The notes under the pieces were generated by a model that did not search any database, had not been told where the DNA came from, and saw only the letters and a list, made by a program, of their open reading frames with translations. This document shows, piece by piece, positions 1-64,000 of a stretch of DNA of 64,000 bases. Every line of letters begins with the position of its first letter. Positions within the stretch are counted from its first letter, which is position 1. Position numbers and translations under genes: made by a program. Origin of the DNA: Ascochyta rabiei (lineage: Eukaryota; Ascomycota; Dothideomycetes; Pleosporales; Didymellaceae); NCBI RefSeq assembly GCF_004011695.2, contig NC_082411.1, forward strand, positions 1,900,908-1,964,907, given 5' to 3'.

Positions 1-334
1 AGTATTCAAGAATGCACACGCGTTGCTCTGGTCAGTAGTACCAAGAACAGCTGCGTTAGAAATCAACGACTATTTTAAAGACTGACAGCGTACGATTGTT
101 TCAGCTTTCTAGGGGCTTAGTTCGGTTATGGACGATCCGGGGAAGGCTGACGTTATGTCCACGCGGCTGCGATTGGATCTCATAGGCTTGAAGTGGCAGC
201 ATTGTCAGCGGCCAAGACTTGGAGGATGAGCAGCTGTGCGCAGTCACTCTTTGCTCAACACTGTGTAAGCGGTGAATATGTATAGCGACAGCAGAAAATG
301 TGTGCGCCACCATAGATGACGTGAAGCTGGCTTC

Positions 335-495
335 TATAAAACAATGAGGTTGCCGCTGTCCAACATCTCCCCATCACACCGAATCACTCACCAACACACT
401 CAGTCACAGATTTCTCTTTCTTCTGTTTCTTTCCCTTAGTCTATCTTCTTTCTATCTTCTTAGAAATCAAAAACAAAACCCCAAACTCCATCAAC
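335..495 (+). promoter_or_regulatory. TATA box and CT-rich leader of the secreted-protein gene
   Basis: A TATAAAA element lies at 335-341, about 155 bp before the ATG at 496. It is followed by a strongly pyrimidine-rich stretch (about 405-460) and an A-rich run just before the start (about 465-495). TATA, then a CT-block, then an A-rich leader is a common arrangement for well-expressed ascomycete genes. Bases 1-334 hold nothing else I recognise. Confidence 0.5.
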
Positions 496-1266
496 ATGCA
501 GTACTCTACCATCTTGCTCAGCGCTCTCTTTGCCACCTCTGCTATGGCACAACCAGCTCGTCGCCAAGCTTCAGACACCTCCATCAGAGTCCAACTCTCT
601 GGACCCGGCGAGTTAGCAACTCAGACCGCTTTCGAGGAGGGCTCACGCCAAGTCAAGCGCCCTGTAGGCTCCAGCGGTCCCTATGACACTGTTGCTCTAG
701 AAGTCGGCAAAGGCGTCAAGCAGCAAGGCCTCCGCTGCCAAGTACGCGACGAACATAACAAGCCCATTGTCGTTCTGCGCGGCGCCAACCGCGACACCAC
801 CTTCGCTGACGGCGATGCTGGATCCTGGTCCTTCGAGGGCGGCGCCCAGAACGTCATCGCCATCATCTGCGACCCAGCCTTCGTGAAGGGCATAGCGCCT
901 CGCGCCAACAAGACCATTGTCAAGCAGCCCAAGATCAACGCCCGCATCTCCGGTCTCAGCGAGCTGGCACGTAACATCGCCTTCAACCAGGGTGGCCTTG
1001 TGCGCGAGGTCCAGCGCGTGGGTGGACCAGGCATCAACACTTTCGAGCTTACTCTTGACGCTGCGGTCAAGAAGCAGGATCTCAGGTGCCAGGTCCTTGA
1101 CGCTGCCGGTGCGCCAGTCACTGGCAAGCGTGGTGCTAATGTCGACATCACTTTCGCTGACGGTGGAAATGGTCCCTGGACCTTCATCAACGCGCAGGGA
1201 CAGAACATCAATGTTAACACCAGTGCTGTCATCTGCGACCCGGCTTTTGTCAAAGCCTCTGCCTAA
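496..1266 (+). CDS. Secreted protein with two tandem homologous domains, function unknown
   Basis: A single-exon gene of 256 residues. Residues 1-18 form a clear signal peptide (hydrophobic core ILLSALFATSAMA, cleavage likely after AMA), followed by a dibasic RR. The mature protein is two homologous halves of about 100 residues (roughly 30-136 and 146-254). Each half runs SGxxELA...AF...G, LRCQV, RGAN.D.TFADG..G.W.F and ICDPAFVK, and each has two cysteines, so one disulphide per domain is plausible. The stop is followed by untranslated sequence. Third positions favour C/G, unlike the degraded DNA to the right, so this is a live host gene. I do not recognise the family. A small secreted protein at the edge of a subtelomere could be an effector or a cell-wall protein, but that is inference. 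Confidence 0.85.
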   Translation: MQYSTILLSALFATSAMAQPARRQASDTSIRVQLSGPGELATQTAFEEGSRQVKRPVGSSGPYDTVALEVGKGVKQQGLRCQVRDEHNKPIVVLRGANRDTTFADGDAGSWSFEGGAQNVIAIICDPAFVKGIAPRANKTIVKQPKINARISGLSELARNIAFNQGGLVREVQRVGGPGINTFELTLDAAVKKQDLRCQVLDAAGAPVTGKRGANVDITFADGGNGPWTFINAQGQNINVNTSAVICDPAFVKASA

Positions 1267-1605
1267 GCGGTAGGTAGTTGCAGGATACCAGATAGGTTTC
1301 AAGATGGAATGTTGCATAGCGATGGATCTTTGGAGCCTTTAGACAGCGTTGTTTGTTTTTGATCTTCTTGATCAGTGTTTTGTTGCTTGGTACCTGGTCA
1401 TCTTCTAGTCTAATACTTTACTTACATATAATGGCACCACTCGTTTGCCTCAGCTCTGTACTTGGACCATCCTTTGTCGCCAGAGAGTTATGCAATTGTC
1501 TGATATGACGCTGACGCGCTCTCAGTATACTGGGTGCACATCCTGAACCTTTACGTCTGCTTCAACTAGATGGCTGTCTGCTGAACCGAAGAATATGGGT
1601 GTGAA
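1267..1605. other. Intergenic stretch with no gene seen
   Basis: 3' flank of the secreted-protein gene and upstream flank of the membrane-protein relic. I see no open frame, RNA gene or repeat here. Confidence 0.6.
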
Positions 1606-2441
1606 GTGCATGACATTACCAGGTCTAAAGATATGACCGCTTTGTGTCTCTCAACGGCGATTCTCGCTGGACCAGGCGAAATCTTCTGCCCTTCATTTAA
1701 TCCGGACATGACTGAAGAGCGTCTTGCCAATACGACCATCTCAGCGCTCTCTCTGAGGGAGATATTCGACAACGTCAACGGAACCCAATCACGCACCTTC
1801 AGCATCTACCATTCCCATAACAAACTTGTTTTCTTCCCACCCTATGGTTTGTCCCTCGCTCTCACTATCTTCCTAGCCTTGGTAAGCTTCATCGCTCTAT
1901 ACATACGGAATCGCGGTATCTCAGCAATCAATGGCAGCCTTCTCCAGCTCCTCATGACGACTATCGGCCGCACATCACTCGACGCGATGCTTGCGAAAGG
2001 CCCGGGCACCATGTGTGGATACGAAAATGCATCGGCCGAGCTTGGGAAATGAAAGTTATGTCCGACACACTGATTGATGCGGACGATACGAAGGAGTTGC
2101 TTCCGAAGCAAGGTCAAACAGGCACAAATGGCATTCAGATGACTCTGGCTTCGGGCAAGTTAGGGCCGAGGGCCAGAAAGTGGGGGTTGAGGTTGCTTCT
2201 GGTGCTCATCTGTGCGATAGTGAAGGGACAGTATCGCCAAATGCGGGTTTCGCTAGGCCTTCCAAGAAGGGTGTATTCAGCTAGTCAGAACGAAGAAATA
2301 CAGCTTAATGTAGGAGATGATGAAGAGCAGCCCATCCCTAGGCTCAACACTACAAGTTGCAACGTAGTAAGGGGCTTCCAAGTATATTTCGGATACAGCC
2401 ATATGCCCAACGACAGATCTACCCAAGTTCAGGACGCTTAG
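1606..2441 (+). pseudogene. Frameshifted C-terminal relic of a fungal membrane protein
   Basis: Two overlapping open frames (1606-2052 and 2013-2441) look like one gene split by a one-base frameshift near 2,030-2,050. The first frame carries an N-glycosylation-type stretch (NTTISALSLREIF, NGTQSRTF) and a transmembrane helix (YGLSLALTIFLALVSFIALYI). It then reads NGSLLQLLMTTIGRTSLDAM, the layout seen at the C-terminus of large, poorly characterised ascomycete multi-pass membrane proteins. In that family the tail continues ELxxMKVxFGxL. Here that motif appears in the other frame as AWEMKVMSDTLID, which supports a frameshift. The N-terminal bulk of the family is missing upstream. The family assignment is from memory. 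Confidence 0.5.
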
Positions 2442-3031
2442 TGTTACAACAAGGAAACATGCTCGATGTGCCTGCAATAACTAGCAGCTATCTGAGTCAA
2501 TCGGTATTCTACAAATGCGCTAATTAAATGGGTTGCTGACTATTTGTACACGTGCTTTCTAACAAAAACCGGGGCTGTGTCTGGAGTAGAGATGTAAGTG
2601 AGGTGGTTTTCCTCTGCGGGCGCGCGAGGGCGGAACTTTGGGACGCTCCGTCACGCTACCGGTAGTCGCCATCGTACAACCTTAGCAATTTTCGGAGCGT
2701 TCTGCCTACCGAGACTGTGCATTGTCGGCTTTCCTTCTTGAAAACTAGCGCCGTACAAGCTCAAACGCCAAGGAAATGACACGCAGATTAAATAAGAATC
2801 TATCTGATCTTGCGCCAAATAGGCCTAGGTTGGTATGAGATATGGTGCAACACCACATACTAGCTCCTTCGTACCTATGGGGCTACCTGTGGAGTTTGTG
2901 CTTGTCTGGTGACGTCAATGAGTCTAGCAGTTTTGTCGGATATATAACAACGGTGACCATAAATGGGGAGCGCCGCCAACATATCCCATTTAAAGCGCAC
3001 AGTCTGATCAACGAAATCAACTTAAAAAATC
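2442..3031. promoter_or_regulatory. Intergenic region upstream of the monooxygenase
   Basis: About 590 bp without a gene. A TATATAA element occurs near 2,940, roughly 90 bp before the monooxygenase ATG, and is the best candidate core promoter. Nothing else recognised. Confidence 0.35.
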
Positions 3032-4504
3032 ATGCCACTGAAAGTTATTGTCGTCGGTGCAGGTCTTGGAGGGCTGGCGACTGCCATTGCACTCACCAGA
3101 GCTGGACATGATGTCGATGTAAGCCATGATTTCGTCCCAGCCTTCTCTGCGCCCGGAATCTGACGTGGCAGCAGGTCTTCGAAAAGTCATCTTTTCACAA
3201 TGAAGTTGGTGCAGCCATCCACCTTGCTCCGAACGCGACAAGAGTCCTGAAAAGTTGGGATTGCGATCTGGAGTCAATGGACCCCAGTCCATGCAATCAT
3301 ATTAGCCTTTGGAAGGCTAGCGGAGAATTCGTTACAGTAGCGGCAGTGACGAAGGATCTCCAGGCGAAGCTAGACATCAAAGACGAGTGGTTGCTCGTGC
3401 ATCGCGTTGATCTGCACAACAAACTACGGGAACTAGCGGAAAAGGGGTTTGAGGCTAGGAAGCCAAGGCTTCATTTGTCTTGTGGTGTGAGTAGTGTGGT
3501 GAGTATCCTCTGTCACAATAGCCACTGTTGACTTGGCTGAATTGTAGACTAGGACGTGCAATCTGGCAAGGTAAAGCTGTATGATGGCAGGGAATTCCAA
3601 GCTGATCTAATTATAGGTGCAGATGGCGTACATGTAAGTCCGATTTGTCAATGCAGTCGGCCACACTGCCTCTAACACATCCGCAACAGTCTAAGACCGT
3701 GCGAGAAGTACAACCTGAGTCCCAAAAGAGAGTCAGCACTGGACAAAATTGTTTCCGCTTTCTTGTCCCTACAGAAAAGGCCATGCGCAACCCGTTGACT
3801 AAGAGTCTCATTGATCGGGTTGGCTTGGAATCACTTAATACTTTCGCTACAGAAGATTGTCGGATCATCTTGTACCCTTGCCGGTCTGGAAAACTCCTCA
3901 ATCTTGCAGCGATATATCGTGGAGGAGATGAAGAAGTCGAAGAATCTTCCTGGCTAAATTCTGGTAGTAAGAGCAACCTTTTGGAAGTGGTCAAGGGCTT
4001 CAGCCCTGAGCTGCAAGAGCTATGTAACTTGGCCGAAGATGTAAAGCTATGGAGCCTCGCATCTAGGGATCCTCCGACTGTTTTTCATCGAGGTAGGCTT
4101 GGTCTGATTGGCGATGCGGCGCACCCTACGCTTCCCCGTAAGTAATCTCCGTGAGCTCGCAGCTGCAATAGAGCCCATACGCTGACTCCTGTTTGACAGA
4201 CCAGGGACAAGGAGGTGCTCAAGCTTTTGAGGATGCGGCGGCGCTTGGAGCGCTGTTCACAGCAGACACAAAACCTGAACAGATCGAAGAGAAGCTGCGT
4301 CTCTACAATGAGATCCGCTACAAGCAGTCTGTCACTATCCTGTTTATGTCTAGAGTGGCCGACGGTGAGCGTAAACTGGTCATGGACGAGTTGCACCGAT
4401 TCGTTCCCGATGCAGAATTGCCTGAAAACATGTGGCTTTTCGCCTGGAACTCATACCCTGCACGGGCAGCGGAAAAGGCATTATCGCTCGTGGAAGCCCA
4501 TTAA
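3032..4504 (+). CDS. FAD-dependent aromatic-ring monooxygenase (salicylate hydroxylase type)
   Basis: Five exons give an intact 414-residue protein: 3032-3118, 3175-3498, 3553-3633, 3690-4137 and 4200-4504. All four introns (54-62 nt) start GTAAG or GTGAG and end AG. Class A flavoprotein hydroxylase signatures appear in order. The dinucleotide-binding site VVGAGLGGLATAIAL is at residues 7-21. GADGVH at 159-164 is the DG motif, split from the following SK by intron 3. GDAAHPTLPHQGQGG starts at residue 305 and contacts FAD; intron 4 falls inside its His codon. The second acceptor must be CTAG at 3552, because the nearer TTGTAG at 3547 would put the next exon out of frame. Such enzymes use NAD(P)H and O2 to hydroxylate aromatic acids; the substrate cannot be told from sequence. 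Confidence 0.9.
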
Positions 4505-7500
4505 GGCGGTAAAGTAGATCATGAATCCAAGGAAGTTTTCGACAGTTTAGTCTTCGCTCGAAGCGGCTCTACATGCAAGGTGAGACTGTGGGTAGTCCAG
4601 TGCGCACGGTCACTCCTAAGACTAATCAATCGCCGAACAAAGACTCGTTTTGTGTAGAATAAGGCACCGGCAATGTTTTGTTACTTTTGTAAACTGTGCA
4701 AATTTTCGCTTACAGATACCATGCTTGGTGCGGTGACAGTATCATCGAGCACGACTGTCGTTCCGTTAACAGGCCGTAGTCGTTCTCAAACTTTGTAGTC
4801 AGCTCGAAGGCCCGAGTGTCCGAACTTCCGAACTTTCGAAGGTGGAGTGAGTAATCGAACAAATCCGGCTGCACAACGAGGCGCGATTGCTCATTTCGAG
4901 CACTTGACGCTCATCATGAATTGAATAAAACTTCGAGGCTGTTGCCAAAATTCCAGACCAAGATATATTTTAGCAAATGCTTCACGTTATCGAGATTGAC
5001 ATGGAGATTGCGATGGCTAAGCGAGTCTTGGGAAAGCAGTAAGTCTTCAAGATCCCGCTCAGTTAATCGCTGACCCCTAGTACCTGCAATGCTCTTGTGC
5101 ATAACCACATGGGAAGCAATGTCCTTATGCGTTCTGAGTGCTGAAATGTCAACTGTGATATGATGTATAGAGACTCTTGCTCATAGATTCAGTGCAAAAT
5201 AACGGTGCAGAGCAGATTAACTGAGATAGCAACTGAGGGGTTTGTTAGCTCGGCGTTTGTCTGGATCCAGTACAGGAGAAAAAGTGGAATAAATTCGTGA
5301 TATAAAAAGGCTGCTAGTCATGGATTTTCTATCCAATTTTCTATCTCTTTCCCTTCATTTCTCACTCCTATATTCCATATCACTGCTTCCGATGTGAGTT
5401 GAGTACCACATGTCCATCGTCGATGTTCGAAAAAGCTGTGCTTTCCATCTTTTCAATTTGCCTGAACAATGTACCAGGATGCACCACAGCAAAGTTAACA
5501 GCACTTGCAAGAAGAAGCGATGACGGAAGGCGTACATCAGCCACTCTGTATGCCAAATAAACCCTTCAGAACCCTGGGCAAACTCAACAAGCCAAAATAT
5601 GCTTCAAGCGATTACTAAAACGCTGACCGCACACAGTGCCCACAGGTACTTTCTCCAATGCACCTATGACCTCTCAGATACCCCTGTGGACACATGATTG
5701 AGCCGTACGTGTTATACAGCAGCCATGAAAAGGAACAGATCAAAAGCGGCAAGTTGAACACCAATTTTATTTCGATAATTAGAATTCCCGATCTTGCCTC
5801 TTCTTCGCCGCTTGTCTGGGCTGCAGAACTAGCCATCTGGCATCTAAAAATTGCAAAGTCGAGAAGGATGTATTCCTTGGAAACTTACGTAGACTTCGTC
5901 AGACAATGGTTTGTAGCATTAAAAGAACGAGTTAGACGTCCAAGTGCCATGTATACTGTTGCAGCAAGGAAAGGTACTAATCTAAGGATCAGCATTAATT
6001 GGATGAGGTATGAAGTTCCATCGCGGAAAATGTCTTGAGCTTAGGCACGTCTGTAGTAGCCAGCGGTTCGCCTAGGAACGCGTTAGTGCCTGATTAGAGT
6101 GGTACGGAGTGATTTGAGCTATTCTACTTATGCATCCGAGAACAAAATGAACAAAATACTGATCAAGTGCAAGCGTGCTTCCCGTTGGTGGGAAAGAAGA
6201 GGGGTGGTAGAACACCGTCAACAGATAGACTTAAGGAGTAGAGAGGTTTCAAAACATAGTTGCAATAGATCTGTTGTACTTGGTGTATGATAGTCCTGGT
6301 GTTGGTGTTGTTGACTCCTATCCTCCCTTCTTATACTAGCACTGCCGGATACTCGGGCATCCCGAGTGACCGCCTTGGCAGTCACTCTGTGCACCGGCAT
6401 AATACCAGCTACAGTACTTTAAAATAGACCAAAGTTAGCCTCTCCGCGAAGAATCAACAATAAGGAGGACATCACGTTGTGCGCAAGAACTTGATAAAGC
6501 CGTCAATGAGTACTCACAGTTCTTTAACGAACAGTAGAGGAAAAAATAAACCTTTTTTTGGTGGATGCAAGCTGTACTTATAGCCGTGGCAATGCTGTAT
6601 CTACTTTCGCAGACTAGCGTTTTCGATCATCACGAAGCTCCTGACTAGTCAATCCATAATCATTCTTTGACTTGCCTAGCTCTGTAATAGAGTTTGTGGC
6701 GCAATAATCTATCTTATGTTCAAAATTGCTACCCCAATCATATAAGCTACCTTGGTGCTTAACAGATAGACTACTAGAACTAAGAGACATATGTCAACTT
6801 TTACAGTAGGGAAGAGAGAACTCAGAAGAAATCATGTCTTGATTTCGAGGGCAAGGGAAGTTTTCACAAGCGAAAAACATTTTGGAAGCGAAGTGCGTAT
6901 CCTGAAAGTGGAGCGCATTATAAGAAAGATGTGTATCAAACACAAATTGTGCAACGAAGGTAAAACTGCTAGACTTGGTTGTTTTCTAATGATAGAGTAC
7001 AATCATGTCGTTAGGTCTAGCATTACTCCAAGCATCCTCGGTGTACGAGCATAGAATTAGGTCAGCAACTCTGCGCCCTCTACTGAATACTGACCTCGCC
7101 GGTGAAGGCATAATTGCAATGCGGTGTATTTAGCTCAACCACTAGAAAATATGCTGAGTAGATGGGCTGTAAACACATATAGAAGCGCTTACAGTGTATA
7201 GTACTATAAGGCAGACTTCACAAGCATAAAAGTAGCGATCTGGTGGACTAGTAGATTTGAAAGAAGAGTAAACAAAATAGCAGACAGCAAGCTACAAGAG
7301 GGCAGAGAGAGAGGCCTACTTATAGTAGTAGAGCCTATACTCTCTGTAAGTGAAAGTAAAGGCAAGTAAAGGAAGGTTTTACTAAGGTTGATAGAACCTG
7401 CTAGTAGGTTGTGACACATACTAGTAGGTTACCATCTTACCTTAGTAGAAGTCCTAACAAGTACAAATGGAAATGAACATCCAGGGCTTTAGTCTGTTCT

Positions 7501-7849
7501 CAGGAGGGGTAAAATTTGGGGCAATCAGTAAGCTCGCCATGCTTGACAATCGCAAGCCGCTCCCTAGCTAACAACGTCTGTTATCTCGTGGGGGTTGGAC
7601 AGTGCGCCATTGTTACCAACTACCTTAACGAAAAAGTATCGCCAAAAAGATCATTATCAACTTGATCTTCTCGCAGAGTGCAGCATTTTACTGCTCTAAG
7701 CTGTCTATTGTGCGTTGTATTGGAAGGTGGTTTCCAGAGGTGCCTTTTACTAGATAAGGCTAGCTTGTTTACCAAGTCTGTACGCGTAATGCACCGATTT
7801 GCGTGTCGCACACCAACACCAAAACGAGTTAAAACTAAGTAAGGTTAAA
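4505..7849. other. Gene-poor 3.3-kb transition zone before the RIP-damaged DNA
   Basis: Base composition is moderate and not RIP-like. A TATAAAAAGG box at about 5,301 is followed by a CT-rich stretch, like a promoter, and then by a 37-codon open frame at 5411-5524 (MSIVDVRKSC...). Another open frame of 114 codons lies at 5694-6038. Neither resembles anything I know. No tRNA or transposon end was found. Near 7,850 the composition changes abruptly to AT/TAG-rich. Confidence 0.5.
5694..6038 (+). CDS. Possible hypothetical protein, 114 codons
   Basis: The longest open frame in the transition zone. It has no signal peptide, transmembrane helix or motif I recognise; the middle (WAAELAIWHLKIAKSRRMYSLETYVDFVRQWF) could be helical. 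No obvious promoter or intron supports it. It may be a chance frame or an exon of a decayed gene. Confidence 0.2.
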   Translation: MIEPYVLYSSHEKEQIKSGKLNTNFISIIRIPDLASSSPLVWAAELAIWHLKIAKSRRMYSLETYVDFVRQWFVALKERVRRPSAMYTVAARKGTNLRISINWMRYEVPSRKMS

Positions 7850-9300
7850 AAGCCACCTTCTACAGCTTACATCATTACATTTTCTAATGTAATATAAGTT
7901 AATTGCTTATTAAAAAGATATACTACCATGTCTGTATACGCAATAACTAGATTTACACAACAACTAAAAACTACCTTAACGCTTTTAAATAGATAAGTGT
8001 AAAGCACTGGTCTTATAGAGAGGTTATACTCTAACTTACACCTAACTTCTTAAAGGTATAAAGGCATATAAAGAATTAGTCTTAGTGTTAGATAATATAC
8101 TTAATATGCAAAGATAATAATAAAGGTAGTTAATTAATAATTATCTGTTTAGATGGCTAATTTTATATGTGTGTGCCGCTAGCCCCTAATTTAGCCAAGG
8201 TTAACCCCAGCTTAGTTCAGTAAGGTTGGTTATCTGACACACCCCCTTAGCTTTAAGGCTCTATTAAAGCTGGACACATTTGGCTCTTATTGTACCTCTA
8301 GGTTAGTTAGCTTTTAGTTAAGTAATTCTATCTAGATGTTAGCTGGCTTTCTTTGTTTAGTATGTTTCTCTAGTCCTAGCTGCCTTAGAAAGGTTAACTA
8401 CTTGCTTATAGTTAGAGCCTTTGTAAGTCTGTAAGCTAATATCTTAGTAGATAGGACATAGGTCACTGTTATAGTGCCTTTATTTGCCTTTTATTATAGC
8501 TAGTAGTTATAAATGTCTATATATTGTAGTTTAGTTTATAGTTTAGAGACTTCCTTATTAATTAATTAGATAGTGCAGGTATTATTATATTAAATAGTAA
8601 TTGTTAATTATAAGAGGTTTCTGCTAAGTTCTAATAATAGTTGTAAGATAAAGATAGCTTCCTTAGCTACCTATGCTAGGGTAGGTAGCTCTGCTTTAGT
8701 TATTAATGTAGTAACTATGTCTTGTTTATTAGCTCTCTAGGTAATAAGTCCTCTGTATAGTTTAATAGTATATCCTTAGAAGCTCTTCCTGTTAAGAGTA
8801 TTATTAGCAAATAATGTATTACTAGCGACTACTAGGTGCTTACCGCCTCTAAAGGTAAGAGATAGGTCTTGTGTTCCTTATAGGTATAATAGTACTTAAT
8901 CTGCTACGTTATAGTGCTGCTGTCTAGGGTTAGTTAGAAACTATGCTAGCCTAGATGTAGCAAAGGCAATGTTAGGCCTAGTAGTAACCGCAGTAAAGAG
9001 AAGAGATCTAATCTTTCTCTAGTATTTGTTAATTTCTAATACTGCAGCTTCCCCTTTATTTAGTAGAAGCTTTATACTTAATATTAGTATGTTATATTAT
9101 ATATCTGTTTTATCTACTAGAGAGCTAATTTTGTTGATATATAACGCCTGTAAGAGGAGGATCCTTAGGTTGTCTTAATCTTAGGTTATCTCTACTCCTA
9201 GGAACTGTTGCAGATTGTTTCCTCCTGTAACAGAGTATTTGTTAGTAATATAGCTAAGAGTGTTATAGGCTTAGACCTTGTCTAAGCCTTAAGCAAGACA
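7850..9300 (-). mobile_element. RIP-degraded Copia (Ty1) retrotransposon tail, truncated
   Basis: Read on the minus strand, with the many TAG/TAA codons taken as former Gln/Trp, about 9,080 down to 8,290 gives the end of a Copia polyprotein. It includes the reverse transcriptase tail (SLLFTAVTTRPNIAFATSRL), LLYLQGT.DLSLTF and the RNase H block (ANKQDIVTTLITKAELPTLA, then LRQLGL). A minus-strand purine tract (AAGCTAAGGGGG) at about 8,242-8,253 abuts TGTGTCAGATAACC, a typical polypurine tract followed by LTR start. The 3' LTR therefore probably runs leftwards from about 8,240. Upstream parts (integrase, gag) are missing: the element ends where the Gypsy element begins, near 9,300. The LTR's outer end is not defined. 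Confidence 0.6.
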
Positions 9301-9309
9301 GGATAGTCA

Positions 9310-12300
9310 CGTGCCCTACAGACATATTAGAAAGACACGCAACGTGTTACCTCCTTAAGAGATATAATACAATATTAACCCTTATTACATCCTACCCTAA
9401 GGCTAGTCTATAACATTTATATCTCTTCTTCTAGGAGAACAGCTAGCACTTATACTATGTTAGCCAGCTCCTAGAATAACCCTTTAGATAAATCTGTCCC
9501 CTTAACCCTTTAGGAATTTATAGCTTAGATATTATAGTTTATAACAAACTTATAGTAAGCCTTATCTACTACTAATAAGCGTATAGTATTGCTTAAACGC
9601 AATAACTCTAATATATGCGTTTTTATAGAGTCTCTAGTATAAACAGCTAACGCCTATACTAGACCTACGTCTACAGTCCTATTATCCTCCTTAGGAGCAA
9701 CACTATACCTATTAACGTCTACCCTAGCCCCTAACCTACCTTATAAAGCGCTGTATTTAGCGTCTACTCTAGGCCTATATACCTCTATACAGACGTCTAT
9801 AGCCTATAGGAAACTTCTTCCTATAGGCAAGGCCTTTACTAGAGATAAATTCTTATTTAAGGTATAGTAGGTTATAATAGAACATAAGCTACAGGTAGAC
9901 ATATTCTTTATTAGTAGGCTATAGGACATGTTTACCTTTATATAGTTCTAGCTTAGTACGTCTGTATAATAAGATATAGCTCTGTTCTATAAGATTAGGG
10001 GTACCTAGAGTGTGTAGAGCCTAGAGGACTTCCTAGTATACCTGGAATTCTGCTATAGCAATAACTACAGCTAGGAACAGGCCTAGGCAAAGCTAGAAAG
10101 CGTCTATTAAGGTCCTAACAAGTTGTTCTTAGACTTTTTTATCTAGTTTAAGCAGCTACTAGTGCAAAGTGGCAGCCTCTACTAGAACAGAGAACAGTGC
10201 TTATTAAAGCTCTGCTAGGCCCTAAACGCAAATATCTGCAATATAGTAATAAACTAAGGAGTAACTTATATAGATTATAATATAGCTGTTATAGAGTATA
10301 AGTCTATTACTGTAGACGTTAAGACTATAGCTATAGAAGACTAGCTGCGCTATATCTCTACCTAGGCGCTGCCTAAGCGTAATAAGGATAGTAATATTAA
10401 GATAACAGTTATGTCTATAGTTTGCACTAGCAGCAGTGCTAAGTGTAGGGGTTAGAAGCAGTCTGCTCCTAACTAGGCTACGTAGGTTCCTAATAAGGTA
10501 TTTTAGTAATACTAGGAGGCTAACCTATATACCTGTTATAGTAAAGAAGGACATATTTACTAGGATTACGCTAACGCAGTAGTAACTACAGTATAAGCAG
10601 TAATAATCTTAGGTAAGGAAGAGGCTAGTTTATATAGGGGAAACTAGCTGCTTCTAATATAAGTCTAAGTTAGGAGCGCTATAGAAGTATATTAGTAGAG
10701 GAGACTACTAGTACAGGGGCATTATAGGCTACTAGAGAAGCTATTACAGACTCTATAGACAAGCCCCTATTCTATATTCTGTTATTTATTAATAGGGTAA
10801 TTTAGGCTAATATGCTAGTAGACTTAGGGTATAAATAATTTAGTGTAGTAAGCAATAACTTTACTGCACACTTAGGAAGAGACTTTATTAAGGTGCTGCT
10901 ATAACGCTTAGCATAAGTAGTAGGCACTAGTAGGAAGTCTGTAATTTCCTATTTAGTCCTATTTAGGTATAACTTAGACAGGTAGCGCTTATAGGCTGTA
11001 GCCTATATAGTGCTAGGTCTAAGCTAGGATGTTATTTTAGGGAAGCCCTAGCTCTAACAAGAGGGTGTGGTGTTAGATGTAGAAAAGGGCACACTAAGGA
11101 TATAATAGGCAGGAAACCTTATAGTCTATAAGTTCTTATAGTATACAGTAAACATTTACATAGCTCTCCTATTAGTAACTAAGTTTAATAAGACTCTAGC
11201 TAATAGGCTCTAGAAGCGCCTGCCTAGGGACTAGATTGTTTCTACAAGCCTCTACAACATTACTAAAATCCTCTTAGTTTAATCCCTAGGAGCGCAAGGG
11301 ACGTCAGAGGAGGTAGACCCTCTTCCCCCTAAGTTAGTCTAGTTTTAGGACCTATTTAATAAGAGCAAGGCCTCTAGCCTTCCTCTATATAGGGGCTGGA
11401 TAGATTACTATATAAGGTTGCAACGCAACTAGTCTAGAAAGGAGAAGCCTCTACCCTAGGGCCCTCTGTACAACATGCTAAGGGACTAGCTACTTAAGCT
11501 ACAGAAACAGGTGTTAGCACTAATAGACAAGGAGTAGATCTACGCCTCCTCTTCCCTAGCAGAGGCCCTAGTCCTGCTAGTTAAAAAGTCCTTTAGTAGG
11601 TAGCGTATATGCGTAGACTATTACGCACTTAATAGTATTAAAATTACTAACTAGTACCTACTTCCTTTTATTAAGGAGACGTTATATACACTAGGGGGTG
11701 CCTGCTAGTTCTTTAAGGTTAATGTTTATTTAGCATTTTACTAGATTTGTATTACAGAAGGAGACAAGCACCTTACTGCATTCTGTACCTGTTTTAGGCT
11801 CTTTAAGTAGCTAGTCTGCCTATTTAGCCTGGCTAGAGCACTAGCGTCCTTTTAGCGTTACATTAACAGCGTGCTTTAGGAGACATTAGGCAACTATGCT
11901 ACTGTGTACCTAGATAATGTCCTTGTCTACAGTAGCAGGTCTAGGACAGACCACTTAAGGAAGGTTAGCAGAGTCCTTACGCTCCTACGCGATGCAGGGC
12001 TGCATCTAGATCCTAAGAAGTGTGTATTTGCAATAAAGGAAGTACACTACCTAGAATATATTATAGAAGCTAGAAAGAACATTTGTCTTAATCTTAAGAA
12101 GGTTAAGGCTATCTGTAATTAGGAAGCCCTACAGTCTTTACGCAGGGTCTGCAGTTTTCTAGGGTTTACTAACTTCTACTAGGACTTTATCCCAGCCTTC
12201 TCTAATATTGCTACCCTACTTAATTAACTTACAGGGAAGGATATCCTATTTAGGTAGGGGCAGGAGGATGACGCGGCGTTCTACTAGCTAAAGAACGCAT

Positions 12301-14345
12301 TTATAACAGAACTAGTCCTAGCCTAGTAGAACCCTAAGTAAGACACACTATTAGAGGCAGACTGCTCTAGTAAGGTGCTAGGCAGCTGCCTTTCTTAATA
12401 GTATAGGAAGGTGCTTTACCTAGTAGTATATTACTCTGCTATACTTATAATAGAACAACAGAACTACACTATCTATAATAAGGAGTTAACTACTGTTATA
12501 AAGTGCCTAGGGGTCTAGGCAGCTAAATTAGGGTCTGTTGCTAGGCTGTTTACTATCCTAACTAACTATAAGAACCTTTAGTACTTTACTACAGCGCGCA
12601 GGCTAAGTAAGAGGCAGCACTAATAGGCAGAGGAGCTGTTAAAGTTCTGTTTCTACCTTCGCTTCCGCCTAGGGCGCCTAGCAGCCTAAGTAGATGCGCT
12701 AAGCCGCTGGGAACAGGACTATAATAGGAGGTTAGGGGGGGTCTATAGGATAATAACCCTAGTCTTAGTATTAGCAGTTAGTATACTAGGCCTTAGTACA
12801 CTCCTACTTTTTATTAATGCGTATATGCAATTGCTATAGGATAAAGGTGTTTAGCAGGACGTAGGGTATATAGCGCGCCTGTCTACTATCTATAAGAGGG
12901 CCTGCTAGTTCCCTTCTAAGGCTAAGACTACTTAGTAAATTGTAGATTACACGCTTAGTGCTTATAGCATGTTACTATAGCGTAGGGTTACGTAGGTTCT
13001 GCGTTAGGAGCTACTTATAACTATAATAATCTAAAGGGCACACAAATCTAACCTAATAGGCTATCTAGGGGCTAACGCCATATTCTACATTGTTAGACGC
13101 AACTTCTACTAGGAAGAGATGTTATAGGACGTTTAGTATTATGTCTGTAACTACTACTGTTTTAGTACGCATATGTCGCAGCGCTAACAGTAGGGCTTAC
13201 TCTAGCTATTACCTATTACTAACTATTTTTAGTCCTAGATTTTAATAGACTTTATAGTTAACCTCTCTTAGGCTAATAAGAACGTACTGCGCTATCTCTT
13301 AGTTATTATAGATTGCCTCTCTAAGTATATGTAGCTTAAGGTAATAACTTCTATAACTATAGAATATTATACTAAGGTCTTCTGTAATATATAGTAGTAG
13401 TTCTAGGGCTTTCCTAGCGCTATAATCTTAGACTGCAGTTTAGACTAGCTAGGACATTTTTAGACAACGCTGTGTAGCCTTGTAGGGGTGGACCAGCTAC
13501 TCTCTACAGCCTATTACCCCTAGACAGACAGAGGGACAGAGTGTGCTAACTAAGAGGTGCAGGCAGTCCTACAGGTTATAGTTAACTTTAAACAGGATAA
13601 CTAGCCTAACTACCTTCTAGCCTGCTAACTAGCTCTTAACAATTGCAATTCTTTAGTTACTAGGGTTAGTTCTAACCTGCTCCTCTACAGCTATAATATA
13701 GACCTCCTGCAGATAACAGTGCTTCTAACTATTAGCTAGAACACACTATAGGGACAGGCAGTCTATTTTCTAGACTACCTCTAGTAGGGTATAGAGCTTA
13801 CCTAGGCAGCTATAGTATAGGTATAATAACACACCTAAGACGTAACAGACTACAGCTATAGGCCTGTAGAGCAGTACTATGTAGGAGATAGGGTGTAGTT
13901 TTCCCTCTACAATATAAAAACTAATAGGCTAAGTTAGAAGCTTAACTAGTTACAAGCCTAGTACACAGTAGTCGCAGTTCCTACCCCTCTAACTATTACC
14001 CTAGATTTGCTAGGCAACCTCTATAAGACAGTGCATATAGACCTGCTAGAACATATAGCTTCTAACCTACTACTAACACAGCGCCTACAGGAAAGTAGAC
14101 TAGGTCTACTAGTTATCCTAGAGGAGGGCAATCTAACCCTAGCTAAATAGAAGGTAGAGGTAATCCTAAAAAAGAAGAAGGCCTGTAGACAGAATAAGTT
14201 ACAGGTTCTAGTAAGATAGAAAGGATATATAAAGCTAACGTAGAAGCCTCTAGACGTATTATAGGATATAACAGCCTAGAAGGCCTTTATAACAGTATAC
14301 ACAGAATATAAGAGGTAGGTTAAAGTAAGAAGAACTTTTATTATT
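9310..14345 (+). mobile_element. RIP-degraded Ty3/Gypsy chromovirus, all domains recognisable
   Basis: With stops read as former Gln/Trp, the domains run in canonical order. Gag lies around 9,840-10,250. A zinc knuckle (CYSKEGHIY.D) is near 10,535, and protease (MLVDLG) near 10,810. Reverse transcriptase spans about 11,490-12,130 with active-site YLDNVLVYS in place of YxDD. RNase H covers about 12,180-12,720 (LLEADCSSKVLG, NYTIYNKELTTVIKCL). Integrase covers about 12,950-13,800 with AYHPQTDRGTE. A C-terminal chromodomain remnant lies around 14,150-14,320 (KACRQNKLQVLVRQKGYIKL), which places it among chromoviruses. The element is dead. I could not match the two LTRs by eye, so its outer limits are approximate. 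Confidence 0.75.
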
Positions 14346-14360
14346 TTATAATAACCCTTA

Positions 14361-14424
14361 AGGGGTCCTATTAGGAGATGCTGCGCTAGGCCTAGTGCCT
14401 AGCGCAGGAGAGCTTAGGACCCCT
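14361..14424. repeat. Compound perfect inverted repeat (hairpin) after the Gypsy pol gene
   Basis: Outer arms AGGGGTCCTA (14361-14370) and TAGGACCCCT (14415-14424) are perfect complements. Inner arms CTGCGCTAGGC (14381-14391) and GCCTAGCGCAG (14397-14407) are also perfect, with a 5-nt loop. It survives within heavily mutated DNA just past the chromodomain. It could be part of the element's 3' LTR or a transcript-end hairpin. Confidence 0.6.
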
Positions 14425-17400
14425 ATAGTAACAGTACAACACTACTTCTTATACTCTACTAGCTACTAACACAGGAACTTAGTTCTTAAAAGATAGTCTT
14501 ATTAGATAGGGAATAGTAGGCGGCAGCAGCTGCGTCTAGGGCCTAATTGCGCACTATGTAGCAGCAGCAGTCCTACTTATAATTGTCCTTCTCCTTGTCC
14601 TCCTTCTTATTACTAATAGTAATACTGCAGGCCTGTTACAACTAGGCTAAGGAGCAAGGGGTAGACGCTGTAGTGCCACAACGTAGGGTACGCAGCTCTA
14701 ATAGGAAGAGTAAGCAGCAGCAGTAGAAGGGCAAGTAGACTTAGCAGGGGGGTAAGCAGATCTAGTAGGGGAAAGGGTAGTGCTTAGTAGGGGAGGCAGA
14801 GCGCAGGTAGCAGGACAGGCAGGATAACAACAGGTACTCTAGGCAGCAGCAGGGCGTAGTAAGTAATCGCTTAACCTAGTTAACAGCCTCCTTTAGGGTA
14901 GATTAGCTACACTTTTAATATAGGTAGAAGACTTACAGTAGTATAGGCCTAGACCTCCTTAAACTAGTTTATACGCTTAGTCTGTGTCTTAATAGCTATC
15001 CCTACAGCAGACACAAACTGTTAAAAGTAGGCGTTAAACTAGTTACTACTATAACAGCTAGACAAAGGTGTAGTAGGTAGCACAATCTGCGCACTAGGCT
15101 TAGGGGGGGAACAGGTAATATAAGAAGAGGTTAGCTGCTTAGCTAGTAAGGGGTTAGCGTAGGCTAGGTTAAGGGTAGACTTATAGGCTTAGCAGAGCTT
15201 ATAGTAGGCGCCTAAACAGTGCACAGTAGATTAGCAAAATGCCTCTTACAGTAACAGGCAGGACACTTACAGACAAAGGTAGGCTACCTGCCCTAGTTAG
15301 CCTTGTTACTATCTACACCTTAGGTTCTAGCTATATTAACATAGACGTTGCTACCCTACATAGACACCTTAATAACTATTAGCTATAGATATAGACCTAG
15401 GATAAAGCTATATACCTAGATATACCCCTTAAAGTTGCGCTAGGTATAGTAGAGCTCTGCATTAGCAGTAAAAAGACTGTTGTCTTAATAATAAATGCGT
15501 TAGCGCTTAGCGCAGGTGCAGCAGGTCTTGCTGGCACTAGGGAGGCAGTTAGCTGTAGATAGAATTAGCTAGTAGTAGGCCTATAACAGACGTAAGACAC
15601 TTACTAGGCCAGCTAGTAAGGATAGTAAGCTGGCGGCAGAGGTAGTGTAAAGAGTGTACAAAGCGATCACAAGGGAGGATAGGGTTAAAGAGGATAGTAG
15701 GTGTATTAAGGTACGTAGTGTGTAGTAACAAGACTAATTGCTAGAGTATTAGTAATAACCTCCAACACCTTTATATAGTCTGGGCTGACTAACCCTATAG
15801 TAGCTTGCTAAGACAGGCAGAGGTACCTCTAGGCCCAGCGCCTAACAATACCTCCCTTCTTTAGATTGTTTGGCTTAAACAATGGTATAATTAGCAATAC
15901 TGTATTATTTTAGCCTAGCTTTAGAGGTGTTTACTCCGTCTGTCCTGTTATAGCTAATACTAACTAGGTTTAGGCGTTTAGGACACCTTGTAAGGCTAGA
16001 TAGGGCTTAATACCAATTCTGCCTTCACCTAGTAAAAGTTAAACAGAAATCCTCTCTTACCTCTTACTTTACCTCTAGGGTCTAGGCAGCCACCTGCGCA
16101 GGCTAAAGCTCTAACTAGGTAGCTAGCAGCATATAAGCTATCTATACCCCTAGTTTTATTAGTTACTACTACATCCTACTTTGTTTTAGTAAGTACTAAC
16201 CTATTCTGTCTAGCACTTTTGTAAGGATAGCTAAGGGATTTTCTAGGTCTTTCTAGCACGTTCTAACATGTTTTAGCAGATAGCACCGCACAATACGCCC
16301 TAGTAACCTTTTTAGACCATTCCTAACTACTACTGCCCACCACTAACTGTTACTAACTATTACTAACTACTATTCGCTATAGCCGTTATGTTAATGCCTG
16401 CTTACCGCAAGATTAACATTACTAAGAATAGTAGGACTGCTAAGCAGTGCTGTATGCTCTATCTCTACTACATTGCTAATAGTAATGTCTATAGGGACTG
16501 TTGTTTCTCTGCTAACCTAGCTTTATAGGGTAGCCTACGCTATAGGGAAGCCTAGGCCTACTGCTATAGAGAGTGTTATAATAGCAACAAGAATTGCCTA
16601 TTAGTACGTGTTTTGTCTCCTTTTAGCTTGTTTTAGTATCTTTTAACACATTTAGGGCCCTAATAAGTACGCTAACAGCTATTTAAGGCTTTCTAGCAAC
16701 ATAGCGCGCCTTTACTCTAGTCGCTGCCTAGTTACTACTACTTATACTGCTATTGTTAATGCAGCTAGCGTTAAGACCACCCCTGTAACACCTGCTACTA
16801 CTACGCCTATGTCTATTAACAAGAAGACTGCAATAGGCAAGTCTATTATTAACTAGGCTAGCTTGTTGCTAGGTATAATTTAAGAGTACGTTCTATCTCT
16901 TTTTAGCTTATTATAGCATAATCTAACCTTTATAGGAACTATTTACTGTAGAAAGAGCTGCTTATACTCTATAATAGCAACACTTACACACGTAAGTTAA
17001 CCTTATCTAGCATCTACACTAAGAAGTAAGATTAGTCTAAGGCTAGCGCTGTTAAGGCTAAGATAAAGCAAAAGAAGATGTTAGAGGAGAGCGGTAGCAA
17101 GTCTAATCTAGATGCGCCTATTACCCCCCGCAAGAAGGTATTATAGCACGTTTTAACCTGTTTTAACAATGTCTAACTTCTTTTATAGTTAAAGTACTAG
17201 ATTACAGGCACTAGAAAGACCCTTAGCCAACTCTAGGAGGAGCAAGAGAAACAGGAGGCTGCTGAACAGGCCGCCGCTAATGCTGCCGCTGCTGCTGCTA
17301 CTACTAAGAAGCCTTGTAGTAGTTGCAAGGCTGCTACTTATGCCTGTAGTAGTAGTTATAGTTAATAGATGTTTCCTATAATAGAAGGTTTAGATTAATA

Positions 17401-17521
17401 ATACCTAAGTTTATAGTTAGTAGACAGTTTTAGGCTAATATAGCAATTAAGTGCATTACACTCTTAGATAGTCTAAATAATACTAGGAAGGTGTTCTTCT
17501 ATACTAATTGTTCTATACTTA
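14425..17521. other. RIP-degraded DNA of uncertain origin
   Basis: About 3.1 kb rich in TAG/CTA. Fragments of former coding sequence are visible: near 15,240-15,550 a plus frame beginning MPLTVTGRTLTDKG, and near 17,040-17,340 a plus frame with Lys/Glu-rich and poly-Ala stretches ending in a KPCSSCKAATYACSS cysteine cluster. I could not assign either. Probably remnants of one or more transposons, including the missing parts of the neighbouring elements. Confidence 0.4.
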
Positions 17522-19384
17522 ACGTACTCTACAGGTAAGCAGATTAAACGGGTAAGCAGATTACTCTGCTAAGACCACACCAAATTTCTACCCTATTATA
17601 GCTTATATTAGCCCACTTTAGCCTTGTATACAGTAGTGCAGTACATAATATTATTTAGAAATATCTTCTACAGCCTTCTTATATGTATGTAAGTTATGTC
17701 TAACGTTATAGCACTTTATACAGCGTCTTTAGGTTACTTCCCCTCCTTTAGCACGCACTCGCTTCTTTGCCTTCTTACTATTACCACGCGCCCTAAACTT
17801 AGTTAGAGTAGTTAATTAAAGGCCTTCCTTAGCTGTTAGGACTCCCTCCTGCTGTAATTGCTTTCTTTTATACAATTTACGTTGCATAGCAGCCTTATTT
17901 ACTACTTAAAGCCTAGTAATCTCCCTTTAAGCTAACACTAGCTTATGCGCTACTATAGCTGCGCCTTTAGCAAGCTTTTTAAAGGCTCTAACTATTAAAG
18001 TTGGTAAGCTGCTTGCATGCCTTTAAATCCTCTCTTAAACCAGCGTTAATTGCGACCCTAATTGTAGGGTAGTGCTTGGGGTTTAGGACTGCCAGGGCTT
18101 ATCTTTTACAGTAGGTAGCGGTAGGGTACGTAGGCAGACATTAAGACCCATTATGACCCGTTCTGGGTTAAGGGGGACTATTCTAGCGCCTTAGAAGCCT
18201 CCTTAGATATTGCTAGAAGTAAATGTCTCCTTATAGGCGTCTATAAAGTATAGTAGGAACTTAGTTTTAGTAATATAAGTAATATAGTTATGTATAAGAT
18301 TCTTGGCTTAGCGCCTATATACCTTCTTTAGAGGGGCAAAATAACCCACATCTAGTGGTTATAAGAGGTAAGATGAGTGTAGAGGCATACACAGTGTAAT
18401 AATGTTTACTTCCTTACAGTATTATTAGAAGTTAAGGAAGTTGTAGCTCTTGTAGCTGTTAATAAGGAGTAGCTGGTGTACTCTTTAGGTGCGCGTCTTT
18501 GTATAGGCATTAAAGTGCTTTAACCAGTCTAGACTAAGCTTATTAGTAGTCCATCTGTTCTTAGAGACTCTAATAACCTAGTCATAGGGCAGATTGTCCT
18601 CTTTGTACCAGGCAGAGAGGTGGTTACGGCCTTTAAAGATAATAAAGGGTGGAATAGCCTACCCTGTGCCATTAATGCCCTATATAACTATTGTCCACTC
18701 TTAATTACCCTACTACACTGCCTTTAGCTGTCCTTAACGCTCTAAGCCTGTAACAACTACTCCTGTTAATATCTAGCCTATTATAAAGCCTGTCTTATTA
18801 AAGTTATATATGTTATTGTCCTAGATGCTATACTTAGCTTTAACATTCGCTACAAGCCTAAACTAGCCCCTAATAATCTCTAGATCCTTACAGAGGGCTC
18901 TCTTATAGTCGTACTTGCGATTAAACCTTACTTTAAGGTTAGGGCGGCGCTTAACAAACGTGTTAGGCTAGTTTATGCTAACATAGCCTATATTGCGCTT
19001 AGCACGCAAAGAATTAGCTATATTAGCTACAGCAGCCAGCTAAGGGGCAAATCCTTGTGCATCTAGCTCAAGGATGTACTTAGCAATCACGTCCTCCTTA
19101 GTCTGGTCTATAATCCGTTGAACTGGCGTACAATTAGCTTGTGCAGGTTGTCCTGTGTATTAAGCGTGTAGTGTGCTGTAAGGCGCGTTATATATAGCTG
19201 CAGCGTGTTACAGGGTAAGCATTGCGTCTTGTTTAATTACCTAGAGCGCAAGCTGTATTGCAGCTTCTCTTAAGGGCGTAGATTAATGTTGTTGTTAAGG
19301 CATTGCGTGGTAAGGTGGAGGTTTGGTGTGGTCTTGGCAGAGTGATCCGCTCACCCGTTTGATCCGCTCACCTGTGGAGTACGT
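17522..19384 (-). mobile_element. Fot1/pogo-family DNA transposon, complete but RIP-inactivated
   Basis: The element is 1,863 bp long. Terminal inverted repeats of about 60 bp read ACGTACTC(T/C)ACAGGT(A/G)AGC... at the left and the complement, ending GGAGTACGT, at the right. They contain two direct copies of GGTGAGCGGAT, and TA dinucleotides flank the element (17520-17521 and 19385-19386). Terminal sequences, size and TA target duplication all fit the Fot1 branch of Tc1/mariner elements. Confidence 0.9.
17651..19303 (-). pseudogene. Fot1/pogo DDE transposase, full-length frame with RIP stops
   Basis: A frame of exactly 551 codons from ATG (19303) to TAA (17651-17653), the usual Fot1 transposase size, with no net indel. 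N-terminal helix-turn-helix: REAAIQLAL, then QRIIDQTKEDVIAKYILELD and FVKRRPNLKVRFNRKYDYKR. DDE core: INSYKSY...EVNIITLCMPLHSSHLLQPLDVG, read from the minus strand with stops. A C-terminal zinc knuckle (RRCIKCYNVRHN) ends the protein. Many CAG/TGG codons are now TAG/TAA, as RIP produces. Confidence 0.85.
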
Positions 19385-19386
19385 TA

Positions 19387-19637
19387 CTTACAATTGTAAC
19401 CATACAACGTAGCGTGTAACTTTCTTTATCTCCTTATATTAGAAATAGCTATAATAGGCTAAAAGATGTCTGCTTTAGCTAGTCTGTATTTCTTAGAATA
19501 AGGTAGGGTTATGTTTTCCCTTAGCGTAAACCATTAAACACTTATTAATTAAAAAACCCCTGTAGGGAAAAATTATAATTAAGTAAAGGTATTTAGCCTT
19601 TTTAGTCCCCTCCTTTTTTAGACTTTAACCTTAACGT
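19387..19637. other. Short AT-rich linker before module A
   Basis: About 250 bp of RIP-type sequence between the Fot1 right end and the left end of module A. No gene seen. Confidence 0.4.
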
Positions 19638-20043
19638 CTATCCTAGATAGGTAAATTAAACGATATATTGTTTGATTTTAAAGGTTGTATTTGTTAGTGA
19701 CAAGATCTACAGGAACCTGCGGTACATCTTAGACTACCCATCGTTCGATTACTTTTACAGCGATTTTCAACTACGTTTGTTTCACAAATCATAATTCAAT
19801 TCCTTTAAAAATAAAACATGTTTTTCATGCTACTAAACATCACTATCTATGTGACTTTTAGCGCAACAGTCCGTGTGGTTAATAGCATTAGGGTTTGGTG
19901 TTTGTGATTGAGATCACGCTAGTGCATATAAGGCAGAGAGATATTTAAGGTAGGGTTGCATTACTCTCTACTCACTAAAACACCATCTTGCAAGATAGCT
20001 ACACGTTAAAAATGCTTGCTAACACCAGCTCTAAGGCTTTTTG

Positions 20044-20820
20044 CTACAGCCATCTAATAAATGCTCCTGAGGTTCCAGCAAGCCACTCGATGAAATCAGC
20101 GTCGCCTACGCCTACTAACTCACCACCATATGTCTGCCCAGCTGGACAAGGAAAGCCCTGGCCAAGAGTAGGGAACCTAGACACCCAAGTTGCTGCGCCA
20201 TTACGCTGCGCGGTCATGCGACCAAGATGCTGGTCCCTTAAGTTACCTAAAGGCCAGGAAGACGTGTTACCAGCAGCAGGGGCGAGAGAGGTAAAGACGT
20301 CAAACTGTCCTGTGCCAGAGACCTTCGCTGTTAGATTAGAACAGAGGTCAAAGTGGAAGCTGCAAGTCTTGCCTGCAGACTTAGAAGGAAAGTCAAAGGT
20401 CAGGAGGGTGGTGATGTTGGTTGTTCTGCTGTTTTTGAAGATCTTGCTGTTCTGTGTGCCACGGCGGACGGCACCAGTCTATGCGTCATACTAAGAGGTA
20501 ACTTTAGGCCTAACAATGTTAGAACCTGTAGGTTTATCGCACGGTGTGGTGGATGGGGGGGTTTGACATGAAGTATTACAGTTAGGCACAGTTGGGCAGG
20601 AAGGTTCGCAGTCAGGCACAGGCGGGCAGGAAGGGTTGCAGTCGGGCGCAGGCGGGCAGGAAGGTTTGCATGGTTGAGGAGTAGGAGAGGAACTGCTGCA
20701 ACTGGTAGAAGAAGGTACTGGAGTGGTGCAGCTTGTAGGAGTAGAGGAATAAGTGTTGGCTGGCAGAGCAGATGTAAAGCTGACAACAGCAAGAGCAACA
20801 GCAGAGCTAGAGAAGCGCAT
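20044..20820 (-). pseudogene. Secreted But2-domain protein with two nonsense codons
   Basis: A 259-codon frame. Residues 1-21 are a signal peptide (MRFSSSAVALAVVSFTSALP). Residues about 25-95 form a Ser/Pro/Cys linker with repeats of CxPSCPPxPDC. Residues about 125-258 match the Ubiquitin-3-binding But2 C-terminal domain as I know it (FDFPSKSAGKTCSFHFDL, SGTGQFDVF, FPCPAGQTYGG), common in secreted fungal proteins. Two in-frame TAG codons occur at 110 (20491-20493) and 114 (20479-20481); both would be CAG before a C-to-T change, the RIP signature. The rest of the frame is open, so damage is light compared with the helicase genes nearby. The family name is from memory. Confidence 0.7.
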
Positions 20821-21523
20821 GGTGAGAGCGGAGGTGGGTTTTGTCTTAGAAGGATTGTGTAGATGAGGCTGCAGGTGCAGTTGCTTGTGCGATAATGGAT
20901 GTTAATGGTAGAATGTCTGTACTATATGTAGTCTGATCTGGCTGGCTTGTTTCTCTCACTGGTTCTGTAAATAGAAGAGGCTTAAGGTCAACTGCGCCCA
21001 GCGGGAACACAGCCACCAGGCTGAAGTGGCTCATTTGAACATCTAAGGAGAACAAGGAAGCGAATTGACGTTCTGTTACTTTGGTACGGTGACGTAGAGA
21101 CGCTTGCTATTGGACTGTGGTCACGTGTGCGGCTGATGGGCCGTAGTTACATGTGCAGCTGAAGCGGGCAGCATAGGAAAACTGTTAGCCACAGTTAGCT
21201 GTGCCTATAGCTGTTCTAAGACTGTGGTTGCTGTGTAACTACCATGCGCTGATCGAAACCATGTACCAGAATTGCAAGCAAAAGAGAAGCTAGGCTAGCA
21301 ATGTCAGACACTGGGAGACAGATATAGATAGTCTTTAACTAGGGAAACGCAATTGCAGACAGAACGTCTCTTGTACTCAGAAAGCGTAAGAGAAGGTTAG
21401 ATTGTACTCAGATTCAGCAGACAGACAGTCCATGTTGTGATGCTGTTGGGCTTAACAACAAAAAAGCAAAAAGGAGAAGAGTAAACTAACTCTGCAGCTT
21501 GAAACGCGGCAGTGTGCTTACGT
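20821..21523. other. Non-coding spacer between the But2 gene and the partner gene in module A
   Basis: Carries the upstream region of the But2 gene (read leftwards) and the 3' flank of the minus-strand partner gene. Composition is close to normal. No further gene seen. Confidence 0.4.
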
Positions 21524-23284
21524 CTAAGGCCTACACAGCTTGATCAAAGTAAGCTGACGCATTAGACGAGCAGACACAGGGCTTTTAACCATTGCTGGAG
21601 ACAGTACGGGGTCAGAATCGTCCTTGTCAATGTCTTTGCTGTCTCCGATTTCCTCTACTTGTGTTGCAGGCGCCGGTGTGTGTTCCTTAATCGACAGCGT
21701 TGCCTTTTTGCTGATGGGGCCGCCAGCAATGCCCTCTGAGCCAAGCCAGTCGTCTAATGCTCCGCTGGCCTTGTGAGCGACCGGATTTACCTTCACAACC
21801 AACTCAAGCCAGATGTGCCAGAAGGGAATGCGGAGATTGTTCTTGACCTACAAGTTGGTGATGATGTCGTGCAGCATCAGGCAGAGCATGCCCTAGCCCA
21901 GCTGCTTGGCTGCCTTGTACCAGCGGAGCGCCTGGTGCAGCTGCCTCTTGAACTGCTGTCGCTGCTGAGGCCCTGAAGCGGTGGTGACGGACAGCAGCAG
22001 GGCGTCTATGGCCTCTGAGCTGACCTTGCCCTTGCCGTATCGGTTGTTGCCCTTGTTGTTCAGCCTTGCCGCGTCCTGCGTCTGGATCTGGTCGATCTTC
22101 TTGGTGTAGGCCTTGCTAAGGAAAGCCATGGCCCAGCGGTACTTAATGTGGATGATGTCCAGCTCCTGCTCGTAGCGGTCGCACAAGCTCCAGGCGGAGG
22201 CGAGCGCGCTCTGGGGCATGGTCCAGGGACCACTCCTCTGCGACAGCTGCCAGCGGCTGCGTAAGGAAGCAGGTGGGCGAGTGTCCGCAGGCTCTTGCGC
22301 AAAAGGCGAGCCTTACGCCCGCCAACTCCGCAAAAAGGCAGCCGCAGAGGCCTAGGAGGTAGCGTTGCCGATGGAGCAGGCCTTGTTGAGCATGCTGGAG
22401 GCCGTTAGGTAAGGCGCTGTAGCGCTGCTGTACAGGTTGTCGTCGTCGACCAGCTGCTTGAGGATCCAGGAGATAAACAGCTTGTCCTGGCGCAAGATGG
22501 ACGCATAGGCACCGTGTTCCCTGCAAGATGCCAACTTGGGCAGCGGTATTAATCTAAGGTCCTGCTTCTTCTGCGCTCGTATGAGGTCTAGCTTCCTGGC
22601 TCGCTCTTGCTTAGCACGGCGGTTTTTGTTGGTGACAGTTGTGATCTGGGCAGGTTCTTCTTGGTTGACCTGTCCACGGACAGGCTCCTTAGGCTCCTTA
22701 GGCTCCTCAGGCTCGTTAAGCTCCTCCAACCCGTCAGACTGGCTTGGCTTCGACGGCTGCGGCGTCGTTAGGTTAGGAGACTCAGTGACAAGCTGGAGAC
22801 GCTTTGACAGTAGCGCGGAACTCAACGCAGCAGCGCGCTTTGTCAACCGCGGTAGGGAGTTGCGGGGCCGCTGCGCTGAAGGGGGTTCCTTCTGGAAGCT
22901 GTTGCTTGCGCTGTTGGCAAGGCCCTGCGCTGCAGAGACCAGCCGCGCCTAAGCATCAGCAGGCAATGCGTCTTTAACAAGTGTCTCCCTTAACAGCCAT
23001 ATCGCCGACAGCACAGAATGGGCGACAAAGACGGGCTTGCAGACACTGGTCTTATCTGGAACCAGCCAGCCAGCGCTGTGTGGGCAGAATAGGGCATAAC
23101 GCTGCGAGCTGGTAACAGTCGCCTTGCTCCAGAACAGCTTTTAGTAGTCCTTGTTCAGCAGGTCGTATCTGAGCCTGTGGGCAAAGCTAGACTCGCTGGC
23201 CAGCGGGAAGCTCCAAGGCCCGCCATTGAATTGCTCAGCGGCATCTTCCAGCGCGGAGATCCATGGCAGATTAGATGGCAACAT
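21524..23284 (-). pseudogene. TLH partner protein, module A copy (best preserved)
   Basis: A 587-codon frame, ATG at 23284, divergent to the helicase. Visible parts: N-terminus MLPSNLPWISALEDAAEQF; a segment DKTSVCKPVFVAHSVLSAIWLLRE; a charged central region (EEPKEPKEPVRG, NRRAKQERARKLDLIRAQKK) that may be coiled; ARLNNKGNNRYGKGKV; and an acidic, Ser-rich C-terminus. No domain I recognise. Only a handful of stops are present, and CAG survives at places where B, C and D have TAA, for instance SNSFQKE. It keeps the stops that all four copies share. The role is unknown. Strict pairing with the helicase suggests it acts with it, perhaps as a DNA-binding or structural partner (inference). Confidence 0.6.
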
Positions 23285-23450
23285 GTTTGTTTGTTGATAT
23301 AGACAATGCAGGGGGACAAGAAGAAGCAGTTGTGTTGCGTTGCGCCCCTGGACTAGGGTAACGGCCTGAACAGAGATTGGCCGTAACGACGTACGCAGCA
23401 ATAAGAACAGCAACTGCAACGTTAGATTGAGCAAGAATTAGGCCACTAAC
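23285..23450. promoter_or_regulatory. Divergent promoter gap of module A
   Basis: 166 bp between the two opposed ATGs (23284 minus, 23451 plus). The matching gap is 200 bp in B, C and D. Flanking motifs around both starts are conserved among the four modules, so this is the likely shared promoter. Confidence 0.5.
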
Positions 23451-26400
23451 ATGTCAGCAGAAGGCGTTAAGAATCAGTACTTAAAGCACTTGGCTGAGTA
23501 CTAGGTAGCTGTGTGCAGAGAGTGCCGGTACGCAGTATGGCCGGATTAGATGGAGGGTCACTTACAGAAGCTACACAAGCAGCCACAGAAAAAAGCTAAA
23601 GCTATTAGAGATGCTGTGCGCAAATGGGCAGACTTGCTACAGTATCCCAGCGAGTTAGAGATACCAAGCAATGGCGTTAATCCTATCCCACAGCTGCCAG
23701 TTTACAACAACAGACTGCTGTGTTTGTTAGACACGGAGTGGTGTCAGCACATTGCAAGAACTAAGGATTCAATTAAAGTGCATTGGCGTTAATGTCACAA
23801 CAGGTGGTTGGTAGGCAAGAAGCGAGGGCGCCCCAGCTAGACTTAAGAAAAGGCGTTGCAGGCGTAGCTAGGAGACGGTTGCAAGCGTGTACACTGCCAG
23901 CGATTGTTTGGCAGCTAGTGTAGGTTACAGTACTTTAAGGTGCGTTACATCTCAGACAGCGGTCTGCAGCCTGTCCTAACTAAGGGCAAGGCGGCGTAGG
24001 CGCGGGTGGGCAAGGAGATGGCTAAGACGTAGGCCAACATCAAGAACCAGGCAAAGACAACAATCTAAGACAGGGAGAAGGATGAGGCGGCCCTATGGCT
24101 GGAGCGGACTGGGTGGCTGCCGTACTTAAACAAACTGGATTATCTTAAATTGCTGGCGAGCATTAAGGAGCCTAACACAGGCCTAGAGAAGGACAAGGAG
24201 CCTGTTAAGGCTGCAATCTAGAACGCTATAGACAGACTGGCCTGCGTAAGCCAGGCGTCTGTTGTTGAGCGGATAGGCATATTTGTGCGTATAGAGGCGA
24301 TCTGGATAGAGAAGCATTAGACCAGGTATATGCTGCTGCAGGCGTATATAGACAACAAATTGATTAAAGAGCAATTATACCTGTAGAAGCAGATACTAAT
24401 GTTTTTTGTATAGACGCAGAGGGAGCACGGTTGGAAGAGCCCTAAGTACCGCTTCACACAGCAGCAGCGCGAGGCATGGGAGGCATTAATTGAGCAGGCA
24501 GAGAGAGACGTAGGTGGGGTAGAGATGGAGGTAGTGGACGCGGACGAAGACGAGGAGGAAGAGGAGGACAAGATGATGATTGATGAGCTTGACGACGACG
24601 ACGAGGAGCAGCACCTGTCTGAACATGACCATAAGCCCAAGCACGCGAAGCTAAGACTAATTAAAAAAGCGTGCTTGGACTTTTGCATTGTGTTGCTTAA
24701 ACAGACTATCTGCTGTAAGGAGTATAACTGCGCAATGGTGTGTGTGTTAGCTGTGCTCAGCGTTAAAGAGGATGGCTGGAAGGGCCCTAAGCTGTACCTG
24801 CTAATCTTGTTGTCTGTAATTAAAATCACCTGTTTCATGGTCGTGCAGCACGCACTAGAGCTGTTAGAGCTGTTTAAAGAGGAGGTGTTTAACAACAACA
24901 GCGCGTACAGAGGGAGCGACAGCGGCAGCAGTCTACCTAGCCGGCGCTAACTAAAAGGCTGCTTAGAGTTTGTGCAGCAGATAATGGACAGGTTTATGGT
25001 GCGAGGGAGCTACAGCCTAATGTAGTAGATGCTTAACTTACGCACGTATAGGCTGAAGGTGCACTACAACACTATGTTGCGCAGCCACGTTGAGTAGATA
25101 GGAAAGGATAAGCTGCTGTACAAGAACTTGCACTTTACTATAGCCTAGTTCTGCGGCATAGTGCACAGTATGCAGGCTGAGGCCAAGCGGCTACTAGTAG
25201 AGGAGCTGCTGTTTTGCGGCAAGCAGACAGCAGGTTAAGTGCCCCTGATCCTGTGGGAGCAGCTGCGCGACAACCCAACTGATAAGTAGCCAGGGTGGAA
25301 CTTTCTAAAAGACCACTGCACGCGCATGCCCGTAGATAGGGAGAAGTAGTTGTTTAAGCAGGTAGGCCAGGACGACAGCGCTAGGGAAAGGTTTATTAAG
25401 CCAGGAACCTGTTTAGGCATTGACTGGAAAGAGGTGGAGCAGTACATGGATTAAGTGATTGCGTTTTAAGAGAAGTTGGCTGCATTAGCGCACATGGTAC
25501 AGGGACAGCCTGCAAGATAGCCAGAGTTAGGCAGCATTTAACACAGCAACACCATTAAGGGGGGCTACTAAAACATTTTTATTAAGGACGGCATAGTTGT
25601 GTTTGTTATGTAGTACTACAAGGGGTATGCTTTAAGCGGCAATGTTAAGATCATCTACTAGTACTTTCTGCGTAAGGTAGGTAAGCTGGTAGTGTATTAC
25701 ATGTGGTTAGTGCTGCCGTTCTAGCAGCAGTTGGAGGCAATGGTGTGGGAGAAGGAGGTGATATTATCGCACATGTGGCCAGCGGACCCTAGCAGACAGA
25801 AGTAGACAAGCAACCAATTTTGCAAAATACTGAAGCGTGAAAGCAGAGTAGGTTTAAAGTAAGAGTTGACGATTGCAGCATACCGTGAGATTGCAATTAG
25901 CATCAGCCAGAGGTTTTTGCGGCTATTATTGGCATTTTAAGCAGAGGAGGGAGAGGAGAACAAGGAGTGGAATGAGGAGAATATGCACGCCACTATCTAG
26001 GACAAGCAGGCTAGCTACAGTGCGTATGTAGCTGGCATAGTATACACGTGTGGGATTATAGAGATAGCAGGCGTTACAGCAGACAGGCAGTAGTTATTCT
26101 GCAACTTAAGCACTGATTAGTACTAGTTTTTAGGTTTCCAGTCTGCTGTAGACGCAGCGGCAGACATTAAGAAGCAGAAGAAGGCGCTATTTGAGAGCGA
26201 GGCCGACAAGGCGAGGATTAAGAGGCTGGAGCAGTTAAGGAAGATGGACCTGGCAGCGCAACTTAAGCGAATAAAGGGTAAGAAAGCCAAGTTTAGAGGC
26301 GTGCAGAAGGAGGCTATTAAGGCGATTGTTGCTGGTGAGAGCCCTGTAGTGGCTGTGATGCCAACTAGCGCAGGCAAGAGCATGCTATTTATGTTACTGG

Positions 26401-28166
26401 CGTAGGCAGAGTAGGGCAGAATAATAGTTGTTGTTGTGCTGTTAGTTTTGCTGCGTAATAACATAATGTGGTAATGTAAGGAGCTGGGGATATTGTGTGC
26501 TGAGTGGCAGAGTTACTGCCTACCTAACGCAGCAGCTATTGTGTTTGTAACACCTAAGTTGGTAGTAGGAGAAGCGTTCGCAACGTTTTTAAACTAGCTG
26601 TAAGTAACGCGGCAGCTAGACTGTATTGTAATTAACAAGTGCCACATTGTATTAAACTGTTACTACACATTCTGCAAGCAGATACAACAGCTTAGCAGGC
26701 TAGCAGCAGCTAAGACGCAGATAGTGTTGTTAACAGCAACATTGCTGCTAACAGAAGAGGACGAGCTGTATTAACAAATGCATTACAAGCAAGGGTAGGT
26801 TAAGATGTTCCAGCAGCTAACTACAAGGACGAACGTGGCGTATTAGACTATTAAGATCAGCTGGTCTGCAAAGAAGAAGAAGGACGTTAAGTTAATAATT
26901 GTTAAGATAGTGCAGCAGAAGATGTAGAAGTACAGGACAGGCAAGCTTATTATGTATGGCAATTCGAAACCAAAGGTAAAGGCGTTAGCAGAGTAATTAG
27001 ATTGTTACGCGTATTACGCAGATACAGTAGGCAAGGTAAGCATGCTAGCGGACTTAATAGCAGGCAAGCAGCGCGTGATTGTAGCAACAAGCGCGTTAGG
27101 TATAGGCGTGGACATACCAGATGTACAGTACATTATTTACATTAATTAGCTGTTTACTATATTAGATTACGCGCAAGAGAGCAGCAGGGTAGGCTAGGAC
27201 AGACTGCAAAGCAAGGCTGTTTTAATTATTCAGGATAGGAAACAACGCACCAACAACAACAAGACAGAAGCTAAGCAGTAGTTAGTAAGGGAGTATGTGG
27301 AAGGTGGCAAGAGCAGGGCAGCTAGCTGTTAGAGGGAGGTGTTGGACAGGTATTTGGATGGGAGAAAGGATTGAGCAGGGTGTAGAGAGGAGGACAACAA
27401 GGAGATGTACGACGTGTGCCGAGGGATAGCTAGGCAGTTAGAAGAGGTGGTAGAGGAAGAAACAGAAGAAGGGAGCAGAACAGAGAATAACAATAGAGAA
27501 GAGATAGACGTTGTTAAAGCTAAACAAGAAGAGATGTAGCAGGTATATTAACAGCAGGAGTAGGCGCGTTAGGGGCTGTAGCAGACGTTAACGGAGCATT
27601 AATAGTAAGAGTTTGCTAATGTAGAGTGGGTGCGCAGGCAGTTAGCATAGTAGGCAAATTAATGCAGGATATGTAAGGGAGCAGGCAACGCGTAGAGCAG
27701 ACACAACATATAGCAGTATTAGAGGGCAGAGAGTAAAACAGCAAAGGAGATAGTATAGAAGATAGATGCTTAAGTTTAGTTTAATATGTTTTTAGGCTGT
27801 TTCCTATGCGGTGGCGTGCTGTAAGAGATTTGCAATAGCTAGGAACTAAACAGGGAGGGGTAATATTAATGAGTAGAGGACATAACTTGTTAGTACACTG
27901 GGGTGTTAAGTGCAGGGTTAACAGGTATAGTATTTAGTTACACAGAGGCAAACGCTTAATAGCAGGCCTAATTAGTAGAGCTTAGAGTTAACAATGTAGG
28001 ACTAGGTAGGATGTTAATTAAATATTTAGGGAAAAAACAACAGTTAGACACTGTAGATAGCAACAATTTAGTTAAAGAGTTTTGTTAGATTATACAGTTG
28101 TTAGCTAAGTAGACACAGTAGACGTAGTAGTAGCAAATAAAAGAATTTCCTGTTTACAATTTATAG
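23451..28166 (+). pseudogene. TLH RecQ-type helicase, module A copy, heavily RIP-mutated
   Basis: A frame of 1,572 codons with no net indel against module D but with dozens of TAG/TAA codons. The N-terminal OrsD-type finger region reads AEYQVAVCRECRYAVW...HLQKLHKQPQKK, the second finger C.HIARTKDSIKVHW. The acidic stretch is at 24,530-24,610. The central recombinase-like region keeps AAYREIAISIS, but the expected His in QAGH is Tyr (ASYSAYVAG). RecQ motifs are eroded: the P-loop is PTSAGKS and motif II is NKCH instead of DECH; SALGIGVDIPDV remains. Dead copy of a RecQ DNA helicase of the kind found beside fungal telomeres. Confidence 0.8.
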
Positions 28167-28214
28167 AAGCGGTGTAGCTAAGTTAGGTTTAGGCTGGGAC
28201 GTAAGTTAAGGGTA

Positions 28215-29757
28215 ACGTATTTAACGGGTAAGTCGGCCACACGGGCGAGTCGGCCACTCTGCCAAGACCACACCAACATTCTACCCTATTATGGCTTGCA
28301 TTGGCCTACATTAGTATTGTTTATAGTAGTACAGTATATAATATTATTTAGTAACACCTTCTTTAGGCTTTTTACACGTGCGCGAGTTATACCCTACATT
28401 GTGGCACTTTTTATAGCGTCTTTAGGTTACCTTACCTCCTTTAACACGTACTTGCTTCCTTACCTTCTTACCATCACCACACGCCCTAAACTTAGTTAGA
28501 GTAGTTAATTAAAGGCCTTCCTTAGCTGTTAGGACTCCCTCCTGCTGCAACCGCTTTCTTTTATGCGATCTACGTTGCATAGCAGCCTTATTTACTACTT
28601 AAAGCCTAGTAATCTCCCTTTAAGCTAACACTAGCTTATGCGCTACTATAGCTGCGCCTTTAGCAAGCTTTTTAAAGGCTCTAACTATTAAAGTTGGTAA
28701 GCTGCTTGCATGCCTTTAAATCCTCTCTTAAACCAGCGTTAATTGCGACCCTAATTGCAGGGTAGTGCTTAGGGTTTAGGACTGCTAGGGCTTATCTTCT
28801 ACAGTAGGTAGCGGTAGGGTACGTAGGCGGACATTAAGACCTATTATAACCCGTTCTGGGTTAAAGGGGACTATTCCAGCGCCTTAGAAGCCTTCTTAGA
28901 TATTACTAGAAGTAAATGTCTCCTTATAGGCGCCTATAAAGCATAATAGAAACTTAGTTTTAGTAATATAAGTAATGTAGTTGCGTATAAGATTCTTAGC
29001 TTAGCGCCTATATACCTTCTTTAGAGGAGCAAAACAACCCACATCTAGTGGTTATAAGAGGTAAGATGAGTGTAGAGGCATACACAGTGTAATAATGTTT
29101 ACTTCCTTACAGTATTATTAGAAGTTAAGGGAGTTGTGGCTCTTGTGGCCATTAATAAGGAGCAGCTAGTGCACTCCTTAGGTGCGCGTCTTTGTATAGG
29201 CATTAAAGTGCTTTAACCAGTCTAGACTAAGCTTATTAGTAGTCCATCCGTTCTTAGAGACTCTAATAACCTAATCATAGGGCAGATTATCCTCTTTGTA
29301 CCAGGTAGAGAGGTGGTTGCGGCCTTTAAAGATAATAAAGGGTAGAATAGCCTACTCTGTGCCATTAATGCCCTGTATAACCGTTGTCTACTCTTAATTA
29401 CCCTACTACACTACCTTTAGCTGTCCTTAACGCTCTAAACCTGTAATAACTGCTCCTGCAGATATCTGGCCTATTATAAAGCCTGTCTTATTAAAGTTAT
29501 ATATGTTATTATCCTAGATGCTATACTTAGCTTTAACATTTGCTATAAGCCTAAACTAGCCTTATATAATCTCTAGATCCTTATAGAGGGCTCTCTTATA
29601 GTCGTACTTACAATTAAACTTTACTTTAAGGTTAGGGCGGCGCTTAACAAATGTATTAGGCTAGTTTATGCCAACATGGCCTATATTGCGCTTAGTACGC
29701 AAAGAATTAGCTATATTAGCTACAGCAGCTAGCTAAGGAGCAAATCCTTGTACATCT
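28215..29757 (-). mobile_element. Truncated Fot1-like transposon inserted in module A
   Basis: Inserted at a TA (28213-28214) in the 3' flank of the module A helicase. Its left end ACGTATTTAACGGGTAAGTC differs from the complete Fot1 copy, with GGTAAGTCGGCCAC and GGCGAGTCGGCCAC as its subterminal repeats. From about 28,250 it aligns with 17,570 onwards (transposase C-terminus on the minus strand, stop-ridden). Homology stops abruptly at CAAATCCTTGTACATCTA, where module B begins, so the right third and right inverted repeat are gone. Confidence 0.8.
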
Positions 29758-30137
29758 ATCCCAAATAGGTAGACCGAACAATATATTGTTCGATTTTAAG
29801 GCGTGAGTTTGTTAGGGACGAGATGTACACGAACCTATGGTACATCTCAGACTACCCCATCGTTCGCTTACTTTACAGTAATTTCTAACTACGTTCGTTC
29901 AACGCATAACAATTCAATTCCTTTAAAAGCGAAATATGTTTCTTAAGCTACTAGAAGGTATAATCTATGTGACTTTTAGCGCAACAGTCTGTGTAGTTAA
30001 TAGCATTAGGGTTTGGTGTTTGTAGTTGCTATTACGCTAGCGCATAGAGGACAACAATGTTTACTACATATAAATAACAGCACAAAAATGTAACACATAA
30101 ACTACACAGCACAACTACATTAGTTACAGCATGCGAT
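29756..30137. repeat. Left-end repeat of module B with 18-bp palindrome
   Basis: 382 bp, nearly the same as 45,623-46,004 (module C), and related to 19,638-19,935 (A). A perfect 18-bp palindrome CGAACAATATATTGTTCG sits at 29775-29792, 19 bp from the end. No coding potential seen. Confidence 0.75.
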
Positions 30138-31904
30138 CTACGCCTGGGGTTTGTAAAGCTTAAGCAAAGTAAGTTGGCGCATTAGACGGACAGGTGCAGG
30201 GCTTTTTGCTGTCTTTTGGGCAGGCGCAGGCTCAACGCACTCCTCATCACCGCCGTGTTCGCAGTCCTCCATCTCACTGTCTTCAATCTCCTCCACCTGC
30301 GTCGCCGACATAGGCATGTTCGCCTCAATTGACAGCGTTGCCTTCTCGCTGATAGATCTGCCAGAGATGCCCTCTAAGCCCAGCCAGGCGTCTAAGGCCA
30401 TGCTTGCTTTGTAGGCTATCAGATTCACCTTCACAACTAACTTAAGCCAGATGTGCCAGAAGGGGACGCAGAGATTGTTCTCTACCTACAAGTTGGAGAT
30501 AATGTTGTGCGGCATCAGGCAGAGCATGCCCCAGCCCAGCCGCTTGGCTGCTTCGTACCAGCGGAGCGCCTGGTGCAGCTGCCTCTTAAACTGCTGTTGC
30601 TGCTGAGGCCCTGAAGCGGCGGTAACAGACAGCAGCAGGGCGTCTATAGCCTTAGAGCTGACCTTGCCCTTGCTGTATCAGTTATTGCCCTTATTGTTCA
30701 GCCTTGCGGCGTCCTGCGTCTAGATCTGGTCAATCTTCTTGGTGTAGGCCTTGCTGAGGAAAGCCATGGCCTAGCAGTACTTAATGTGGATGATGTCCAG
30801 CTCCTGCTTATAGCGGTCGCACAAGCTCCAGGCGGAGGCGAGCGCGCTTTGAGGCACAGTCAAGGAGCTGCTCTTCTGCGACAGCTGCCAGCGGCTGCGG
30901 GAGGAAGCGGGCGGGCGGGTTTCCTTAGGCTCCTGCGCAAAAGGCGATCCTTGTGTACACCAACTTCGCAGAAAGGCAGCAGCCAAGACCTAGGAAGCAG
31001 CATTGCTAATGCAACGGGCCTTGTTAAGCATACTAGAGGCTGTTAGGTAAGGCGCTGTGGCGCTGCTGTACAGGTTGTTGTTGTTACCTACTAGCTGCTT
31101 AAGGATCCATAAAATGAACAGCTCGTCCGGGCGCGAGATGGAGGCATAGGCACCGTGTTCCTTGCGGGATGCCAACTCGGGCAGCAGTACCAACCTAAGG
31201 TCCTGCTTCTTCTGCGCTCGCATAAGCTCCAGCTTCTTAGCGCGCTCTTGCTCAGCACGGCGGTTTTTGTTAGAGACGCTTGTGATCTGGGCGGGTTCCT
31301 CCTGTCCAACCTGTCCACAGACGGGCTCCTTAAGCTCAGGCTCTTCCAACCCGTCAGACTCGTTTAGTTCTGACAGCTGCGGCGTTGTTAGGCTGGGAGG
31401 CTTAGTGGCTAGCCGGAGACGCTTTAACAGCAGCGCTGAACTCAACGCAGCAGCGCGCTTTGTTGACTGCGGTAGGAAGTTGCAGGGCTGCTGCGCTGAA
31501 GGGGGTTCCTTTTAAAAGCTGTTGCTTGCGCTGTTAGCAAGGCCCTGTGCTGCAGAGACCAGCCGCGCCCATGTATCAGCAGGTAACGCGCTTTTGGCGA
31601 GCGTCTCCCTTAACAGCCATATCGCCGACAGCACAGAGTAGGCAACAAACACAGGCTTGCAGACACTTGTCTTGTCTGGAACTAGCCAGCCTGCGCTGTG
31701 TGGGCGGAATAGAGCATCACGCTGCGAGTTTAAGACAGTGGCCTTGTTCTAAAACAGCTTTTAGTAGTCCTTGTTCGGCAGGTCGTATGCAAGCCTGTGG
31801 GCAAAGCTAGACTTGCTGGCCAAGGGGAAGCTCCGAGGCCCGCCATCGAATTGCTTGGCGGCATCTTCCAGCGCGGAGATCCACAGCAGATTAGATGGCG
31901 ACAT
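30138..31904 (-). pseudogene. TLH partner protein, module B copy
   Basis: A 589-codon frame without net indels. Nonsense codons include TAA after NKDY, TAA after SDSF/SNSF, TAG before VLAAAFLRSW and TAG in NL*VE. The C-terminus reads MRQLTLLKLYKPQA, a few residues different from A and D. Divergent to the truncated helicase start. Confidence 0.6.
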
Positions 31905-32104
31905 GTTTGTTTGTTAACGTAGAAGATAAGGGGAAAGAAGAAGCAGTCGTGTTGTGTTAAGACCCTGGACTAGGGTAACAGCCTAGACGGAGATTGGCCT
32001 GTACAACATGGGCAGGCGCATAAGCTGGGGTGCGAGACTTAATATAACCTAATAATAAGAAGCAGGTTTACAGCATAGAACAGAAAGAACAGTACGTTGC
32101 CAAC
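31905..32104. promoter_or_regulatory. Divergent promoter gap of module B
   Basis: 200 bp between ATG 31904 (minus) and ATG 32105 (plus), the same length as in C and D. Confidence 0.45.
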
Positions 32105-32338
32105 ATGTTAGCAGAAGGCGTCAAGAATTAATACTTTGAGCACTTGGCTGAGTACCAGGTTGCGGTGTGCAGAGAGTGCCGGTACGCCGTATAGCCAGAT
32201 CAGATCAAGGGCCATTTGCAGAAGCTACACAAGCAGCCGCAGAAGAAAGCTAAAGCTATTAGAGATGCTGTACGCGGATGGGCAGACTTGCTACAGTACC
32301 CCATCGAGTTAGAGATACCAAGCAATGGCGTTAACCCT
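32105..32338 (+). pseudogene. TLH helicase, module B copy, 5' fragment only
   Basis: Begins MLAEGVKN and carries the first OrsD-type finger (CRECRYAV..DQIKGHLQKLHK). It matches A, C and D up to SNGVNP, then homology ends within TTAACCCTAA at 32,330-32,339. Confidence 0.75.
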
Positions 32339-32344
32339 AACAGC

Positions 32345-32775
32345 TTATCTAGCAGGATATCTAGAAATTTAGGATATCTAGAAACTTTTTTGTTTTTTCT
32401 TTTCTTCTTGCTATTTCTAGCCTATTGTAACGTATCTAGAAAATTTCTAGATGTCTTTTTTTTTTTTTAGGATATCTAGAAATTTCTAGATATCTTCTCC
32501 TTTAGGTTATCTAGAAATTTCTAGATATCTACTTTTTTAGAATATCTAGAAATTTCTAGATATCTTCTTCTTTAGGTTATCTAGAAACTTCTAGATATCT
32601 TTTTTTTTTTTTTAGGATATCTAGAAATTTCTAGATATCTTCTCCTTTAGGTTATCTAGAAACTTCTAGATGTCTGCTTTTTTAGGTTATCTAGAAATTT
32701 CTAGATATCTACTTCTTTAGGTTGTCTAGAAATTTCTAGATGTCTACTTTTTTAGGATATCTAGAAATTTCTTAA
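32345..32775. repeat. Palindromic minisatellite, 35-bp period
   Basis: About a dozen imperfect units, each built on a 24-bp palindrome (arm GATATCTAGAAA followed by its complement) separated by TTAG/TTCT-type spacers. Best-aligned units start at about 32,471, 32,506, 32,541 and 32,576. The array begins exactly where module B is broken. Confidence 0.85.
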
Positions 32776-33664
32776 GCTTTAGCTTCTTTTACTATATCTC
32801 TACTAGATCTAGTCTCTTCTAGTAGCTTATTTAGAAGATAATAAAATAGTTAATAACATTTTATTAGTATCTATAACTATCTTTTAGTTATTCTACTATC
32901 TCTATAGCTATAAACACTATAGCTAATAGCTATCTACTAGCTATTTACTAGGTATTATACTCTACTAACCTATCTAAAAGAACAACTAGCGCTTTAGAAT
33001 AAGTAGTTAGTTTTTTATTCTTTTCTTCTTTTTCTTCTTCTTTTCTTTCTTCTTTTCCAGCTGTTATAGCCTATCCTAGGGTAGTAGAGATAGTAGTTCT
33101 AGAAAGTAATATCTAGTAGAGATTATTAGAGAGAAGAACTAGCTTTCTATCCCTTATAGATAATAAGTAGATAGAATAACTAGAGAGAATACCTAGGGAG
33201 AATATCTAGAGAGAATAACTCTTACTTCTTATACTTAGTATCTATAAGAATAACTAGCGTTAATTCTTTCTATTTCTCTATATAGCTAATAGTAGTAAGT
33301 ACCCTTAAGATATAGAAATAGGAAAAGAGAATTCTCTATCTTTTCTATCTAGTATATAGGTAGAGGCTCTTTTAATAGATAAAAACAAAGTATAATATAG
33401 AGAAAAGCATTCTTCTAAGACTATTCTTTACTAGCAATAGCTAGTAACTTTCTATTCATACAGTAACTAAAGAGAAGAACTAACAATCCTTTTATAAAGG
33501 TAATAGCATTAACTAATCTTTATTCTATCTTATTTCTATTTATATACCTACACTATAGCTAGAGACATTTCTTTTTTCTTAGTTTATTCTTTTTAAAAAG
33601 TAGATAAGATTCTAGAACTAATTTTAACCTTAAAGGACTTCTACTTAAAATAGAGCTATAGCAT
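32776..33664. other. AT-rich spacer in unit X
   Basis: No open frame on either strand that I can support. A long T/C-rich tract lies near 33,010-33,060. Composition matches the rest of unit X. Confidence 0.4.
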
Positions 33665-34328
33665 TTAATAGTCTATAAAAAGATCTTCTTCTTCTTCTAT
33701 ACTAGTAGAGCTAGTAGAACTAGTAACACTAGTAGTACTTTCTTCTTTCTCTTCTTCTTCTTCTTCTTTCTCTTTTAAATTCTCTAGGTACTCTAGTGTT
33801 TCTCTACTAAAGAAGGAAGGGCTAGACTTATTAGCTACTATAGTTACTATACTAGCATGGAGACATACCTATTATCTAGCTCTAGAATAGTATAGAGTCT
33901 ATTACTAACGTACTCTTCTAAGAACTCTTTACTAGTAACTAAAGTAACTTTATCTTCTACTCTAGTATTATAGTAGGTAATATAGTATTCTTCTTTCTTA
34001 AAAGAGTTTACTATAATAATAAAGAACCTAGTATAGCCTAGTTCTAAGCCTAGCGTCTGCTATTAGCATAGATACTTCTACTATAAGATTATACTACTAT
34101 ACCTTTCTTATAAATATAGTTTACTAAGCTAGGTAGCTTGCTATAGCTAACTAGGTAGCCTAGAAAGCCTACTACCTTATTACTAGCTTTGTCTCTTATA
34201 TTATAAACATTCTTTCCTAGTAGATAGGTAGAAGTTAAAGCTAAAGAGCTAAGATTTTCTTTAAGAAATCTTCTAGCTATAGTAGTACTATAGTTAAGAT
34301 TCTTATAGCTCGTCTTAATTCTAGACAT
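33665..34328 (-). pseudogene. Divergent minus-strand gene of unit X (intron-containing or broken)
   Basis: Starts at ATG 34328 with 79 open codons (MSRIKTSYKNLNYSTTIARR... LLGKNVYNIRDKASNKVVGF). A second frame then continues QTLGLELGYTRFFIIIVNSF ... VTSKEFLEEYVSNRLYTILE. A third has SSPSFFSRETLEYLENLKEK followed by a Glu-rich and Ser/Thr-rich end, stopping at 33665. A GTAGTA...CTAATAG segment near 34,060-34,098 could be a 38-nt intron joining parts one and two; a GTATGT donor near 33,870 could begin a second intron, but I found no clean acceptor. I do not recognise the protein, and it shows no clear similarity to the module A-D partner. Confidence 0.45.
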
Positions 34329-35152
34329 CTAGAAAAGATAGAAGTTAGCTTCTAGAAGATAGTAGTATATAGAATTCTTACCTTTAGTATTTTGCTTAGT
34401 ACCTTAGTATAAGTAGTTAGGGTTATAGAAGAGTAGATAGTAGTGTAGTAGTATAAAATAGAAAGAGAGTTTCTCTACTTTTATATTATCTTCTTTTCTA
34501 TTACGTCTTAACTAGTAGTCTTCTATTTACTATACTAAAATTAACAATTAATATATCTTTCTTTACTTAATCCTTAATTAGTAGTAGAATAATTAAGAAT
34601 TAACTAATTCTTCTTTACTAAATTCTTAATTGTTCTAGCAGTAATTAAGAATTAACTAATTCTTTATTTATTAAATCCTCATTACTAGTAGAATAATTAA
34701 GAATCAACTAATTCTTCTTTAATTAATTCTTAATTATTCTAGCAGTAATTAAGAATTAACTAATTCTTCTTTTATTTATTTCTACTTACTAGTAGAATAA
34801 TGAAGAATTAACTAATTCCTCTTTGTTTAATTCTTAATTACTAGTAGTAGAATTAAGAATAAAGGTAATTCTCTAGTAACTAAACGCTAATTAGACTTAC
34901 TAATAGCTAGAGCTAGCTATCTATATAAACACTTCTTTCTTCTCTTTACTATCCTTCTCTACTCTACTCTCTACTTTACTCTTTACTATACTATTCTATC
35001 TACAGACCTCTACCTTCTATATCTATTACTAAATACTATAAAAGTAAGTATTCTCTATTTCTACCCTTAGCTACATCTTCTACTAGAAGCCTACTAATAT
35101 ACCTATAGAAATACTATAAAAGAACTCTATTTAACTAGCTAAGTATACTACT
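34329..35152. promoter_or_regulatory. Divergent spacer of unit X with AATTAAGAATTAACT tandem repeats
   Basis: 824 bp between two opposed genes. From about 34,545 to 34,860 a unit of roughly 55-60 bp recurs about five times. It contains TTAAGAATTAACTAATTC and its near-complement, so each unit can fold back. This is likely the promoter region of both genes; the repeats may be regulatory or simply a minisatellite. Confidence 0.5.
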
Positions 35153-38100
35153 ATGTCTACCTCTAACTATACTCCTACTATAGAGCTAGGCTATAACTTA
35201 TCTTACTTTAAAGATCTAGGGCTTCTATTCTGCTCTAATAGTAGCTGCCTAACTAGTATTAATAGTAATAAAAGTACTAATGTAGTAGAAATAACTAAGC
35301 AGCATCTTATAAAGCAGCATAGAATTTCTTTTAAAGATAGAGAAGTAAAAAGGTTTTTAGAAGATATTAAAGACTATTCTATAGCTAATATTAATAGTCT
35401 ACACTCTATAGAGAACTATAAGTATTTCTTTAAAGAACTAAAGCTTATAGAAGAAGGTTATCTATGCCTAGTTAAAGAGTGTAATAGTCTCTTTAGTACT
35501 ACTAAAAGCTTATACCTACACTTAGAAAAGCATAGAAAAGAGAAAGAAATACCTTTTACTAGTAGTAAAAAGACCTTCTATGAAAGTAATATTAAGATAC
35601 AAAGTCTATTTAAGAAGAAAGATTTATTAAACTACTTTATTATAAAAGATAATAGTAGTACTACTAGCGCTATAGAGCCTACTATTACTACTACTACTCT
35701 TAGTACTTCTAACAGCCTTATTAATAGCTATAGAGAAGAGCTAGAAGCGTTTACTAATGCTACTAATCTAAGCTTTACTTTATTAGAGAATAAAGAGATA
35801 CCTTCTACTATACGTAAAACTAAGTTCTATCTCTTTCTTAATAATAAGAATCTCAATAGCCTACTTAAGCTAGTTACTATTCCTATAAAGAAGAGCACTA
35901 CTACAGAAGAGAGAGTAGAATACAATCTACTTAAGCTAGTAGAAGAGACTCTATACTCTATAGAACCTCTAGTAGAGAAGCTAAATAGAAGGCTTAGGCA
36001 GCAGCTAAAAACAGAGGTACTAGCTACTAATAAAGAGAAGAATCTAAAAGACTTTAGCCTACTCTCTAGTAAGGATGTGAAAAGAAAGTACTATAAGTAT
36101 TTTAGTCTATTTATAGTCTATCTATATAGAGTTATTAGAGAAAGAGCTAGAGATAAGTCTACTACTAGTAAGCAACCTATTGTACCCTCTCTAGTAGAAG
36201 AGCTAGTAGCTACTATAGTAGAGAATATAAAAGACTTTCTAGAAGCTAGTAAAGAAAACCTAGAAGATAGTATACTAGATACTCTATTTACTACGCTAGT
36301 TGCTAGAAGAAAAGAGTATTTAATAGCTATAGTAGATACGCTGCTAGAGCAGCCTCTAGCACAAGATAACCTAGAAGAATACCCTAGCTTTAATAGTGCT
36401 ATTATTACTTTTCTAGCTATTAAAAGTATAGATCTAAATACAAGAGTTACTAAGGCAGCTATTAGCATAGAGCAAGATTGCTCTTATCTAATCTATTCTC
36501 TTAGGCTATTCTCTATAGCTATAGTTAATAGTAGATATAATAAGTTAACTACTAGTAGTAATTCTACTAGCTTAGAAGAGGTCTTTCTAGACTACTATAG
36601 TAGAAATCTAACATTTAACTCTAGTAATAGCTTTAAAGAATTAACCTCTTTAAGAGCCTATACTAGAGCTATAGCTACTAACACGCTAACTAAGCCTAGA
36701 ATAAGAGATATTAGTAGCAATCTCTTTATAGTAGATAATAGTCTAGAAGTAGATATTAAGAAGCTTAAGAAGTTCTTTGTCTATATAGAAGATACCTTAG
36801 AAGAGTTTCTATTCTCTAGAATTCTTTATCTTAATCCTAGTAATCTAGATCTAGACTTTAACAAGCTAGAAGATAGTGTAGTAGATACTAGTCCTACCTA
36901 TAGCTTTCTAGAAGATAGTACTAACAATAGAGACTATAACCTAAAAGACTATAGCTTCTACCTAATTAAAAGACTAGAAGATACTAGCTCTATCTTCTCT
37001 AAGTTCTTTATTAATAGCATTACTAGCACTAGTATAGATTTTAATATCTATAATATAAGAAAATATCTAAAAGATAGGCAAGAGTTTATTAAGCTACTAG
37101 GTCTAGCTTTCTATCTACTAGCAGCTTGCCCTATTAGAGGCACAGAGGTAGAGTTACTAAAGTATACTAATAGCCTAGAGCTAGGCTCTAGAAACCTATA
37201 TATAGATAGCATTACTAAGCTAATAAAAGTAGAGACTAGCTATAGCAAGTCTAATAGTATTACTAATAGAGATAATAACATAGTTAGGTTCTTTAGCCCT
37301 AAGTTTAGCTACCTACTAAAAGTATATATAACTTTAGGCATACCTTTCTATAACTACCTAAACTTTAAGGTGTTTAATATAAAGAAAGCTAGTCCTTATT
37401 TACTAGAAGTTAATAATAAGCTTATTACTAGTAAAGATATCTCTAATCTACTTAGTATTAAAAGCCTAGAGTTTCTAGGTATAAAGCTCTCTATCTCTAC
37501 TTATAGACAAGCTATAAAGTATATTATTATTAATAGATTAAATATAGATCTAGAAGGTATACTAGAAGAAGAGGAGGAAGAGAATAATATAGAAGATATA
37601 CTGTTTAATCACTCTACTAAAGTAGCACTAGGTAACTATGCTAGAGATAGTAATATCCTAGCTAGTAAAACTAGTAGCCTAGAGCAAAAGTCTATAGATT
37701 TTACTACTAGAATCTTTAACTTTCTAGAGCTTAGTAGTAGAACTATAGATAAGAAGCTAGTAGTCTTTAACGCTATAGCTACTAGGCTAGAAGACTCTAT
37801 TCTACCTAGCGTAAAGCCTATTAGAAGAGAAGAAGCTAAGAGTATAGAAGAGTTAATAGAAGATATAAACATTATAAGCTCTAGTAAAGCACCTTCTTCT
37901 AGTAGTAATAGAGAAGAGGAGGTAAGCTATAGTAGTATAGACTTTAATAACCATACTACTTTAAAAGATAACTTTAACTATAGTACTAGTACACAGGATA
38001 TATTAGATAAAGTATATAATAATACTTCTAGTAAAGATACTATAAGAAGAGAAAGTAGTAGTAGTAGCTCTAGTAGTAGCTCTAGTAGAGAGAAGAGCAG

Positions 38101-41100
38101 ACCTCCTACTACTATAAGTAAGAGAAAGAAGTTTATAATTAATAGCTCTAGTTCTAGCTCTAGCTCTAGCTCTAGTTCTAGAAAAGAAGAGGCTCTTACT
38201 ACTAGTAGCCCTAAAGTAGTCATACTAAAAAAGCCTATTAATAAGAAGCATTATACTAGAGTAGATACGCTACCTAGTAAAGAAGAAGATATAATAGATA
38301 TCTCTAGTAATAGTACTACTAGTAGCTTAGCAGATAACGCTAGCTTAGAAGAAGATAATAGTACTAGAGTTTATAGGATAAGAAATAGAAGAAGTCTATA
38401 TAAGATTAATAAAAGCACTAAAGAAGGTACTTCTAGTCTATATCCTATCTTTACTACTAGACTAGAGGCTACTTCTACTAGTAAGAATAATAGTAGAAGG
38501 AATAGTAGAAGCAATAGCTTAGACTCTAGTAATAGCTTTACTAGTGCTAATTATATACCTAGTACTTCTATAGCTACTACTAGTGCTAGTAAGAAAAAGA
38601 GTGTAGAAGAAGAGAATAAGTATAGTACTATTCTAAACCTAGTAGAAAACTATAAGAGTAAAAGCCTAGCTTCTAGTAGAAGTAAAGAAGTAAAAAAGCC
38701 TCTAGTTTATACTACTAGCACTAGTAAAAGTAGTAAGGATAATAGAATAAGTGAAAGAATACCTACTAGTACTTTTAGAAGTAGTAGTAGCTCTAGCGCT
38801 AGTGCTTCTACTACTAAAGAGAATAGATCTATAGAAGATAATCTTAGTAGTAATAGTAACTTAGCTATAGAAGAAGATGCTATTCTAGAAGAAGACTCTA
38901 GTAGTAACTATAGTCTAGATATAGAAGATAGTCTTCTTCTAGAAGAACTTAATAGAGATAAAGAGAATCTAGTTACCTCTACTATAGAAGAGAATAGTAG
39001 CAGTAGCACTAGTAAAGAAAAAGAAGATGCTAACTCTAGTAAAAGTAAAGAGGTACTACTAGAAGATAAACTAGATCTAGCTAGGCCTTCTTTTAGAACT
39101 AGCTCTAGTATTCTTAGTAGTAATATTAACTATATAAAAGATCTTACTACTAATAGAGAAAGAGAAGCGCTATTAAATAGAAACACTACTATAAGTCTTA
39201 GTAGTAGTATTCTACCTAGCTTAGACTTTAATAAAGAAGAAGAAGAAGAAGAAGAAGAAGAAGAAGAAGAAGATATCTTTTCTAAAAGCTCTTCTGCTAG
39301 AGAAATACCTTCTAGTAGCTATAGTAAGAAAATAGAAGCTATTATAAATAGAGATATTGAAAAAGAAAAGACTAGTCTAACTAGCACTTTACCTATTCTA
39401 CCTAGTAGTCCTAGTAAAAGAAAGTCTAGTATAGACTTAACTAGCCCTATAAGCACTAAGCTTAAAAAGCTAAACTATTTAGAAGGTATTATTACTAAAA
39501 CTAGTAGTAGTAATAGTATAAGTCTAGAAGAGAGAGAAAAGATTATTAGAGAGAATATTAAACTTAGAAGCTTAACTAACTTAGCTATAAGTAGTAGAAA
39601 AAAGACTTTACTAGAGAGCTTAAAAGAGCTATATAAAAGTATAAATATAGAAATAGAAGACTTTAAAAGCCCTAGGCAAGAAGAAGCTATTAAAGAGATA
39701 ATAGATTCTACTCCTTTCTTAACCTATATATCTAAAACAGGAGGAGGAAAATCCAATCTCTTCTTTCTACCTAGCTACTTATATTCTAATAGAAAGTATA
39801 TAGTAGTAGTACCTAGAATAAGCTTACTAAAAGACCTTTATAATAGATCTAGAAGCTTAAAGCTTAATAGTATGCTAATAGATGCTAGTAATCTAGATAC
39901 GCTAGATACTAAAGAGATAAAAGCAAATCTACTGTTTATATCTATAGATTTATTACTAGAGGTTAGCTTTTTAAGCTACTTGTATAGTCTTAAGATAGAT
40001 AGAGTATCTACTACTATCTTCTTAGAAGAAGCACACTTACTGCTACTAGAAGAAAGCTTTAGGCCTAGGCTAGAAAGTATTAATAAGATTCTTAATCTAG
40101 AGTTTAATCTAGTATTTATAAGCGCTACGCTACCTAGTAGCTTACTTAATCTATTAGAGTTAAAGTTTAGTATCTATAAGCCCTATACTATAAAAGAGTC
40201 TACTACTAGAGATAATATAAGCTACATACCTATAGAAAGTAATAAGCCTATAGAGATAGCTAGAAGTATTCTAATAGAAGAAGTAAAGTCTTTAAAAAGT
40301 AAAGAGAAGATAATTCTCTATACTAGAACTAAAGAAGAAGCTAGAAGGGTAGCTAAGGCGTTTGCTATACCTTACTACTATAGCACTATAGATCTAGAAG
40401 AAAAAGTGCTACTAGAGAAAAATCTAAGCTTATTTCTAGATAGGAATAATAGTACTTATACTAGCATAGTAGCTACTAGCGCTTTAATAGTAGGGATAGA
40501 TTATCCTTTTATTAAGAGTATTCTCTTTATCTATATCTATAATAGCTTTATTAATACTATACAAGGTATAGGTAGAGTAGCTAGATTGTTAAAAGAAGGC
40601 AAAGCTTTTCTAATTTATCCTAGTACTATAAAAGATAGATTGGTAGAGACTTCTATTAACGCTAGTAGTATAACTACGTTAGAAGAGTTTAAAGTAATAG
40701 ATAATAACAAGTTAATAGAGTTTCTACTAGATAGAACTTGTAATAGAAGAATACTAGAGGAATATCTAGAAGATAAGCAAGAGCTAACTTGCTCTCTAGA
40801 AGTAGCTAAGTGTATTAGTTGTTTAAAAAGAAGTAAAAGTCTAGAAAAAGCTAAAGAAAGCCTAACTAGCAACTCTATTCTAGTAGAGACCTTAAAAGTT
40901 AAAATAATAGAAAAAATAGAAGATTTTACTACTAAATTTTGTATTAACTGCTTCTTTAGATATAAGTATACTAGCTATAGCACACACTCTTTAGAGGATT
41001 GCTCTAACTATAAAAGTAGCTTAGAGAATAGAGTAAGATCTATCTTTAAAGTTATAAAAACACCTATTCATGATAGAGGTATTATACCACCTAACTTAGT

Positions 41101-41164
41101 ATACTACTATTGCTATTTACCTAAGTTTATCTGCTACTCTAAGAGTAAAGCTACTTACTTATAA
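35153..41164 (+). CDS. Giant TLH protein of unit X: fingers, recombinase-like region, RecQ helicase
   Basis: 2,003 codons uninterrupted. Two C2H2-type fingers: C27, C32, H51, H56, then C105, C110, H123, H127. Residues about 650-835 resemble a tyrosine recombinase core: R662 in RGTE, K699 in YSKS, R785 in TYRQAI, H820 and Y829 in NHSTKVALGNYAR. A Ser-rich, disordered linker (about 890-1,450) includes poly-Ser and poly-Glu runs. RecQ helicase: P-loop TGGGKS 1529-1534, motif II EEAH 1625-1628, SATLP 1657-1661, ATSALIVGIDYP, motif VI QGIGRVAR 1804-1811. Cysteine clusters follow (C..C, FCINCFF). The protein has no tryptophan and only two methionines, with very few Gln and His. The TAA at 41162 probably truncates it. 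Likely a DNA helicase acting at chromosome ends. RecQ assignment firm, recombinase part tentative. Confidence 0.85.
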   Translation: MSTSNYTPTIELGYNLSYFKDLGLLFCSNSSCLTSINSNKSTNVVEITKQHLIKQHRISFKDREVKRFLEDIKDYSIANINSLHSIENYKYFFKELKLIEEGYLCLVKECNSLFSTTKSLYLHLEKHRKEKEIPFTSSKKTFYESNIKIQSLFKKKDLLNYFIIKDNSSTTSAIEPTITTTTLSTSNSLINSYREELEAFTNATNLSFTLLENKEIPSTIRKTKFYLFLNNKNLNSLLKLVTIPIKKSTTTEERVEYNLLKLVEETLYSIEPLVEKLNRRLRQQLKTEVLATNKEKNLKDFSLLSSKDVKRKYYKYFSLFIVYLYRVIRERARDKSTTSKQPIVPSLVEELVATIVENIKDFLEASKENLEDSILDTLFTTLVARRKEYLIAIVDTLLEQPLAQDNLEEYPSFNSAIITFLAIKSIDLNTRVTKAAISIEQDCSYLIYSLRLFSIAIVNSRYNKLTTSSNSTSLEEVFLDYYSRNLTFNSSNSFKELTSLRAYTRAIATNTLTKPRIRDISSNLFIVDNSLEVDIKKLKKFFVYIEDTLEEFLFSRILYLNPSNLDLDFNKLEDSVVDTSPTYSFLEDSTNNRDYNLKDYSFYLIKRLEDTSSIFSKFFINSITSTSIDFNIYNIRKYLKDRQEFIKLLGLAFYLLAACPIRGTEVELLKYTNSLELGSRNLYIDSITKLIKVETSYSKSNSITNRDNNIVRFFSPKFSYLLKVYITLGIPFYNYLNFKVFNIKKASPYLLEVNNKLITSKDISNLLSIKSLEFLGIKLSISTYRQAIKYIIINRLNIDLEGILEEEEEENNIEDILFNHSTKVALGNYARDSNILASKTSSLEQKSIDFTTRIFNFLELSSRTIDKKLVVFNAIATRLEDSILPSVKPIRREEAKSIEELIEDINIISSSKAPSSSSNREEEVSYSSIDFNNHTTLKDNFNYSTSTQDILDKVYNNTSSKDTIRRESSSSSSSSSSSREKSRPPTTISKRKKFIINSSSSSSSSSSSSRKEEALTTSSPKVVILKKPINKKHYTRVDTLPSKEEDIIDISSNSTTSSLADNASLEEDNSTRVYRIRNRRSLYKINKSTKEGTSSLYPIFTTRLEATSTSKNNSRRNSRSNSLDSSNSFTSANYIPSTSIATTSASKKKSVEEENKYSTILNLVENYKSKSLASSRSKEVKKPLVYTTSTSKSSKDNRISERIPTSTFRSSSSSSASASTTKENRSIEDNLSSNSNLAIEEDAILEEDSSSNYSLDIEDSLLLEELNRDKENLVTSTIEENSSSSTSKEKEDANSSKSKEVLLEDKLDLARPSFRTSSSILSSNINYIKDLTTNREREALLNRNTTISLSSSILPSLDFNKEEEEEEEEEEEEDIFSKSSSAREIPSSSYSKKIEAIINRDIEKEKTSLTSTLPILPSSPSKRKSSIDLTSPISTKLKKLNYLEGIITKTSSSNSISLEEREKIIRENIKLRSLTNLAISSRKKTLLESLKELYKSINIEIEDFKSPRQEEAIKEIIDSTPFLTYISKTGGGKSNLFFLPSYLYSNRKYIVVVPRISLLKDLYNRSRSLKLNSMLIDASNLDTLDTKEIKANLLFISIDLLLEVSFLSYLYSLKIDRVSTTIFLEEAHLLLLEESFRPRLESINKILNLEFNLVFISATLPSSLLNLLELKFSIYKPYTIKESTTRDNISYIPIESNKPIEIARSILIEEVKSLKSKEKIILYTRTKEEARRVAKAFAIPYYYSTIDLEEKVLLEKNLSLFLDRNNSTYTSIVATSALIVGIDYPFIKSILFIYIYNSFINTIQGIGRVARLLKEGKAFLIYPSTIKDRLVETSINASSITTLEEFKVIDNNKLIEFLLDRTCNRRILEEYLEDKQELTCSLEVAKCISCLKRSKSLEKAKESLTSNSILVETLKVKIIEKIEDFTTKFCINCFFRYKYTSYSTHSLEDCSNYKSSLENRVRSIFKVIKTPIHDRGIIPPNLVYYYCYLPKFICYSKSKATYL

Positions 41165-41524
41165 AGAGATATAATAGTTAACTATATAGTATTTCTACAA
41201 GAACTAATTAAGAGAGATATCCCTATTTCTAGCTTAGAAACACTATCTAAGCTTAAAGAAGACTATTTAAAAGATACTAGCTATACTACTAAAGAAGACT
41301 TTATAATAGTAGAGCTACTAAGTAAAGTAGTAGAAGTAGATACTAAGAAGGTTCTTTTCCTTTATAAGATTCTACTAGAAGTTACACTACTAGACCTAGA
41401 AAAAGATATAAAAGAAGTAGAGAGTAAATCTACTACTAGTTCTACTAGCGTAGTATCTAGCAATCTAGCTACTAGTATAGAAGAAACCACTTTAGAAAGC
41501 TTAAAATCTATCTTCTATACTTAA
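41165..41524 (+). pseudogene. In-frame continuation of the unit X TLH gene beyond a single TAA
   Basis: Directly after the TAA (41162-41164) the same frame stays open for 119 codons to TAA at 41522-41524 (RDIIVNYIVFLQELIKRD ... LESLKSIFYT). The module D helicase also extends at this place: its FLGCFPCSGVPQEIC aligns with YYYCYLPKFIC just before the stop here. The TAA is one C-to-T step from CAA (Gln). Either the gene is truncated in this strain, or the stop is read through. Confidence 0.65.
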
Positions 41525-43903
41525 AAGCTCTACTTTTCCCTCTACTATAGTAGCTTCTAAATAGTAAAATATATATATGTATTTTATCTTCTCTATTCTC
41601 TTTAGAAGGGAATGCTATTCTAGTAGTTAGCTTTATTAATATATACTCTATACTCTACTCTATAATCTATACTCTCTACTTCTTTTTAAGCAGAAGAAGA
41701 GTAGCTACTAGCTATTAACTTTAGTAAAGTAGGTAGAAAAGCTACTCTATAGCATATCTACCTTACTACTACTAGATCTCTACTCTCTTTATCTTAGTAT
41801 TTTTCTACTAGTTAATACTACTTTCTTTTCTTACTTTATAGTACTATCTTATAATTCTTTCTATATAGTAAAAAAAGAAGTTACTTATATAGTACTAGAA
41901 AAGTAAGAGTAAAAGCTTTCTATTCTACTTATAATAAGAGATGTCTCTTTACTTTAGAGATAAAACTAGTAAGTATAAGCTAAGTATAGTAAATAAAGAA
42001 TAGAAAGTAAGTATAAACTAAGTATAGTAAATAAAGAATAGAAAGTAAGTAAAAGCTAACTTAACTAGTAAATAAACTATAAAACGCTTTTCTTCTACTA
42101 CTTATCTATATAGACTTTCTATACTTAGTATAGTAAGAAGCTTTATCTCTTTATCTCTATAGTCTTTTCTTATCTTATCTATCTAGTAACAAACTAGCGT
42201 AGCTAATCTTACTATATAGTATTTTCTTTTTAAAGCTTATTTTACTACTTTCTAGCTAGTTCTTTCTTTTAGCTAGCTCTTTTACTTATTCTTTATACTA
42301 GTTACTCTATTCTTAAGCTAACTAAGAACCTACTTTTCCTTTCTTTTTAGTAAAGCTAGAAGTTTTTTTTTTTTTTTTTGTTTTTTTCTTATAAAATCTA
42401 TTACTATAAGTAAGCTTCGCTCTATCTTTTATACTATGCTACTAGTAGTAGTACTTCTAGTATTCTACTAGTAAGAATAGTAGTTAGCTTACTACTTTTA
42501 AGCTTAAGTAAAGTCTTTACTTTTATTTATTTATAAGTAAAAAGTAAAGTAGTTCCTATCTATCTCTATCTAGTAGTAAGGAAAGATAAAGTAGCTTTTA
42601 CTTCTTTATAAAAGTATACTAAGTAAAAATACTGGTTTTATTCTTTATATAGCTATAAGAAAGTAGACTCTATAGAAGTATAGCTAGCTTCTTATAGTAA
42701 CTATACTAGAAAATAATTCTTACTCTTCTTTATACCTAAAACCCTTCTTTTTTTTAGACTCTACGCAAAAATTAGGCCTAGAAAGCATATAAAACTTTAG
42801 CATTTAGAGAAATAAAAGCCCTTTAGTATAGTTTCTACTATTATAGAAGTAATCTATAGCTAGAAGCAAACTTTCCTATTTAGGAAGCTTAACTAACATA
42901 TCTTATATTCCTTCTGTCTAAGCCTAGAGAAGAGCTAGAGAGAAGATAAAAGAAGAATTTAAAAGCTACTCTTTAGTGGTATCATTCTATAAAGTAGCTT
43001 TTTCTATGTACTAGTACTTTATACTAGCTAGCTATATACTTTATTCTAGCTGGCTATAAGCTTTACTAAGCACTAGTAGCTTAGAGAGAAGTAAATACTA
43101 CGTACTTAAAGTAAGTAGAAGTTTAAAGTAGTAGAATAGAAGAAAAGTTAGAACTAAAGAAAAAAGAGAGATACTATAAGCTAGTAGATAGACTCTATCT
43201 ACTTCTACTAAGTAGGTTTCTATAGCTATAGTAGAAATAAGTAATTTAGTAGATAGTTACTTTACCTAGCTTCTATCTTCTTTCTATCTAGGTTATTTTC
43301 TATAAGGTTAACGTAGCATAGTTATAAGCTAGTTTACTAGTACTACTTACTCTATAGTTAACTTATCTTTACTATAAATAGAAAAGAACTACTAGCTTTA
43401 CTTAGCTTAGTAGTAGTGCTACTATAGTAGTAGAGAAAATAGTAAAGTATAGCACTAGAACTAGCTTTTTCTATTTATACTTATAGTAACTTCTACTTTT
43501 AGTACAACTACTTTTACTAGTTATAGATTTTCTTAGTATAAAGTAAAGAATACTAAACTTATCTATATTTATTTTCTTTATTTTTATTCTATAAAAGTAG
43601 TATTCCTCTTTTTATTAAGTATAGAAAAAGTAAAAGTACTTTTCTTAAGCTACTCTCTATTTATACTACTAGCTATAGCTATTTCTACTACTTTTACTAG
43701 AAAGAGCTCTATACTATTACTATAGAAACTAAGAAAAGATATTACTAGCTAGCTATCTATCTAGTATAGATAGCTTTTTTCTAGTAAAAGTAATCTCTTT
43801 TCTCTATATTGCATCTACCAAGGTATCTCTTTACAAAATCAAGAACATTTCTTCGTTCTCCTTGACAGATTGTGAATTTAGGCCTAATACAACTACCGAT
43901 GCG
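41525..43903. other. AT-rich non-coding spacer of unit X
   Basis: No open frames of note. It contains a 38-bp direct repeat, two copies at about 41,968-42,050 (AAGTATAA(G/A)CTAAGTATAG...), and a long T run at 42,365-42,380. From about 43,815 composition returns to normal (ATCTACCAAGGTATCTC), leading into the 101-bp repeat. Confidence 0.5.
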
Positions 43904-44300
43904 GGGTATGCATGGGAGTAAGGGAGATAGACTGAAAATCAAGAACTTTGTTTGCTATCTTGTAAAGATGTCTTTGTTGCGCAATTTTTCTAACTGCCAA
44001 TGCAGGGTATGCGTGGAAGCAAGGGAGATAGACTAAAAATCAAGAACTTTGTTTGCTATCTTGTAAAGATGTCTTTGTTGCGCGATTTTTCTAACTGCTA
44101 ATGTAGGGTATGCGTGGAAGCAAGGGAGATAGACTAAAAATTAATAACTTTGTTTGCTATCTTGTAAAGATGTCTTTATTGCGCGATTTTTCTAACTACC
44201 AATGCAGGGTATGCGTGGGAGCAAGAGAGATTAGCAGGAAACTAAGAACTTATCCTGCTTTCTCTTTACAGAACGTAGATAGCCACTGTTTTCTATAAGT
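43904..44300 (+). repeat. 101-bp tandem repeat, about four units
   Basis: GGGTATGC(A/G)TGG(G/A)AG starts units at 43,904, 44,005, 44,106 and 44,207, an exact 101-bp period. Three units are nearly identical (AAGAACTTTGTTTGCTATC, TGTAAAGATGTCTTT); the fourth diverges. Composition is balanced, unlike the surrounding AT-rich unit, and CpG/TpG are retained. Confidence 0.85.
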
Positions 44301-44385
44301 AGGGGCAAATTTCTCTTTTTTCTCTTCCTCTACTCTACGCTTTACTTTTCTACTAGTAAGATAGCTACTTTTCTACTCTTTTACT

Positions 44386-45462
44386 ATGCCTACTACTAGA
44401 AGTAACTCTTTTACTTCTACTTCTTCTACTTCTTCTTCTACTTCTTCTTCTACCTCTTCTTCTTCTATTGCTAAGTCTACAGCTAAGAGAGGAAGACCTA
44501 GCTTTAGTACTAAGCTAACTAGGTTAGAAAAGAAGACTAAAGCTTTAGAGCTAGAGATTTCTCTTCTAAAGAAGCTAGTAGATCTTCTCTCTACCTCCTC
44601 TACTTCTTCTAAGAAGGAAGAAAGCAACAAAGAAGAAAGTAAGTACCTATTCTTTTTTCTTCTCTCTCTTATTCTCTGTCTTTTCTTCTCTTTTTCTCTC
44701 TTTTATTCTCTATTTTTTCTTATCTCTTTTTCTTTTCTATTCTCTATCTTTTTCTGTCTTTTTCTTTCTTTTATTCTCTATCTTTTCTTATCTCTTTTTT
44801 CTATCTTATTCTTTATCTTTTCTTATCTCTTTTTTCTATCTTATTCTGTATCTTTTCTTATTTTTTTCTCTCTTTTATTCTCTATCTTTTCTTGTCTTTT
44901 TGTCTCTTTATCTCTTTTATTCTTTATCTTTTCTTATCTCTTTTTTCTCTCTTACTCTATATCTTTTCTTATCTCTTTTTTCTCTCTTATTCTATATCTT
45001 TCTTTATCTCTTTTTCTTTCTTATTCTCTATCTTTTCTTATCTCTCTTTCTCTCTCTTATTCTATATTCTTGCTTATCTCTTTTTCTCTCTTTTATTCTA
45101 TATTCTTGCTTATCTCTTTTTCTCTCTCTTATTCTAAATCTTTGCCTATCTCTTTTTTCTTTATATTCTACATCTTTTCTTCTCTTTTCTTCTCTTTTCT
45201 TTTCTTTTCTTCTCTTTTTTTCTCTCTTATTCTATTTTATTTTTATTTTATTTTAGTTTTCTTTTCTTTTCTATTCTATTTCTTTTCTACTCTGTCTTTT
45301 TATATATGTGTGTATTTTTTATATATATATATTTTTTTTAAGAATATTATCTTTTCTAGGCTCTACCTAGTGCTATCTTACTATTTTACTATTCTACTAG
45401 CTTATACTAACCTTCTACTAGTTACTTTCTCTTTTCCTACCTTTCTAGAGGGGGGTAAGTAG
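44386..45462 (+). CDS. Small AT-hook-like / coiled-coil protein, probably spliced
   Basis: The first 84 codons look genuine: Ser/Thr-rich start, KRGRPSF (AT-hook-like, residues about 34-40), then a leucine-rich helix (LTRLEKKTKALELEISLLKKLVDLL) and a Lys/Glu tail. A GTAAGT donor at 44639 follows. The frame stays open afterwards only because of a CT-rich tract that translates as Phe/Leu/Ser. The likelier model is an intron ending near 45,421 or later, with a TACTAAC branch site at 45405-45411. That intron would be about 780 nt, unusually long for this genome. A small DNA-binding protein is inference. Confidence 0.4.
   Translation: MPTTRSNSFTSTSSTSSSTSSSTSSSSIAKSTAKRGRPSFSTKLTRLEKKTKALELEISLLKKLVDLLSTSSTSSKKEESNKEESKYLFFFLLSLILCLFFSFSLFYSLFFLISFSFLFSIFFCLFLSFILYLFLSLFSILFFIFSYLFFLSYSVSFLIFFSLLFSIFSCLFVSLSLLFFIFSYLFFLSYSISFLISFFSLILYLSLSLFLSYSLSFLISLSLSYSIFLLISFSLFYSIFLLISFSLSYSKSLPISFFFIFYIFSSLFFSFLFFSSLFFSLILFYFYFILVFFSFLFYFFSTLSFYICVYFLYIYIFFKNIIFSRLYLVLSYYFTILLAYTNLLLVTFSFPTFLEGGK
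44645..45240 (+). repeat. Pyrimidine-rich satellite within the putative intron
   Basis: Imperfect repeats of TTATTCTCTATCTTTTCTTA TCTCTTTTT type (period roughly 50-60 bp), almost purely T and C on the + strand. Low-complexity DNA, not coding. Confidence 0.75.
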
Positions 45463-45622
45463 AAGCTTTTTTCTATACATTTATACATGTATATATATAT
45501 ATATATTTTTATTTTTTTTATTCTATTTTTACTTTTTATATTTATTTTTACTTACTTAATAATAGACTTTCTTATGCCTAGCGGTAGCTTTAGCGAGCTA
45601 GATCTGTTAAGCAGCCAGTTCC
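45463..45622. other. Right edge of unit X
   Basis: AT-repeats (TATATATA, poly-T) up to about 45,575, then about 45 bp of normal composition (CCTAGCGGTAGCTTTAGCGA) before the left end of module C at 45,623. The origin of that short piece is unknown. Confidence 0.4.
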
Positions 45623-46004
45623 CTATCCTAAATGGGTAGACCAAACAATATATTGTTCGATTTTAAGGCGTAAGTTTGTTAGGGACGAGATGTACACAAA
45701 CCTATGGTACATCTTAGACTACCCTATCATTCGCTTACTTTACAGTAATTTCTAACTACGTTCGTTTAACGCACAACAATTCAATTCCTTTAAAAGCGAA
45801 ATATGTTTCTTAAGCTACTAGAAGGTATAATCTATATAACTTTTAGCGCAACAGTCTGTGTAGTTAATAGTATTAGGGTTTAGTGTTTATGGTTGCTATT
45901 GCGCTAGCGTATAGAGGACAACAATGTTTACTATATATAAACAACAGCATAAAAATGTAACACATAAACTACACAGCATAACTATATTAGTTACAGCATG
46001 CGAT

Positions 46005-47771
46005 CTACGCCTGGGGTTTGTAAAGCTTAAGCAAAGTAAGTTGGCGCATCAGACAGACAGGTGCAGGGCTTTTTGCTGTCTTTTAGGCAGGCGCAGGCTT
46101 AACGCACTCCTTATTACTGCCGTGTTCGCAGTCCTCCATCTTGCTGTCTTTAATCTCCTCCACCTGCGTCGCTAACATAGGCATGTTCGCCTTAATTAAC
46201 AGCGTTGCCTTCTTGCTGATAGATCCGCCAGAGATGCCCTCTAAGCCTAGCTAGGCGTCTAAGGCCATGCTTGCTTTATAGGCTATTAGATTTACCTTTA
46301 TAACTAACTTAAGCCAGATATACTAGAAGGGGACGCAGAGATTGTTCTCTACCTACAAGTTAGAGATAATGTTGTGCAGCATCAGGCAGAGCATGCCCTA
46401 GCCTAGCCGCTTGGCTGCTTTGTACTAGCGGAGCGCCTGGTACAGCTGCCTCTTAAACCGCTGTCGCTGCTGAGGCCCTAAAGCGGCAGTGACAGACAGC
46501 AGCAGGGCGTCTATAGCCTTAGAGCTGACCTTGCCCTTGCTATATCAGTTATTGCCCTTATTGTTCAGCCTTGCAGCGTCCTGCGTCTGGATCTGGTTAA
46601 TCTTCTTAGTGTAGGCCTTGCTAAGGAAAGCTATAGCCTAGCGGTACTTAATATAGATAATGTCCAGCTCCTGCTTATAGCGGTCGCACAAGCTCTAGGC
46701 AGAGGCAAGCGCGCTTTAAGGCACAGTTAAGGAGCTGCTCTTCTGCAACAGCTGCCAGCGGCTGTGGGAGGAAGCGGGCGGGCGGGTTTCCTTAGGCTCC
46801 TGCGCAAAAGGCGATCCTTGCATACGCCAGCTTCGCAGGAAGGCAGCAGCCAAGACCTAGGAAGCAGCATTGCTAATGGAGCGGGCCTTGTTAAGCATAC
46901 TAGAGGCTGTTAGGTAAGGCGCTGTAGCGCTGCTGTACAGGTTGTTGTTGTTACCTACTAGCTGCTTAAGGATCTATAAAATGAACAGCTTGTCTGGGCG
47001 CGAGATAGAGGCATAGGCACCGTGTTCCTTGCGGGATGCCGACTCAGGCGGCGGTACCAACCTAAGGTCCTGCTTCTTCTGCGCTTGCATAAGCTCCAGC
47101 TTCTTGGCGCGCTCTTGCTTAGCACGGCAGTTTTTGTTAGAGACGCTCGTGATCTGGGCAGGTTCCTCCTGTCCAACCTGTCCACAGACAGGCTCCTTAA
47201 GCTTAGGCTCTTCCAACCCGTCAGACTCGTTTAGTTCTGACAGCTGCGGCGTCGTTAGGCTGGGAGGCTCAGTGGCTAGCTGGAGACGCTTCAACAGCAG
47301 CACTGAACTCAACGCAGCAGCGCGCTTTGTTAACTGCGGTGGGGAGTCGCGGGGCTGCTGCGCTGAAGGGGGTTTCTTTTAAAAGCTGTCGCTTGCGCTG
47401 TTAGCAAGGCCCTGTGCTGCAGAGACTAGCCGCGCCCATGTATCAGCAGGCAACGCGCTTTTGGCAAGCGTCTCCCTTAACAGCCATATCGCCGACAGCA
47501 CAGAGTAGGCGACAAACACAGGCTTACAGACACTTGTCTTGTCTAGAACCAGCCAGCCTGCGCTGTGTAGGCGGAATAGAGCATTATACTGCAAGTTTAA
47601 GACAGTAGCCTTGTTCTAAAACAGCTTTTAGTAGTCCTTGTTTAGCAGGTTGTATGCAAGCCTGTGGGCAAAGCTAGACTTGCTGGCCAAGGGCAAGCTC
47701 TGAGGCCCGCCATCGAATTGCTCAGCGGCATCTTCTAGCGCGGAGATCCACGGCAGATTAGATGGCGACAT
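46005..47771 (-). pseudogene. TLH partner protein, module C copy
   Basis: A 589-codon frame, no net indels, more nonsense codons than A or D. Includes the same shared stops (after NKDY, before VLAAAFLRSW, in NL*VE). The longest open stretches lie at 46974-47312 (central charged region) and 47379-47594. Confidence 0.6.
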
Positions 47772-47971
47772 GTTTGTTTATTAACGTAGAAGATAAGGGG
47801 AAAGAAGAAGCAGTTGTGTTATGTTAAGACCCTGGACCAGGGTAACGGCCTAGACGGAGATTGGCCTGTACAACATGGGCGGGCGCATAAGCTGGGGTGC
47901 GAGACTTAATATAACCTAACAATAAGAAGCAGGTTTACAGCGTAGAACAGAAAGAACAGTACGTTGCCAAC
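47772..47971. promoter_or_regulatory. Divergent promoter gap of module C
   Basis: 200 bp between ATG 47771 (minus) and ATG 47972 (plus), matching B and D in length and sequence. Confidence 0.45.
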
Positions 47972-50655
47972 ATGTCAGCAGAAGGCGTCAAGAATTAATA
48001 CTTTGAGCACTTGGCTAAGTACCAGGTTGCGGTGTGCAGAGAGTGCCGGTACGCCGTATGGCCAGATCAGATTAAGGGCCATTTGCAGAAGCTACACAAG
48101 CAGCCGCAGAAGAAAGCTAAAGCTATTAGAGATGCTGTACGCAGATAGGCAGACTTGCTACAGTACCCTATTAAGTTAGAGATACCAAGCAATAGCGTTA
48201 ACCCTATTCTGCAGCTGCCGGTTTACGACAACAGACTGCTGTGTTTGCTGGAAGCAGAGCGGTGTCAGCACATCGCAAGGACCGTAGATTCGATCAAGGT
48301 ACACTGGCGTCAATGTCACAACAGGTGGTCGGTAGGGAAGAAGCGGGGGCGCCCTAGCGGGACTTGAGAAAAGGCAATGCAGACGCAGCTAGGAGATAGT
48401 TGCAAGCGTGTACACTGCCAGCAATTATTCAGTAGCTGGCACGGATTACAGTACTTTAAGGTGCGTTACACCCCAGACAGCGGTCCGCAGCCTGTCCCTA
48501 TTAAGGGTGAGGCAGCGTGGGCGCGGGTAGGCGAGGAGATGGCCAAGACGTGGGCCAACGTCAAGAACCAGACAAAGACAACAATCGAAGACGGGAAGAA
48601 GGACAAGGCGGCCCTATGGCTGGAGCGGACTGGGTAGCTGCCGTACTTGAACAAACTAGATTATCCTAAATTGCTGGCGAGCATTAAGGAGCCTAACATA
48701 GACCTAGAGAAAGATAAGGAGCCTGTTAAGGCTGCGATTTAGAGCGCAATAGATGGACTGGCCTACGTGAGCTAGACGTCTGTTATTAAGCGGACAGGCA
48801 TATTTGTACGTATAGAGGCCATTTGTACAGAGAAGCACCAGACTAGGTACACGCTGCTGCAGGTGTATATGGACAAGAAGTTAATTAAAGAGCAGTCACG
48901 CCCGTAGAAGCAGATGCTGATGTTTTTTGCAAGGACGCAGAGGGAGCACTGTTGGAACAGCCCCAAGTACCGCTTCACACAGCAGCAGCGCGAGGCGTGG
49001 GAGGCATTAATTGAGCAGGCAGAGAGAGACGTAGGCGGGGCAGAGATGGAGATAGCAGACGAGGACCAGGACGAGGACGGGGAGGAAGAGGAGGACGAGA
49101 TGATGATCGATGAGCTTGACGACGAGCAGAACACGTCCGAACGCGACAATGAGCCTAAGCACGCAAAGCTAAGGCCGGTTAAAAAAGCGTGCTTGGACTT
49201 TTGCATTGCGCTGCTCTAACAGACCATCTGCCGCAAGGAGTACAACTGCGCGTTAGTGTGCGCGTTAGCTGTGCTCAGCGTTAAAGAGGATGGCTGGAAG
49301 GGCCCTGAGCTGTACCTGCCAATCTTGTCGTCTGTAATTAAAATTACCTGTTTTATGGTTGTGCAGCACGCACTAGAGCTGTCTGAGCCGTTTGAAGAGC
49401 AGGCATTTAACGACGACAGCGCGTACAGGGGGAGCGATAGCGGCAGCAGTCCCCCCAGTCAGCGTTGACCAAAAGGCTGCTTGGAGTTTGTGCAGCAGAT
49501 AATGGACAGGTTTATGGTGCGAGGGAGCTACAGCCTAATGCAGTAGATGCTTGACTTACGCACGTACAGGCTGAAGGTGCACTACAACACCATGTTGCGC
49601 AGCCACGTTAAGTGGATAGGGAAGGATAAGCTGCTGTACAAGAACTTGCACTTTACTATAGCCTAGTTCTGCAGCATAGTGCACGGTATGCAGGCTGAGG
49701 CCAAGCGGCTGCTGGTGGAGGAGTTGCTGTTTTGCGGCGAGCAGACAGCAGGTCAAGTGCCCCAGATCCCATGGGAGCAGCTGCGCGACAACCCGACTGA
49801 CGAGCGGCCAGGGTGGAACTTTTTGAAGGACTACTGCACGCGCATGCCTGCAGATAGGGAGAAGTAGCTGTTTGAGCGCGTAGGGCAGGACGCCAGCGTC
49901 AGGAAAAGGTTTATTAAGCCAGGAACCTGTTCAGGCGTTGACTGGAAAGAGGTGGAGCGGTACATAGATCGAGTGATTGCGTTTCAAGAGAAGCTGGCCG
50001 CGTTAGTGCACATGGCAGAAGGGCAACCCGCAAGGTGGCCAGAGCTAGGCAGCGTTTAACACAGCAACACCGTTAAGGGGGGCCACTAAAACATTTTTAT
50101 TAAGGATGGTATAGTTGCGTTTGTTACATAGTACTATAAGGGGTATGCTGTAAGCAGCAATGTCAAGATTATTTACTAGTACTTGCTGCGCAAGGTGGGC
50201 GAGCTGGTGGTGTATTACATGTGGTTGGTGTTGCTGTTCCAGCAGCAGATGGAGGCGATGGTGTGGGAGAAGGAGGCGATATCGTCGCACATGTGGCCAG
50301 CAGACCCTAGCAGACGGAAGTGGACAAGCGACCAGTTTTGGGAAATATTAAAGCGTGAAAGCAGAGTAGGTTTAAAGCAAGAGTTAACGATTGCAGTATA
50401 CCGTGAGATTGCTATCAGCATTAGCTGGAGGTTTTTGCAGCTATTGTCAGCATTTTGAGCAGAGGAGGGAGAGGAGAACGAGGAGTGGAATGAGGAGAAT
50501 ATGCTCGCCAATATCTAGGACAAGCAGGCCGGCTACAGCGCGCACGTAGCCGGCATGGTATACGCGCGCGGGATTATAGAGATAGCAGGCGTTACAGCAG
50601 ACAGGCAGCAGCTGTTCCGCAACTTAAGCACCAATTGGCACCGGTTTTTGGGTTT
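47972..50655 (+). pseudogene. TLH helicase, module C copy, lacks the RecQ domain
   Basis: Keeps the frame of A and D without indels but with many TAG/TAA. Contains the OrsD-type fingers, acidic stretch (DEDQDEDGEEEEDEMM) and the recombinase-like region (AVYREIAISISWRF; QAGYSAHVAGMVYARG). It is cut at 50,655, before the helicase P-loop, by the left end of module D. Confidence 0.8.
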
Positions 50656-51061
50656 CTATCCCAAATGGGTAGTTGCAGTGTACCTTCACTGGAGTTACAG
50701 CTTTGGGTTTGTTAGTGACAACGGCTACAGGACACTTGCGTATTTTCAGTCACAACGTACGCTGGAATACTATTCAGTTGTACGCTGGAATTCCATTTTT
50801 AAGTCTGTTCAAGCTGAGATGCGGCTGACGCTCTTGCAGCACTTAACTCTGTTATCTATGCAACCCCCAGCATTATTGTCCCATTGGTTGGTAGTGTTGG
50901 GGTTGGTGCTTGTAGTTGGGGTTAGTTAGGGTTAGGCTAGCGCGCGGAGGACCAGGGCCGCGCCGCATCACTACAACAGAACAACTCTGCAAACACTAAC
51001 ACAAGAAGTAAACACACTTACTACACAGCACAGAATAAAAAATTGTAGTACGCTATTTGCC

Positions 51062-52825
51062 TTAAAAAGGCTTACACAGCTTAAGCAAAGTAAGTTAGCA
51101 CATTAGACAGACGGGTGCAGGGCTTTTTGCTGTCTTCCAGGCGGGCGCAGGCTCAACGTCATTTTCGTCCCTGCCGCCTTCGCTGTCCTCCACCTTGCTG
51201 TCTTTAATCTCCTCTACCTGTGTCGCCGACATAGGCATGTTTGCCTTAATTGACAGCGTTGCCTTCTCGCTGATAGATCTGCCAGAGATGCCCTCTAAGC
51301 CCAGCCAGGCGTCTAAGGCCATGCTTGCTTTGTAGGCCTCCAGATTCACCTTTACAACCAGCTCGAGCCAGATGTGCCAGAAGGGGACGCAGAGATCGTT
51401 CTCTACCTACAAGTTGGAGATAATGTTGTGCAGCATCAGGCAGAGCATGCCCCAGCCTAGCTGCTTGGCTGCTTTGTACCAGCAGAGCGCCTGGTGCAGC
51501 CGCCTCTTAAACTGCTGTCGCTGCTCAGGCCCTGAAGCGGCGGTGACAGACAGCAGCAGGGCGTCTATGGCCTCAGAGCTGACCTTGCCCTTGCCGTATC
51601 AGTTGTTGCCCTTGTTGTTTAGCCTTGCGGCGTCCTGCGCCCGGATCTGGTCGATCTTCTCGGTGTAGGCCTTGCTGAGGAAAGCCATGGCCCAGCGGTA
51701 CTTGATGTGGATGATGTCCAGCTCCTGCTCGTAGCGATCGCACAGGCTCCAGGCGGAGGCGAGCGCGCTCTGGAGCACCGTCGAGGCGCTGCTCTTCTGC
51801 GACAGCTGCCAGCGGCTGCGGGAGGAAGCGGGCGGGCGGGTTTCCCCAGGCTCCTGCGCAAAAGGCGATCCTTGCATACGCCAGCTTCGCAGAAAGGCAG
51901 CAGCCAAGACCTAGGAAGCAGCATTGCTAATGGAGCGGGCCTTGTTAAGCATGCCAGAAGCTGTTAGGTAAGGCGCTGTGGCGCTGCTGTACAGGTTGTT
52001 GTCGTCGTCTACTGGCTGCTTGAGGATCTATGAAATAAACGGCTCGTCCTGGCGCGAGATGGAGGCATAGGCACCGTGTTCCCTACAAGATGCCGACTTA
52101 GGCGGCGGTACCAATCTAAGGTCCTGCTTCTTCTGCGCTCGCATAAGCTCCAGCTTCTTGGCGCGCTCTTGCTTAGCACAGCGATTTTTGTTGGTGATGG
52201 TTGTGATCTGGGCGGGTTCCTCCTGGCTGATCTGTTCACGGACAGGCTCCTCAGGCTCAGGCTCCTCCAACCCGTCAGACTCGTTTGACCTTGACAGCTG
52301 CGGCGTCGTTGGGCTGGGAGGCTCGGTGGCTAGCCGGAGACGCTTCGACAGCAGCGCCGAACTTGATGCAGCAGCGCGCTTTGTTAACTGCGGTGGGGAG
52401 TCGCAGGGCTGCTGCGCTGAAGGGGGTTCTGTTTAAAAGCTGTCGCTTGCGCTGTTAGCAAGGTCCTGCGCTGCAGAAACCAGCCGCGCCCACGTATCAG
52501 CAGGCAACGCGCTTTCGGTAAGCGTCTCCCTTAACAGCCATATCGCCGACAGCACAGAGTAGGCAACAAAGACAGGCTTGCAGACACTCGTCTTGTCCAG
52601 AACCAGCCAGCCTGCGCTGTGCGGGCGGAGTAGAGCATTACGCTGCGAGTTTGAGACGGTCGCCCTACTCTAGAACAGCTTTTAGTAGTCCTTGTTCGGC
52701 AGGTCGTATGCGAGCCTGTGGGCAAAGCTAGACTCGCTGGCCAAGGGGAAGCTCTGAGGCCCGCCATCGAATTGCTCGGCGGCATCTTCCAGCGCGGAGA
52801 TCCACAGCAGATTAGATAGCGACAT
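51062..52825 (-). pseudogene. TLH partner protein, module D copy
   Basis: A 588-codon frame with no net indel. At least eight nonsense codons: after NKDY, KLF, SDSF, FIS, NAAS, KGNN, SNL and LMC. All are TAA/TAG/TGA one transition from Gln or Trp. Three (52682-52684, 51911-51913, 51407-51409) lie at identical places in A, B and C. Visible regions: DKTSVCKPVFVAYSVLSAIW, EEPEPEEPVREQ, RCAKQERAKKLELMRAQKK and WSLCDRYEQELDIIHIKYRW. No family recognised. Confidence 0.6.
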
Positions 52826-53025
52826 GTTTGTTTGTTAACGTCGAAGATGAGGGGAAAGAAGAAGCAGTCGTGTTGTGCTGAGCCCCTGGACCAGGGTAAC
52901 GGCCTGAACGGAGATTAGTCTGTACATCATGAGCTGACGCAGAGGCTGGGGTGTGAAACTTAACATAACCCAGCGATAAGAACAGCAACTGCAGCGTTAG
53001 ATCAAGCAAGAACCAAGCTACCAAC
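52826..53025. promoter_or_regulatory. Divergent promoter gap of module D
   Basis: 200 bp between the opposed ATGs at 52825 (minus) and 53026 (plus). Contains AGAAGCAGTCGTGTTGTGCT and other stretches shared with B and C. Confidence 0.45.
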
Positions 53026-56000
53026 ATGTCGGCAGAAGAAGTCAAGAATCCGTGTTTTAAGCACTTGGCTGAGTACCAGGTCGCGGTGTGCAGAGCGTGC
53101 CGATACGCTGTATAGCCAGATCAGATCAAGAGCTACTTACACAAACAGCACAAGAAGTCACTTAAAAACGCTAAAGCAGTTAGAGAAGCCGTACGTTAGT
53201 GGGCAGACTTGCTACAGTACCCTACGGAGTTAGAGATACCCAGCAACGGCGTGCAGGCGATCCCCCAGCTGCCTGTATTTGACGACGGGCTGCTGTGTCA
53301 ACTCGAACCAGAGACATGCTAACTAGTGTTCCGCAGCCTAAAGACGCTGAAAGAACATTAGCGTACGACACATAGGTGGTTAGCTAGAAAGAAATGTAGA
53401 CGCTCCAGCTGAACCCAGGCAAAGGTGTTACAGGCCCAGCTTAAAGATAGCTGCAAGCGCGTACACTGCCAGCGACTTTTTAGCAGCCAGCACAGATTAC
53501 AGTACTTTGAGGTTCGTCACAACCCAGACAGCGGTCCGCAGCCCGTCCCCGTTAAGGGCGAGGCGGCGTAGGCGCGGGTAGGCGAGGAGATGGCCAAGAC
53601 GTGGGCCAATGTCAAGAACCGGACGAAGACAACGATCAAAGACAGGGAGAAGGACGAGGCGGCCCCATGGCTGGAGCGGACTGGGTGGCTGCCGTACTTG
53701 AACAAACTAGATCGTCTGGAATTGCTGGCAAGCGTTAAGGAGCCTAATATAGACCCGGAGAAAGATAAAGAGCCTATTAAGGCTGCGATTTAGAGCGCAA
53801 TGGATGGACTGGCCTGCGTGAGCCAGACATCTGTTATTAAGCGGACAGGCATATTCGTGCGTATAGAGGCCATTTGTACAGAGAAGTATCAGACTAGGTA
53901 CACGCCGCTGCAGGCGTATATGGACAAGAAGTTGATTAAAGAGCAGTCACGTCTATAGAAGCAGATACTGATGTTTTTTGCACAGACGCAGAGGGAGCAC
54001 TGTTGGAACAGCCCCAAGTACCGCTTCACACAGCAGCAGCGCGAGGCGTGGGAGGCATTGATCGAGCAGGCAGAGAGAGACGTAGGCAGGGCAGAGATGG
54101 AGATAGCAGACGAGGATCAAGCCGAAGACGGCGAGGAAGAGGAAGACGAGATGATGATCGATAAGCTCAACGACGACGACGAGCAGGACCTGTCCGAACG
54201 CAACCATAAGCCTGAGCACGCAAAGCTAAGACCTGTTAAAAAAGTGTGCTTGGACTTTTGCATCGCGCTGCTCTAACAGACCATCTGCCGCAAGGAATAC
54301 GACTGCGCGTTGGTGTGTGCGTTAGCTGTACTCGGCGTCAAAGAGGACGGCTGGAAGGGCCCCAAGCTGTACCCGCCAATCTTGTCGTCTGTGATTAAAA
54401 TCACCCGTTTCATAGTTGTGCAGCACGCGCTGGAGCTGTCTGAGCCGTTTGAAGAGCAGGCATTCGACGACGACAGCGCGTACAGGGGGAGCGATAGCGG
54501 CAGCAGTTTCCCTAGTCAGCGTCGACTAAAAGGCTGCTTAGAGTTTGTGCAGCAGATAATGGACAGGTTTATAGTGCGAGGTAGCTACAGCCTAATGTAG
54601 TAGATGCTTGACTTACGCACGTACAGGCTGAAGGTGCACTACAACACTACGTCGCGCAGCCACGTTGAGTGGATAGGGAAGGATGAGCTGCTGTACAAGA
54701 ACTTGCACTTTACTATAGCCCAGTTCTGCGGCATAGTGCACGGTATGTAGGCTGAGACCAAGCGAATACTAGTAGAGGAGCTGCTGTTTTGCAACAGGCA
54801 GACGGCCGATCAAGTCCCCCAGATTCCGTGGGAGCAGCTGCGCGACAACCCGACTGACGAGCGGCCAGGGTGGAACTTTTTAAAGGACCACTGCACGCGC
54901 ATGCCCGTAGATGGGGAGAAGTGGCTGTTTGAGCTCGTAGGGCAGGACGCTAGCGTTAGGGAAAGATTCATTAAGCCAGGAACCTGTTTAGGCATTGACT
55001 GGAAAGAGGTGGAGCAGTACATGGATTGAGTAATTGCGTTTTAAGAGAAGCTGGCCGCGTTAGTGCACATGGCAGAAGGGCAACCCGCAAGGTGGCCAGA
55101 GTTGGGCAGCGTTCGACACAGCAACACCATTAAGCGGGGCCACTGAAACATTTTTATTAAGGACGGCATAGTTGTGTTTGTTATGTGGTACTACAAGGGG
55201 TATGCCGTAAGCAGTGATGTTAAGATCATTTACTGGTACTTGCTGCGCAAGGTAGGCGAGCTGGTGGTGTATTACATGTGGTTGGTGTTGCTGTTCCAGC
55301 AGCAGTTGGAAGCGATGGTGTGGGAGAAAGAGGCAATATCATCGCACATGTGGCCAGCGGACCCCAGCAGACGGAAGTGGACAAGCGACCGATTTTGTGA
55401 AATACTGAAGCGTGAAAGCAGAGTAGGTTTAAAGCAAGAGTTGACGATTGCAGCATACTGTGAGATTGCCATCAGCATTAGCTAGAGGTTTTTGCGGCTA
55501 TTGTCGGCATTTTGAGCAGAGGAGGGAGAGGAGAACGAGGAGTGGAATGAGGAGAATATGCTCGCCAACATTTAGGACAAGCAGGCTGGCTATAGCGCGC
55601 ACGTAGCCAGTATGGTATACGCGCGCGGGATTATAGAGATAGCAGGCGTTATAGCAGACAGGCGGCAGCTGTTCCGCAACTCAAGCACCGATTGGCACCG
55701 GTTTTTAGGTTTCCAGTCCGCCGTAGACGCAGTGGCAGACGTTAAGAAGCAGAAGAAGGCGCCGTTCGAGAGCAAGGCCGACGAGGCGAGGATAGAGCGG
55801 CTGGAGCGGCTGAGGAAGATAGACCCGGCAGCGCAACTTAAGCGAATGAAGGGCAAGAAAGCAAAATTCAGAGGCGTGCAGAAGGAGGCCATTAAGGCAA
55901 TCATTGCCGGCGAGAGCCCCGTTGTGGCCGTGATGCCGACTGGCGCAGGCAAGAGCATGTTGTTTATGTTGCCAGCGTGGGCAGAGCAAGGCGGAACAAC

Positions 56001-57738
56001 AGTCGTCGTCGTGCCGTTGGTTTCGCTGCGTGGTGACATGATGCGGTGATGCAAGGAGCTGGGGATATCGTGTGCCGAGTGGCAGAGTCGCTGCCTGCCT
56101 GACGCAGCAGCCATCGTGTTCGTAACGCCTGAGTCGGCAGTGGGAGAAGCGTTCGCGACGTTTTTGAACCGGCTGCGAGCGACGCAGCAGCTGGACCGCA
56201 TTGTGATCGACGAGTGTTACATTGTGTTGAACCGTTGCTACACGTTCCGCAAGCAGATACAACAGCTCGGCAGGCTGGCAGCAGCCAAGACACAGATAGT
56301 GCTGTTAACAGCAACGTTGCTGCTGACTGAAGAGGACGAGCTGTATCGACGAATGCATTACAAGCAAGGGCAGGTTAAGATATTTAGACAACCGACCATA
56401 AGGACGAACGTGGCGTATTAGACCATCAAGATCAGCCAGTCCGCAAAGAAGAAGGACGTCGAGTTGATAGTCGTTAAGACGGTGCGGCAGAAGATGCGGA
56501 AGTACAAGACAGGCAAGCTCATCATGTATGGCAATTCGAAACTGAAGGTGAAGGCGTTAGCAGAGCAGTTGGATTGTTACGCGTATCACGCGGATGCCGT
56601 AGGCAAGGCGAGCATGCTGGCGGACTTCATAGCAGGCAAGCAGCGCGCGATTGTGGCAACGAGCGCGTTGGGCATAGGCGTGGACATACCAGATGTACAG
56701 TGCATTATTTATATTAATTGGCCGTTTACTATATTAGATTACGCGCAAGAGAGCAGCAGGGCAGGCCAGGACGGGCTGCGAAGCAAGGCCGTTTTAATTG
56801 TTCAGGATAGGAAACAACGCACCAACAACAACAGGACAGAAGCTGAGCAGCAGTTAGTGAGGGAGTATGTGGAAGGTGGCGAGAGCAGGGCGGCCGGCTG
56901 TTGGAGGGAGGTGTTGGACGGGTATTTGGATGGGAGGAAGGATCGAGCAGGGTGTAGAGAGGAGGACAACGAGGAGATGTGCGACGTGTGCCGAGGGATA
57001 GACGGGCAGTTAGAAGAGATGGTAGAGGAAGAAACAGAAGAAGAGAGCGGGACAGAGAACAACGATAGAGAAGAGATGGACGTTGTCGAAGCTAAACAAG
57101 AAGAGATGCAGCAGGTATATTGACAGCAGGAGCAGGCGCGTCAGGGGCCGTGGCAGACGTTAACAGAGCATTAACAGCAAGAGTTTGCTGATATAGAGTG
57201 GGTGCGCAGGCAGTTAGCGTAGTAGGCGAATCGATGCGGGATATGCGAAGGAGCGGGCAACGCGCAGAGCGGACACAACATACGGCAGTGTTAGAGGGCA
57301 GAAAGCAAAAAAGCAAAAGAGATAGTACAGAGGATGGATGATCAAGTTCGGTTTGACATGTTTTTAGGCTGTTTCCCGTGCAGTGGCGTGCCGCAGGAGA
57401 TTTGCAATAGCTGGGAACTGAACAGGGAGGGGCGATATTAACAAGTAGAGGACGGAACTTGTTAGTACACCAGGGTATTAAGCGCAGGATTAATAGGCAT
57501 AGTATTCGGTTACACAGAGGCAAACGCCCAATAGCAGGCCCAATTAGCGGAGCTTGGGGTAGACGATGCAGGACCGGGTAGGATGTTAATTGAATATTTA
57601 GGGAAGAAGCAGCTGTTGGACAACGTGGAGAGCAACAATTTAGTTAAGGAATTTTGTTAGATTACGCGGTTGTTAGCTGAGTAGACGCAGTAGATGCAGT
57701 AGTAGCAAATGAAAGAATTTTCCGTTTACGATTCATAG
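53026..57738 (+). pseudogene. TLH RecQ-type helicase, module D copy, full length, RIP-stopped
   Basis: A frame of exactly 1,571 codons (MSAEEVKN ... MKEFSVYDS) with no indel and more than twenty nonsense codons. Order: OrsD-type fingers (VCRACRYAV...LHKQHKK; FRSLKTLKEHW), acidic stretch at 54,100-54,190, recombinase-like region, RecQ core, C-terminal cysteine cluster (GCREEDNEEMCDVC). P-loop PTGAGKS (971-977) is intact. Motif II is DECY (1062-1065) where RecQ has DECH; SALGIGVDIPDV is intact; motif VI is QESSRAGQDG (1241-1250) for QESGRAGRDG. In the recombinase-like region the second Arg is Cys (AYCEIA) and the His is Tyr (AGYSAHV). All these are single transitions. Inactive, but the best guide to the ancestral protein. 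Confidence 0.85.
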
Positions 57739-57940
57739 AAGCGGTGCAGCCGAGTTGGGTTCAGGGCGGGACGGAAGTCAGGGTAGTGGAGTTGCGGTCG
57801 GGCCCGGACGCAAGTCAGGATAGGGTTAGGGTTCGCCGCATTTGGGTTAAGCAGACAACAGCATGTAGAAGGACACAGAAGCTAACAAGAAGACCTACAA
57901 CCTAAGTGGTTCCCTAAGTGGTTCCCCTAAGTAGTGCGTT
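57739..57940. other. 3' flank of module D with interstitial telomere tract
   Basis: Non-coding. TAGGGTTAGGG at 57,821-57,831 is followed by a TCGCCGCATTTG stretch; the same combination (TTAGGGTTAGCCGCATTTG) returns at 59,749-59,772. Confidence 0.6.
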
Positions 57941-57949
57941 AACCTAAGT

Positions 57950-58150
57950 AGTTGCCCCACCTAAGTAACATGTCCAACCTGAGTGGATCCCCCAACTCAA
58001 GTAGAGCCCCCAACCCATGCAGATCCCCCAACCCAAGTAGAGCCCCCAACCCATGCGGATCCCCCAACCCAAGTAGAGCCCCCAACCCAAGTAGAGCCCC
58101 CGACCCAAGTAGAGCCCCAGACCTAAGTAGAGCCCCCTAACCCATGCAAA
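57950..58150 (+). repeat. C-rich 20-bp minisatellite
   Basis: About eight imperfect copies of CCCCCAACCCAAGTAGAGC, alternating with CCAACCCATGCAGATC variants. Strongly C-rich on the + strand, the opposite of the DNA distal to it. Related CCTAAGTGGTTCCC words continue to about 58,480. Confidence 0.75.
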
Positions 58151-58800
58151 TCCCAAACCCGCGTAGTTAGCACTAACCTGCATAGTCAGCATTAACCCGC
58201 GTAGTAAGCATCAACCTGCGCAGTAAGCATTAATCCACATAATCACATGGTCAGCATCAAGCTGCGTAGTCAGCACAAACCTGCGTGGTTCCCTGAGTAG
58301 TTCCACAAGTAGTGCGTCAACCCAAGTGGTTGCCCCACCTGAGTGGCACGTCCAACCTGAGTAGGTCCCCCAATACAAGTGGTTCCCAAGTAGTTCCCCA
58401 CGTGGTTCCCTAAGTAGCGCGCCAAGTAGTGCGCCACCCTAAGTGGTCCAAAAGTAGTCCCCCTAAGTGGCCCGAAAGTGGTCCCCGCAAGCCAAGGGAG
58501 TCCACATTAGTGCCCCCAAGTAGTAAGAGCCGATCATTTAAGAAGAGCCCCCGATCTAGGAAGAGCCTGCAAACCAGGAAGAGCACCTAAAAGCAAATAA
58601 GTCCCTAACCTAAAGCAGCCGTTTGTATTAAAAAGAAAGCGCAGGATTAAGACAACAAAAATTAGGGAAAAGTAAGATGTAGAGAGGAGGAGGCATTTAA
58701 AAAGGTGTTTTGGGCGTTTAGAGAGTATGGTTATAAGATAGAACAGTAGTTAGGGGAAGTTTAGCAAACCCGATTGTGGTGCCGCAGCCAGAAAGGCATT
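58151..58800. other. Telomere-adjacent non-coding DNA with short recurring words
   Basis: GCGTAGTCAGCA / GTAAGCATCAACC words at 58,160-58,280, AAGTGGTCCC words to 58,490 and AGGAAGAGC words at 58,540-58,590. No gene. Confidence 0.5.
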
Positions 58801-58829
58801 CCTAATCCCGTAGATGTTGTAGTGCGTGA

Positions 58830-60080
58830 GAGAAGGGTGGGCGGTGGGCCCGTCAGGTGTCACAAAGCAGTCGGGCGGGGCGGTAGAGGGTGAAGGAGAA
58901 AGAGGGGAGGTGGGTAGGGCCGTGATAAGGTATCACGAGCAAAGGATGAGGGAGAGAAGAGGGTAGAAGAAGGGGTGGGCGGTGGGCCCGTGGGTGTTTT
59001 AAGAGAGGGTCGCCGAGAAGAAGGGAGAAGAGGGTGGGCAGTGGGCCCGTAAGGTGTCACAAAGAAGCCGAGCGCAGCGGTGAAGTAGAAGGGGGGGGCA
59101 GAAGGCCCGTGGGGAGGCACAAGAAGCGCAGTAGTTAAGAAAAGAGAAGAGGTAGGCAACGAAGCCGTGATGAGGTATCATCAAGAGGTTAACATAGCAA
59201 AGCAGTAGAGAGGTAAGCCGTAATAATGTATTACAAGGACGCCGAGCGAAGTAGTTAACAATAGCACAGAGCAAGAAGAGGCTGACAGTAAGGCGTACAA
59301 CCTGTAGAGGTGCCCCCAAGCCTGTAGAGAGGTCCGTAACCTATAAAGAGGCCCCCGTAACCGGTGCGTTAGTGACGCGTAACAGGGGTGTAGCAGATAC
59401 CCGTCCGAGAGTGCAGCAAGTGTCAACGGAAGCGTGGTCAAGACCGTTGGAGAAAGGCAAAAGGGTGGAGAGGGAGGGAAGGCGGGCAGTTAAGGAGTAT
59501 AACCTGTGACTAGTAAGAGACAACAGTAAAACAGCCCGTAAAAGGCCCCGTAACCCGCAAGAAGATTAACAGAGCAAGCAGATCAGTTGTTAAAAGCAGA
59601 AGAGCACAGCATTAAACTGTGGAAATGATCGAGACAGCGTTTAGGGGAGAAGAACCGAAGGGGGGCCTGTAAGGCGTTACAAGAGAGTAAGCGTAACAAA
59701 GACGTCAGATAAGTGAAGTTAGGTTCAGGACTGGACACAGGTTAAGGTTAGGGTTAGGGTTAGCCGCATTTGCAGGCTGGCAACTGGTAGGGGGTATGAC
59801 GGAAACCTGCCTGAGAGTGCACAGGGCATATTGAGCGTTAGAGAGACGCGCCTGTAAACTAAAAAGGCTGTGACGCGTAAGAGAGGGGTGGGTGGTAGGC
59901 CCGTCAGGTGTCATAAGAGAGCAGCGAGGAGGGAAGGGAAAGTTAAAGATAGGAAAAAGTGTCAAGTTAAAAGTAAAAGAAGGAGAAAGGAGATAGGAGT
60001 TGAGGAGAAGAGGGTGGTCGAGGAGAAGAGGGTGAGGGGAGTAGAGGGGTGGGCGGGGGGGGGGGCCCGTGGATATGCTC
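58830..60080 (+). repeat. Dispersed GGTGGGCCCGT..GGTGTCAC repeats
   Basis: The motif GGGTGGGCGGTGGGCCCGT, often followed by AGGTGTCACAA, occurs near 58,837, 58,974, 59,032, 59,094 (shorter), 59,886 and 60,047. Most are 50-150 bp apart and some are longer. Open frames on the minus strand here are by-products of this low-complexity DNA. Confidence 0.6.
59741..59763 (+). repeat. Interstitial telomeric repeat
   Basis: Three to four TTAGGG-type units (AAGGTTAGGGTTAGGGTTAG) inside subtelomeric DNA, followed by CCGCATTTG as at 57,833. Probably a former terminus or a segmental duplication. Confidence 0.75.
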
Positions 60081-60288
60081 CCGGAGCGGAGCAGTTGAGA
60101 GTGAAGGAGGGAAGGTGGTTGAGACCGCGGAGCGGAACAGAAGAGAGTGAAGGAGGGAAGGTAGTTGAGACCGTGGAGCGGAATAGAAGAGAGAGAAAAA
60201 AGACAGTAGCGTAGTAATAGTAGTAAAGAAGAAGAAAAGAAAGAAGAAAAAAAGCATAGTAGTAGTTAAGCACAAAGGAATAGAGTTC

Positions 60289-63200
60289 AGAGTTGTTTAT
60301 AAGTAGGAGAAGATAGAAATAATAATAAAAAAAGTATAGAAGAAAATTAAGAGATAAGAAAGTAATAATAGTAGTTATAGTTTTGATATAAGAAGAGAGT
60401 AAGAGTTTTTTAAAAAAAAGTAGAAGAGTAAAATTTGAAGTATTAAAAAAGAGAGAAGAAGGAGAATAGGAAAAGAAAGAATAGTAGTTTAAAGAAAGAT
60501 TGTTGAAAAGTAGAGAAGATTAGGAGTAGTAGAATAAGGAAAGGAAAAGATAAGGAAAGTAGAAAGGATAGAGAAAAGTAGTAAGGATTAGAGAATAGGT
60601 GTTGTAAGTAGAAGAGTAGAGGGAAGAAAAAGAGAAGAGAAGAAGAAGTAGGAGAGAGTAGAGTAAAGAGAAGAATAAAGTAAGGAAGAAAGTAGAGTAT
60701 GGAAAAGAGTAGAGTAAGGGAGAAGAAGAGGGTAAGTGTAAGGGTTAAAGTTTTAGAGTAAGAAGAGGGTTAGGGTTTTAGAGTTAGAAGAGAGTTAGGG
60801 TGTTAATATAGAAAGAGTAGAAGGGGGTTAAGAGAAAAGAAGTAGAAATAGATAAAGAAAGAAGTAGGTAGAAGTATAAGAAGAGAGATAAAAAGAAGGA
60901 AGAAGAAAGTTAAAAATAGAAGTAGTTTAGTAGATAGAAGAAGTGAAAGGAGAAGAGAAAGAGTTAAAGTGTTAGAGAAAAGAGAAGAGGAAGAAGAAGA
61001 GAGAGAAAAGAGTAAAAAGAAGAAAGAAGAGATAAGAGGGTAAAAAATTAAGGTAAGAGAAAAGGTAAATAAGAAAGTAGAAGTAATAGTTGAGGTTTTA
61101 GTGTAGGAGAAGATGTGGAGTGTAAAAAAGAAAAGAAAGAGAAGTAAAGTTAAAAAGAAATAGTTGTGTAGAGGGAAGATAAGGTATATAGAAAGGAAAG
61201 TAGTAAAGAAAAGTTAAGGGTTAAAGAAAAAGTTAAAGAAGAAGAAAGAAAAAAAGTAAGAAAAGAAGAAAGTAGAAAAGAAGAAAAGAGGTGTTAAGAG
61301 AAGAAAGAGTAGAAGGTAAAGAAGAAAGTATAGAGGAAGATAGAGGAGTAAGAAAAGTTAAGAGAAGTAAAGTTAAGGAGGAAGTGTAGAGTAAAAGGTT
61401 GAGTTGAGGTTTTAGAAGAAAGAAAGTGTTAGGGTTTTAAGAAAGATTAGAAAAGAGGTGAGAATTTGAAGGTAGTGAGAAGAAGAAAGAAAAAGAGGAG
61501 GGTTTAGAAGAAGAAGAGAAGGGAGGAAGAGAGAAGAAGTAGAAAAAAAGAAGATGTAGTAGAAGGAAAGTTTTGAGGATTGTAAAGTGGTAAGAATGTA
61601 AGTAAAAAAAGAAGAATGTAAGAGTAAGAGAAGGGAAAAAGAAGAGTGTAAGAGTAAGGGTTAGGGTTTTGGTGTAAGAAGAGGGTTAGGGTTTTGGTGT
61701 AAGAAGAGGGTTAGGGTTTTAGTGTAAGAAAAGAGTTAGGGTTTGAAAAAAAAGAATAGTTAGTAGAGAAAAGTAAGTGGAAAGAGTAGGTAAAGATAGG
61801 TTAAAAGAAAGATAGAAAAAGAAAGAGAGAAGAGAGAGTATTTTAATGTTTTAGAAAAGAAAAAAGAAGATATGTGTAAGATAAAGAATAAAGTAAGGGA
61901 TAGAGAGAAGTAGTAAGGAGTAGAGAATGTATTAAGAGTAAAAAAGTAGAGAGAAGAAAAAGGTAAGAAAAAAGAAGAAGAAGGAGAGAGTAAGAATGAG
62001 GAGAAAAGTAAAGTAAGAGAGAAAGTAGAGTAAGGAAGAAGGAGAGAATAAGTGTAGAGGTTAGGGTTTTAGAGTAAAAAGAGGGTTAGGGTTTTAGTGT
62101 AATAAGAAAGGTTAGGGTGAAAGTAGAGGAGAGTGTAGAAAGGAAAGAGGTAGAGGTAAGAGTGTAAGTAAAAGTAAGGGGTAGAGTTTTAGAGTAAGAG
62201 AAGAGTAGAGGTAGAAGAGAGAGAGTAGAGAAGAGAGTGAAAGTAGAAGTAAGTGTAAGTAAAGGTAAGGGTGAGGGAGAGAAAGTAGGAGGAAAGAAGA
62301 ATTTAAGAGTAAGAGAGGGTAGAGTGTAAGAGGAAGAGTTAAGGAGAGAAGTAGAGAGTAAAGATTAGAAGAAGGAAGAAAGTAGGGATAAGGAAGAGAA
62401 AGTGTAAGGGTTTTAATGTAAGAATAAAGAAGAGTGTAAGAGTAAGTATGAGGGTTTTAGTGTAGGAAGAGGGTTGGGGTTTTAAGTAAAAGTAGAAGAA
62501 AAGAGAAAGATGTAGTAAGTGGTAGAAAAGAGTAGAAGAAAGAGAAGGAAGAAGTAGAATAAGTTAAAGAAAAAGTAGTGTTTAAGAGTTAAGAAAGTAG
62601 GAAAAAGGAGAAGAAAGTAGAGGTAATAAGTAAAAAGAGAAAAGAAGTAGTAGAAGTAGTAGAAGAGGTAGTAGTAGAGAAGGAGTTTAGATTGTAAAAG
62701 GGTTAGGGTTTTAGTGTAGGAAAAGTGTTAGGGTTTTAGTGTAGGAAGAGTAGGTAAAGGTTGAGGAAAAGAAAGGTGAGAAAAGGAAAAAAGAAGAAAG
62801 AGAGTTTTGTAGTAAAGTTTTAGAAAAAGAAGGAGAAGGTGAGTGTAGGTTAAAGAAGAAAGTAAGAGGTGAAAAAAAAGTAAGTAGAAGGAAGTAAGTG
62901 TTAGGAGTAAAAAAGTAGAAAGATAAGGAGAGTTAAGAAGAAGAATTAAGAAGAAGAGAGTAGAAGTGAAGGTGAAAAAGAGGGAGAAAATGTAGGGGTG
63001 AGGGAGAAAGAGAGTAAGAGAGTTAAAGAAGAAGAGTGTAAGGGTAAGGGGTAGGGTTAAGTTAGAAAGAAGAGTTAGAGGAGTTTAAGGGTTGGGGAAA
63101 AAAAGGTAGAAGAGAAGGAGGTGAAAATAGAAGAGAGGGAAGAAAAGTAAAGTAGAGTGTGAAGAAAGTAAGAAAAAGAAAGTAAGAGTAAAAGTAGTAG

Positions 63201-63890
63201 TAGAAAGAGAAGTAAGGATAGAAGGAAAAGTAGAAGAAAGAATAGAAAAGAGTAGAGGAAAAGAAAAGAAAAGGGAAAAAGGGAGTAGAGGTAGAAGTAG
63301 TAGTAGTAGAGAAAAGGGTTAGGGTTTTAGAGTAAGAAGAGTGTTAGGGTTTTAGTGTTAGAAAAGAGGTTAGTAGAGAGAAGTAAGTGGAAAGAGTAGG
63401 AAAAGAAAAAAAGAAGGAAGGAGGTTTTAGAGTTGTAAAGAAGGAAAAAGAAGGTAAGTGTAAGGTGAAGAAGAGAGTAAGGAGTTAAAAAGAGGTAGGT
63501 AGGAGAAGGTAAGTGTTAAGAGTAAAAAAGAAAAGAGATAAGAAAAAGATAGAGAAAAAGAGTTAAGAAGAAGGAGTTAAGAAAGAGTAAGAAAAAAAGA
63601 GGTTAAGGTGAAAGTAGAAGAGAGTGTAAGTAAGAGTAAGGTTTAGGGTTTTAGTGTATGGAAAGAGGGTAGGGTAAGAGAAAAGAAGAGAAAGAAGAGA
63701 AGAGTAGAGGTAAAAGAGAAAGAGTAGAGATGAGTGTAAAAGGAGTAGTAAGTGTAAGTAAAGGTAAGGAAGAGGGAGGGTTTAGAAGTAGGAGAGGGTG
63801 TAAGAGTAAGGGTTAGAAGAAGGAAGAAAGAAAGTAGGAGTAAAGAAGAGAAAGTGTAAGAGTAAGTGTTAGGGTTTTAGTGTAGGAAGA
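60289..63890 (+). repeat. Cytosine-free, purine-rich telomere-adjacent region
   Basis: From 60,289 to the start of the telomere I find no C on the + strand, so no G on the other strand. Composition is mainly A and G with some T. Degenerate telomere-like words recur throughout (AGGGTTAGGGTTTTAGTGTA with AGAAGAG spacers), clustered near 60,760, 61,660-61,740, 62,060, 62,700, 63,310 and 63,870. No coding sequence. Confidence 0.9.
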
Positions 63891-64000
63891 GGGTTAGGGT
63901 TAGGGTTAGGGTTAGGGTTAGGGTTAGGGTTAGGGTTAGGGTTAGGGTTAGGGTTAGGTTAGGGTTAGGGTTAGGGTTAGGGTTAGGGTTAGGGTTAGGG
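63891..64000 (+). repeat. Telomere, TTAGGG repeats
   Basis: About 18 tandem TTAGGG units read 5'-3' towards the right, with one shorter TTAGG unit near 63,952. This is the G-strand orientation expected at a right-hand chromosome end. The window stops inside the array. Confidence 0.98.

Follow-up and report, generated by a model that had tools for sequence, protein, structure and literature searches.

For decades, fungal chromosome ends have been known to carry telomere-linked helicase (TLH) genes. The window analyzed here, 64,000 nt of Ascochyta rabiei DNA (GCF_004011695.2, NC_082411.1, positions 1,900,908-1,964,907, forward strand), reaches the chromosome end, a telomeric TTAGGG array (63890..64000; coordinates are those of the window, and features lie on its + strand unless stated otherwise). 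It carries an open reading frame, unit X (35153..41164), that encodes 2003 amino acids without internal stop and without tryptophan. Tyrosine recombinases such as XerD use the set R-K-HxxR-H-Y, with H and Y nine residues apart, and an initial annotation of unit X had named five residues, R662, K699, R785, H820 and Y829, as such a set. Does a TLH protein contain a recombinase? If so, this would provide a direct and testable reason for both the spread and the position of TLH genes.

The domain order of unit X is finger, tyrosine-recombinase-like domain and RecQ-type helicase. Two C2H2-like finger pairs (residues 27-56 and 105-127; 35231..35533) lie near the position of the OrsD domain of its relatives, OrsD being the current name of DUF3505. 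Pfam OrsD was found in many relatives among the matches listed, including P0128-P0130, and none was detected in unit X at E<=1. At the other end of the protein, the RecQ-type helicase domain that a TLH protein should have was recognized by Pfam and by comparison with RecQ structures (DEAD and Helicase_C, residues 1507-1811; 39671..40585). Between them, a region that we modelled (residues 480-870; 36590..37762) comprises a helical domain and, judged by comparison of the model with PDB chains, a tyrosine-recombinase-like catalytic domain. The five residues are exactly at the positions named, with the expected H-to-Y spacing of nine: R662, the first catalytic-type Arg (PIRGTE; 37136..37138), K699, the Lys of a β-hairpin (SYSKS; 37247..37249), R785, the second Arg (STYRQAI; 37505..37507), H820 (37610..37612) and the candidate nucleophile Y829 (37637..37639), the last two within NHSTKVALGNYAR.

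These positions had been named from a single sequence before any alignment existed. The protein search for relatives listed 120 of 334 matches; none of the matches listed by this and two further protein searches was labelled as fission yeast, Ustilago, Magnaporthe or Fusarium, most of them having no organism label. In the 120-row alignment, R, K, R and Y were invariant in the rows having the residue (119/119, 119/119, 116/116 and 115/115, respectively), and the His nine residues before the Tyr was present in 114/115. A 35-row alignment of the far set gave R in 33/34, K in 33/33, R in 33/33 and Y in 32/32, with His in 27/32 and otherwise R (4) or Y (1) at the position nine before the Tyr. The initial annotation had proposed such conservation as a test, and the named positions are indeed invariant or nearly so. 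Moreover, R, K, R and Y are among only 9 invariant of 520 columns in alignment A1 (hypergeometric 4.2e-8) and among 11 of 391 in alignment A2 (3.4e-7). Since they were named beforehand from one sequence and then found among so few invariant columns, the match of these four residues goes beyond chance. The box II His/Lys three residues before the second Arg (HxxR) is not conserved, the residues found there being A, Q, S, P, N and L, with K in P0130; a Tyr at position -1 of the second Arg is conserved in its place.

The other TLH copies in the window, A to D, had all been described as carrying the cognate region, which is incorrect for B: only A, C and D reach it, B being cut off earlier. The Tyr reported in place of His in A, C and D is there, but as nearly all relatives have His, it is likely, on sequence grounds, to result from C-to-T decay of the RIP type and not to represent a different active site. 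In copy D, the second Arg is missing as well (AYCEIAI).

We then compared the fold. When models of the domain from two distant members were compared with PDB chains, tyrosine recombinases/topoisomerase IB headed the ranking for both, with the same top fold and a clear gap to unrelated rows, as the initial annotation predicted; human topoisomerase I was among the structural matches, and Foldseek taken alone was not significant. With medium confidence, we assign the modelled domain to the tyrosine recombinase/topoisomerase IB fold. Pfam scans of unit X, five relatives and 12 trimmed domains revealed no recombinase family, and a profile of the 12 domains found nothing among PDB sequences up to E 10. 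The profile comparison, suggested as HHpred, was run as HHalign against XerD and phage recombinases and gave a weak match, one alignment pairing all five residues by eye (E 0.46, with a badly built profile). The HHalign reference comprised eight integrase loci, one of them (L064) annotated 'hypothetical protein', and left out locus L067, which is overlapped by two CDS. Thus, Pfam, PDB-sequence and HHalign comparisons gave no significant match to a site-specific recombinase family profile (Xer/integrase). The Starship captain domain DUF3435 (PF11917) had no match in unit X (E<=1), nor in relatives or trimmed domains (E<=10). Taken with the conserved residues, the models support the presence of a tyrosine-recombinase-type domain in the TLH protein.

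The element that contains unit X (32336..45625) has its fixed left end at 32336 (CCTAACAGCTTATC...), where the sequence CCTAACAGCTTATCCAG is followed by repeats. A pair of direct repeats lies just inside this end (32356..32385; GATATCTAGAAA...), both of which vary in the same way in other subfamilies, and a 35-bp tandem array (32433..32772, no strand assigned) is built on the same motif (TATCTAGAAATTTCTAGATA), making it a candidate set of binding sites. On its distal side, the X element abuts copy C, whose left end (CTATCC...) starts at 45623, so that 45625 is only a provisional limit of X. The X left end was found at 12 places in the genome, 16.7-58.5 kb from contig ends, and its left flanks were related in only 1/66 pairs, C12 and C5, which share 1500 bases. 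A second, main-type TLH family has its own left end, CTATCC..., at 20 places, 8.1-44.4 kb from contig ends. The counts from these genome DNA searches are lower bounds; a plasmid search found nothing. Both families thus have the chromosome-end location typical of TLHs. The window holds four further TLH elements: the decayed main-type element A (19638..28213, left end CTATCC at 19638); B (29756..32335), whose left end lies inside a 1.87-kb transposon copy and whose finger region is cut by the left end of X; C (45623..50655), adjoining X and interrupted within its TLH gene by the left end of D; and D (50656..57785), the outermost. A fixed terminus with unrelated flanks, as in DNA transposons, was therefore found for the left end, and this independent DNA evidence, which the initial annotation lacked, supports the proposal that TLH genes are mobile-element genes. 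The further wording, 'rather than host telomere genes', goes too far, because being a mobile element does not prevent a role at the chromosome end.

In 32/32 left-end places (12 X and 20 main type), the element extends from its left end in the direction of the closer contig end. At 6/6 junctions open to checking, the distal part of the target was absent and was not found beyond the element, only the left terminus being defined. By contrast, both target sides were kept in 3/3 cases by an ordinary transposon located within these elements. Native targets are known for seven junctions. CTA stands exactly at the junction in 4/5 of those of X and the main type, and is missing from the C|D target (CCAG) and both known T3 targets; the C|D junction rules out CTA as a strict target core. 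No common long target was detected in the flanks before left ends.

We consider it probable that TLH genes encode finger-recombinase-RecQ proteins and are part of mobile elements whose left end captures chromosome ends, through a putative enzyme activity and a presumed one-ended step. The proteins, that of unit X included, would have three parts, namely N-terminal fingers, a tyrosine-recombinase-like domain with R, K, R, H and Y, and a RecQ-type helicase, and the fixed left end of the mobile element would lie upstream of the gene. The fingers and/or the recombinase may bind the left-end repeats, and the Tyr would cut at the left end and join it to the target. Least certain, the event would be one-ended, the element and all DNA out to the telomere replacing the distal arm of the recipient, with the RecQ part perhaps supporting copying of the donor arm. 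The element would thereby spread, and the recipient arm would acquire a chromosome end. That fungal TLH genes supply the recombinases for a distinct class of one-ended, 'arm-capturing' elements is a tentative idea, to which we give slightly less than an even chance. If true, it would explain together the telomere linkage of TLHs, the single polarity, the stacking and the response to telomere loss.

Tyrosine recombinases usually integrate a circle between two ends, and an ordinary two-ended site-specific insertion, followed by repeated loss and replacement of ends via homologous recombination among subtelomeres, would fit this habit. In C7 and C17, X gives way at the same CCCTA to sequences that differ between the two, so that this may be a genuine right end; X copies C11, C13 and C16 show other kinds of breakage, and the flank common to C12 and C5 indicates that end duplication does occur. 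Recombination between TLH-type repeats has been proposed in Colletotrichum (PMC5576322). Such a history has to account for one polarity in every place and for the missing distal halves, where an ordinary transposon keeps both sides; we regard it as a real possibility, yet not the probable one. In Drosophila, HeT-A attaches to broken chromosome ends, and broken or eroded fungal ends might similarly be healed by joining TLH-bearing DNA, the recombinase only liberating or cutting the left end and the target being a random break. The left-end flanks without a common long target and the C|D and T3 targets without CTA are consistent with this, as is the up-regulation of TLH-like genes in telomerase-negative Ustilago (PMC10532341). 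However, the CTA at four of the five native targets known for X and the main type suggests a choice of sequence and lowers the odds of a random break, making this reading rather unlikely.

The remaining alternatives concern the domain itself. R-K-R-H-Y is also the set of topoisomerase IB, and together with the unconserved box II His and the human topoisomerase I match, this would suit a recombinase fold without recombinase function, namely a domain with which a host telomere helicase binds DNA or acts like a topoisomerase. The Crypton-derived DUF3504 proteins are a precedent for such domestication, but most of their catalytic residues were lost (PMC3212892), whereas those of TLH proteins are invariant and their genes belong to fixed-end elements present at many sites; we find this account improbable. 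A chance resemblance, with five unrelated residues and a model match due to a common helical arrangement, is hardly credible given that residues named beforehand proved invariant and that two distant members share a top fold well separated from unrelated rows.

The proposed finger-recombinase-RecQ proteins resemble Xer/Cre/Tn1549-type tyrosine recombinases in predicted fold, in the R-K-R-H-Y set and in GHS...Y with nine residues. They differ from them by the unconserved box II His, a longer interval from R to H that includes an acidic insert, the fusion to fingers and a RecQ helicase, and a sequence match that is not significant. Starships carry a tyrosine recombinase (YR) gene near one fixed end, and these fungal YR elements are similar in that respect; in contrast, TLH elements are ~13 kb and telomere-linked, with the helicase in the same protein and no DUF3435 match. 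Cryptons (YR DNA transposons) are likewise eukaryotic mobile elements with a YR (PMC3212892), but the YR-like domain of TLHs is fused to RecQ, and their elements lie at chromosome ends in one polarity with only the left end defined. A one-ended step, if true, would be a mode of spread unlike Cryptons or Starships as far as known.

We found no published description of a recombinase in TLH proteins, nor any paper with both 'telomere-linked helicase' and 'tyrosine recombinase', among the papers listed from the open-access literature, which covers neither bioRxiv nor most subscription journals. In the study of Colletotrichum TLH-type repeats, we take the code DHX to be Helitron-like. The accessible part of that study (PMC5576322) already treats these repeats as transposable elements with DUF3505 and a RecQ-type helicase in the same orientation to the telomere; the word 'recombinase' is absent from it, and to that picture we add the recombinase-like domain and left ends that are fixed but stand at unrelated sites. 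A supposed telomere-maintenance gene family thereby becomes a candidate group of mobile elements, which suggests how chromosome ends may be remade. Protelomerase TelA and the telomere resolvase ResT make hairpin ends, unlike the A. rabiei chromosome, which ends here in a TTAGGG array.

Unit X, the telomere-linked helicase (TLH) gene at 35153-41164 on the forward strand, was borne out as an open reading frame of 2003 amino acids, and R662, K699, R785, H820 and Y829, which the initial annotation had named as a tyrosine-recombinase-like set (here R1, K, R2, H and Y), were located exactly where it had put them. Pfam detected a helicase as the sole domain of this protein. To follow these residues among relatives, we used as query copy D, one of the four decayed main-type TLH copies (A to D) in the window, with its 20 stops read as X. 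Among the best 120 of the 334 relatives obtained, and counting the rows having a residue, R1 was R in 119/119, K was K in 119/119, R2 was R in 116/116, H was H in 114/115 and Y was Y in 115/115. Since 42 of the 499 columns of the region are fully invariant in this alignment, the set is close and invariance within it is not decisive. Among the listed matches carrying an organism name, that of Didymella pomorum is closest to the copies' proteins (84% over the searched part). Unit X as query gave nine relatives of its own, with which it shares R, K, R and Y in 10/10 sequences and H in 7/10 (R in two, Y in one).

We aligned the two groups together. A first alignment, comprising the P0003 segment, 46 of the other 119 listed proteins and eight of the nine unit X relatives (16-20% identical to the first row), retained 9 invariant columns out of 520, four of which are the named R, K, R and Y. 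A second one, comprising unit X, its nine relatives and 18 of the 120, retained 11 out of 391, again including these four. The hypergeometric chance for positions named in advance is 4.2e-8 and 3.4e-7, respectively. A third search returned 24 matches; leaving out two already known and one bacterial RecQ, the 21 further relatives showed R1 in 19/20 rows reaching the site, K in 19/19, R2 in 19/19, H in 16/18 and Y in 18/18. The conservation that the initial annotation proposed to test was observed for R, K, R and Y and, in the close set, nearly so for H. The His of the HxxR motif was not conserved among the relatives. Sequence-profile evidence for a recombinase was mostly negative: a profile search against PDB sequences gave no match, and no recombinase family was found in a Pfam scan of 12 trimmed domains. 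The proposed profile comparison, carried out with HHalign instead of HHpred against E. coli XerD and 8 of the 9 phage proteins fetched, lined up R1, R2, H and Y exactly and K with an offset of three, but the match was weak (score 20.05, E 0.05, probability 1%); one of 300 column-permuted controls reached this score and none matched more than 2/5 residues. We consider that the domain is very probably tyrosine-recombinase-like. No paper joining "telomere-linked helicase" with "tyrosine recombinase" was found in a literature search.

Copies of unit X, several of them 98-99% identical, are present at other contig ends of the 40.9-Mb assembly (23 contigs), in which the window occupies positions 1900908-1964907 of contig C7. 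Homology to the window's X element starts at a single point, 32336, in the window and in 6/8 other fetched copies, with a different left flank each time; the copies of C11 and C13 (C-numbers are contigs) are without this left end. When the genome was searched with the first 120 bases of X, at least 12 places were detected (8 at 96-100%, 4 at 77-81%), all having CCTAACAGCTTATCCAG, or one change from it, as their terminus. Their inner 600 bases are related in 66/66 pairs and their 1.5-kb left flanks in 1/66, that of C5 and C12, where the flanks are identical. As judged from these comparisons, the TLH gene sits in mobile DNA. Two direct repeats just inside the left end change together between subfamilies (TCTAGAAA, TCTACACCC, ACTAGCGG) and might be binding sites. 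On its right side, X shows the same CCCTA in C7, the window's contig, and C17, followed by different sequences; this CCCTA is either a target common to both or the genuine right end of X. A pyrimidine-rich ORF-like tract (44386-45462) lies distally in X, and a 74-base piece of it is matched, at 79%, near 20 contig ends, at distances of about 240-1110 bases.

The five residues are kept in 8/8 X copies. Compared with a neutral simulation using the same substitutions, the replacement:silent codon ratio was low in C11 (85:62, expected about 125:45), C13 (166:113, about 212:71) and C9 (20:20, about 28:12), only ratios and not totals being comparable because changes cluster in codons; the other five copies are too similar to tell. 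The unit X frame is still open with CpA at 0.24 of expectation, and its protein contains no Trp and 0.8% glutamine. Among the relatives P0123-P0152, Trp amounts to 0-0.3% in eight of the first nine, 0.8% in P0129 and 0-0.19% in the 21 further ones. Low CpA and Trp absence look like a purge of RIP-vulnerable codons, convertible to stops.

The main-type copies carry a different left end, CTATCC..., which marks four window positions (19638, 29756, 45623 and 50656) among at least 20 places in the genome. Stretches of 100 bases were examined for 13 of these places; a common flank occurs in two pairs, and another two places are located in satellite repeats that resemble each other. A conserved minus-strand frame upstream of main-type TLH genes (22141, 46646, 51700; YRWAMAFLSKAYT and variants) is perhaps a second gene of this element. 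T3, a third family that tblastn shows to be TLH-like and that shares about 30% identity with the main type, has a left end of its own (GCCGCTAGTGGTTTTC...) and was found in C11 (L012/L013), C19 (L016/L058) and C17 (L022). It truncates X in both C17 and C11, and in C19 it truncates the main type; there, the T3 copy has stops and extends to within about 1 kb of the telomere. We regard an active recombinase acting at the left end as likely.

The element body points towards the nearer contig end in 12/12 X places and 20/20 main-type places found, both lower bounds, with left ends 16.7-58.5 kb (X) and 8.1-44.4 kb (main type) from the contig end. Six distinct junctions have a target whose distal half is known and searchable, and the distal remainder was not found at 6/6: transposon-B, B-X and C-D (proximal partner first) in the window, which reaches the telomere; X-main in C15 and C19, counted as one site, and X-T3 in C11, the X remainder being absent from those contigs except for short weak matches; and main-T3 in C19, read up to the telomere. 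At B-X and C-D, related sequence is present distally, but inside copies C and D, which have left ends of their own. Three cases were left out: in C16, X breaks off at the position corresponding to 37756, and the adjoining sequence is not a known TLH left end; in C9, the X end is unseen near 44352; and the third is the X right side in C7/C17. In contrast, a 1.87-kb transposon (17520-19386, inverted ends of 76 bases, 84%), which has inserted into X at two sites on C9 and also on C15 and C16, is flanked by X on both sides at 3/3 distinct sites; C9 and C16 share one insertion position, after codon 762, and at the other site on C9, X lacks about 180 bases. One-ended capture, the left end being joined to the target while the element and the DNA out to the telomere replace the recipient's distal arm, may account for these junctions, a reading that we hold tentatively. 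Two-ended insertion with later end turnover is a real rival, as is the healing of broken chromosome ends.

Native target sequence was available for seven junctions. CTA stands at the junction in 4/5 X and main-type targets, namely B-X (CCTA in A and C), transposon-B, X-main in C2 and X-main in C15/C19. As CTA is also present at the main left end, the point of joining within these bases is ambiguous. C-D has native CCAG, and both T3 targets are without CTA (CTCCT in C11, GCTCT in C19).

In Colletotrichum higginsianum, every one of the 24 subtelomeres has TLH-type repeats with DUF3505 and helicase domains, all in one orientation, and these are treated as transposable elements (PMC5576322), so that neither the orientation nor the repeat status of TLHs is new; the word "recombinase" is absent from that text. 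Host TLHs are mentioned in a 2025 paper on Fusarium retrotransposons (PMC12857005), and a telomere-linked RecQ gene family with extremely low GC is described in Mycosphaerella graminicola (PMC4522978). New in the present work are the recombinase-like domain, the finding of fixed left ends at sites unrelated to one another, and the distal target loss. Finally, the window is closed by a TTAGGG array (63890-64000), a fungal chromosome end, preceded by about 3.7 kb (60200-63890) almost free of C on the plus strand, with scattered TTAGGG and a GC skew of 0.93-1.0 in the last two 2-kb bins.
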